From positions 1-37,163 of the IMG/VR virus record IMGVR_UViG_3300032053_005429: DNA of 37,163 bases. One strand, 5' to 3'. A program made the position numbers and the translations under genes. Source of the DNA: a virus. The first letter of the stretch is position 1. Each line of letters opens with the position of its first letter. Below, in pieces: positions 1 through 37,163 of the stretch. The notes under the pieces are model-generated. The model was not told where the DNA came from and did no database searches. It saw only the letters and a list, made by a program, of their open reading frames with translations.

Positions 1-579
1 GGGATTTGGGTGGATGGGACGCAACGGATTTGGATTGATCCTTCTACTAGTAGGTTGTCAATTGGCACGTTAAGTCCCTACTCCGGATATATGCTATGGG
101 CGGATGGGAACGTCTACTTGAATGGTAGTACCGTACTTGGTGGCGCCCTAATTGTTCCGGACATCTACGCCTCCGGTAAGGTTCTGAAATATAACAACAT
201 CTCTACCGTCGCCAACGGCATCCCCGCAATCTACGGCACGGTGGACCTGACCGCGCAGACCTCTGCAATCGGCGCAACCACGATCTACGCGAACCCTGCA
301 ACCACGGGCCAGTACCGCGTTTGCTACCTTGCGCTCACCAAGAAGGCCGGAGATGCGGTCAACCTGGCTTTGCAACTGACGTTCACCACGCCAGATGACA
401 GCAGCACAGCGCAGAGTATCGCCAGCGCGAACGTAGCGATCAACACGGTTGGCGCGTACACGCAGGGGTGCCCTACTATCGTTGCCAAAGCATCCACCAA
501 TATCCAATATGCAACGACGTTAAGCGGAGGCATCGGCGCTGGTGAGTACAGTTTGTGGATCAAGGTGGAGAAGTTGTAA
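1..579 (+). CDS. Tail-fibre-like virion protein, 5'-truncated by window edge
   Basis: The reading frame is open from the first base (Gly-Ile-Trp-Val-Asp) to a TAA at 577-579, so the gene starts before the window; the GTG at 10 is unlikely to be a true start. The visible part opens with short, Gly/Asp-rich, beta-prone segments (WVDGTQRIWIDPS, then ADGNVYLNG) of the kind found in fibre shafts. It ends in a compact beta-rich domain (about residues 65-192) with a TIYANPATTGQYRV segment, reminiscent of C-terminal domains of many phage fibre or host-contact proteins. Its exact role is inferred from composition and position. It is followed after 13 bases by a secreted protein gene. It could instead be another virion appendage protein. 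Confidence 0.55.
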   Translation, partial: GIWVDGTQRIWIDPSTSRLSIGTLSPYSGYMLWADGNVYLNGSTVLGGALIVPDIYASGKVLKYNNISTVANGIPAIYGTVDLTAQTSAIGATTIYANPATTGQYRVCYLALTKKAGDAVNLALQLTFTTPDDSSTAQSIASANVAINTVGAYTQGCPTIVAKASTNIQYATTLSGGIGAGEYSLWIKVEKL

Positions 580-592
580 CAAGGAGGACGGC

Positions 593-973
593 ATGAATAG
601 GCTCTTGAAAGTTCTTATCGTCAGTGCCTTGGCGGTAGGCATTGCGGTCGCACAGGATGCACCGCCAGTCTACACGTCTTTCCTGACAGGCGTGACGCTG
701 ACCAGCGTGCAGGCACAGTCAGTGGCGACGTTGGCCCAAACCCGTGACTCCGCCATTGCTTCGGCACAAACGCAGTCGGATGAAGCACTGGCTGAACTCA
801 ACATTCTGCTGGATGCCGCCGATCCTGACCTTGCCCGTATCGGGACGTTATCTCGACGGGTGCGGACGCTGGCTGCGCAGCAGAAACAGGCGTACACGCA
901 GTTCCGGCGCGACGTGTGGCAACTGCTAACTCCAGCGCAGCGGGACGTACTACTGGCGCGATTGGGATTTTAG
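593..973 (+). CDS. Secreted Spy/CpxP-like LTXXQ periplasmic protein
   Basis: This is a 126-residue protein with a clear Sec signal peptide: basic n-region (NRLLK), hydrophobic stretch VLIVSALAVGIAV and a likely AVA|Q cleavage site with no lipobox Cys. The mature part is helical and carries two LTXXQ elements, LTSVQ near its start and LTPAQ near its C-terminus, separated by an Ala/Gln/Arg-rich coiled region. This is the layout of the Spy/CpxP/ZraP family of periplasmic chaperones and metal or envelope-stress sensors. The ATG at 593 is chosen because AAGGAGG lies 5 bases upstream; an in-frame start at 542 would overlap the previous gene and disrupt the signal peptide. It would act in the periplasm, so it is not an ordinary virion part and looks like a cargo gene. 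Family assignment is by motif only. Confidence 0.6.
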   Translation: MNRLLKVLIVSALAVGIAVAQDAPPVYTSFLTGVTLTSVQAQSVATLAQTRDSAIASAQTQSDEALAELNILLDAADPDLARIGTLSRRVRTLAAQQKQAYTQFRRDVWQLLTPAQRDVLLARLGF

Positions 974-1013
974 ACGAGACCACGGCGCAGGTCGCCGCGA
1001 TTGAGAACATTTA

Positions 1014-1718
1014 ATGGTACAACAGAGATTCATAATCGGCGATATCCGTGGCAGCTTGGGACTGCTTCTTAAGCTCTTTGACCGCATTCAACCAGATACA
1101 GGCCCGAATGCTCTCATATTTCTGGGCTCCTACCTTGGCCCTGGAGAGAATAGCAAGGGTGTCATAGACTTCCTGCTGTTCCTAAAGGAAGTAGGCCACA
1201 ACTGTGTTTTCCTTCGGGGCTGCTACGAGCGAATGTTCGAGCTGTCTCTACCGCTGAATGCCTCGCCCCAGTTCACCAAGGGCTGGAGAGCAATGGGCGG
1301 CAATGCAGTGTACCAAAGTTACAGCAGTGATTCTCCGTTATACGTTGCCACGTCTTCTGGGGGTCCAAAGAAAGTAGCAATGACCGTTCGTATACCCGAA
1401 CCGCATCTACGCTTCATCAAGCACGACTTGGGGCTGTGGTATGAAACAGAGGATGTCATAGCCACCCACGCTGGGATCAATCGGCAGAGGCTGGAACAGG
1501 GGTTGGGTGTGGTCCGTGACGAGGACTTCATATTTGGCAGTCCCGGCTGGTGGAATGATAGCTGGTGCATCCCGGGCAAAGACATCGTCTTCGGTCACTT
1601 CCCATTCCCTGAGCCGTTCCTTGGTCCAGGTAAGGTTGGCATTGATTTGGGAGCGGGCGCTGGGGGTAGGCTCTGTTGCATTGAGTACCCTAGCAAGCAG
1701 ATAACGATTGTTCAGTAG
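1014..1718 (+). CDS. Metallophosphatase-fold protein with degenerate active site (pseudo-phosphatase)
   Basis: This 234-residue protein follows the plan of bacterial and phage PPP-type phosphatases (lambda PP, PrpA/ApaH-like) from end to end. The signature motifs are eroded. GDxHG reads GDIRG (residues 9-13, His to Arg); GDxVDRG reads GSYLGPG (38-44, metal-ligand Asp to Ser, Arg to Pro); GNHE reads GCYE (69-72, Asn to Cys, His to Tyr). The two late histidines remain, in THAGIN (H152) and FGHFPF (H195), and the C-terminal IDxGAxxGGRL strand is intact. Of seven usual metal ligands only one Asp and two His survive, so hydrolysis by the normal two-metal mechanism looks impossible. The frame is long and uninterrupted, which argues for a retained non-catalytic role such as binding. 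No strong Shine-Dalgarno precedes the ATG. The next gene starts 9 bases downstream. Confidence 0.7.
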   Translation: MVQQRFIIGDIRGSLGLLLKLFDRIQPDTGPNALIFLGSYLGPGENSKGVIDFLLFLKEVGHNCVFLRGCYERMFELSLPLNASPQFTKGWRAMGGNAVYQSYSSDSPLYVATSSGGPKKVAMTVRIPEPHLRFIKHDLGLWYETEDVIATHAGINRQRLEQGLGVVRDEDFIFGSPGWWNDSWCIPGKDIVFGHFPFPEPFLGPGKVGIDLGAGAGGRLCCIEYPSKQITIVQ

Positions 1719-1727
1719 GAGAAGACA

Positions 1728-2312
1728 ATGAGCGTTGCACCAAACTTCTGGGAGCAACCCTTAGAGAAGAAGCTTGAGGGCATGGAGGAGATTATTTTCA
1801 AGCCTGAGGGCAAGTCTCCGTACAACGTTCTTCAGGAACACTTCCATGGCCTCGTGGAGAAGCTGGATACCAACTATGAGGTATCCACGTTCCTGAACAA
1901 CGTATTGCATTCCTTCATCGGCGTGCTGAGTGCCTTTCATAAGGATCCCAGGACGCTTCGGTTGAGGTATACCGCCGAAGTAGATGCACCAGGTGTCAGC
2001 CCGCGTCTCAAGATATTCATGGACTACACCTCCAGCGTTGGGGGTTTCTTGAGGCTTGAAGAAAAGCGGCTTTGGGAGCGCAACCCCACGGTCGTCATGT
2101 TGATGGAAGTCAACAGTGACGTAAGGGGTATGGCAGCCCGCGTCGTTGGTATCCTTGAGCAATGGGCTGCCCCACGCAAGATACCGTTCTCGGACATCCG
2201 CATCCCGAAAGCCATCATGGTAAAGGGTGGGGGTGCTCGCAAGACTATAGTGGCAGAGATCACGTATGAGTCTCCCATCATCAAGCCTGAAGTAACTATT
2301 GTAGGAGGATGA
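1728..2312 (+). CDS. Conserved-looking hypothetical phage protein
   Basis: This 194-residue soluble protein has no signal peptide or membrane segment, and I do not recognise its family. It has mixed alpha/beta character: an acidic helical N-terminal third (residues 1-65) followed by beta-strand patterns such as LRLRYTAEV, LKIFMDYTS and TVVMLMEV, and a C-terminal strand pair (KTIVAEITYES, PEVTIVGG). The ATG at 1728 has AGGAG 7-8 bases upstream (aggagaagacaATG). It lies between the pseudo-phosphatase and a series of head-module genes, with only one base between its TGA and the next ATG, so it is probably co-translated with that gene. A role in head assembly or as a modulator is possible, but nothing in the sequence specifies it. 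Confidence 0.6.
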   Translation: MSVAPNFWEQPLEKKLEGMEEIIFKPEGKSPYNVLQEHFHGLVEKLDTNYEVSTFLNNVLHSFIGVLSAFHKDPRTLRLRYTAEVDAPGVSPRLKIFMDYTSSVGGFLRLEEKRLWERNPTVVMLMEVNSDVRGMAARVVGILEQWAAPRKIPFSDIRIPKAIMVKGGGARKTIVAEITYESPIIKPEVTIVGG

Positions 2313-2313
2313 C

Positions 2314-3180
2314 ATGTATCCACAGGCGGCAGCTCCCTTCGAGGAAGGTGGTTCCAACTTCATATCTCCGACGATGGGCGCTTTGATCAGTGACCAGCGA
2401 AAGCTGACAGAGGCTAACCGTCGTCTTGCTGCTTTGGACACAGCTTCCAGGGAATCCTATACCTTCCACGAAACCCGAGCACGTCGCCTCGGTATCGATA
2501 GTCCCGCTGGAATGGCCCACCTGAAAGCCGCTCGTGCTATCCGTGCCGGTCGGTTGAGCAACCTTTATGAGCATGGTGACGAGATTGGTGAGATAGACCC
2601 CAAGGCTATCATGCGAGCCAACAGGGACGCCGTCTCCTGGCACAAGAAACGAGCCGAGAAGCATGGCCTGGATAGCGACACCGGCCACGCCCATGTCGCG
2701 ATGCTCTCAGATCACCTGAACGCCTTCAACAAGGCCAAGAAGCAGCTTGCCAGTGTTGCGGGTGTGGCAGGCAGGCAAAGCCCACTCGCCGTCCCTGAGA
2801 AGTCGAAGCAACCTTCAGAGGATATCCGCCAGCGCAAGCCTCTGGTGAAATTGCAGCAAGGCCGCATAGACGCTGGTGGCCCTGGTAGCGGACCGAGGCC
2901 TGGACAACGGCGTGGCGGTGGTTGGGCATCTGAGGAACAAAAGCGCAAGGCGCTCGGCCCGGAAGAGTATGCCAAGGTGAAGGACTTGGCTGCTCAGCGG
3001 GCTGAACAACAGAGGAAAGAGCGCGACGAGAGAATAATGAGCAACGTTCGCGCTGAGCGGGAGCGGCGGAGGGCACTTGCGGGCAAAGAATCCCGCTACC
3101 TCGCCCCGCGCTACGATAGGAGCCACGAAGCGCGACGCCTGAAGCGCGAAGCGGCCTTGAAGGAGTTTGGCAAGAGGTAA
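2314..3180 (+). CDS. Head-region hypothetical protein with internal His-rich duplication and GGPGSG motif
   Basis: This 288-residue, highly charged protein starts 1 base after the previous stop, with GGAGG overlapping the upstream gene end. It holds two similar segments 58 residues apart: FHETRARRLGIDSPAGMAH (51-69) and WHKKRAEKHGLDSDTGHAH (109-127), matching as HxxxRAxxxG(I/L)DSxxGxAH. Near residue 190 is DAGGPGSGPRPG, a Gly/Pro motif I know from many phage head-maturation and minor head proteins. The last 90 residues are rich in Arg, Glu and Lys and predicted helical (AEQQRKERDERI, RAERERRRALAG). The composition suits an internal capsid or scaffold-associated protein, which agrees with the protease and capsid genes downstream. 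No enzymatic motif is seen. Confidence 0.6.
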   Translation: MYPQAAAPFEEGGSNFISPTMGALISDQRKLTEANRRLAALDTASRESYTFHETRARRLGIDSPAGMAHLKAARAIRAGRLSNLYEHGDEIGEIDPKAIMRANRDAVSWHKKRAEKHGLDSDTGHAHVAMLSDHLNAFNKAKKQLASVAGVAGRQSPLAVPEKSKQPSEDIRQRKPLVKLQQGRIDAGGPGSGPRPGQRRGGGWASEEQKRKALGPEEYAKVKDLAAQRAEQQRKERDERIMSNVRAERERRRALAGKESRYLAPRYDRSHEARRLKREAALKEFGKR

Positions 3181-3182
3181 TC

Positions 3183-3788
3183 ATGCTAACACAACCTGAT
3201 CTCCAACCGTCGCAAGCCGATGATCCCGGCTGGGATGGCCAGTTCAACAGCTTCGGGCCTCGCAAGCCTGTCCACCGTGCCGAGCTCCGGTTGGTATCGC
3301 CGCCCGAGCAAGAACCATACGACGATACCTTCCGCCTGCGCGAAGCACAGCTTGCTCCTGTTCCCAAGCCTGCTCTGGGCCGTATGGACTCGGGGAAGCA
3401 GATCATCGAAGGCGAGCATCAGACGCTCTCAGTCCTTGGCAAGATAGGTGAAGCCATGGACGCCGATGATGACGACTCCCACATCTTGGAGCATCGCATC
3501 ATGCTCGCCAACGAGAACCTTTCGGAGACAGGCCGTGCCGCGCTGATGGAGCATATCTCATCCCATCAGAAGAGCAAGAAGCGCAAGCTGAAGGCTGTCG
3601 CTGAGACGGACGCGGTGCCAACAGGCATCCCCCAGAAGCCCTGGTCTCCGGATCAAGGACCGCAATCGGCGGAGCGTAGACGAAGTGCTGGTCTGGCTAC
3701 GGGCATGGAGTCCAGGATGAAGAAGTTCGACGCCGCCGTCAATCGTGCTTACGGACGCGGAGCCTACGGGCCAGTGAAAGAGAGATAG
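3183..3788 (+). CDS. Hypothetical head-module protein
   Basis: This 201-residue hydrophilic protein is rich in Pro, Asp, Lys and Arg, with low-complexity spots such as ADDDDSH and KSKKRKLKA. I do not recognise a family. The first 80 residues look disordered (many Pro, Gln and Asp); residues 85-130 could form helices (HRIMLANENLSETGRAALMEHI); the tail is basic. The ATG at 3183 follows the previous TAA by 2 bases; upstream GGCAAGAGG could serve as a weak ribosome site. Its place between the GGPGSG protein and the prohead protease, and its composition, suggest an internal head protein that may be cut during maturation. This is inference from context. Confidence 0.55.
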   Translation: MLTQPDLQPSQADDPGWDGQFNSFGPRKPVHRAELRLVSPPEQEPYDDTFRLREAQLAPVPKPALGRMDSGKQIIEGEHQTLSVLGKIGEAMDADDDDSHILEHRIMLANENLSETGRAALMEHISSHQKSKKRKLKAVAETDAVPTGIPQKPWSPDQGPQSAERRRSAGLATGMESRMKKFDAAVNRAYGRGAYGPVKER

Positions 3789-3791
3789 CCG

Positions 3792-6284
3792 ATGGCTAAC
3801 ACAACTTCATCCCAAGGCCAGCTCCAACGAGCCGGCATCCGTGTTGCGCCGATGCAGCGGAAGCGTTCTCGAGAGATGGGTGTCAAGGGAATGAAGTGGG
3901 GTGTCACAAGGTCAGGTAGAGAGATACCACAAGGCGCGCACGATCCACACTACCAAACTCCCCCTGGCGAGTACAGCATAGTTAAGAACTTCCCAGGATG
4001 GTCAGACAAAGACCATGAAGATGCGGCACGCCATCTTCGTGCCATAGGCAAGACCAAGAGTGCTGAGCCTGATCGCTATAGCAACCTGCCTTCCCCCCGG
4101 TCAGAGTTCACAGCCCTCGCTAGAATGCACAAGGACGCTGCGCAAGAGATCCTCAAGGGCAAAACAACAGAATCTGTCAAGCGCCACCGGCTCCACGAAT
4201 GCCGTCTACGTGAGATGAGCAGCCGTGCCTTCTTGGAGCCAGGAGCCGACGAGCAGGATGCCAAGCAGCCCAAGAAGAAGAGCCGTGTCTACCTCGTAAC
4301 CATCATCGAGGAGGGTCTTGGCAACAGCAAGGACAAGAACTACTACTCCGGTGATGCGCTGAAAGGTGCTGTCAAGCTGTTCGACGGTGCCAAGGCTTTC
4401 TGCGATCACCCTGACGCCATATCCGAGAAGACACTGCCAGAGCGCAGCATGAAAGACCTGGTCGGCTGGTACACGGATTGCTACGTGGATACCAGACCGG
4501 ATACAGGCAAGGCCCGGCTCCGTGGCAAGCTGCACTTCTTTCCAACGGCAAGCTGGCTGACCGGCATGATTGATACCATCCTTACTGACCCTTCCAGTAA
4601 GGACATGTTTGGTATCAGCATCAACGCAGTGGGCAAGACTCGCCCGGCCGAAATGAACGGTGAGGTAGTAAACCTGGTTGAGGAGTTCCAGCGTGTGGAT
4701 AGCGCCGACGTAGTCACTGAGCCAGCGGCACGCGGCAAGTTTGAGAAGATACTGGAATCCAAACGTGGCGCTCGTAAGGTAACTACATCCATGAAGGGTA
4801 AACGTGTCCGTGAGTCTGGCGCTCTTACCAGTGAGCAGATCAAAGAAGTTGCTGACGGGCTGACACGTGGCTATTTTTCTGAAGATCCCGACGAGATGAA
4901 GACGGCGATACACGAAGCAGCTACCAAGCTGTACTCAGCGTCTTCTATCTCTGGGAAAGGCCCAGGGCAGGTAAACGAAGAGAAGTATACTAACGCACCC
5001 GCACCGATAGCGGATGCTGGAGGAAAGGGAGACATGAACAAACTGAACAGAAAGCAGTTGCTCAAGGCATCGGGGCGATTTGGCAAGAAAAAGAAGGCGC
5101 TCCGGGCCGCAGCGGGCACAGGCCCCGACAACGAAACCCTCCCTGAGCCTTCTCCCGAAGACATCGAGCCCATCACTGAGGCCGATGTCGAGGATGAAGA
5201 GACTCAAGAATTAGGCGACTTCGACGACTTCGGCGATGCCAGCAAGAAGGTGAAGGCATCCAGGGGCAAGGCAGCCCGAATCAAGGCTGCCAAGCTCCGT
5301 AGAACGGTCGCAGAGTCGCTGGAAGACGAGGACGAGGATGAGGACGAACAGCTCGCTCCTCCAACAGACCCGCTCGGTCGGCCAGCAGCGTCTGCTGCCC
5401 TATCCTCCGCTGAAGAGGACGAGGACGAAGATGAGCAAGACGACCTGGGTGGCGGCGACGAAGAAATGGGCGGTGGTGAAGACCTCGGTGGCGGCGAGCC
5501 CGACGAAATGGGCGATGAAGACATGGAGCCCGAGGGCCTGGAAGCCGAAGCTGAAGCCGAGGAAGACGAAGACGAGGCCGAAGAGGACGATGAGGGTGAG
5601 GCGCTCGAGATGTGCAAGGCATCCGGCAAGAAGAGGAAGCTTCACGCTGCCCGGCGTCGTTCTCAGGAAGCCAGCGGCTTTTATGGCAAGGCCGGAGACG
5701 CCGCTCTTCCGTCTCACGCCATCGGTGACTACACCGATGACTTCAAGACACCGAGTCGCGACACTTCGACTTCGGGCGTCGGCAAATCCTACAAGCTGAA
5801 GACCTCCATCGCAGGTCAGAATAAGCTGGCGCGTGGAGTCGTGAAGGAAGCCAACCGGCGCATCGAGAAGCTGGAAGGTGAGCTCGTGCGTCTGCGCGAG
5901 TCAAACCGCAATCGCCAGCGCAAGATCGACCGCTACGTGGGCATGGTCGGCTTCCACAATACCAAGGTGGAAGCGCAGAAGCTGCTGCGTGAGGCAGTCA
6001 AGCGCGACCTGTTCCCTGTCGGGTATGCTCGCACGCTGGAGCCCAAGCTGTATGGGATGAAGCGTCGAGAACAGATCCAGGAAATCAAGTTACACGCTCG
6101 CTTGCTGGAGTCCGCCAGTGACAGCGTGGTCCACCGCTTCCGTGAGGCTGATGCCGATTCGGAAGGCGTGGAAGGTGCTCCAGGCAGAGGCACTGCTGTA
6201 TCCCAGTTCGGGACCAGTGGCGGACACTCTGACCTTGCCGAAGGTCTGGCAGCAGACGGCGTTCCGATGCGTCAGCGTCGGTAG
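3792..6284 (+). CDS. Prohead protease joined to acidic, coiled-coil scaffold-like region
   Basis: This 830-residue multidomain protein begins with a basic leader containing GVKGMKWGV (residues 30-38). Residues about 163-325 form a phage prohead protease domain: the pattern DHP (His206), the GIS serine (Ser276 in MFGISINAVG) and the closing segment VDSADVVTEPAARG (Asp306) match the Ser/His proteases that cut head proteins during maturation. About residues 500-610 are extremely acidic (runs of Glu/Asp with Gly), and residues about 678-720 form a heptad-rich coiled coil (RRIEKLEGELVRLRES). Protease plus internal scaffold in one polypeptide, upstream of the capsid gene, recalls the lambda C/Nu3 arrangement, although here no internal scaffold start was identified. 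The protease would release the scaffold by self-cleavage. The ATG follows the previous TAG by 3 bases. Confidence 0.75.
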   Translation: MANTTSSQGQLQRAGIRVAPMQRKRSREMGVKGMKWGVTRSGREIPQGAHDPHYQTPPGEYSIVKNFPGWSDKDHEDAARHLRAIGKTKSAEPDRYSNLPSPRSEFTALARMHKDAAQEILKGKTTESVKRHRLHECRLREMSSRAFLEPGADEQDAKQPKKKSRVYLVTIIEEGLGNSKDKNYYSGDALKGAVKLFDGAKAFCDHPDAISEKTLPERSMKDLVGWYTDCYVDTRPDTGKARLRGKLHFFPTASWLTGMIDTILTDPSSKDMFGISINAVGKTRPAEMNGEVVNLVEEFQRVDSADVVTEPAARGKFEKILESKRGARKVTTSMKGKRVRESGALTSEQIKEVADGLTRGYFSEDPDEMKTAIHEAATKLYSASSISGKGPGQVNEEKYTNAPAPIADAGGKGDMNKLNRKQLLKASGRFGKKKKALRAAAGTGPDNETLPEPSPEDIEPITEADVEDEETQELGDFDDFGDASKKVKASRGKAARIKAAKLRRTVAESLEDEDEDEDEQLAPPTDPLGRPAASAALSSAEEDEDEDEQDDLGGGDEEMGGGEDLGGGEPDEMGDEDMEPEGLEAEAEAEEDEDEAEEDDEGEALEMCKASGKKRKLHAARRRSQEASGFYGKAGDAALPSHAIGDYTDDFKTPSRDTSTSGVGKSYKLKTSIAGQNKLARGVVKEANRRIEKLEGELVRLRESNRNRQRKIDRYVGMVGFHNTKVEAQKLLREAVKRDLFPVGYARTLEPKLYGMKRREQIQEIKLHARLLESASDSVVHRFREADADSEGVEGAPGRGTAVSQFGTSGGHSDLAEGLAADGVPMRQRR

Positions 6285-6289
6285 CTCCC

Positions 6290-6303
6290 GTCTAAGGCTA
6301 GAC
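6290..6303 (+). other. Small hairpin between protease-scaffold and decoration gene
   Basis: GTCTA and TAGAC form a 5-bp stem with an AGGC tetraloop 5 bases after the stop of the protease gene, followed by AGTTTGG. It is too weak for a confident terminator; it could be a processing or attenuation site. Confidence 0.25.
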
Positions 6304-6347
6304 AGTTTGGCATGCGTAAATTGAGACACGGAAGGGGGTGATGGCTA

Positions 6348-6872
6348 GTGTCTGTATCACGCAACAACATCAAGGTCGAGGAACGCCGCATCAGCAACGT
6401 TCCTATCTCTGCCGTTGCAACCTGTAACCTCGGTGACATGGTCAAGTGGGATGACACGAACAAGGTAGTCACTCCCATGACCGACGCCGACGAAGGGTCC
6501 GAGGAGTCCGCATGGTACTTCTGCGGTGTAGTCCAGGACCAGCAGCCGATCGCCAGTCTGGGTGGGGCGTTGCCGTTGAACCGCACGAACATCGTAGACC
6601 GTGGTTTAGTCGAGTTCTATGCGGACGACAACGCGACGTACTACCCCGGCGATTGGGTCTGCATCGGGTCCGACCCTCAGAAGGTCAAGAAGACCGGGGC
6701 CAGTGTCTGGAACGGTATTGGCATCGTTGCCATGGAGAACGGTTGGGCCGTCTCCGGTGGCGCTGCCGTGGGCAAGACGGCGGTGAAGGGGGTCACGAAA
6801 CTAATCATCGCTATCCGGCCGCAGTGGAGCCTGGGCAGCGAAAGCGGCTACCCGTTCGGTTTCTGGGACTAG
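6348..6872 (+). CDS. Putative capsid decoration/stabilisation protein
   Basis: This 174-residue protein is encoded directly between the protease-scaffold and the major capsid gene, the usual place of a head decoration protein (lambda gpD position). The GTG start at 6348 is supported by a strong AAGGGGGTGAT ribosome site; the ATG at 6341 is in another frame and soon stops. The sequence is beta-rich and globular (ISAVATCNLGDMVKWDD, GLVEFYADDNATYYPGDWV, GIGIVAMENGWAV), with repeated Gly-Asp turns of the type seen in SH3-like or jelly-roll decoration folds. It has no signal peptide. The assignment rests on position, size and fold character rather than a named motif, so a minor capsid protein is also possible. 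Confidence 0.5.
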   Translation: MSVSRNNIKVEERRISNVPISAVATCNLGDMVKWDDTNKVVTPMTDADEGSEESAWYFCGVVQDQQPIASLGGALPLNRTNIVDRGLVEFYADDNATYYPGDWVCIGSDPQKVKKTGASVWNGIGIVAMENGWAVSGGAAVGKTAVKGVTKLIIAIRPQWSLGSESGYPFGFWD

Positions 6873-6904
6873 TAGGCTAACTTTTCAGAGAGGAGATGCT
6901 TGAC

Positions 6905-7969
6905 ATGTTCCAAAACATCTGGGACAGAGCGGCGAAAAACATCGATTGGAATTCGCCCCGTTTGAGCTTCCGCCGCCTCCGGGAAGCTGCCTACCAGCAG
7001 TCCTCAAGGTTGCGAGAAGCAAATGCTGAGTCTGCATTCGGTCAGCTTCTGCGAGCTGGCATCCAGACTTATGCGTTGAATGCATACAACACCGTTCCTG
7101 TCGTATACCCTGACCTGGTCACGGAAGTGTCCAGCAAGCGTTACCAGGAATTCTACGCTCCGTTGTACCGGCCGAACCTGCCTAAGCTCGTTCAGCGAGG
7201 GCAGAAGTTCCAGGACAATCCGATCGCTGGCTTGGATCGGGTGCTAACGAACTTCAAGTTCGGCATGCTGGAGTCGTTCGAGCGCGAGCTCTTTGACGAC
7301 GACCAGACCGGCCAGATTAAGAACCGTGCCAGCCAGATGGGCGAGAACTTCAAGATCATGGAAGAAATCTACGTCATGGGCAAGATCATCGGTACCGGCC
7401 ACACTGTCCAAGGCGTAGAGGTTCCGCCCGACATCACCTTTAGCGACACCGTTCCCGTGGGAGCGACCGGGAATGGCACCTACAATACCGGCAAGGGCAA
7501 TCGCCCGGCGACCTTCGCCCGTCTCCAACAGACGACGCTGGAATCGGCCGACATCGCTCTGATGAACATCCAGGACCCGTTGGGCAACAAGTTCCTGGTC
7601 TCTCCGAACACGCTGCTGGTGTCCAGCACTGATAAGTTCGTCGCGGCCAAGCTGCTCAACTCTACCTTACAGCCTTCGGTCCCGAGTGCCACGGCGGGAT
7701 CTACCGGCTACGTCATGACCATCAACCCTCTACAGGGACTGTACAAGCTCTTAGTCTCCAGGTTCTTCACTTCAAAGGCATGGATACTTGGTGATCCGAA
7801 GAAGTGCTTAGTATTCCAGCGCCGTGACCCCCTGGAGATCGTTCAGGAGCACCCCGCTTCCGGCCAGTCGTTCGAGATTGAAGCTTACCGCTTCAAGTCT
7901 CGCTCGCGGCTGGAAGTTGGCATGATCGACTCGCGGTTCTTGTGGGAGGGCAACGACGGCAGTATCTAG
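6905..7969 (+). CDS. Major capsid protein
   Basis: This 354-residue protein is placed after the protease/scaffold and decoration genes and is followed by a strong terminator, as is typical for the most highly expressed phage gene. Features of HK97-fold or Mu gpT-like capsid proteins are visible: an N-terminal helical region (SPRLSFRRLREAAYQQS), a segment FERELFDDDQTGQI with following helix, the strand-turn NKFLVSPNTLLVSS, and a C-terminal beta region ending SRLEVGMIDSRFLWEGN. The ATG at 6905 is preferred over the one at 6896 because AGAGAGGAG ends at 6895, too close to the first but about 9 bases from the second. The upstream protease may trim the N-terminus, but no cleavage site can be read with confidence. 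Confidence 0.75.
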   Translation: MFQNIWDRAAKNIDWNSPRLSFRRLREAAYQQSSRLREANAESAFGQLLRAGIQTYALNAYNTVPVVYPDLVTEVSSKRYQEFYAPLYRPNLPKLVQRGQKFQDNPIAGLDRVLTNFKFGMLESFERELFDDDQTGQIKNRASQMGENFKIMEEIYVMGKIIGTGHTVQGVEVPPDITFSDTVPVGATGNGTYNTGKGNRPATFARLQQTTLESADIALMNIQDPLGNKFLVSPNTLLVSSTDKFVAAKLLNSTLQPSVPSATAGSTGYVMTINPLQGLYKLLVSRFFTSKAWILGDPKKCLVFQRRDPLEIVQEHPASGQSFEIEAYRFKSRSRLEVGMIDSRFLWEGNDGSI

Positions 7970-7990
7970 GCCAACGACCGACCCTGTGTG

Positions 7991-8033
7991 ACGTGGGGCA
8001 CCCAAACTTCTCGTGGTGCCCCACGTTCTATTT
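7991..8033 (+). terminator. Hairpin terminator after the major capsid gene
   Basis: A perfect 12-bp stem, ACGTGGGGCACC (7991-8002) with GGTGCCCCACGT (8015-8026), encloses a 12-base loop and is followed by TCTATTT. It begins 21 bases after the capsid stop codon and ends 26 bases before the next start, fitting a (possibly leaky) intrinsic terminator that raises capsid mRNA over downstream genes. Confidence 0.75.
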
Positions 8034-8051
8034 AGGCAAGGAGAATACCCC

Positions 8052-8765
8052 ATGGAAGCTGTTCGAGAGAGATTTGAGACCAGAGTTGTTACCGACGAGA
8101 AGGGAACTACTACCGAAGTTTCCGACCGTCGCGTCGGTAAACCAGAGACCTTCGAGTTTGGTGCTCCCGATGACGTTGTCACCCAGGTAGTCAAAGGTGG
8201 GTACATCAAGAATTGGAAGCCCGACTTCTTTTCCTCATTGCATGAGCATGGTGTGGTCGCCAGGTTCTACTATGACACCCGCATCGCCGTTGACATTGGG
8301 AACCCTGACAGCAAGTTGGCTCGTAAGAAACGACGGCTGCTCCACAAGAACGGCTTCGCATATTTCTGCATCTCACCAGGCTACCCCGAAGATGCTGGTC
8401 AGCTTCTGAAGTTGCTCCAAGCTGCCATTCAGGAGTACCGTGAATACGAGAAGGTGAACCCTCGTCCGATTGTGTACCAGGAAGGTATCATCATCGGCGA
8501 GGATGGCAACCCGAGGACGGCCAAAGTTCGTGCCATTGACATCGACGTTGGTGGCAAGGTCATTGGTAGCACGGAACTCCAGGCACAGGATCTCCTGCGC
8601 ACGTCACAGCCACTGTCTAAGGCTGACGCTGGGATGCTGCGTAGGAACGCGGCACTGTATGAGCATGTCCGAAAGTGCCTGACGGCTGGGCAGCCATTCC
8701 GGAATCCCTTCGTCGCTCGAAAGCGCAGGCAGTTCGATGTAGACTACGAAGCTGTGCCTGCCTGA
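8052..8765 (+). CDS. Hypothetical protein downstream of capsid
   Basis: This 237-residue soluble protein has no recognised domain. The ATG at 8052 has AAGGAGAATA about 5-8 bases upstream; an upstream in-frame GTG at 8013 lies inside the terminator hairpin and is rejected. The protein has a charged N-terminal third, a mid-region with strand-helix pattern (FAYFCISPGYPEDAGQLLKL) and a C-terminal helical part ending in a basic segment (ARKRRQFDVDYEAVP). Its place between the capsid terminator and the sugar-modification genes suggests a minor virion or assembly protein. The FISPGYP-type segment gives no secure homology. Confidence 0.5.
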   Translation: MEAVRERFETRVVTDEKGTTTEVSDRRVGKPETFEFGAPDDVVTQVVKGGYIKNWKPDFFSSLHEHGVVARFYYDTRIAVDIGNPDSKLARKKRRLLHKNGFAYFCISPGYPEDAGQLLKLLQAAIQEYREYEKVNPRPIVYQEGIIIGEDGNPRTAKVRAIDIDVGGKVIGSTELQAQDLLRTSQPLSKADAGMLRRNAALYEHVRKCLTAGQPFRNPFVARKRRQFDVDYEAVPA

Positions 8766-8781
8766 CGTTTCATACCCTTGT

Positions 8782-8852
8782 GCGCCCGCCTCTTTCCTCT
8801 GCTTGTCTTAGCGACCGTCGGCGCTGGGCTGAGTGGCTCCTGGGGCGGGCGC
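8782..8852 (+). terminator. GC-rich long-loop inverted repeat before the glycosylation cassette
   Basis: GCGCCCGCC (8782-8790) is the exact reverse complement of GGCGGGCGC (8844-8852). The 53-base loop contains smaller pairings such as AGCG with CGCT. The structure fills most of the 121-base gap between two genes. It lacks a T-run, so it may be a Rho-type or processing structure rather than a classical terminator. Confidence 0.35.
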
Positions 8853-8886
8853 TCCCATTCTGTGATTGGATTAGGGGAGAAACGTC

Positions 8887-9600
8887 ATGGTAGACAGACC
8901 ATATGCCTTCTTAGAAGGCGCATCTCGTAGCTGCATATTCCGTGGTAACCTGACGCACGCTGCCAGACAGATACGCGAGTTGTATCCCATCGCTGCCTAC
9001 GACCATCGTCCTTGGATGAGCGACCACGAGGGCGACCTCGCCAAGCACGCAATGGAAGAGTACAGGCGTGGCTATGCCTGCTTCAAGTGGGCCGTCGCTC
9101 GGATTCTACAGCCTAAGACAATCCTGGAAATCGGTGTCGCTGGAGGGGTATCAGCCAGAGCCTTCTTGTCGGCGTGCCCGGATGCGTACTACCTTGGTTT
9201 AGACAACGAGCAAGAAGACGACGCCATAGGGTTCCGGCTAGTAGAGTGGACCCGGGAGATGCTGGCCGATTGTGGGTTCAAACGCTTCGACATCGTTTTA
9301 CAGGACAGTCGGGCACTATCACAATTGCCCAAAGCCAATCTCGGTATGAAAGACGCACCGTTCGATCTCATCCACATTGATGGCGACCACTGCTTTGAAG
9401 CGGCCAAACATGACATGCTCTTGGCCCTAGAATCTGGAGCACCCTGGATTCTGGCCGATGATGGCAGGAACTCTAAGACAATGGGTGGGATAATGAGTGC
9501 GCTATCGGAGTGGCATGAAGAACCCGAGGCTTTGGACTGGGCGTATTTCGAGGATACCTGGAGTGGCAGCATTCTCTTTGAAAGAGAGAAATCAAGATAG
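8887..9600 (+). CDS. Class I SAM-dependent methyltransferase (Methyltransf_24-like)
   Basis: This 237-residue enzyme has a Rossmann SAM-binding core. Motif I is LEIGVAGG (80-87), an acidic residue closes the second strand (GLDNE, D106), QDS (139-141) follows strand three, and FDLIHIDGDHCFEAA (159-173) with LADDG (189-193) is typical of the Methyltransf_24 family found in sugar, rhamnosyl-O- and antibiotic-type methyltransferases. The target cannot be read from sequence, but the two following genes are GT9 glycosyltransferases, so methylation of a sugar is the simplest reading. GGGGAG lies 8 bases before the ATG. The next gene starts 11 bases after the stop, so the three genes likely form one transcript. 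Confidence 0.75.
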   Translation: MVDRPYAFLEGASRSCIFRGNLTHAARQIRELYPIAAYDHRPWMSDHEGDLAKHAMEEYRRGYACFKWAVARILQPKTILEIGVAGGVSARAFLSACPDAYYLGLDNEQEDDAIGFRLVEWTREMLADCGFKRFDIVLQDSRALSQLPKANLGMKDAPFDLIHIDGDHCFEAAKHDMLLALESGAPWILADDGRNSKTMGGIMSALSEWHEEPEALDWAYFEDTWSGSILFEREKSR

Positions 9601-9610
9601 GGAGGCTTGT

Positions 9611-10561
9611 GTGAGATTTCTTCTTGCGCAGGGTATCGGGGACTGTCTTTGGGCTCTATTCAAGGTGCAAGATATTGCCAAGAAGATGGGTGATGGTAGA
9701 GTTGAACTGCACGTCGCCTGTACCCGCTTGGACTTGCTCCAGACTAGGGCCTTGGAATTCGTCAGGCGCTTCTCGTTCGTAGACTCTGCCCAGATGAAGA
9801 TATTCCCCTCTGTCTTGAAGCGCGGTGAACCTCCGGCGATAGCACAGGGGCGGTGGAACTACATCGATGACTGGACCGAGGTAGACGGCTGCCATGCTCT
9901 GATGCCCAATGCTCATATTGAGGAGGGCAAACGGCTAGAGACGTGGCTCCCAGGCTTCGAGATGGACTGGACGATCGCTGATCGGTATAGCTTCTACCAA
10001 GGTGAATTGTTGGTAGCCGACGAGCTTAGGAAGAGATGCAATGGTGATTACTGCATATTCTGTCTTGGGGCCATCTCTGGTAACATCTTCGACGGCCACA
10101 ATCGCGGGATGCTTTGGATGCCAGAGGACTGGGTCGCTCTGAGTAGGCGGCTGTGCCCGAAACACGTCCAGCGTATTGTAGTGGTCGGTGCGCCTTATGA
10201 CCTCAGCTATTGGGAGCATTTCGTAAAGCCTCTACTCTCAGAAGAGGAGAGCAAGCGGTGGATCTCCACCATCGGGGACTGGAACATCAGTACGACATTT
10301 GCTGTGGTCAGGAACGCCAGGTTCATCGTCTCGTTTCAGTGTGGCATCGGTATCTTCGGTAGCTACCTGAGAGTCCCAACGGCCATATTCTGGCGTCCCT
10401 ACGGCGACTCTATCTCATGCGAGTATAGGGTCACGTTTTCTGAGGACGAGGCATCAGCTTGGGTAGCGCCGTACATGCTACCAGATAAGCACTTGCCCTG
10501 CATCTACACGAAGCACTCCGCAGAGCAGATTGCTTGTGAAATCATAGCTAGGAGTTGGTGA
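9611..10561 (+). CDS. GT9 heptosyltransferase-like glycosyltransferase, divergent
   Basis: This 316-residue protein starts with FLLAQGIGDCLWALFKVQ, matching the GT9 N-terminal pattern (short strand, G-x-G-D, helix) of ADP-heptose:LPS heptosyltransferases. The C-terminal half has the second Rossmann region, RIVVVGAPYD, and a donor-site-like stretch NARFIVSFQCGIGIFGSYLR followed by VPTAIFWRPYGD, resembling the usual SxDxGxxHLAxALGxPxxxLFGP but with the His and key Asp replaced. Activity may therefore differ. The GTG at 9611 follows GGGAGG and matches the domain start; an in-frame ATG at 9497 lies deep inside the upstream gene. Its stop overlaps the start of the next gene (TGATG), showing translational coupling with a second GT9. 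Confidence 0.65.
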   Translation: MRFLLAQGIGDCLWALFKVQDIAKKMGDGRVELHVACTRLDLLQTRALEFVRRFSFVDSAQMKIFPSVLKRGEPPAIAQGRWNYIDDWTEVDGCHALMPNAHIEEGKRLETWLPGFEMDWTIADRYSFYQGELLVADELRKRCNGDYCIFCLGAISGNIFDGHNRGMLWMPEDWVALSRRLCPKHVQRIVVVGAPYDLSYWEHFVKPLLSEEESKRWISTIGDWNISTTFAVVRNARFIVSFQCGIGIFGSYLRVPTAIFWRPYGDSISCEYRVTFSEDEASAWVAPYMLPDKHLPCIYTKHSAEQIACEIIARSW

Positions 10562-11655
10562 TGAAGAAAGTCATCAATGCGATGGGCCAGGCTGTGAAAG
10601 TCATGGACTTCGCGGAGTTGCAGGCGCTACAGGGGTTTGTCCATAAGTATGAACGTGGCATGGACCTGTCTGACAAGCGCCTCGTGGTGAGACATACTTG
10701 GGGTATCGGTGATACTCTCTTTGCTACGCCTGTCGTCAAAGAACTGAAGCGGCTATACCCAACTTGCAAGATAGCATTTGCAAGCTCCTGGCCGGACGTC
10801 CTGAAACACAACCCAGATGTCGATGATATCCTGCCCGTCGGAGAGTTTAATGCTGGGGATTGGGTTCACAGGTTTGGTGGCCACATCTGGGTCTTAGATT
10901 TTAACTTGCCAGGTCTAAAGGACGGTAGGGTCAGTCCGAAGATCAGCGAGCATCTGCTAGAACTGCTCCGCCGTCAGCCAGCACAACTGAACAACCATGA
11001 GAGGGAATTCATAACTCGCTCTCGGAGCTTGTACACAGGCCGCTACAAGCAGATTGTGCTGGACGCCTACTGCGAGCGCGCAGGTGTGAACCCCGAGGTC
11101 AAGACCGTCTATTACTACCCAACCGACGAGGAGCTACAGCGCCTCCAAGGCTTCATATCTGGCTTCAGGAATGAAAATAGGAGAGTCATCGTTCTGTCTC
11201 CAAGTTCTAGTTCCTTGCTTAAGGACTACCCCTACTGGAATGACGTCATACGGCAGATTCCCATTACTACTACGTGGCTTCTCGTAGGAAACCCCCACGA
11301 CCGCTGGCCAAATCCGTCGAAACCAAATGTCATAGACCTCCGTGGAGCGTTGAAGCTACGTGAGTCGGCCGCGCTGACGCTCGTTACCGATCTCCTCTGT
11401 TGTAGCGATACTGGGCTTCTGTACGTCCGTGCCAGCAAGAACTTGCCTTGCATAGCCCTCTATGGCCCACACGAGCCCGAAGCCTTCCTGAAGTATTTCC
11501 CAAGCGTGCTGGGCTTGCGTAGTACGACCGTCTGCTCTGTGGGGTGTGGCGTAGATGCTGTCGCTTGTAGTGATAGCACGTCCGCTCCATGTATGACCGC
11601 GCTAAAGCCCGAGCTCGTAGCCGCCCACATCCTTCAGGTGCTAGACCTAAAGTAA
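10561..11655 (+). CDS. GT9 heptosyltransferase-like glycosyltransferase
   Basis: This 364-residue protein is a clearer GT9 member than its neighbour. After a 40-residue extension it reads VVRHTWGIGDTLFATPVVK with the GIGD loop at 48-51, then LYPTCKIAFASSWPDVLKHNP and VDDIL, all typical of the acceptor domain. The C-terminal domain has IDLRGALKLRESAALTLV, then DLLCCSDTGLLYVRASK and IALYGPHEPE, the standard donor-binding arrangement (SDTG, YGP) with Tyr where heptosyltransferases usually have His. The enzyme would move a sugar, possibly heptose-like, from a nucleotide donor. Known GT9 enzymes act on LPS core; in phages the target may be host envelope sugar or a virion protein. The ATG at 10561 has AGGAG 7-8 bases upstream. 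Confidence 0.75.
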   Translation: MKKVINAMGQAVKVMDFAELQALQGFVHKYERGMDLSDKRLVVRHTWGIGDTLFATPVVKELKRLYPTCKIAFASSWPDVLKHNPDVDDILPVGEFNAGDWVHRFGGHIWVLDFNLPGLKDGRVSPKISEHLLELLRRQPAQLNNHEREFITRSRSLYTGRYKQIVLDAYCERAGVNPEVKTVYYYPTDEELQRLQGFISGFRNENRRVIVLSPSSSSLLKDYPYWNDVIRQIPITTTWLLVGNPHDRWPNPSKPNVIDLRGALKLRESAALTLVTDLLCCSDTGLLYVRASKNLPCIALYGPHEPEAFLKYFPSVLGLRSTTVCSVGCGVDAVACSDSTSAPCMTALKPELVAAHILQVLDLK

Positions 11656-11681
11656 CTACACCTAGAAGGGGGATCCACTAC

Positions 11682-12296
11682 ATGTCTGGTTTCACAGCTA
11701 TTCTGCGCGGAGCAAAGTGTGAGCTGTCGGCCGTGTTGATCCGTGGTGACGGTACGCGGAAAGATCTGGGCGTAATCGCCAAGAGTTCGACTTGGTACAC
11801 AACCATACGAGGGTGGTTGCGGGGTCTTCTGCTATTGGCCTGCGTCGTAGCCTTCATCGATGGAGCAGTGCAAGGCGATCTACTCGGTTGGCTAATTGCA
11901 GCCGGGGGTTGCACGCTAGGCATTGTCACTACCGTAGGCGTGAACTACATGGCCAGTGACTTTGCATCGGGTGGCTCAACCCCGACCATCAGCGGCTTCA
12001 AGTTCCACGACTCTGGCGTCGGTACAGGTGGTGCAGTAATCGGGGATACCGCTCTTGGTTCCCCCGCCGGGTCAGCACGAGTCACGGGCACGCCGAGCAA
12101 CCCCAGCGCCAATATCTACAGGTCGGTGGCTGCTATTGCCTACACCACCACGTTAGCCATTACCGAGTGGGGATTGTTCTCGGCCTCCACAAGCGGGACG
12201 TTGTGGGATCGTCGCGTGTTCGCGGCCATCAACGTGGTGAACGGCGACAGCATTCAGTTCACCTACAACTTGACCGTTCCCAGTGGTGGTTCATAA
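11682..12296 (+). CDS. Virion structural protein with hydrophobic N-terminal segments
   Basis: This 204-residue protein has an N-terminal part with one or two membrane-like helices (LRGLLLLACVVAFIDGAVQ and LLGWLIAAGGCTLGIVTTVGV). The C-terminal domain, FKFHDSGVGTGGAVIGDTAL through ITEWGLFSASTSGTLWDRRVF, is a pattern I associate with recurrent phage structural proteins of unknown role (motif K/F-x-H-D-x-G-x-G). The ATG at 11682 has AGAAGGGGGA upstream; an in-frame upstream start at 11589 overlaps the GT9 gene. The two-part build suggests a membrane- or virion-embedded anchor joined to a small beta domain. It is the first gene of the run 11682-15139. Confidence 0.55.
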   Translation: MSGFTAILRGAKCELSAVLIRGDGTRKDLGVIAKSSTWYTTIRGWLRGLLLLACVVAFIDGAVQGDLLGWLIAAGGCTLGIVTTVGVNYMASDFASGGSTPTISGFKFHDSGVGTGGAVIGDTALGSPAGSARVTGTPSNPSANIYRSVAAIAYTTTLAITEWGLFSASTSGTLWDRRVFAAINVVNGDSIQFTYNLTVPSGGS

Positions 12297-12322
12297 ATCG
12301 CAGTTGTGGCGAGGAGTGATTC

Positions 12323-13108
12323 ATGGCTATCTCAACGCTGGACGGGTACATTGCTGCTGTGAAGCAACGGTTGACCTGGTACAAAAGCGGCAGTCGGACC
12401 TCCGTTGCAGCATTGCCCACTACTGTGTTTGACCAGGCTGGCAATCCAGGAGCTGGGGCGTTGGCAATAGGCAATACGGCGGCCGGGATAGTGCCTGTCA
12501 GTACGGATGCCGGTTATCCCCTCATCCGTACCATCACCAACACTGGCTACCTCTCGCGGGTGGAGTTCAGCAGCCCGGTGGCCTGCCGTTTGATACTCTT
12601 CGACCGCCTCTTTGCGGCTGGGGCTTATGCCTACAATGCCGACACGACTCTGGCTTCGCAGCCTAGCTATGCGGGCCGGGTTCCCGGGGCGAACTACGCG
12701 GGTTTGGAGCTTTGGGTGGAGGCCGTTACGGCTTTCACTTTGGTACCGGCCTTCGAGATCAACTATCTGGACCAGGATGGTGCAGCCGGTGACACAGGCT
12801 CTATAGCCGCTCCTAATGCACTTATCCTGGGTCGGTGTTTCCAGTTGCCCCTAGCAGCCGGTGACAACGGGATACAGCAGATCACCAGGGTACGTTGCAT
12901 AACGGCTTCGGCCGGCACGTTCAACGTCATGGTCCTGCGTCGTCTATGGACCGGGCGGGTGACGATTGCCAACGCCAATGATGTCTATGATCTGCTGTGG
13001 ACCGGAATGCCACAGGTTTACTCGACTAGTGCGTTGTACGTTATGGTTGCGGCCGATAGCACGGCGACCAGTACTCCGGAGTGTGCGTTTGAGGTAGCCG
13101 ATGGCTAA
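12323..13108 (+). CDS. Putative virion structural protein
   Basis: This 261-residue protein is rich in Ala, Thr and Gly with many beta-prone stretches (RTITNTGYLSRVEFSS, RLILFDRLFAAGAY, GLELWVEAVTAFTLVPAF). It has no signal peptide or enzyme motif, and the overall look is of a virion surface or appendage protein. GAGGAGTGATTC directly precedes the ATG at 12323. The end overlaps the next gene by 8 bases, so the repeat protein is probably translated in step with this one. The family is not recognised with confidence. Confidence 0.5.
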   Translation: MAISTLDGYIAAVKQRLTWYKSGSRTSVAALPTTVFDQAGNPGAGALAIGNTAAGIVPVSTDAGYPLIRTITNTGYLSRVEFSSPVACRLILFDRLFAAGAYAYNADTTLASQPSYAGRVPGANYAGLELWVEAVTAFTLVPAFEINYLDQDGAAGDTGSIAAPNALILGRCFQLPLAAGDNGIQQITRVRCITASAGTFNVMVLRRLWTGRVTIANANDVYDLLWTGMPQVYSTSALYVMVAADSTATSTPECAFEVADG

Positions 13109-14807
13109 CATCTGGAGGAAACAGCCGAGCGGCAGGTTGCGTCACGGCAATCTTCTGAGGAGAGCACCGACTGACGCCTCGCAACTAATCGCTACGGGCT
13201 TTTTCGTTGGCCTATCTCAAGTTCTGACCAGTTCCATGTCAGCCTTCTCTGGGGTGGTGACCCGCTTCCCGCAGAAAGTATTTGCCGCCATGGTGTCCTC
13301 GCTTGCTGCCACACTTCTCAAGTTTACGACTAAGGCTGGTATGGCTGCTGGTATGAGCAGTTTTGTGGGCTTGGTCGTGCGCATTGGGCAGAAAACTCTG
13401 AGTGCAAGTACGATTGCATTCACGGGAGGCATTGCCAGAATTACCAGTAAGTCCCTACCATCATCTATATCAACGTTTGCCGCTACGGTTTCTATGTTGG
13501 TAAACAAGACGTTACCGGCCTCTTTAGGAGCATTCAGTGCTACAGTGGCTAGGAAACTCGCCAGAACGGTATCGGCTTCCATGAGTGCATTTGCCGGGGG
13601 GTTAGTAGGGGTTCATACCTTTGTTATTACCCTCGCCTCGTCAATGGCTACGTTCTCAGGTGCCGTAGTGAGGTTGACAGGGAGGAGCCTACAGTCGGCG
13701 ATGGCTGCCCTCACTGGGACAACAAGTCGGCAGGCTAATCGTGTTCTACCGGCTGCGCTGTCTACATTCTCAGGGCAGACTTTGAAGTGGACTGGGAAAG
13801 GGCTGACCGCCTCTGTATCCACTTTCTCAGCAACGATGTTTCGGTGGGTCAGCAAGAGCTTGGCGGCATCAATGGGCAGTTTCCTCGGTACAGCAGTTCG
13901 CAAGGCACAGAAGGTTCTGCCAGCCTCGATGCCCACTTTCTCAGCGACCACTTTTCGTGCGACCTGGAAGGCCCTGCCGTCCTCCATGTCCGCCTTCACT
14001 GCCAGTGTTTCCCGTGCTGCTGCCAAGACGTTTGGTGCAGGCATGGCCTCGTTCTCTGCTGTGGTTACACGGAGTGCTCGGAAGGTTGTCAGTGCTGGGA
14101 TGAGTTCGCTGTCTGCCACCATAGCCGCCGTTCTGGGTGGTGGGGCGCAGGTCTACGAGAAGGTATTCGATGCAGTGATGTCCTTCTCGGCCACAGTCAG
14201 TCGGAGTACCTCCCGGTCGGTGTCGTCCTCTATGTCCGCATTCAGCGGTACTCTTCTGCGATCCGCACGGAAGGTGACGGTATCTTCCATGAGTATGTTT
14301 GCTGGCCAGATTTCAAAGCAAGTTGGCAAGGTTCTATCAGCTTCCGTGGCCAACTTCTCAGCCGCCCTTTCTAGGTATGTAAAGAAGACCATCAGCGCAG
14401 TGCAGTCCGTCTTCGCGGCGCAACTGCGGAAACGGACTCTCCGTGTCATGAACTCCGAGATGTATCAGCACAGCGCCCAGATGGTGCGCATCGCACAGAA
14501 GACCGCATCGGCATACATGGGCTCTTTTGCTGGCTCTCTTGGGACTATGGCTGGCAAATGCTTTACGGCCACAATGAGCTTCTCTGCTGGCTTACTCAAG
14601 CACACCAGCCACAGCATCAATGCCACTCTCGTCCAGTTCTCTGCCGAGATTGCGCCTAGGAGAGTGATAGCCTGGGTGATTGACCAGTTGCATGTGATAC
14701 GACCGATGGTGGCAAGCCTTCTTGGCGTGCGCTCTGCCACGCTTGAAGTCAATGGCATTCTGACGAAAAGTTTTGTTGTTACCGCTTCTGGACTATTGGT
14801 GGAGTAA
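13101..14807 (+). CDS. Virion-region protein made of about 25 repeats of 19 residues
   Basis: This is a 568-residue protein. After a basic 39-residue leader, residues about 40-515 form a tandem array with consensus K-x-L-x-A-S-M-x-x-F-S-A-x-V-x-R. The central Phe (sometimes Leu or His) recurs at 49, 68, 88, 107, 126, 145, 164, 185, 204, 223, 242 and onward to 513; 20 of 24 intervals are exactly 19. Each unit offers two short alternating hydrophobic strands flanked by Lys/Arg, compatible with a beta-solenoid or fibrous rod. A unique C-terminal domain of about 50 residues (IAWVIDQLHVIRPMVASLLG) closes it. No enzyme motif is present. It is flanked by virion-type genes and overlaps the upstream gene by 8 bases. 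A fibre, tail or capsid-lattice component is inferred. Confidence 0.65.
   Translation: MANIWRKQPSGRLRHGNLLRRAPTDASQLIATGFFVGLSQVLTSSMSAFSGVVTRFPQKVFAAMVSSLAATLLKFTTKAGMAAGMSSFVGLVVRIGQKTLSASTIAFTGGIARITSKSLPSSISTFAATVSMLVNKTLPASLGAFSATVARKLARTVSASMSAFAGGLVGVHTFVITLASSMATFSGAVVRLTGRSLQSAMAALTGTTSRQANRVLPAALSTFSGQTLKWTGKGLTASVSTFSATMFRWVSKSLAASMGSFLGTAVRKAQKVLPASMPTFSATTFRATWKALPSSMSAFTASVSRAAAKTFGAGMASFSAVVTRSARKVVSAGMSSLSATIAAVLGGGAQVYEKVFDAVMSFSATVSRSTSRSVSSSMSAFSGTLLRSARKVTVSSMSMFAGQISKQVGKVLSASVANFSAALSRYVKKTISAVQSVFAAQLRKRTLRVMNSEMYQHSAQMVRIAQKTASAYMGSFAGSLGTMAGKCFTATMSFSAGLLKHTSHSINATLVQFSAEIAPRRVIAWVIDQLHVIRPMVASLLGVRSATLEVNGILTKSFVVTASGLLVE
13218..14646 (+). repeat. 57-bp protein-coding tandem repeat array
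   Basis: The array encodes the 19-residue repeats described for the surrounding gene. Units are clearly related as protein, but their bases and codons differ from unit to unit, so the array is old and kept by selection on the protein rather than recently expanded. Irregular spacings occur at four places (18, 20, 21 and 25 residues). Confidence 0.75.
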
Positions 14808-14812
14808 CCAAC

Positions 14813-15139
14813 ATGGCATTCCCCAGCAAAATCACGCTCTCACCGCTGAATAGCCAGATCGTAAAACTTTCTGGGCTTCAGAATAGCCTGACTGGCGTCT
14901 ACCTCAATAGTGCTGCTGTCATGGTTACTCTGGTTGATCGCAGCGGGAAGCCCGTCGCTGGTTGTACCAATCTGGCATTGATCTATGATGCTGGTTCAAA
15001 CGGCAACTACCAAGGCATGATTGACGCCAGTTTCAACCCTCCAGTCGGTGAAGGGTACACGCTCAGGGTCGTAGCTACACAGGATGGGAACACAGCGAAT
15101 TGGTCCATCGCCGCAGCGATTTCGCGGCGGACTTCTTAG
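14813..15139 (+). CDS. Small Ig-like virion protein
   Basis: This 108-residue protein starts 5 bases after the repeat-protein stop. Beta strands alternate with turns: VYLNSAAVMVTLVDRSGKPV, then NLALIYDAGSNGNYQGMI, then GEGYTLRVVATQDGN and TANWSIAAAISRR. This order (variable-argument strand, D-x-x-G-x-P-V turn, G-x-Y-x-L) resembles small Ig-like or carboxypeptidase-regulatory-like modules common in phage head-tail regions. It is probably a small virion component between the repeat protein and the connector genes. The exact role is unknown. Confidence 0.5.
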   Translation: MAFPSKITLSPLNSQIVKLSGLQNSLTGVYLNSAAVMVTLVDRSGKPVAGCTNLALIYDAGSNGNYQGMIDASFNPPVGEGYTLRVVATQDGNTANWSIAAAISRRTS

Positions 15140-15168
15140 ACTACTGTAACTTCTGGTAGGAGGCCCAA

Positions 15169-15864
15169 ATGTCTGCCTGGAAGCAAGCTGACGTCATCCG
15201 TGCAGTCCGTATTGAGGTATCCGATGAAGTGGGTGGCAAGACACTGTTCCAGTATAGCCCCTTCATCGGTGAGCAGGACGGCGCAAACGCCATATTCCAG
15301 ATACCGCAGACGCGGATAGCTGAAGACACCCTCAAGGTCTACAGCGATGGCGTGCTGCTCACTCTGGGTGTAGACTACACCCTGGATGACCCGATGGTCG
15401 GGCAGCTGACTTTCGCAGCGCCTCCTCCTGTAGAAAACTCCCTGACGGCCACGTTGAGCTGGCTGTTCTTCTTGACCGCCGAGCTTGACAGGCACCTGAA
15501 CCGTGCAGCCAACGACCTGAACTACCCGACGTACCACACGGACGAAGCTACGGTTGCTGACTCAGAAGCAACGGCAGCAATCGCTGATATCCCAGATGGC
15601 CTGAAGACAGCCATCGTCATGTTGGGGGCGTACCATGCTTCCCATGCGTTGGCTCAGAGGTTTGCCAGCAAGTACGATGTGAGCGTTGGAGAGCAGGACT
15701 TCACCTTGTCGCAGCTTGCGGATCACTATGAGAAGCTCGCGTCGCAGCTATATGATAGGGGCATCAAGGCCAGAGACGAGTTCTACAAGGCCAGTGGTCA
15801 GCAGTATAGGGCGTCGGTGGCTGCACAGGGCTGGATGCTGCCACAGGTCACTCCGAAACGGTAA
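15169..15864 (+). CDS. Head-tail connector / head-completion protein
   Basis: This 231-residue protein has two parts. The N-terminal 100 residues are beta-rich with LKVYSDGVLLTLGVDYTLDD, a segment I associate with phage structural modules. The C-terminal half is helical (GLKTAIVMLGAYHASHALAQR, LADHYEKLASQLYDRGIKA), in the manner of gp6-type or gp15-type head-tail adaptors that bind under the portal. GGTAGGAGGCCCAA precedes the ATG at 15169. It is the first of a series of neck genes running to 18642. Adaptor function is inferred from the helical domain and the gene order. Confidence 0.55.
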   Translation: MSAWKQADVIRAVRIEVSDEVGGKTLFQYSPFIGEQDGANAIFQIPQTRIAEDTLKVYSDGVLLTLGVDYTLDDPMVGQLTFAAPPPVENSLTATLSWLFFLTAELDRHLNRAANDLNYPTYHTDEATVADSEATAAIADIPDGLKTAIVMLGAYHASHALAQRFASKYDVSVGEQDFTLSQLADHYEKLASQLYDRGIKARDEFYKASGQQYRASVAAQGWMLPQVTPKR

Positions 15865-15870
15865 CATACG

Positions 15871-16350
15871 ATGGACGTAGGCATTCTAAACTGGCAGGCA
15901 TGTGAAGTCGTAATGGCGCGCAACGCCTTCCTTGCGCAGAGCCAATACCTGCACCGTGCTATCATATTCTGCAAGTTCGCTGGGTTCACGATCGAAGGCT
16001 CCGGCGACGACCTGATCAGGACGCCAAGCTTCAAGAAGCGCAGGGAGCACGTCTGGCTCTCACAGATCAAGGTCTTCGACACGGTCAAAGGTGGCTGCTT
16101 CACCACTGGCGACCTGGACGTCAATAGCATATTCCAGATCCGTGGTTACAATCCAGGCTTCACTCTCCCTGACGGCACAGCGATCGAAGAGTATGTAAGC
16201 GACCACATCATCTGGAATGGAAAGCTCTGGACGGTTGCCGACCAGATTGAGCCGGTTCAGGTTGGCTACCTCAGCACTACCATATTCTGGCGTACCACGC
16301 TGCGCAGGAGCGACAGGACCGGGGCTGGGCTTACGGCGGGTGCTCAATGA
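15871..16350 (+). CDS. Putative head-closure/neck protein
   Basis: This 159-residue protein sits after the connector gene, the slot usually occupied by the head-closure (stopper) protein. It is mixed beta and coil: FKKRREHVWLSQIKVFDT, then GDLDVNSIFQIRGYNPGF, then DHIIWNGKLWTVADQIEPV; the last segment (want-to-be strand, G-x-x-W-x-V) is similar to head-closure and baseplate OB/SH3-type folds. The ATG at 15871 lacks a good ribosome site; the ATG at 15913 in the same frame is an alternative. Its last codon overlaps the next start (ATGA). The family is not certain. Confidence 0.45.
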   Translation: MDVGILNWQACEVVMARNAFLAQSQYLHRAIIFCKFAGFTIEGSGDDLIRTPSFKKRREHVWLSQIKVFDTVKGGCFTTGDLDVNSIFQIRGYNPGFTLPDGTAIEEYVSDHIIWNGKLWTVADQIEPVQVGYLSTTIFWRTTLRRSDRTGAGLTAGAQ

Positions 16351-17216
16351 GTCTAGTTCTAACTTGGGAGGACGTTCAGGTCATCAGGCAACGTGTGCTC
16401 AAGGAATCTACCCTTCGAGAATTCGGTGTCAAGGGCATGAAGTGGGGTGTTCATACAGGTAAGGAGGGTATGACAGGCAGAGCCCGGAGTCATGGGGACA
16501 TCCCAGCCAGTATCAGAAGTAGAAATTGGAGTGCTGTCAAGGCATCTGACTTGGCTAACCCCAGCGTATTCAGCTCTACCCACCCCGCAGTCTCGCACTT
16601 GTTGGACCAATTGATGGAGGGGTCGGTTGGGCTACAGCTCCCTAACGCAACGTATGGCAGGCTGGTGTCGGCATTGCAGAACTATGCAGCCAACAATACC
16701 AACCTTTCTACTGTCGAGCGTGAGGCTAGAAAGTCCGATCCTCTGGAACTTGCGGTAGAGGCGTATCTAGGATCTACCAACGCACCTAAGAGCATCAAGA
16801 TGTTCTTGAACGGGGCCGAACGTGCGCTGGCGCGAGCAGGCGGTGAAGACCGTTGGGCGTCGGCATTTGGTGGTGGTAGAGCCAGCGGGCTCCGTGATGA
16901 GGCTAAAAAAGAATTGGAAGAGCTTAGGATGACCCCTAAAGAGAGGAGACAAAAAGAGCGAGAAGATGAGGATAGGGCTGCTGGGGGTGGTAGGGAATTT
17001 GTCAAGTTCTATGGAGAGCACCTCAAGCCGCTTGGTTTTAAGAAGGGCGGTGACTACGAAGGAGCACTAATCAAGCGATTGCCAGGGGGTAAGAGCTTGC
17101 AAGTGTGGCCTAGTCGTGGGCCAGGAAGGGTGAACTACGAACTGGGTAAGGGTGGGCTTAGTCTTGCGCGAGATGCGAGTTTCGACAAGTTCCTGAAGAT
17201 GGTTCCAAGGCTCTAG
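16347..17216 (+). CDS. Neck-region hypothetical protein with GVKGMKWGV peptide
   Basis: This 289-residue protein starts in an ATGA overlap with the previous gene. Residues 27-35 read GVKGMKWGV, the same peptide as in the leader of the prohead protease (25 of 26 bases identical). A helical, charged middle follows (EAKKELEELRMTPKERRQK), then a compact C-terminal domain of about 75 residues: EFVKFYGEHLKPLGFKKG, LPGGKSLQVWPSRGPG and DASFDKFLKMVPRL. I do not recognise that domain. GVKGMKWG peptides recur near the ends of many phage head and minor-head proteins, so a head or neck role is likely, but its job is unknown. Confidence 0.5.
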   Translation: MSLVLTWEDVQVIRQRVLKESTLREFGVKGMKWGVHTGKEGMTGRARSHGDIPASIRSRNWSAVKASDLANPSVFSSTHPAVSHLLDQLMEGSVGLQLPNATYGRLVSALQNYAANNTNLSTVEREARKSDPLELAVEAYLGSTNAPKSIKMFLNGAERALARAGGEDRWASAFGGGRASGLRDEAKKELEELRMTPKERRQKEREDEDRAAGGGREFVKFYGEHLKPLGFKKGGDYEGALIKRLPGGKSLQVWPSRGPGRVNYELGKGGLSLARDASFDKFLKMVPRL

Positions 17217-17229
17217 GGTGTATACATAA

Positions 17230-17724
17230 ATGCCAAACGACCGCACCGTCAAAGGTCCCGGATACCAGCTTATCATAGCGACAGGATCTGTCTCCAAGAA
17301 AGTCGAGCAAGCCATCCTCGACGGTCTCGCCAAAGCCGGGGATATCTACCTCGAAGAAGTGGACAAGGTCACGGATCTGACCGACCACGACTTGAACGAG
17401 CTCAGGAAGTTGGGTCATCCATATGCTGTAGAAGCCGAAGCCCGTGGTGTTCCGCCTGTTCACAAAGATGACCGTCTTCTCCACGAGCAGAGCGGCTACC
17501 TCAAACTCTCCATGGGCCTGAATGCAATAAAGCAGACTGCCCGCCGATTCAGTCAAGTGATAACAAGCCGCGCTCCCTACCTGGCGTGGCTCATAGCTGG
17601 TACACAGACTATGCGCCCTCGCCGCTTCCACGAGCTCGCATATCTACGTGGGCGCACCAAGATCTGGGCTCCTCTTAAGCAAGCGCTCAAGGGCGTGCGC
17701 CATCGCATAGTGCTGAAAGGTTAG
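17230..17724 (+). CDS. HK97 gp10-like tail-completion/neck protein
   Basis: This 164-residue protein lies just upstream of the tail-terminator-like gene. The middle holds LRKLGHPYAV and a tract with PPVHKDDRLLHEQSGYLKL, followed by APYLAWLIAGTQTMRPRRF, a pattern seen in HK97 gp10-type and minor head/tail-completion proteins (tail-joining fold with a loop carrying Gly-His-Pro and a conserved Y-x-x-x-x-x-x-G-T). The ATG at 17230 follows the upstream stop by 13 bases; upstream motifs are weak (GGTGTATACATAA). The fold is inferred from these landmarks and from synteny with the tail terminator and tube. Confidence 0.55.
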   Translation: MPNDRTVKGPGYQLIIATGSVSKKVEQAILDGLAKAGDIYLEEVDKVTDLTDHDLNELRKLGHPYAVEAEARGVPPVHKDDRLLHEQSGYLKLSMGLNAIKQTARRFSQVITSRAPYLAWLIAGTQTMRPRRFHELAYLRGRTKIWAPLKQALKGVRHRIVLKG

Positions 17725-17738
17725 TAACTTTAGGTGTG

Positions 17739-18206
17739 ATGCTTCTAACCCTGAAGCGACGGTGGTTCACGGAAGAAAGCACAATCGGCGATCTGTTTGT
17801 CGATGGCGTCCGTGAGTGCTTTACCTTGGAGGATTGCGTCCGTGAGAAGCCTGGTGTACCTGTCACCGAGTGGAAGATCCCAGGCAAGACTGCGATCCCC
17901 TATGGCTCCTATGACGTGATCATCGACATGTCGAATCGCTTCAAGCGTCGGATGCCGCATATCCTGAGCGTCCCAGGGTTCGACGGGGTTCGTATCCACA
18001 TTCTGAACGTAGCAACAGAGACAGAGGGCTGCGTTGGGGTGGGCCAGGGGCGAACAATAGACAAGATATTCCATAGCAAGCTGGCCTTTGACGCTCTCTT
18101 TGCCAAACTCGACGCTGCCCTGGAAGTTGGGTCGGTTCGTATATCTGTAGAAGACGGTCGGAACGATGGAGAAGCTAAACAGGCAGGCGCTGAAGACGCT
18201 GCGTGA
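17739..18206 (+). CDS. DUF5675 family protein
   Basis: This 155-residue protein matches DUF5675 in most landmarks: LTLKRRWFTEESTIGDLFVD, ECFTLED, a PGKTAIPYGSYDVII strand, NRFKRRMPHIL, then VPGFDGVRIH and EGCVGVG. DUF5675 proteins are common in phages and are of unknown function; the pattern G-x-T-A-I-P-x-G-x-Y and the late H/C cluster have been compared with L,D-transpeptidase-like or NTP-binding beta folds, without proof. The ATG at 17739 is preferred (AGGTGTG just upstream); GTG at 17736 is possible. Its last 41 bases overlap the next gene in another frame, so the two are tightly linked. Confidence 0.7.
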   Translation: MLLTLKRRWFTEESTIGDLFVDGVRECFTLEDCVREKPGVPVTEWKIPGKTAIPYGSYDVIIDMSNRFKRRMPHILSVPGFDGVRIHILNVATETEGCVGVGQGRTIDKIFHSKLAFDALFAKLDAALEVGSVRISVEDGRNDGEAKQAGAEDAA

Positions 18207-18642
18207 GTCGGTGTTTCCGACTTTCCCGGCTCATATCCAGGCCGCGTTCCCGACGATCAAGGACGAGAACGGGGACCCCCAGCCTAACATCGTGATTGGT
18301 AGTATCCAGGAACTTGGGGCCAGCCCGGCGTTCCCACTTATCACAGTGGACAGCGAAGGCGCTCCGGAAAGCATAGTTGGCTGTTATATCCAGGCCCGGA
18401 TGTCTCTGGACTTCTGGGTCAGTTCACAGCAAGGTAGCAATATGGACGGTCGGAGATTCGTTTCCATATTGCAGCAGTACGCTTTCAAGATCTTCAATGC
18501 AGGCAACTGGTCAGGCAACGGCATCATGATAGAGACGTGTTTCGAGATCGAGCGTTCTAAGATGCTCTTCGAACCAACCAACAAGGTTCACCACATCGCA
18601 ACTGTGTACCGCGTCGCGGCTGTCAGCCAAGATTGGTACTGA
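18166..18642 (+). CDS. Putative tail terminator protein
   Basis: This 158-residue protein is placed immediately before the tail-tube gene, the usual slot for the tail terminator (lambda gpU position). It shows the expected plan of a small alpha/beta protein: N-terminal helix (RQALKTLRESVFPTFPA), then beta strands IVIGSIQELGASPAFPLITV and ARMSLDFWVSS, a helix GRRFVSILQQYAFKIF and a closing strand HIATVYRVAAVS. The start overlaps the end of the DUF5675 gene by 41 bases. No catalytic motif is seen. Confidence rests on order and fold pattern. Confidence 0.55.
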   Translation: MEKLNRQALKTLRESVFPTFPAHIQAAFPTIKDENGDPQPNIVIGSIQELGASPAFPLITVDSEGAPESIVGCYIQARMSLDFWVSSQQGSNMDGRRFVSILQQYAFKIFNAGNWSGNGIMIETCFEIERSKMLFEPTNKVHHIATVYRVAAVSQDWY

Positions 18643-18653
18643 GGAGGAAAGGT

Positions 18654-19226
18654 ATGTCGGCACAAAGCAGTCAGCTTCTTCAACTCCTGGACGAGCGTCA
18701 TATCCTGCTCGGCCATGGGATCATCCAGTTCGGCAGTCCCCCCGTCAACCTCGGGCAGATCAAGGGTGACGCGTCGTTCAACTACACGCTTCGGCCCTAT
18801 GACGTGAAGGGTGGCAACCCCTTGATACTACTCCGCCGCTTCACTCTGGAAGAGACGTGCAACATCACGGTGCCACTGCTGGAAGTGCAGGCCACAACGC
18901 TGTCTATGTGGTTCCGAAATTACAGTGCTGGCGCGAGCGAAGTCGTGGGCACGCCCTCAGGCAGTGGAGTTCTCTATTCCCAGACGTTCGGTGGTAACGC
19001 TCGCGTCCCGTTCTCAGGCTTGACGTTCACCCATCCGACGCCAGAGGGTGGGTATCTCACGGTGACTGGTTACTCCGTGTACCCACCGCTCGATCTGCGG
19101 CTGCCGTTCCCTGAGCAGCGTGAGACGATATACGATGCGGTGTTCGAGTTCCGCCATGATGCGAACCGCCAGCCTGGTGACCAGCTCGGTAAAGTGGACT
19201 ATTTCGTCGTGCCAATAACCGCCTAG
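18654..19226 (+). CDS. Putative major tail tube protein
   Basis: This 190-residue protein lies between the terminator-like gene and the tail chaperones, the standard position of the tail tube. GAGGAGGAAA directly precedes the ATG at 18654; an in-frame TTG further up is ignored. The protein is beta-rich with long strands, for example IKGDASFNYTLRPYDV, EETCNITVPLLEVQAT, YLTVTGYSVYPPL and DAVFEFRHDAN, consistent with the tube beta-barrel. There is no neighbouring sheath gene, so the tail is probably non-contractile. A hairpin follows the stop. The fold is inferred; no specific motif proves it. Confidence 0.65.
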   Translation: MSAQSSQLLQLLDERHILLGHGIIQFGSPPVNLGQIKGDASFNYTLRPYDVKGGNPLILLRRFTLEETCNITVPLLEVQATTLSMWFRNYSAGASEVVGTPSGSGVLYSQTFGGNARVPFSGLTFTHPTPEGGYLTVTGYSVYPPLDLRLPFPEQRETIYDAVFEFRHDANRQPGDQLGKVDYFVVPITA

Positions 19227-19231
19227 GATTT

Positions 19232-19258
19232 CGAGACTCAGCAAGGTACTGAGCCTCG
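19232..19258 (+). terminator. Hairpin after tail-tube gene
   Basis: CGAG-A-CTCAG pairs with CTGAG-C-CTCG around a 7-base loop (9 bp plus one A/C mismatch), starting 6 bases after the tube stop. There is no T-run. A partial terminator or RNA-processing hairpin that lowers chaperone expression relative to the tube is plausible. Confidence 0.45.
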
Positions 19259-19273
19259 TGCATAGGAGTGGAT

Positions 19274-19879
19274 ATGCCAAACAGTATTGACACTTGGCTG
19301 GCGTCGGGGATGAAGGTTGCGATTGGAGGGCGGGAGCTGGTGATGATGCCGCTCCCGCTCAGCTATATCCACAGGCTCCTAGAGGGCTTCCAAAAGGGCG
19401 TCCTGAAATCCCTTGGCGCTTTGGATGTACAGAAGGGTGGGAACGCTCTGATGGAGTTGATCCAGGGGACGCTCTCCAACCTGGATATCTCGGGTACCTG
19501 CTTCGAGCTGTTCTCGTTTCCGAAGCACCCAGGTACTAAGACGCCCCTCAACGCCGATATCTCCAAGGAGTTCTTTGAAGACTACCTGGATACTCCAACA
19601 CTTCGGCGTATCATCCAGACGTTCATCAAGGCCAACGAGCTGGAGGAGACACTAAAAAACTTGCAGAGCCTGCCAGGAGTCCAAGCGATGGTGACGGCGC
19701 TGACAGTGACGCTTGGACAAGAATATTTGAACTCTGTGCAAGCGAGTATGGCTTTGGCCCTTGGCAGGTCGGACGACTCACTCTCCCCCAGCTTACAAGA
19801 TATCTTGCCGGATACTGCAAGCGAGCTACCGGCAAGTGGCCCCGGGAGCACGATGGAAAGCCTGCCCCCGGTCCAGTAG
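19274..19879 (+). CDS. Tail assembly chaperone, short form (G-like)
   Basis: This 201-residue protein is read in the zero frame from the ATG at 19274 (ATAGGAG just upstream) to TAG at 19877-19879. It is largely helical and hydrophilic, with strand-helix N-terminus (MKVAIGGRELVMMPLPLSY) and YIHRLLEGFQKGVLK. It sits between tail tube and tape measure, where siphophages encode a chaperone pair sharing an N-terminus through a programmed frameshift; the corresponding heptamer is visible at 19654-19660. The chaperone would coat the tape measure during tail assembly and is not part of the finished virion. The last 72 residues are specific to this short form. Confidence 0.75.
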   Translation: MPNSIDTWLASGMKVAIGGRELVMMPLPLSYIHRLLEGFQKGVLKSLGALDVQKGGNALMELIQGTLSNLDISGTCFELFSFPKHPGTKTPLNADISKEFFEDYLDTPTLRRIIQTFIKANELEETLKNLQSLPGVQAMVTALTVTLGQEYLNSVQASMALALGRSDDSLSPSLQDILPDTASELPASGPGSTMESLPPVQ

Positions 19880-20112
19880 TGGGGGAGAAGCCAAAGCCGA
19901 CGATGGTACGGTCCAAGCTGGATGAGGTTCGTAAGGCACTGTCTACGCTGCCGCAAGGCGAAGCGGCCGATGCAAGAAGCCAGCCTTACAGCTTGAAGGG
20001 CTTCCGTGGTGTCCATGTTGTAGACGACGCCAGGGGATTTCAGGAACTGGACGAGCGGTACAAGCAAGCGATAGCCGAGATGGAAGGAAACAGACGTGGG
20101 CGCTCCTCTTGA
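19274..20112 (+). CDS. Tail assembly chaperone, -1 frameshifted long form (GT-like)
   Basis: Coding is join(19274..19660, 19660..20112). After codon 129 (aac) a -1 slip on A AAA AAC takes the ribosome into a frame that stays open for 150 codons to TGA at 20110-20112, giving 279 residues. I checked every codon of the new frame between 19660 and 19879 and found no stop. The new frame encodes EYGFGPWQVGRLTLPQLTRY, the Tyr-Gly and R/D-x-L-T-x-x-x-L pattern of gpT-type extensions. A GTG at 19879 opens the same frame but is probably only an internal codon. The end overlaps the tape-measure start by 17 bases. In siphophages the GT form bridges the tape measure and the tube protein. Confidence 0.85.
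19642..19718 (+). promoter_or_regulatory. Programmed -1 ribosomal frameshift signal
   Basis: The slippery heptamer A AAA AAC is at 19654-19660, in correct phase (zero-frame codons cta aaa aac; -1 re-pairing on aaa aaa). An SD-like GGAGGAG lies at 19642-19648, 5 bases upstream. A 9-bp perfect stem, GTCCAAGCG (19679-19687) with CGCTTGGAC (19710-19718), lies 18 bases downstream with a 22-base loop; that spacing is longer than usual, so its stimulatory role is uncertain. Confidence 0.8.
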
Positions 20113-23100
20113 CATCTTATCTGCCTTCTTCAACCTGGAGGTCCGGCAGGACCAGTTCGATAAGGGTCTGCAGCAGGCAGAGCGTAAGGCTGAAGATTCG
20201 ACGAAGGCAATCGCCGGTCACTTCAGCGCTATGTCCGTCGCTGTAGCCACGGCTATCGGTATTGGCGTCATAGAATCCCTCCGTAGAGCCGCTACTCATA
20301 CCATCCAAGCCGCTACTGAGATGCGTAAGCTCGGCGCTCAGATGGGCATGACTACCCAGCAGGCCGCCGAGTTTATGCAAGTCTTTGAGATGTTTGGCGT
20401 CAAGGGCCATTCCGCAGCACGTTCCATCATGATGCTGTCTTACCGGATGGAGCACTTGCAGCGTGCTATGGACCCGTTCGCTGACAAGGTCGGCCGTATG
20501 CTTGGGCCATTGAAGGACGCCCAAGGCCAGGCTCTCGGGACTGCTCAAGTGCTGGAGTTGATACGCCAGAAGGTGAACGCAGCAGGCTCGGCCATGGAGC
20601 AGCTGAACATAGTACAAACTATATTCAGCCGCCGTCTCGCTGGGGAGATGCTACCTGTACTGAAAGCATCTAGAGAGGAGTGGGATAAATACATAGCAGG
20701 GGCTAGAGAGACAGGCGAGATCGTGACCGAGGAGCAAGAACTTATGGCTCGCAAGGTCATGATAGCAAGGCGCGAGATCGAACAGTCATTCAGCGCTCTC
20801 CAACTGCAAGTGGGTCAGCATCTTCTACCGTCGATGTTGGCGGCTGCTAGGGCCATAGGGGAGGTTGTTGAAGGGGTGGCCAAGTTCGCCAAGTCCCATC
20901 CTGACTTCACCAAGATGGTAGCTCTCATCGGTGGGCTGGTGATGCCGCTCACTGTTGTTTCCGGTCTGGCCCTCGTAGCATCACGTGGCATAGCATTCTT
21001 CAGTACTGCAATCCGCGTCCTCGGGGGCGATGCTGCTCTGCTACACGGCGCTCTTAGCAGAGTAAGCGCGATACTTGGGATGGTCACAGGTGGGGAGAGT
21101 GCTGCGGCTGCTGCCACTCAAGCTCATACGGCTGCTATGAACGAAGAGACTGCGGCTGCTGTGATGAACACTGCTGCACAAAGAGCTAGAGCAGCAGCAG
21201 CGGGTGTGGGGGCAGCAGCTTCTGGGGCTGGTGCAGCAGCCGGGACAGGAGCAGCGGCAGCCGGAGTCGGGGGCATAGCGCTCGTCAGCGGTATCCTTCT
21301 TCGCATTCTTGGCGCGGTCGGCTTGGCCGTGGCAGCAGCGGCAGGCACGTATTACCTGATGAAGTGGTTGGCCCCCTCCTGGGTTGAGTACGCTCAGAAT
21401 TGGTGGAGGGGTGAGAAGCACGCGGGCCAGGCCAGCAAGGAGGAAATAGAACGAGCCAAGACTGTGACTATCGGAGTTGGGGCAAAGCGCGAAGAGGACC
21501 TTCGCCTGGAGCTCAAGGCTGTCCAAGACTATTACAAGGCCGTCAAGGAAGCAGAGCAACTGGGGCTGGCAGGCACACGTGAAAGAAGGGAAGCAGTAGC
21601 ACAGGAAAGGGAAGTCCTTGCCCAGCGCCGCCGTCAGATCGAAGAAGACGAACTACCCAAGCTGGAAGGCACTCAGCGTATAGCGTCCGAAGCCAAGCTG
21701 CTACAGATCCGTATTCAGGATGCAAAGCTGGTAGCCGCTGAAGCAATGGAGGGCTACAAGCAAGAGGAACTCGCACTCAAAGCCATAGGCGCTCTTACCA
21801 TGGAGCGTGAGATGGATATTCTACAAAGGAAGCTGGCTGACGAGCGCATTGTTGGGGAGCAGAGGCTGAAGTTGGAAGCCGAGCTGTTCTCCAAGCGTCA
21901 GAAGTACGCTGAGGAGATGGTGAAGTCGGCCAGAACGATGGGCGTCATCGGTGCTGGGGAAGAGATAGGATTCAGGACAAACAAGGCACGAGAAGCCTTG
22001 GCAAGAGGTGACGTCAATGCAGCGGTTCAGGATCTCTCCAAAGCGAGAGAACTAGCCAAGCAGCAGGTGGACTCTGTCCTGGACTATGCTAAGAAGCTGA
22101 GGGTAGTTGGCCTTGCCGAGGAAATAGACTTCCAGAAGGCAAAGCTGGACATCATCAGGGGCAACGCCGAGGAAGAGAGAAAGATCATCGGCTCCATCGC
22201 CGACCTTGAGAAGCAACTGTATTCCGAACGCCTGAGCGCTGGCCTCAGCTACGTGAAGAGCATGGACCAGATGTACAAGAAGATGGAAGAGTCGGGCAAG
22301 GGCGGCGGAGAGGATATGTCCTTCGAGAGGGCTAGAGAGGAAGCAGGCCGGAGCCGCATAGAGATATTCCGTGCCGCTTCTGAGTTTGGCCTCGGGGGAG
22401 GCACAGCCCAGCAGAGGGACTTCGCGGTTGAGGTTGCTCAGTACGTGATGAAGGAGCTCCAGGACAGAGCTAAGACAGGCTTGCCAGTAGAACAGGATAT
22501 GAGAGAGTTCTGGATGTCTGCTGGTAGGGAGATACTGTCTAGAGCTTCCGGACGCCCCATTGGAGAGATCCCAGTGTCTCCTGGCACAGCCGGTCCTATA
22601 GCTGGCTCGCTGACTTCTCCTGCTGAGGGCTTTCTCAATGCTGGGTTAGCCAGGAGCACTGAGGTTCCCAGGCTGGACACGTCCTTCGTTGACGTGCAGA
22701 TCCGTCTTAGGGATGTTCTACAATCAGTGATCCCCAACATCATGAACTTTGGCAATGCGATAGCGGCCACGACCGCAAGGATGGGCGGGGTGGCTGCATT
22801 TCCTCCGTCGCAAACGCAGTATGCCCTCCAGCCTCCAGGTTCCCAAGGATTGACGGCTCCGCCTGTCAATCTGGTGCCGTTGCCTGGGGGCGGAATGGCT
22901 ACTCAGCTATCCGCATCTGAATCTGCTGAATTGCACGGAAGGGCTGTGGCTAGGGCCATCCGAGATGTGTTTGCCGAGAAGAGTCAGCCGGAGCTAGACG
23001 CTGCCACGGCTCTGTTGAAGAGGATGCAATCTGGAGTAGATATCCTGGAAGGCGCTGGTAGGGTTATTCAGCAGGGGCAGAGGGTGATAGTGGAGTTACA

Positions 23101-23173
23101 CTATGATGACAGCACTGATAGGCTTTCCGCAAAGGTCGGAAAAAGCATAACTGAGGCTTTGAGGCAATACTAG
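20096..23173 (+). CDS. Tape measure protein
   Basis: This 1025-residue protein is the longest in the region, mostly helical, directly after the tail chaperones. The N-terminus is amphipathic (FNLEVRQDQFDKGLQQAERK), followed by a helical domain common to tape measures (EMRKLGAQMGMTTQQAAEFM). Hydrophobic segments lie around residues 275-310 (VALIGGLVMPLTVVSGLALV) and 395-430 (ILGAVGLAVAAAAGTYYLMK), flanking an Ala/Gly-rich tract. Long charged coiled-coil regions follow, and a looser C-terminus. At about 0.15 nm per residue the length predicts a tail near 150 nm. The GTG at 20096 has AAGGAA upstream and overlaps the chaperone end. No lytic domain is seen. Confidence 0.85.
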   Translation: MGAPLDILSAFFNLEVRQDQFDKGLQQAERKAEDSTKAIAGHFSAMSVAVATAIGIGVIESLRRAATHTIQAATEMRKLGAQMGMTTQQAAEFMQVFEMFGVKGHSAARSIMMLSYRMEHLQRAMDPFADKVGRMLGPLKDAQGQALGTAQVLELIRQKVNAAGSAMEQLNIVQTIFSRRLAGEMLPVLKASREEWDKYIAGARETGEIVTEEQELMARKVMIARREIEQSFSALQLQVGQHLLPSMLAAARAIGEVVEGVAKFAKSHPDFTKMVALIGGLVMPLTVVSGLALVASRGIAFFSTAIRVLGGDAALLHGALSRVSAILGMVTGGESAAAAATQAHTAAMNEETAAAVMNTAAQRARAAAAGVGAAASGAGAAAGTGAAAAGVGGIALVSGILLRILGAVGLAVAAAAGTYYLMKWLAPSWVEYAQNWWRGEKHAGQASKEEIERAKTVTIGVGAKREEDLRLELKAVQDYYKAVKEAEQLGLAGTRERREAVAQEREVLAQRRRQIEEDELPKLEGTQRIASEAKLLQIRIQDAKLVAAEAMEGYKQEELALKAIGALTMEREMDILQRKLADERIVGEQRLKLEAELFSKRQKYAEEMVKSARTMGVIGAGEEIGFRTNKAREALARGDVNAAVQDLSKARELAKQQVDSVLDYAKKLRVVGLAEEIDFQKAKLDIIRGNAEEERKIIGSIADLEKQLYSERLSAGLSYVKSMDQMYKKMEESGKGGGEDMSFERAREEAGRSRIEIFRAASEFGLGGGTAQQRDFAVEVAQYVMKELQDRAKTGLPVEQDMREFWMSAGREILSRASGRPIGEIPVSPGTAGPIAGSLTSPAEGFLNAGLARSTEVPRLDTSFVDVQIRLRDVLQSVIPNIMNFGNAIAATTARMGGVAAFPPSQTQYALQPPGSQGLTAPPVNLVPLPGGGMATQLSASESAELHGRAVARAIRDVFAEKSQPELDAATALLKRMQSGVDILEGAGRVIQQGQRVIVELHYDDSTDRLSAKVGKSITEALRQY

Positions 23174-23182
23174 GAGGCGGTC

Positions 23183-23815
23183 ATGAGTGTACCATCGAAA
23201 GTCGTGGGTGCGGGTAACGCAAGTTCCGCCCAGAACGTATTCAAGGTGACGTTCAGCCAAGCATTGGCCAGCGTCCCTACATTGGAAGCATGGGATGATG
23301 CCACGTTTGCGACAGTAGCCAAAGAGATGTTCGCCGGGACTGCGGTCAACGGCAACATCCCATTCCTGTCTGCTGTCGCTACGAGCAATGGTGCCCCAGC
23401 CTCCAACTGGAAGCCTGCCTCGCCTGGCGCTGGCGGAGCTACTGCCAACCGGCTGAAGGGGACTACCAACTATGTGAATCTGGCTGCGGCTGCCCCTGGC
23501 GCGAGTGGGTACGTTAGGTTTAACTTGTGCTGGGAAATACCTTCCGACGCCAGCGTGCCTTCCACCAACACGATGAATGGCGTGCTTGCCATTAGGTTCG
23601 CATATTCTGGGGCCACCCCGAGCCTTACGTGGCAGTTCAATGACAGCGGTGCCGGTGGCACGGAAGGCGCTCCGTCCTGGACTACTATCACTCCTGGCGC
23701 TGCTGGCCACGTCATTCGTCCGGCGGACGCCAGCGCAACGTCGGCGAACCTCGTCTTGACCAAGCCTACGTCCAGCACTCTGGACGCGGCTACAGTCTGG
23801 GTCGCGGCAAGCTAA
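23183..23815 (+). CDS. Tail-tip region virion protein
   Basis: This 210-residue protein follows the tape measure with AGGAGGCGGTC before the ATG at 23183. It is rich in Ala, Thr, Ser and Gly with repeated beta strands (NVFKVTFSQALASVPTLEAW, GYVRFNLCWEIPSDASVP, GVLAIRFAYSGATPSLTWQF, NLVLTKPTSSTLDAATVWV). The composition is that of a virion surface protein such as a minor tail or decoration protein. No catalytic or membrane motif is visible. The family is not recognised; the tail assignment is positional. Confidence 0.5.
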   Translation: MSVPSKVVGAGNASSAQNVFKVTFSQALASVPTLEAWDDATFATVAKEMFAGTAVNGNIPFLSAVATSNGAPASNWKPASPGAGGATANRLKGTTNYVNLAAAAPGASGYVRFNLCWEIPSDASVPSTNTMNGVLAIRFAYSGATPSLTWQFNDSGAGGTEGAPSWTTITPGAAGHVIRPADASATSANLVLTKPTSSTLDAATVWVAAS

Positions 23816-23829
23816 GGAGGGCTGCTACG

Positions 23830-24177
23830 ATGAATACTCTGTTGATGTTGCTGTTCCAGAGCCCAGTGGCTGAAATAGCCCCGCCGCTGGCAAATGTGAC
23901 TCTGGCTGGGGTTATATTCTACTTCTACCGTACGGACAGGAAGTCCTCCGAGAAGAAGCACACTGAGCTGGCGACTCAATTACTGGCCGAGAGTAAGCGC
24001 CACGAGGACGCTCTGAAGTCTCTGGTGGGGGGATTCCTGGATGTTGTAACAAAGTCCACGGAGTCCCTATCAGAGATGAGTGCTAACATGCGGCTATTGA
24101 CCAACGGCCAGCTTGCAGATATCCGGGCAATGATGGGCCCGAAGGCTGCCACAACAGGCAGCGATAGGGAGGGCTGA
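23830..24177 (+). CDS. Small membrane protein, possible holin-like
   Basis: This 115-residue protein begins with a hydrophobic N-terminus that can span the membrane once (PPLANVTLAGVIFYFYR), followed by a charged helical domain (RTDRKSSEKKHTELATQLL and KRHEDALKSLVGGFLDVVTK). Single-membrane-segment holin-like proteins of the BhlA type share this design, but no endolysin is seen nearby, so a holin role is only a suggestion. GGAGGG is 8 bases before the ATG at 23830. Its stop overlaps the next start (TGATG). A tail-tip-associated membrane protein is an alternative. Confidence 0.4.
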   Translation: MNTLLMLLFQSPVAEIAPPLANVTLAGVIFYFYRTDRKSSEKKHTELATQLLAESKRHEDALKSLVGGFLDVVTKSTESLSEMSANMRLLTNGQLADIRAMMGPKAATTGSDREG

Positions 24178-24560
24178 TGTGGGTAGCAAACTTTGCCGAT
24201 GGTGGGTCCATGAGCGCGAAGCAATGCGACTGGACAGACTTGCCTCAGGATAGACCTATATCCGGAGTCCAGCTTGTACACTCCCTGTCCCGCCTGTTCA
24301 TCAGCCTTCAAGGGATGAAGTCGTACTACTACGTTCGTGAGGCAGTCGCGACTGCGGGCCAGAAGATGCCTACGATCATATCTGAGGCCGTCGGTGGCCT
24401 GGACCCAGAGTTGGGTATCGGTATCGAGTTGCGCTTGGACTTGATTGGTAGCGCGGTAGCCTGTCGGCACTTCAAGAGTGATCGGTTCAAGTACGACAAG
24501 GGCATACTGAGGCTGGGGAAGAACGGACAGGCAGCAGATGAGCGTAGACAAAGCACATAG
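24177..24560 (+). CDS. Hypothetical tail-region protein
   Basis: This 127-residue protein starts by TGATG overlap with the previous gene. It opens with MWVANFADGGSMSAKQCDW and has DLPQDRPISGVQLVHSL; this W-x-A-x-F-x-D-G-x-x-x-x-x-x-x-W-x-D-x-P arrangement is one I associate with a recurrent small phage protein of unknown function found near tail-tip genes. Residues 45-60 give aromatic-rich MKSYYYVREAV. There is no membrane segment and no enzymatic signature. The last 23 bases overlap the next gene in another frame. Confidence 0.5.
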   Translation: MWVANFADGGSMSAKQCDWTDLPQDRPISGVQLVHSLSRLFISLQGMKSYYYVREAVATAGQKMPTIISEAVGGLDPELGIGIELRLDLIGSAVACRHFKSDRFKYDKGILRLGKNGQAADERRQST

Positions 24561-25014
24561 CGGTGACGCGGTCGTAGCAATCACTACCAACGCAGCACAT
24601 CAGGCCGACGCGATCATTCTAGTCACGGACCTGGAGTCTGTCCTGCTGGCGGCTAATGTCATCCCAATAATGATAGCCGGAAACTACGTCAAGATGGCCG
24701 GTTCCCTGGCTGACGTTGCTTTGGACTACGTTCTGTTGGCAGCAAGCCTGGTAGCCAACGATCAGAGTTGTGCCAAGCTGGCTGCTCGTCTGGTTGCTAT
24801 GGCCACGGATTACACCAAGCTGGAGGCAACCTTGGCTCATGGGGGCAGTAGCTACTCCAAACTGGCTGCTCTGTTGGCCAGCCAGGCAAGAGAGTACGTG
24901 ACTATCGGTTGTACTCTTATTGGCATCATTCAGCCGGACAACGCTCTCAACTATCCGTCCAACGCATTCGTTCGGCTTGGGGGATTTCTGGTTCGCGCAG
25001 AGGAGGGCAACTAG
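24538..25014 (+). CDS. Tail-region protein with 14-residue heptad-like repeats
   Basis: This 158-residue protein has a regular array: Tyr (Cys once) recurs at residues 50, 64, 78, 92, 106 and 120, exactly 14 apart, in the pattern Y-x-K-L-A-A-x-L-A-x-x-x-x-D (for example YTKLEATLAHGGSS, YSKLAALLASQARE). Fourteen residues make two heptads, so a long amphipathic helix or coiled-coil bundle is expected. A weaker copy may begin near residue 34. A short N-terminal region (DKAHSGDAVVAIT) and C-terminal tail (ALNYPSNAFVRLGGFLVRAEEGN) flank the array. It sits in the tail-tip cluster and overlaps the upstream gene by 23 bases. Function is not recognised. Confidence 0.55.
   Translation: MSVDKAHSGDAVVAITTNAAHQADAIILVTDLESVLLAANVIPIMIAGNYVKMAGSLADVALDYVLLAASLVANDQSCAKLAARLVAMATDYTKLEATLAHGGSSYSKLAALLASQAREYVTIGCTLIGIIQPDNALNYPSNAFVRLGGFLVRAEEGN
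24685..24936 (+). repeat. 42-bp coding repeat (14-residue units)
   Basis: Six consecutive 14-residue units in the surrounding gene start at Tyr/Cys 50, 64, 78, 92, 106 and 120. DNA copies are divergent, so the repeat is visible only as protein. Confidence 0.7.
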
Positions 25015-26460
25015 GTGGGGCACCAGATTCCAGAGTCAGATGTAGAGGACTTCGACTCTTCAGCGGTTGCTGCTGATGCATATCGGGCTATATCTGCTAT
25101 CAAGTTGGACGGTGTCACTCTCATACTCAGGAGCTTCGTAAGTGGTGTCACTTCCTTCCAGACTAGGACAAAGCAGTGGCTTCGGAGAGTTGACATTGCT
25201 CCGAGCGGCATTCTTCTATCTACTGAAGTCAAGAAGCACACCCTCCCGAATGGCCAGGTAGTCACAACAACCACAGGGCGTAGGCAGGTCAAGGATGTAG
25301 AGATCGTAACAGTCACAACCCAGAACGCTGCTACCCCTAGCAGAACGACGGTCGTAGAGACTCAGACCGATAAGTCCGGCACTCAAACCAAGCGAGAGAT
25401 TTCTACTACTGACGAGCAGGGCATCAAGCGGACAGAGGAGAAGAAGACTGTCCATACGGAGCCACCCGATAGGGACAACGTCCAGCCAATCAAGGTCGTA
25501 ACGCTAGATGGGGTGACTCACTACCAGTGGTTTGGAGTAGAGAACCCCGACTGGGCGGCTGGCGATCAGCAAGGAACTACCACTACTAACCGCTCCGAGC
25601 AAATCATACCAGGGCAATTGAACGGTCAGGAAGTAGATTCGTTCGGCAATCCTATTCTGGTGAAAGTGGTTGACGAAGACATAACTCACCCGGATGGCAG
25701 GATCGAGCATGTCCACACTGAGACGGCAGGTATCCAGCAGCAGGCAGGAACCACGGTCACTGACGAGCAAAGCACGTTCTCAGGGTCTCAGGTCAAAACT
25801 GTTCGGACAGTCACGCACCCGGACGGCTCAAAAACTATCACTGACATCACCACCGATGTGGGTACAGGCGACAGTGTAGAAGTTGCTACTCAAATTGAGA
25901 CCGACGAATTCGGACAGGTCACTACAACGGTCGTCACTACCCGGACAACGACAGTCCTAGACTCGGATACAGGTAGATATCAAACCAACGTCAAGAAGAC
26001 CACGGTGGTGACAAGAGGTGGGGTCACTACAACGGATGTCTCGGAGACCACAAGAGACAGCTTCGACGACGACCTGCTGGACAGCAAGGTCAAGGTCTTC
26101 CTCATCCAGGAGTTTACCATATCCTGTATCATAGACAGCGATGCCCTAGCGGGTCTGTTCGAGAAGAACCTGAAGCATCAGATGAACTGGGCCAAGATAG
26201 AGCTTCTCACCCAGATGCTTGGCAACTTGGACCTGAGCTGGGATTTGAGGCAGACCCTCATGTCTCAGTATGACAACGCGATGGCAAACCTGAATCCTAT
26301 GGAGATGGAAGCACTTGGCAATACTTACAACGTGGTGTTTGCCCCTTCGGCCAGTGCTTTCAGGTCGAACCTTGTGGTAGGCGTCGAGCCTCACATCTAT
26401 GAGCTTCAGATGATTCTCCAGCAGCGCTCCGATCTGTCTCTCGGTGTCAAGACATTCTGA
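25015..26460 (+). CDS. Thr-rich tail protein
   Basis: This 481-residue protein starts at a GTG directly after the upstream TAG, with GAGGAGG 13 bases before. The N-terminal 65 residues and C-terminal about 115 residues look globular (LIQEFTISCIIDSD, KNLKHQMNWAKIELLTQML, VVFAPSASAFRSNLVV). Between them lies a long region extremely rich in Thr with short turns (THPDGSKTITD, DEFGQVTTTVVTTRTTT, LPNGQVVTTTTGRR), recurring D/N-x-x-G followed by Thr/Val strands, a YD- or fibre-like beta arrangement. Such an insertion would extend from the virion. Its stop overlaps the hub gene start. The role in the tail tip is inferred from order. Confidence 0.55.
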   Translation: MGHQIPESDVEDFDSSAVAADAYRAISAIKLDGVTLILRSFVSGVTSFQTRTKQWLRRVDIAPSGILLSTEVKKHTLPNGQVVTTTTGRRQVKDVEIVTVTTQNAATPSRTTVVETQTDKSGTQTKREISTTDEQGIKRTEEKKTVHTEPPDRDNVQPIKVVTLDGVTHYQWFGVENPDWAAGDQQGTTTTNRSEQIIPGQLNGQEVDSFGNPILVKVVDEDITHPDGRIEHVHTETAGIQQQAGTTVTDEQSTFSGSQVKTVRTVTHPDGSKTITDITTDVGTGDSVEVATQIETDEFGQVTTTVVTTRTTTVLDSDTGRYQTNVKKTTVVTRGGVTTTDVSETTRDSFDDDLLDSKVKVFLIQEFTISCIIDSDALAGLFEKNLKHQMNWAKIELLTQMLGNLDLSWDLRQTLMSQYDNAMANLNPMEMEALGNTYNVVFAPSASAFRSNLVVGVEPHIYELQMILQQRSDLSLGVKTF

Positions 26461-28064
26461 TGCACGAGAATATCACAATCAAGCCGGTCAGCATGCTCCT
26501 ACCTAAGCAATGCTTGGTAGACGAGCGCAACGCTCTGAGCATGAGTTTCAGCTTCACGATGACCGGCGGCTCATTCACCATCACTGTCCTCAAAGACAGC
26601 GTCATCCTACCCCCGGAAAGCATAGCCATCATAATGAACACAGTCCTCACGATGCCAATGGGTAGATTAGGCGTCGTCAAGCAGACGGGCACAGGCTACT
26701 CCAGTGGTGGGCTGACGAACATCATATCTGGTATCCTCCTGCCTTGGGTGGCCAGCAACAACTCATTCGTGGCACGCCCACAGCCATTCACTGCTCTGTT
26801 GAAGGACTTGGCTAAGGAGCTTCTGACATCCTTGGGGCAGGGAGTAGGTGTCATCAATCCCCCGACGGGCGCAGTCGGTGCTCTCATCTGGAGGGCCAGA
26901 GATTACCCTATCAAGGGATTCTCGTACCGTGGCCCGGCACTCTCAGGTGTCCAGCAGCTTGCTGGTCATATCCTAGCCGAAGTGGCAGTCAACAGAAACC
27001 AAATCTACGTGGCAGAGCCTGGCAGGGTTGTAGGGCCAGTGTTCACCGTTCCGAAGTCCGACATCATATCTGTCAGTCAAGATATAGACTATTCCCAGGA
27101 CAAGAAGGTCATCATAGACCCGTCGTTGAGCCAGGTACACTGGGGAGAGCAAGGGGCCTTTATATACGACTCGCAGCACGCGCAGAAGCAGCCGCAGCAG
27201 CTTGTTCAGTGCGGAGCAGCCGGTGGGACGGACTTCATGCCGATCCCAGATGGGTGGATGATAGAAGGTGCGTATGAGGACTTCACCCCGAAGTCGGCCA
27301 CCGACCCCAGCAACCCCTCCCCGACCACTCCTCGCTACTGGAAGCAGTTCACTTCACCGCTCGATAACAATAAGCAACGGGGAGTCATGCAATGGACCAA
27401 GATAGTGAAGCCGCTCAGCCTGCCTCCGAACGTCAGTAAGTTTGTGGCCAGCCCCGTGACTGGTGACACATCCATCAATGCTGGGCCTTGCACAATGGCG
27501 TTGTACAACCAAGGTGTCATGAATGGGCTGCATGGGTTCAGTACGGACGATGTAGAGATTGATGACGCAGTTAGTGGGCAGAGGAAGACAGTGCGGGGGC
27601 TGGTCTTGGTCCCCCCACAAGGTGCGTCCAGTGGGTTGGCCCACGAGAAATTCTTGTCTCAGCGTATTGAGGTCTGGACGTTCCCGAAGGTCAACCCAAC
27701 CACGATCCCTACGCTGTACGACCCCACAAATCCTTACGGCCTTGACAAGGATGTGCAGGTGTTCCGACCGTCGTCTAGCATATTTCCATCTAGCCTGACA
27801 GACCTCCAGGACTTCTACAACTATACGTTCGAGATCCACAAGCGTATGATTGGGCCAAGGCTGAAGACAAGAGTCTCGGTAGTCTACAGGGACGCTCTGC
27901 CACAGCCTGGAGATGGCTTGGTGGTGAAGGGCGTCGGGGTAGAGAAGTGTGGTAGGATAGAGTCGGTCAGCTTAGCATATGGCAGGGGTGGGGTTAGGAT
28001 CGATGTCTCTGCTGAAGTGTTCAACTACGGCAGACCCGATTCTCATGGGTGGAACAACTACTGA
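26460..28064 (+). CDS. Baseplate/tail-tip hub protein (gp27-like)
   Basis: This 534-residue protein lies between the tail-tip genes and small OB-fold genes, the place of the tail hub. Features consistent with gp27/Dit-hub-like proteins are beta domains early on (ALSMSFSFTMTGGSFTITVL), LAGHILAEVAVNRNQIYV, then DIISVSQDIDYSQDKKVIID (strand-turn before the large insert), and a C-terminal barrel LKTRVSVVYRDALPQPGDGL with GRIESVSLAYGRGGVRIDVS, the classic hub end with a carry-over to the spike. The ATG at 26460 overlaps the preceding TGA. The family name is a judgement by pattern and by the adjoining small OB-like genes. Confidence 0.6.
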   Translation: MHENITIKPVSMLLPKQCLVDERNALSMSFSFTMTGGSFTITVLKDSVILPPESIAIIMNTVLTMPMGRLGVVKQTGTGYSSGGLTNIISGILLPWVASNNSFVARPQPFTALLKDLAKELLTSLGQGVGVINPPTGAVGALIWRARDYPIKGFSYRGPALSGVQQLAGHILAEVAVNRNQIYVAEPGRVVGPVFTVPKSDIISVSQDIDYSQDKKVIIDPSLSQVHWGEQGAFIYDSQHAQKQPQQLVQCGAAGGTDFMPIPDGWMIEGAYEDFTPKSATDPSNPSPTTPRYWKQFTSPLDNNKQRGVMQWTKIVKPLSLPPNVSKFVASPVTGDTSINAGPCTMALYNQGVMNGLHGFSTDDVEIDDAVSGQRKTVRGLVLVPPQGASSGLAHEKFLSQRIEVWTFPKVNPTTIPTLYDPTNPYGLDKDVQVFRPSSSIFPSSLTDLQDFYNYTFEIHKRMIGPRLKTRVSVVYRDALPQPGDGLVVKGVGVEKCGRIESVSLAYGRGGVRIDVSAEVFNYGRPDSHGWNNY

Positions 28065-28070
28065 GGTACC

Positions 28071-28313
28071 ATGGAAGGCAGCGAAATCCGGGAGCTCATC
28101 AAGGGCATCATCCGCGAAGTGGATCAAGAGTCTGCTCTAGCCGGGGCACAAACCCCTAACGTACAAGGCACAGTGGTGTCCGTCGGTAGCGATGGAACGG
28201 TTAGCGTCTCCACTTCTTTGGGTGTGTTCCAAGGCGTAGGTTCCCCCAGGTCTCTGATAGTAGGCGAGGAAGCAGTCATCATCACAGCCGACGGTCAGAA
28301 GGTGGCTCTATGA
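28071..28313 (+). CDS. Small OB-fold-like spike/hub accessory protein
   Basis: This 80-residue protein has a helical N-terminus (GSEIRELIKGIIREVDQ) and a beta domain with V-S-V-G-S-D-G-T-V-S-V, then LIVGEEAVIITADGQKVAL. The G-S-D-G-T turn inside two strands, followed by G-x-x-V-I-I, is the plan of small OB domains that follow hub proteins (gp5-type N-domain). A similar module opens the next gene (VNSDGTISVLLEGSTV). The ATG at 28071 is 6 bases after the hub stop; the last four bases overlap the next start. It probably links the hub to a distal fibre or spike. Confidence 0.5.
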   Translation: MEGSEIRELIKGIIREVDQESALAGAQTPNVQGTVVSVGSDGTVSVSTSLGVFQGVGSPRSLIVGEEAVIITADGQKVAL

Positions 28314-29647
28314 CGTTGAGGGACGATGTCAAGCAGTTCGTCCGTGAGCAGCGAGCGGCTTCTGCGTCGACCATACCCCCGCCGCGCATCGGCCTCTGTA
28401 CCCAAGTCAACAGCGATGGAACCATATCTGTCCTGTTAGAAGGCAGTACAGTGAACGTCAGGAATCCCTACGGAGCCGTCACGGGCCAGGATATCCTATT
28501 GCTGCCGGATCAGAACGGAGTCTTCTCTGTAGGCACTCCCACCAGACCCACGCCCCAACAGGCTGAGTTCATACCAGCCACACTCTTTACCGCTCCAGCT
28601 CCGGGTGGATTGCGCTTTGTATCTTTCGTTGGTGTGCAGGATGGGGATGCGCGGTGCATGGTGGGCTTCCAAGATGCCGGCTCCAGGAAGCTCTATTGGC
28701 TGGCTCCTAGCGATGACCCTTCTCAGCACTACTGGGACCACTACTACTACACGTTCGCGTTTTCTCCGAACACGAAGTTCGTAGCGTTCTTTGGTACGAT
28801 CCCTGCTGGGGATTACTGGTACGTGTACGAACTGGGAGCTTCTCTGAAGTCGCTGGGCCTTGTGCCCGGCCAGGATGAGATATACTACCTGGATGCTACG
28901 CTGACGCGTTCCGGCCCCGTCGGTTCCGACACCCCGGTGAGCCTCTGGGTGGACAATGATGGTGTGCTCTACTGGGTCACGTATAACTACAGTACATCGA
29001 TCTGGAAATTGTACAAGTCTGATGGATCCGGTACGACTTTGGTAGCGACCCAGGACTTCAGCTCGAATCCCTTGGTTCTGGACCCCTACGCTCCGATTTT
29101 GGACGGTACGAGGAGTAGGATGGTATCAAGTCGGGGCGACTATACCGGAACGTCCTACCTCTGTGTATACATCCCTGTGCTGACTGTCATATATGATAGT
29201 AGCCCAAAGTCGTACTTTTATGCGGGCGTGGCAGCAGCGGCGGTCACGTCCAAATTCAGTGCAGGTACGTTCTATTGTGACACCACTGGCGGAGGCATGG
29301 GGGAGGGAGAAACCGCAGTTGTATTGGAGGACCTTGCTTCCGGAGCCGTCAGTCTAATCACTTGTCCCTATGGAGGTCCAGGCCACAATGCGCCACTCAC
29401 CACTTGGGTTCAATTGGTAGAAGGTGTAGACAAGGGGTACACCATGTGGCCTATCGTGGATGCGGGTATAGGGGTTCATAGGTGGACTGTTGTGGCTGGC
29501 ATCATGAGTGTTGACTCAGGGCCGATTACTGGCATATCTCCTGGGGATACCTACCCCGACTCCATCCGTCTGGCTTTCTATACCTATTATGGCTACTCCC
29601 CGCCCTATTTGTGTGCCTACCCGAATTGGGGCCTAATCGGGTCCTAG
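28310..29647 (+). CDS. Tail-tip/spike-like protein with OB-like head and beta-rich body
   Basis: This 445-residue protein starts in an ATGA overlap. Residues about 25-75 repeat the OB-like plan of the previous gene (RIGLCTQVNSDGTISVLLEG, then DILLLPDQNGVFSVG). The rest is a long beta-rich body with regularly spaced aromatic strands (YYYTFAFSPNTKFVAFFGT, YWYVYELGASLKSLG, TSYLCVYIPVLTVIYDS, TTWVQLVEGVDKGYTMWP), like a beta-propeller or receptor-binding body. No protease or glycosidase motif is visible. It ends the structural module; a structured intergenic region follows. A receptor-binding or spike role is inferred. Confidence 0.5.
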   Translation: MTLRDDVKQFVREQRAASASTIPPPRIGLCTQVNSDGTISVLLEGSTVNVRNPYGAVTGQDILLLPDQNGVFSVGTPTRPTPQQAEFIPATLFTAPAPGGLRFVSFVGVQDGDARCMVGFQDAGSRKLYWLAPSDDPSQHYWDHYYYTFAFSPNTKFVAFFGTIPAGDYWYVYELGASLKSLGLVPGQDEIYYLDATLTRSGPVGSDTPVSLWVDNDGVLYWVTYNYSTSIWKLYKSDGSGTTLVATQDFSSNPLVLDPYAPILDGTRSRMVSSRGDYTGTSYLCVYIPVLTVIYDSSPKSYFYAGVAAAAVTSKFSAGTFYCDTTGGGMGEGETAVVLEDLASGAVSLITCPYGGPGHNAPLTTWVQLVEGVDKGYTMWPIVDAGIGVHRWTVVAGIMSVDSGPITGISPGDTYPDSIRLAFYTYYGYSPPYLCAYPNWGLIGS

Positions 29648-29673
29648 CAACACGCTGCTAGACGTGCTAGGAC
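29641..29673 (+). terminator. Hairpin overlapping the last structural gene stop
   Basis: GTCCTAGCA (29641-29649) pairs perfectly with TGCTAGGAC (29665-29673) across a 15-base loop and includes the stop codon (TAG 29645-29647). There is no T-run after it. It competes with the larger pairing described for 29666-29751. It is a likely 3' end or processing structure for the structural operon. Confidence 0.5.
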
Positions 29674-29751
29674 GCCCCAGGACAGCCCGTCACAGCCGCT
29701 TTGTAACTAACGGCCTAAAAGTCCGGCGTCGGTCTTAAAGGGCGTCCTAGC
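29666..29751 (+). other. Long-range inverted repeat in the intergenic region
   Basis: GCTAGGACGCCC (29666-29677) is the exact reverse complement of GGGCGTCCTAGC (29740-29751), a 12-bp stem enclosing 62 bases that can form further short pairings (GCCG with CGGC at 29695-29714). Another GGCGTC at 29725-29730 can compete. It marks the junction between structural and DNA-metabolism modules and could be a folded RNA, regulator site or terminator. Confidence 0.45.
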
Positions 29752-29809
29752 GCCAAATCCACAAGCTCAGAAATGCTCAAGGTGACGTTTCATTGTATTG
29801 GAGGCAAAT

Positions 29810-30313
29810 GTGGGAAAGAAGCCCATCAAATTGGAGCACGTTGCCAGAAGATACCCTCGTGTACCTCCGGGCAACGATGGCTTGATAAAGGACGTGCTCT
29901 TTGCTCAGGCCCTGCGGGCTAAGTACCCGGCGGAGTATCAGCCAAGAAACCTCTGTAGAGCCTACAACTCTGCTAGCTGGGTTCTAAGTGAGCTCCTCCA
30001 GTGTGACAAGGATAGACTCCAGGTGTTCTGTGGGAAGCACGGTCTGTCCTCTGAGGGTTCTAGGCATAGCTTGATAAGCAGGCTGTGGCTCCACTGGCGG
30101 GCATTCGGAATGAAGATAGGCAATCCAGTTGGGTATGGCAGGGGATTTGAGAAAGTGGGTGCCTCTACTTGCGCCTGTGGCTTCTACAAGACAGAGAGGT
30201 TCCCAAGAGAGGAGAAGAAAGCCATGAAAGTGATTCGATTTCCTCGGGAAGAGAACAACAACAAACGCTTCCCTCGGTTGCAGCGGTTCCCTCGGGTGAA
30301 GAAAGCAGCGTGA
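29810..30313 (+). CDS. SAP-domain protein with C-terminal RFPR repeats
   Basis: This 167-residue protein starts at GTG 29810, with GGAGG 5 bases upstream; a TTG at 29798 is the only other in-frame option. Residues about 68-95 read as a SAP DNA-binding motif: D-R-L-Q-V-F-C-G-K-H-G-L-S-S-E-G-S-R, then SLISRLWLH (L..FC...GL...G....LI.RL). The last 40 residues contain RFPR four times (130, 143, 153, 159), spaced by Glu/Lys/Asn, and the N-terminus has RYPRVPP (14-20). These four RFPR copies use different codons, so the repetition is at protein level. It begins the DNA-metabolism module next to a helicase. DNA-binding is likely by SAP; the tail may recruit or bind DNA. Confidence 0.6.
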   Translation: MGKKPIKLEHVARRYPRVPPGNDGLIKDVLFAQALRAKYPAEYQPRNLCRAYNSASWVLSELLQCDKDRLQVFCGKHGLSSEGSRHSLISRLWLHWRAFGMKIGNPVGYGRGFEKVGASTCACGFYKTERFPREEKKAMKVIRFPREENNNKRFPRLQRFPRVKKAA

Positions 30314-30314
30314 G

Positions 30315-31772
30315 ATGGTACACCTGGAAGCCCACGATGCGTTGACTTTCTTCTCCGGCCCTGAGAATGAGCTTGAGAAGATGTTGGTGTGTCTTCGTAT
30401 CAAAGACCCTCGTGGCTTCTGGAAAGCCAAGGCGATCCTCCGCCGTCTAGCTTATCTGCCGCCAGATGTACGGAACGCTCGCGTAGAGCAGATCAAGCAA
30501 AGCAGCCAGTGGATCAAATTCTACAACCTGAGAAATAAATCCTTTGGTACAGGACTGCTGGGCCTCGTCAGGAAGCATTTGAAAACTTCTAAGTTGCCAT
30601 TCAGGGTCAAGGATTGTAGGCGTCATCTACCTGTACAAGATCCTGAAGGCGCCACATTCATATTCCAGGATAAGATAGAGGACCGCCCGGAGCAAGTGAA
30701 AGCATTGAGAGCCGCACTGAAGGCAGGTCGTGGCATCCTCCATTGCGCGACTAACGCAGGGAAAACTGAAATCGCAGCCGGCATCGTAGCCTGGGTTCAG
30801 AAACGGCTACGAGACACCCCTAGGACACTGTTCCTGGTCCACAGGAAAGACCTCGCAATTCAGACGGCCGAGCGTTTTCGCAAGCACCTTAGTGTGAAAG
30901 TGTCGATCATATTCGGAGGGAGCTATAAACCCTCAGACATCACAGTCGCGACGGTACAGACAGCTTCTCGTCTGTTGAAGAAGTCTGCTGCATTCCGGTA
31001 CTTCCTGGAAACCTGCGATATCCTATTCATAGATGAGTTCCATGTGAACAAGGCGAAGCAGGCGTCGGCCGTATTTAATCGTTGTGCCGCTCCTATGCGC
31101 TTTGGCCTGTCCGGAACTATATCCAAGAATCCTGAGAAGCTGATGTACTATAGGGCAGCAACAGGCAGGGTCCTGGCCGAGATAAAGAACGAGGAGCTGA
31201 TAGAGCTTGGCCGGTCTGCGAAGCCCATTATCCGGATGGTGAGCGTCAAGGGTAAGGAGTTCGAGGGTAGCTACGCAGCGGCATATCTCCAGTGCATCGT
31301 TCACAGTGACGTTAGGAACGAGAAGGTGCTGTCGGAGATAAAGCGCCATCTGAACAAGGATCGTCGGGTGCTGGTCACTGTGGACCGTATCCGGCATGGT
31401 CACATCCTTCGGCGGATGTGCCAGAGAGCAGAGCTAGAGTGTAACTTCATCAGCGGCTCCACGAGCATGCCTCTTCGGAAGCAGGCAAGGAGTGAATTCA
31501 CGAAGGGTCGTGTCCCCATACTGATCGTTTCTTCGATTTTCAATGTAGGAATCGATCTGCCGGCTATCGATGGATGGGTGAATGCTGCGGCTGGCAAGGG
31601 CTGGGAACTCTGTCTACAGCGCGTGGGCCGCACGCTCCGTAGGAAGAGCGGCCAGAACGTGGTCTACATCTCCGACTTCATGGACTACGGCAACAAGTAC
31701 CTGCTCAAGCATTCACGTCTGCGCCTTCGCTACTACCGCGAGGAAGGCTTCCAAGTGAAGGTTATTGAATAG
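30315..31772 (+). CDS. SF2 DNA helicase, UvsW-like
   Basis: This 485-residue SF2 helicase has motif I ATNAGKT (145-151), motif Ia LVHRKDLA, motif II DEFH (240-243), motif III GLSGT (264-268), then the second RecA domain with FISGSTSMPLRKQARSEF, VSSIFNVGIDLPAID and motif VI RVGRTLRR. UvsW of T4 and related phage helicases share this DEFH-type layout and drive branch migration and origin R-loop removal. The N-terminal about 120 residues (including KDPRGFWKAKAILRR) are less typical and may be a substrate-binding region. The ATG at 30315 is one base after the previous stop and has only a weak ribosome site. It is followed by TGACGTTTGAT, a motif that recurs elsewhere in the window. Confidence 0.85.
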   Translation: MVHLEAHDALTFFSGPENELEKMLVCLRIKDPRGFWKAKAILRRLAYLPPDVRNARVEQIKQSSQWIKFYNLRNKSFGTGLLGLVRKHLKTSKLPFRVKDCRRHLPVQDPEGATFIFQDKIEDRPEQVKALRAALKAGRGILHCATNAGKTEIAAGIVAWVQKRLRDTPRTLFLVHRKDLAIQTAERFRKHLSVKVSIIFGGSYKPSDITVATVQTASRLLKKSAAFRYFLETCDILFIDEFHVNKAKQASAVFNRCAAPMRFGLSGTISKNPEKLMYYRAATGRVLAEIKNEELIELGRSAKPIIRMVSVKGKEFEGSYAAAYLQCIVHSDVRNEKVLSEIKRHLNKDRRVLVTVDRIRHGHILRRMCQRAELECNFISGSTSMPLRKQARSEFTKGRVPILIVSSIFNVGIDLPAIDGWVNAAAGKGWELCLQRVGRTLRRKSGQNVVYISDFMDYGNKYLLKHSRLRLRYYREEGFQVKVIE

Positions 31773-31810
31773 GTGACGTTTGATATACGCGCACGAGGAG
31801 GATACTTAGC

Positions 31811-32065
31811 ATGACCCCTGACATCTGCCGCTACTGCAAATTTCCACTAGTGAAGTACACCCTGATCGCTACTGGTCCTGGGATGGAGCAGTGGGAAGCA
31901 CTGTGCTCTTCTACAGCCTGCCAAGCGCGATTCAGAGTAGCTGTGTCAGTGGTAAATGGTCCAGTGAAGCCAATTGCGGAAATCCCGCAGAACATGAACG
32001 ATCATGAGCGTGAGCTCGAGAATAGGAGGAAGAAAGATGCCGGAACCAAATCAGCAGCCGCCTGA
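31811..32065 (+). CDS. Small putative zinc-ribbon protein
   Basis: This 84-residue protein has CRYC (C6, C9) and CSSTAC (C32, C37), a CxxC-x22-CxxxxC arrangement expected for a zinc ribbon. The rest is a helical charged tail. CGAGGAGGA lies 8 bases before the ATG at 31811. The last 29 bases overlap the next gene. A nucleic-acid-binding or protein-adaptor role would suit its place between helicases, but the function is not known. Confidence 0.5.
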   Translation: MTPDICRYCKFPLVKYTLIATGPGMEQWEALCSSTACQARFRVAVSVVNGPVKPIAEIPQNMNDHERELENRRKKDAGTKSAAA

Positions 32066-32540
32066 CGAAGTGTTGGAAGTTGACGAGGGTGGGAGGGTAC
32101 ATGCTGCTGGCCCTGATTCCCGCTACACCAACCAGGATCCCGTCGAGGATGAAATGTGCCGGGAGGAAGAGCCGGTCATACGGCAGCCTTGGCCCCCAGC
32201 GGGGTGTTGCACTCAGTACACCTTGGAGCCGGTCATCCGTCGTGCCCTCGCCGAGTGCTTGAAGGCGAAGTTCATATCTGCCGAAGTGAACTTTCATAAC
32301 ATACCAGAACCTGGAGAGGTTCTGGTACGTTCGGCGCGTGTCGTGATCGATGAGCGCCAAGTGGCCGCTCATATCTCAGCAACGGTCATCGGGGAGCTGT
32401 ACGAATTGGAGATGGTCCGTAAGCTGGGACCTCTCTGCCGTGCGCTCAACCAGTTGCTGGGCGACTTCCACATGCTCGACGAAGTCGCAGCGGACTTTTC
32501 CAGGGTCCAAACGATGCGTATCGAAATCCCACCAGGGTAA
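32037..32540 (+). CDS. Hypothetical protein carrying an intragenic hairpin
   Basis: This 167-residue protein starts at ATG 32037, supported by AGGAGG at 32024-32029; an in-frame ATG at 32004 is less well placed. The first 60 residues are acidic and Pro-rich, probably disordered. The C-terminal 110 residues are a compact alpha/beta unit (LAECLKAKFISAEVNFHNI, GEVLVRSARVVIDERQVAAH, ELEMVRKLGPLCRALNQLLG). I do not recognise a family. Positions 32302-32327 hold an 11-bp perfect hairpin inside the coding region. Confidence 0.5.
   Translation: MPEPNQQPPDEVLEVDEGGRVHAAGPDSRYTNQDPVEDEMCREEEPVIRQPWPPAGCCTQYTLEPVIRRALAECLKAKFISAEVNFHNIPEPGEVLVRSARVVIDERQVAAHISATVIGELYELEMVRKLGPLCRALNQLLGDFHMLDEVAADFSRVQTMRIEIPPG
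32302..32327 (+). other. Perfect 11-bp hairpin inside a coding gene
   Basis: TACCAGAACCT (32302-32312) and AGGTTCTGGTA (32317-32327) are exact reverse complements around a GGAG tetraloop. No T-run follows. It could be a regulatory RNA hairpin or a protein-binding palindrome; the role is not known. Confidence 0.5.
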
Positions 32541-32567
32541 CATCAGAAGACAGACAAGGAGACAATC

Positions 32568-32711
32568 GTGGAATACAAAAGTAAGCCGACGCAGTGGTTC
32601 GAAGACGAAGCAATCCATACCGCCTACAAGGAAGAAGCCAGTGCTCTCAAGGCCAAGTACCGCGCCATGTTCCAAAAGAAGCATGGCAAGCCTTCCAAGT
32701 CCAAGAAGTAA
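32568..32711 (+). CDS. Short basic protein (47 residues)
   Basis: GTG at 32568 has AAGGAG 6 bases upstream, and the frame runs to TAA at 32709-32711. The translation is helical and charged (VEYKSKPTQWFEDEAIHTA, KEEASALKAKYRAMFQKK) with a basic Lys/Ser tail (HGKPSKSKK). It has no signal peptide. It is directly followed by a strong terminator, so it is the last gene of this transcript. The good ribosome site and gene-like composition support it as a real small gene; the function is unknown. Confidence 0.5.
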   Translation: MEYKSKPTQWFEDEAIHTAYKEEASALKAKYRAMFQKKHGKPSKSKK

Positions 32712-32716
32712 ACTTT

Positions 32717-32767
32717 TTGCTACCTCCGACGTTTGCTTTCAGCAGCCTCGCCGGAGGTAGCAATTTG
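32717..32767 (+). terminator. Strong intrinsic-type terminator, possibly bidirectional
   Basis: TTGCTACCTCCG (32717-32728) pairs perfectly with CGGAGGTAGCAA (32752-32763) over a 23-base loop, beginning 5 bases after the stop of the 47-residue gene and followed by TTTG. A T-run also precedes the left arm (CTTTTTGC), so on the opposite strand the same hairpin is followed by A-rich sequence. Confidence 0.7.
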
Positions 32768-32918
32768 TAACAGTGCGGCGCTATTCGGCGAATTGCTACA
32801 GTTCGATGCAATATGCAGTAATTCGGCCGGACTGTTACAAGCCGTAGCTATTACCAGTAATTCGATGTAAGCCATTCTAGTCTATAAAAGGCGGCGAGCG
32901 TAGCGAGCCGTTGTAACA
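32765..32918. repeat. Repeat-rich intergenic region, candidate origin/control region
   Basis: Within 154 bases: TTGTAACAGT (32765-32774) and its exact complement ACTGTTACAA (32831-32840); TTGTAACA again at 32911-32918; CAGTAATTCG twice (32816-32825, 32855-32864); TTCGATG twice (32802, 32861); ATTCGGC twice (32783, 32821); and a CGGCGAGCGTAGCGAGCCG hairpin with GA mismatches (32892-32910). The region lies in the longest non-coding gap, between a strong terminator and the gene at 32957 in the replication module. These iteron-like sites fit an origin or regulator-binding region. Confidence 0.5.
32861..32888 (+). promoter_or_regulatory. Possible promoter for the downstream replication genes
   Basis: TATAAA at 32883-32888 could be a -10 hexamer; the only fitting -35 is the weak TTCGAT (32861-32866) with 16-base spacing. 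It is located after the strong terminator and before the replication genes, where a promoter is needed. Confidence 0.3.
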
Positions 32919-32956
32919 TATTGCAAGTAGTCGAAAGCTCGGCGTCGGAGATTTTG

Positions 32957-33649
32957 ATGAACCGCTTCCCCCGGCTGAGGATCAATCAGGAGATACGTCT
33001 CAACGAGCGCATCCTCCTAGCAACGTATAACTCCTTGGTCCGCCGAAGAGCTTCAGTAAGCAACCGTTGGGCTAGAACCAAGTATGACGTCTGCAAGATG
33101 GGACAATGGAAGAAAACCGCTCCTACCCATTTCCTGGTTCTTGCATCCCTGTTATCCAGAGAGGGTATAGACCCCGCCCTCTTCTTGAAAGTGCTATCCC
33201 AGTATGGCAAGTTCCGGCATTCCAAGTATCTGCCTCCCCCCAAGTGGCTTCTAACCGAAGATGCCCTTGAGAAATACCGTTGGCTGCTGTACCGAGATAG
33301 AGAGACGTATCCAGTGAAGAAGGACTGGAAGTCATATCTCAATGGCAAGCCATCAGAGGGGACTGCTCTCAATGAAGCTGTGCTGTCATCCATACGGCAA
33401 TCAGCTTCTATCGTCGAGGGTACTATCAAGACGTTCCAGGTGAAACTCCTGTCAGCGGTATTCGCCCACCTAGACCACCTCAGTCCTTGGTATCTGGCAG
33501 TCTGCCCCATGTTCCTTCACAGGATGGGCACTGTGTCGCTGCTCCGTAGGAAGACAGCCATGGTGATCATGCGCTGCATCGATGCTCTTCTAAAACGGCC
33601 ACGGCTTTTGAAGCTCGCTGTCGAGACGTATTGTAAGAGTAGGAGGTAG
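32957..33649 (+). CDS. Hypothetical replication-module protein starting with an RFPR motif
   Basis: This 230-residue basic protein starts at ATG 32957 with GGAG 6 bases upstream; the in-frame TTG at 32921 is less likely. The N-terminus reads MNRFPRLRINQ, so RFPR is at residues 3-6. The rest is helical with many Arg/Lys and Trp (TKYDVCKMGQWKKTAPTHF, KKDWKSYLNGKPSEGTAL, SPWYLAVCPMFLHRMGTV, RLLKLAVETYCKSRR). I recognise no domain. It follows the repeat-rich region and precedes a membrane protein and DnaB-like helicase, so a DNA-related function is suggested by context only. Confidence 0.55.
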   Translation: MNRFPRLRINQEIRLNERILLATYNSLVRRRASVSNRWARTKYDVCKMGQWKKTAPTHFLVLASLLSREGIDPALFLKVLSQYGKFRHSKYLPPPKWLLTEDALEKYRWLLYRDRETYPVKKDWKSYLNGKPSEGTALNEAVLSSIRQSASIVEGTIKTFQVKLLSAVFAHLDHLSPWYLAVCPMFLHRMGTVSLLRRKTAMVIMRCIDALLKRPRLLKLAVETYCKSRR

Positions 33650-33651
33650 TC

Positions 33652-33846
33652 ATGCTCCCGTATCTGGTGTTCGTGGCTGTAGTCTTGTATCTGATGTTTG
33701 GCTATTCAACGCTGCCGAAGTTTCAGCGGGCAGCAAAGGCTAACAGCGAGAAGCCCTTCAACTTCGTAGAGCGTTGCTGTCTAGTTGCTGTTTGGCCTCT
33801 GTTCCTGTTCATCGTCTTGGTAGAGAGGGGCTCCCCTCGTGGATGA
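33652..33846 (+). CDS. Small two-helix membrane protein
   Basis: This 64-residue protein has AGGAGGTAGTC before the ATG at 33652. The N-terminal segment LPYLVFVAVVLYLMFGYS and the C-terminal LVAVWPLFLFIVLVE are both membrane-spanning length, joined by a basic loop (KFQRAAKANSEKPF). It lies between two replication genes and overlaps the helicase start by 8 bases. Function is not recognised; small membrane proteins of this kind may anchor complexes or affect the host. Confidence 0.5.
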   Translation: MLPYLVFVAVVLYLMFGYSTLPKFQRAAKANSEKPFNFVERCCLVAVWPLFLFIVLVERGSPRG

Positions 33847-35233
33847 GACTTACCGTCAGTGGAGCCAAGCCTTTCAGCGGAGAGCCTTGGCATTGTTGAT
33901 TAGAGAACCTGCCAGTGTCTACCACATCGTAGAGCCAGAGTATTTCACAGACCCAATACTGTTGGATATAGCCCGGACGGTCAAGACCGTCTACGAGAAG
34001 CATGATGTCCATGAGGTACGGATAAGCCGTGCCACGCTTTGGATGTTGCTCAAATCGTCGCTTGGGAAAAGCAAGCAAGGCTTATATTCTGCATACCGCA
34101 TCACCCTACGGAAGCTGTACCAGGATAGCATCAGGGACAAAGATATCGTCGTTGACCAGGTGCTACAGTTTGCAAGATCCCGGCGCTACCATGATGCTCT
34201 AATAGCTGCTGAGCAGGACGTATCTGTTGGCAGGTACGACGCTGTCCACCAGCGTATTGACGGCTTGAAAGGCTTCGGTAAGGACAACGACCTTGGTATC
34301 CAATACTGGGGTGACATAGGAAGCCGGGACAGGTATAGAGACGACAGGAGCGGGATAGTTCCGACGCTATATTTCCCTCGTCTGGACAAGATGATGGGTG
34401 GTGGCCCTGGAGCCGGAGAGCTTGTTGTAGTCCTTGGTGTCGGCAAAGTGGGCAAGACAACCCTCCTAGGCCGTGTCGCAACGGGAGCATTGTGGAAGGC
34501 TAAGAACGTGGCGATCGCCAGTGGTGAACTGTCGGCCAGGAAATACCGCAAGAGGATAGATGTCGCTATCACTGGCATCCAGCCAGAGACGTGGATGCGT
34601 CCTTGGAAGATGAGACACGGAACAAGGTTGCGTTGGTTGGACCGTGTCCAGAAAGACCTTCGTGGACTCCATCGCCAGATGAAAGGTGAGCTATACATAA
34701 AGCAGTTCCCAACCGGGAAAGGCACGCCTGCGGCGATTGAGGTTTGGCTGGACCAGCTTGCCGAGGCTGGTACCAAGATTGATATCCTGGTCGTAGACTA
34801 CCTGTTCACTTTCTCTCCGAACATACGAACGAAGGAGCGGCGCATAAACATCGGTCAGCTTGCTGTAGAGCTTCGTGGCATCGCGGTGGAGCGTGGGATC
34901 CCGGTGTGGACAGCAAGCCAGGGCAACCGTGCCGCGTTGACCAAGAAGCGTCTCTACCCACAGGATCTGGCTGAAGACATCTCTATATTCTGGACACTGG
35001 ACTTTCTGTTGGCTCTCTGTCAAAGCAAGGACGAGGCCGAGATGGATCCCCCACGTGGAAGGTTATATCTTACCTCGGCCCGCGACGTCGGCCACGGCGG
35101 CGTTGTCCAGGTGACCATGGATCAGACTCGCTATCGTATCACAGAAGAGGGCGTCGTGGAGGAAAGGCGGGAAGAGCCGAAGAAGGAGCGGTACGGAAGA
35201 CGCCCTGAAAAGTGGAACGTCCCTGAGGACTGA
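33839..35233 (+). CDS. DnaB-like replicative helicase
   Basis: This 464-residue protein starts at GTG 33839 with GAGAGGGG upstream. It has an N-terminal helical domain (RALALLIREPASVYHIV) like DnaB-N, a linker and a RecA-type core: LYFPRLDKMMGGGPGAGELV (the usual G-L-x-x-L-D-x-x-x-G-G-x-x-x-G-E-L entry), Walker A GVGKVGKT (200-207), Walker B ILVVDY, and TASQGNR. The C-terminal tail (EERREEPKKERYGRR) is charged. It would unwind DNA at the fork with the primase encoded downstream. It is located after the possible origin and in front of the adenine methyltransferase. Confidence 0.85.
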   Translation: MDETYRQWSQAFQRRALALLIREPASVYHIVEPEYFTDPILLDIARTVKTVYEKHDVHEVRISRATLWMLLKSSLGKSKQGLYSAYRITLRKLYQDSIRDKDIVVDQVLQFARSRRYHDALIAAEQDVSVGRYDAVHQRIDGLKGFGKDNDLGIQYWGDIGSRDRYRDDRSGIVPTLYFPRLDKMMGGGPGAGELVVVLGVGKVGKTTLLGRVATGALWKAKNVAIASGELSARKYRKRIDVAITGIQPETWMRPWKMRHGTRLRWLDRVQKDLRGLHRQMKGELYIKQFPTGKGTPAAIEVWLDQLAEAGTKIDILVVDYLFTFSPNIRTKERRINIGQLAVELRGIAVERGIPVWTASQGNRAALTKKRLYPQDLAEDISIFWTLDFLLALCQSKDEAEMDPPRGRLYLTSARDVGHGGVVQVTMDQTRYRITEEGVVEERREEPKKERYGRRPEKWNVPED

Positions 35234-35237
35234 GTTG

Positions 35238-36116
35238 ATGTCGAGGCATATATTGGCGTTTTCGTATTTCGGTGGTAAGTACTCCCACCTCAGGTGGCTT
35301 CTGCCGCTTCTGCCTGAGACTTTGAGCTACTGTGAGCCATTCGGTGGCTCAGCATCTGTTCTAATAAACCGCAAACCTTCGGAACTGGAAACATACAATG
35401 ACCTAGACAGCAATGTCACCACGTTCTTTCGCGTGCTTCGAGATATGCCTCACTCACTGGTACGTAGCCTCGCCTTGACGCCGTTTTCGCGTCAGGAGTA
35501 CCGGGAGGCTATTGCTTGTGACGACGACGGTAGTGTTGTTTCCGACTTGGAGAAGGCGCGTAGATTCTATATCCGGGTGCAGCAAGGGTTCTCCGGGATT
35601 CCGGGCCGTAGGTGTGAGAGCTCCTGGCGTGCAAATCCAAGGCATCGAGTTTCGTTTCTGTCTGGGCACTCGCACCTTGCGCGTGCTGTTACGTTCCAGA
35701 ATGCCATTGCAAGATTGCAGGATATCGCTGAGCGGCTGATAACAGTCAGTATAGAAAATCGTGGCTATAAGCAAGTCATCCAGACGTACGACCAGCCATA
35801 CACACTTTTCTATTGTGACCCGCCGTACCCAGGCCGGACCGATAATCGTAATTATCTACATAAGTTCACACATAGTGACACGTTTGAGCTAGTAGAAATG
35901 CTGAATCAGATCCAAGGCTTGGCTGCTGTCAGTGGGTACAGGGACGAAACGGTAGACGAGATATTCAAAGGGTGGAATAGATACGAGCACGCCCCTCGCA
36001 GGATCACCGCTACCCCATCGCGGCCTTTTCGGACTGAGTGCTTGTGGACAAATTACAAGTTCCGATTTCCTAGAGTGCCGCTGTCTCCAAGATTCCGCTT
36101 ATTTCCTAGGGAGTGA
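35238..36116 (+). CDS. D12-class (Dam-like) adenine-N6 DNA methyltransferase
   Basis: This 292-residue enzyme belongs to the D12/Dam family: FGGK (11-14), CEPFGGSASVLINRKPSE, NDLDSNVTTFFRVLRD, and the catalytic motif IV DPPY (194-197, in FYCDPPYPG). The N-terminal YFGGK and the order of motifs (X-I-IV) fit the alpha group. The C-terminal end is unusual: FRFPRVPLSPRFRLFPRE, with RFPR at 276-279 and RLFPR at 287-291. Target site is unknown. The ATG at 35238 is 4 bases after the helicase stop. Such enzymes in phages protect DNA from host restriction or mark it; here it lies in the replication operon. Confidence 0.85.
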   Translation: MSRHILAFSYFGGKYSHLRWLLPLLPETLSYCEPFGGSASVLINRKPSELETYNDLDSNVTTFFRVLRDMPHSLVRSLALTPFSRQEYREAIACDDDGSVVSDLEKARRFYIRVQQGFSGIPGRRCESSWRANPRHRVSFLSGHSHLARAVTFQNAIARLQDIAERLITVSIENRGYKQVIQTYDQPYTLFYCDPPYPGRTDNRNYLHKFTHSDTFELVEMLNQIQGLAAVSGYRDETVDEIFKGWNRYEHAPRRITATPSRPFRTECLWTNYKFRFPRVPLSPRFRLFPRE

Positions 36117-36121
36117 CGGAC

Positions 36122-37033
36122 GTGCCTGACATACGCAGCCTGTTCGATCAGACTTGGGATACCCGCGAAGGCTTCAAGGCCACGTGTCCCCGGTGTGGCA
36201 AGAAGGGCAAGCTCTTTTTCAATTTGTCCAAAAATTGCGGCTGCTGTTTCGAGGCCAATTGCTCTTGGAACCCAAAGTGCGGTGGTGTCACAGCTCAGCA
36301 GTTGATGCGCTTTCTGGGCCGCTATGTTGATCTCGACCTGCCGCCAGTGGTTACCCTTCCTACTGCTGATGGTGCTGTCACTCTTCCTGAGGGGTACGTT
36401 CCCATTGTGGGTATAGAACCATCGGGCTTGCGAGAGGCACTGTTCGCATACCTGGAAAGCCGGGGCGTCAGTAGCAAGCTTGCGTCGAAGGTCGGCATCG
36501 GGTATTGCACCGAGGGTCCGCTGTGGGGCTACTTGATATTCCCGGTCTTGGAAGGTGGGGAGCTCGTGTACTGGCAGGCCCGGCGCTTCAAGAACCGCGA
36601 GCCGAAGTTCCGCAATCCCCCGCTCACAAAGAAAGCGGATTGGCTATACGTGCTGGGCGCATCGAAGCACCCGACGCACGCTGTCGTCGTGGAATCCATA
36701 TTCAACGCCTTGGCCCTCGGCATCCCAAGGTGTCGCTGGCTGGTCTGCGCCGCGCTGGGTAAAGCTGTGAGTGACGTTCAGCTCGTGAAGCTGATGGAGC
36801 ACCACAGCATCCAGGAAGTGACGCTCGCTCTGGACGATGATGCCTGGCGGGAGCAGGTGGGCATCGCGCGCCGGATGGCCGGGTATTTTCACGTGGTCCG
36901 CCTGGCCCGCGTTCCGAACGGCTGTGACGTTAGCGCTCTCGGCCGTGAGCGGGCGTGGCAGGCGATTTTTGCTGCGGACGTGTACCAGCCGGAGCGTCAC
37001 CTCGCGCTGCTTCACGACGGGTCTTCTTCGTGA
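36122..37033 (+). CDS. DNA primase (DnaG/T7-type, zinc ribbon plus Toprim)
   Basis: This 303-residue protein has a zinc-ribbon N-terminus (CPRCGKKGK then CGCCFEANC, Cys 22, 25, 39-42, 47) followed by a Toprim-like core: VVVESIFNALALG (Glu of the first Toprim motif), LALDDDAWREQ (Asp-Asp-Asp motif) and a final FHVVRLARVPNGCDVSA. The start is taken at GTG 36122 because AGGGAG lies 8 bases upstream; GTG 36113 overlaps the methyltransferase stop and is a second possibility. It would synthesise primers for the replicative helicase encoded 1 kb upstream. Confidence 0.8.
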   Translation: MPDIRSLFDQTWDTREGFKATCPRCGKKGKLFFNLSKNCGCCFEANCSWNPKCGGVTAQQLMRFLGRYVDLDLPPVVTLPTADGAVTLPEGYVPIVGIEPSGLREALFAYLESRGVSSKLASKVGIGYCTEGPLWGYLIFPVLEGGELVYWQARRFKNREPKFRNPPLTKKADWLYVLGASKHPTHAVVVESIFNALALGIPRCRWLVCAALGKAVSDVQLVKLMEHHSIQEVTLALDDDAWREQVGIARRMAGYFHVVRLARVPNGCDVSALGRERAWQAIFAADVYQPERHLALLHDGSSS

Positions 37034-37070
37034 TGCCGTTTTGTCCAATAGGCATAGGGTTTGGAGGTCC

Positions 37071-37086
37071 GTTACTACTCAGTAAC
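37071..37086 (+). promoter_or_regulatory. Palindrome, possible operator
   Basis: GTTACT-ACTC-AGTAAC is a perfect 6-bp inverted repeat with a tetraloop, 38 bases after the primase stop and 27 bases upstream of the -35 box of a likely promoter. No T-run follows, so an operator is more likely than a terminator. Confidence 0.3.
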
Positions 37087-37112
37087 CCCATGAAAATACC
37101 TCAAAATAATGC

Positions 37113-37141
37113 TTGCTTTTCGTTTTGGGCTGGGCGATAAT
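37113..37141 (+). promoter_or_regulatory. Sigma70-like promoter at window edge
   Basis: TTGCTT (37113-37118) and GATAAT (37136-37141) are separated by 17 bases. The predicted transcript would begin near 37148 and read to the right beyond the window. An ATG at 37148 would be almost leaderless, so the true downstream start may lie outside. Confidence 0.45.
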
Positions 37142-37163
37142 AGCAGTATGCCAGGTAGCCAAA

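Follow-up and report, generated by a model that had tools for sequence, protein, structure and literature searches.

A 19-residue repeat protein and its linked partner as a candidate virion appendage shaft and anchor in uncultured tailed phages

What might a protein made almost entirely of short, regular repeats be doing among the virion genes of a phage? The question is raised by a 37,163-base virus fragment (IMG/VR record IMGVR_UViG_3300032053_005429; the whole stretch is referred to here as the window), in which the gene at 13101–14807, on the plus strand, encodes a protein of 568 amino acids with homologues detected by phmmer. The gene lies in the structural block, between the major capsid protein (MCP) and the connector; the initial annotation, which placed it among virion genes, had proposed a fiber, a decoration lattice or a DNA-facing layer as its role. 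The reading that we regard as rather probable is that its product forms an appendage shaft on the virion, held in place via a partner protein; we infer its presence in the virion, its fiber function, its anchoring and its site of attachment.

The repeat array extends from 13218 to 14666 on the plus strand, and PSSM segmentation divides it into 22 strong units, starting at residue 40 (base 13218), and three degenerate ones, that is, the 25 units of 19 residues initially reported; the proposed start was exact, and the units run to residue 522 (about base 14666), slightly beyond the proposed end at 14646. Identity of the protein with itself reaches 26.5% at lag 19, 22% at lag 38 and 23% at lag 57, whereas no lag exceeded 16.4% in any of 1000 shuffled versions. 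The intervals between unit centers, read by hand from the unit listing, are exactly 19 in 20 of 24 cases, as had been stated, the remaining four being 20, 21, 25 and 18, with the 21-residue spacing at residues 155–176 and the 25-residue spacing at 328–353; at the center, 21 of the 25 units have Phe, three Leu and one His, and the proposed consensus, K-x-L-x-A-S-M-x-x-F-S-A-x-V-x-R, was correct. The divergence of the units at the DNA level was also confirmed: Tandem Repeats Finder reported nothing over the gene, and the units share on average 42% identity in pairwise DNA comparisons and 28% in protein comparisons, which indicates that the array is old and has been kept at the protein level. Outside the repeats lie an N-terminal segment of 39 residues (13101–13217, plus strand), with WRKQP at residues 5–9 and proposed as an anchor peptide, and a C-terminal tail of 46 residues (14667–14804, plus strand) with no known domain and low model confidence. 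The scored units contain 48 K+R versus 3 D+E. Only one 19-residue hydropathy window exceeds 1.6 and is membrane-like, which argues against a membrane protein, one of the outcomes that the initial annotation had set against its own reading.

Homologues were sought in IMG/VR with degenerate DNA patterns for tandem units, those of three tandem units among them, and then with HMMs. With the window protein as query, phmmer recovered ten ORFs in nine other phage loci (E 5e-99 to 3e-4), and 20 shuffled queries recovered none. Altogether, 250 units were scored, in about 17 distinct proteins of uncultured, mostly unrelated tailed phages, and the comparison of repeat number in relatives suggested at the outset reveals a variable count, from 1 to 34 scored units per protein. 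The unit signature is K1-L3-A5-S6-M7-F10-G/A12-L14-K/R16, found in tandem in the window protein as well, with positions 1 and 16 rich in K/R/H, position 12 occupied by G (60%) or A (37%), no conserved Pro, and D/E nearly absent in most members (75 K+R versus 1 D+E in the scored units of homologue L150). Across the family, 174 intervals measure 19 residues and 29 measure 21; the longer ones often return at every third or fourth unit in homologues, such as L155, and may reflect a structural register. Other modules accompany the repeat: an LVIVD propeller lies inside the array of L150, the C-terminus of L153 has a weak carboxypeptidase-regulatory-like (CarboxypepD_reg) match, five members (L154, L155, L156, L170 and L174) have N-terminal regions judged by eye to be jelly-roll-like, and LamG and jelly-roll-like genes are neighbors at some loci.

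The stretches L022, L030, L034–L038, L040, L041, L043 and L124–L126 matched the pattern and were rejected as homologues. A pattern scan of genome contigs returned 80 stretches with no homologue among them, searches for the repeat in bacteria of two phyla (396 and 398 genomes) found none, and nothing was found by tblastn with the repeat proteins and the window partner against 50,697 phage records, or with one repeat against plasmids; the tblastn result is weak evidence of absence, because the BLAST low-complexity filter may hide repeats rich in S, A and T. Pfam, NCBIfam and PDB sequences gave no match covering the repeat. A PHROGs family of 40 positions with no function given, phrog_36274, matches the repeat of L150 (6e-11), and the unit has therefore probably been met before in phage proteins; the window protein itself does not match it at E 0.1. 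The earlier remark that no characterized example exists holds for the libraries searched, and the 19-residue unit and its linked partner appear to be undescribed in the material searched, short-repeat phage appendages as such being already known.

As regards the fold, the repeat likely forms a β rod, as judged from models of limited confidence. AlphaFold2, run on nine units with 13 alignment rows (self-shifted rows, which the aligner collapsed, were left out), gave two strands per unit at pLDDT 59.7 and pTM 0.55, and the full-length model reached pLDDT 49.8; AlphaFold readily builds solenoids from repeats. In VIA-align, 163–170 residues of the nine-unit model, whose pLDDT is about 60, superposed at 2.9 Å (Z 10.9–11.8) on two β-solenoids, the C-terminal domain of tapirin (4wa0) and the secretion domain of FHA (1rwr). 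Foldseek against the PDB and viral models returned no significant match, in lists that exclude nothing, nor did a PDB sequence search with the repeat, and in hydrophobic-moment analysis the second strand was not cleanly separated between β and α, so that this analysis is given no weight here. Of the regular β rod with basic edges anticipated by the initial annotation, the two strands per unit, the K/R at positions 1 and 16 and the scarcity of D/E are thus retained; the structure prediction that it called for is all β and solenoid-like, at a confidence too low, above all at full length, to establish the solenoid that it suggests. Given the β-solenoid rise of roughly 0.48 nm per coil, a rod of 25 units would be about 12 nm in length, and a triple spiral would exceed this.

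Such a triple β-spiral, or another intertwined trimeric shaft in place of a monomeric solenoid, is the best surviving alternative and a possible, though less likely, one; it would serve the same fiber role and overlaps with the preferred explanation. Adenovirus-type triple β-spiral shafts consist of short repeats folded as β strands, with the number of repeats setting the length and an N-terminal anchor, and the rod proposed here would share these features. The repeat length, the alternating hydrophobics and the Gly/Ala at position 12 are compatible with this arrangement, and a poor monomer model would be natural for a chain that has to trimerize in order to fold; nevertheless, the 19-residue unit has no strictly conserved Pro or Gly at a turn, and the monomer model aligns to β-solenoids over nearly its whole length. 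The adenovirus-type shaft model is also discussed in PMC12796354.

The case for an appendage shaft, whichever the fold, rests in part on a second gene. The protein encoded at 11589–12296 on the plus strand (W11; phrog_5417, E 2e-7) is the proposed fiber anchor, and homologues 42–68% identical to it lie at most five genes upstream of the repeat gene in L148, L149, L151, L153 and L154. In an independent scan of IMG/VR with the W11 family alignment, in which repeat ORFs were called by HMM, 24 loci were obtained, of which 16 have a repeat ORF on the same strand, from 9 bp to about 3.5 kb away; the window likewise has both genes on one strand within a few kb, and the repeat HMM matched none of 4882 background ORFs. 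Where the contig offers enough flank, the repeat gene lies within about 3.5 kb in 16 of 17 cases. In six loci without the repeat, the sequence ends no more than about 2.3 kb past the partner gene; L169, read over 7.4 kb, clearly lacks the repeat. L160, with W11 and no repeat in the locus, shares a contig with L024, which does bear the repeat and lies toward the opposite end; should that contig be circular, the arrangement would be the same here too. Among 13 further loci listed with both genes, the partner is upstream in 12 and the order is reversed in L176, the weakest of the 16 repeat-bearing loci. Distant W11 homologues also occur in annotated phages (HMM E 6e-16 to 2e-9), and in four of six annotated records the homologue, or genes that then follow, are named 'tail fiber', 'tail collar fiber' or 'putative collar', labels that are annotators' guesses; the 19-residue repeat was found in none of these stretches. 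The C-terminal region of W11 aligns weakly with PF23140 Gp80, the fiber I protein of podophage GP4 (best E 0.016, two of six members), the W11 of the window falling below the curated gathering cut-off (14.4 versus 27 bits).

In a genome of the phylum of an Acidobacteria bin (L187; reverse complement, 5001–6656 and 7278–8054), a W11 homologue (8e-27) lies beside a protein with a period of 18 residues, whose repeat resembles LxGSxTxxGxL and whose lag-18 identity is 17.9% versus a shuffle maximum of 14.7%. This protein does not match the 19-residue HMM, so that kinship of the two repeats is unsupported; the locus may hint at a cellular host of a W11-type cassette.

The surroundings of the two genes describe an accessory cassette. 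In the window, a head protease-like protein (3792–6284) and the MCP (6896–7969, plus strand; PF10124 2e-12, PF25209 1e-9) are followed by sugar-/methyl-transferase-like genes, W11, an unassigned gene (12323–13108, plus strand), the repeat gene, a small gene (14813–15139, plus strand) and a probable head–tail connector (15169–15864, plus strand), with the tape measure protein further on (20096–23173, plus strand; phrog_167 3e-8). The unassigned product has no family match and no match in the four MCP relatives, and its gene is probably part of the cassette; the small product has a weak Invasin_D3 match (E 0.04) and is 33–35% identical to the protein encoded just behind the repeat gene in L151/L164 and L161. 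The four closest IMG/VR phages, with capsid proteins 74–82% identical, keep the transferase genes, the connector (36–40% identical in all four, a conserved border of the cassette, with a BLASTP match of 2e-6 to the gene that follows the repeat gene of L148) and the downstream genes, and lack the repeat gene and its partner, with other small ORFs or nothing in their place; the cassette is therefore accessory. It lies between MCP and connector in the window and L148/L163; in L151/L164 it is flanked by the tail tube and tape measure genes.

This mobility bears on the remaining alternatives. As a reservation on the appendage reading itself, genes near a capsid gene may be non-structural. A capsid decoration layer, present in many copies outside the head, stabilizing it or making a sticky basic surface, with the repeat number tuned for coverage and not for reach, would suit the way in which the cassette directly follows the capsid genes in the window and L148, the strongly basic units and a weak 'head protein' profile match of W11 (E 0.035); it is nonetheless unlikely, as the L151 cassette sits with tail genes and the fused propeller and regulatory-like modules better suit a projecting fiber. 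The basic composition of the units in the window and in L150 would also agree with an internal protein that is bound to the packaged DNA or leaves the capsid together with it, but this reading is improbable in view of those same fusions, of the LamG and jelly-roll-like neighbor genes and of the fiber-labelled genes that the W11 family adjoins. Least probable of all, if only slightly, is a non-virion accessory protein, perhaps an adhesin that is secreted or a lysogenic-conversion factor, whose gene happens to sit in the structural block; this would be compatible with the absence from four close relatives, but no signal peptide was seen by eye and the cassette moves with its partner gene and sits among structural genes where the context is readable. 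Of the three roles initially proposed, the fiber is consequently the best supported on gene content, through the linkage to the anchor gene and the fused surface-type modules; the lattice is possible and the DNA-facing layer less likely.

In the appendage shaft that we favor, each 19-residue unit would form two short β strands joined by a tight turn, and stacking of the units would produce a rigid rod of strongly basic character, its length fixed by the repeat number. The short N-terminal segment would dock this rod to a virion anchor, probably the W11 protein, and jelly-roll, LamG, propeller or Ig-like modules, fused or neighboring, would be the binding ends. A motif compatible with a docking peptide, [FYW]R-x-[PQ] followed by P or F, lies a few residues behind a possible start codon in six of the ten repeat-type proteins that are intact (those of the window, L147, L148, L151, L161 and the 18-residue-repeat protein of L187, with some start codons chosen by us), and is not common to all repeat proteins; [FYW][RK]x[PQ][PFSV] within the first 16 residues was found in 6 of 1084 background ORFs, a background that includes some motif-carrier loci. 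The head fibers gp21 and gp29 of phi-crAss001 are docked by short N-terminal segments (residues 1–38 and 1–58) and project outward (PMC10172136), an arrangement similar to that proposed here. The phi29 head fibers are a supercoiled helix-turn-helix, according to a title cited in PMC12796354; the low-confidence model presents the repeat as all β. The proteins that constitute the 7-7-1 capsid fibers are unknown (PMC12796354). No sequence match to the repeat protein was found among the capsid or head fibers of phi-crAss001, phi29 and 7-7-1.

The gene set would be exchanged between phages as a cassette, placed in the head/neck block in some and with tail genes in others, and the attachment site may differ accordingly from phage to phage. 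A more tentative extension is a mobile two-component fiber system, in which a conserved anchor with a docking site for a short peptide could take interchangeable basic β-rod shafts, mounted by unrelated phages on head/neck or tail by moving one cassette. If right, these proposals would name a fiber-shaft family and an anchor missed by current libraries, provide a means to recognize accessory appendages in uncultured phages, offer a length-variable, highly regular basic rod, and allow one to ask whether a single appendage can ride head or tail.

Several minor features of the window and its relatives may be added. At the cassette spot, two relatives (L017 8853–9170; L015 11505–11819) have a different small protein with an HDNGDGTFS motif every ~33–35 residues. 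The sugar-/methyl-transferase-like genes (8887–11655 and L014–L017, with more in relatives) lie within the virion block after the capsid gene and possibly serve virion glycosylation. After the tape measure gene, a protein of 158 amino acids (24538–25014) has a second short repeat of ~14 residues, YxKLAAxL, and similar-looking stretches occur in larger proteins downstream of the tape measure in L020 (15610–17478) and L021 (14330–17155). Finally, an RFPR(L) motif, usually with basic neighbors, recurs in several different proteins of the window (29798–30313, with four copies, 32921–33649 and 35235–36116) and, with differing codons, in four relatives (L018–L021) at 4–6 copies per 19 kb, compared with 0–3 in ten other phage contigs; it looks like a protein-level docking tag.
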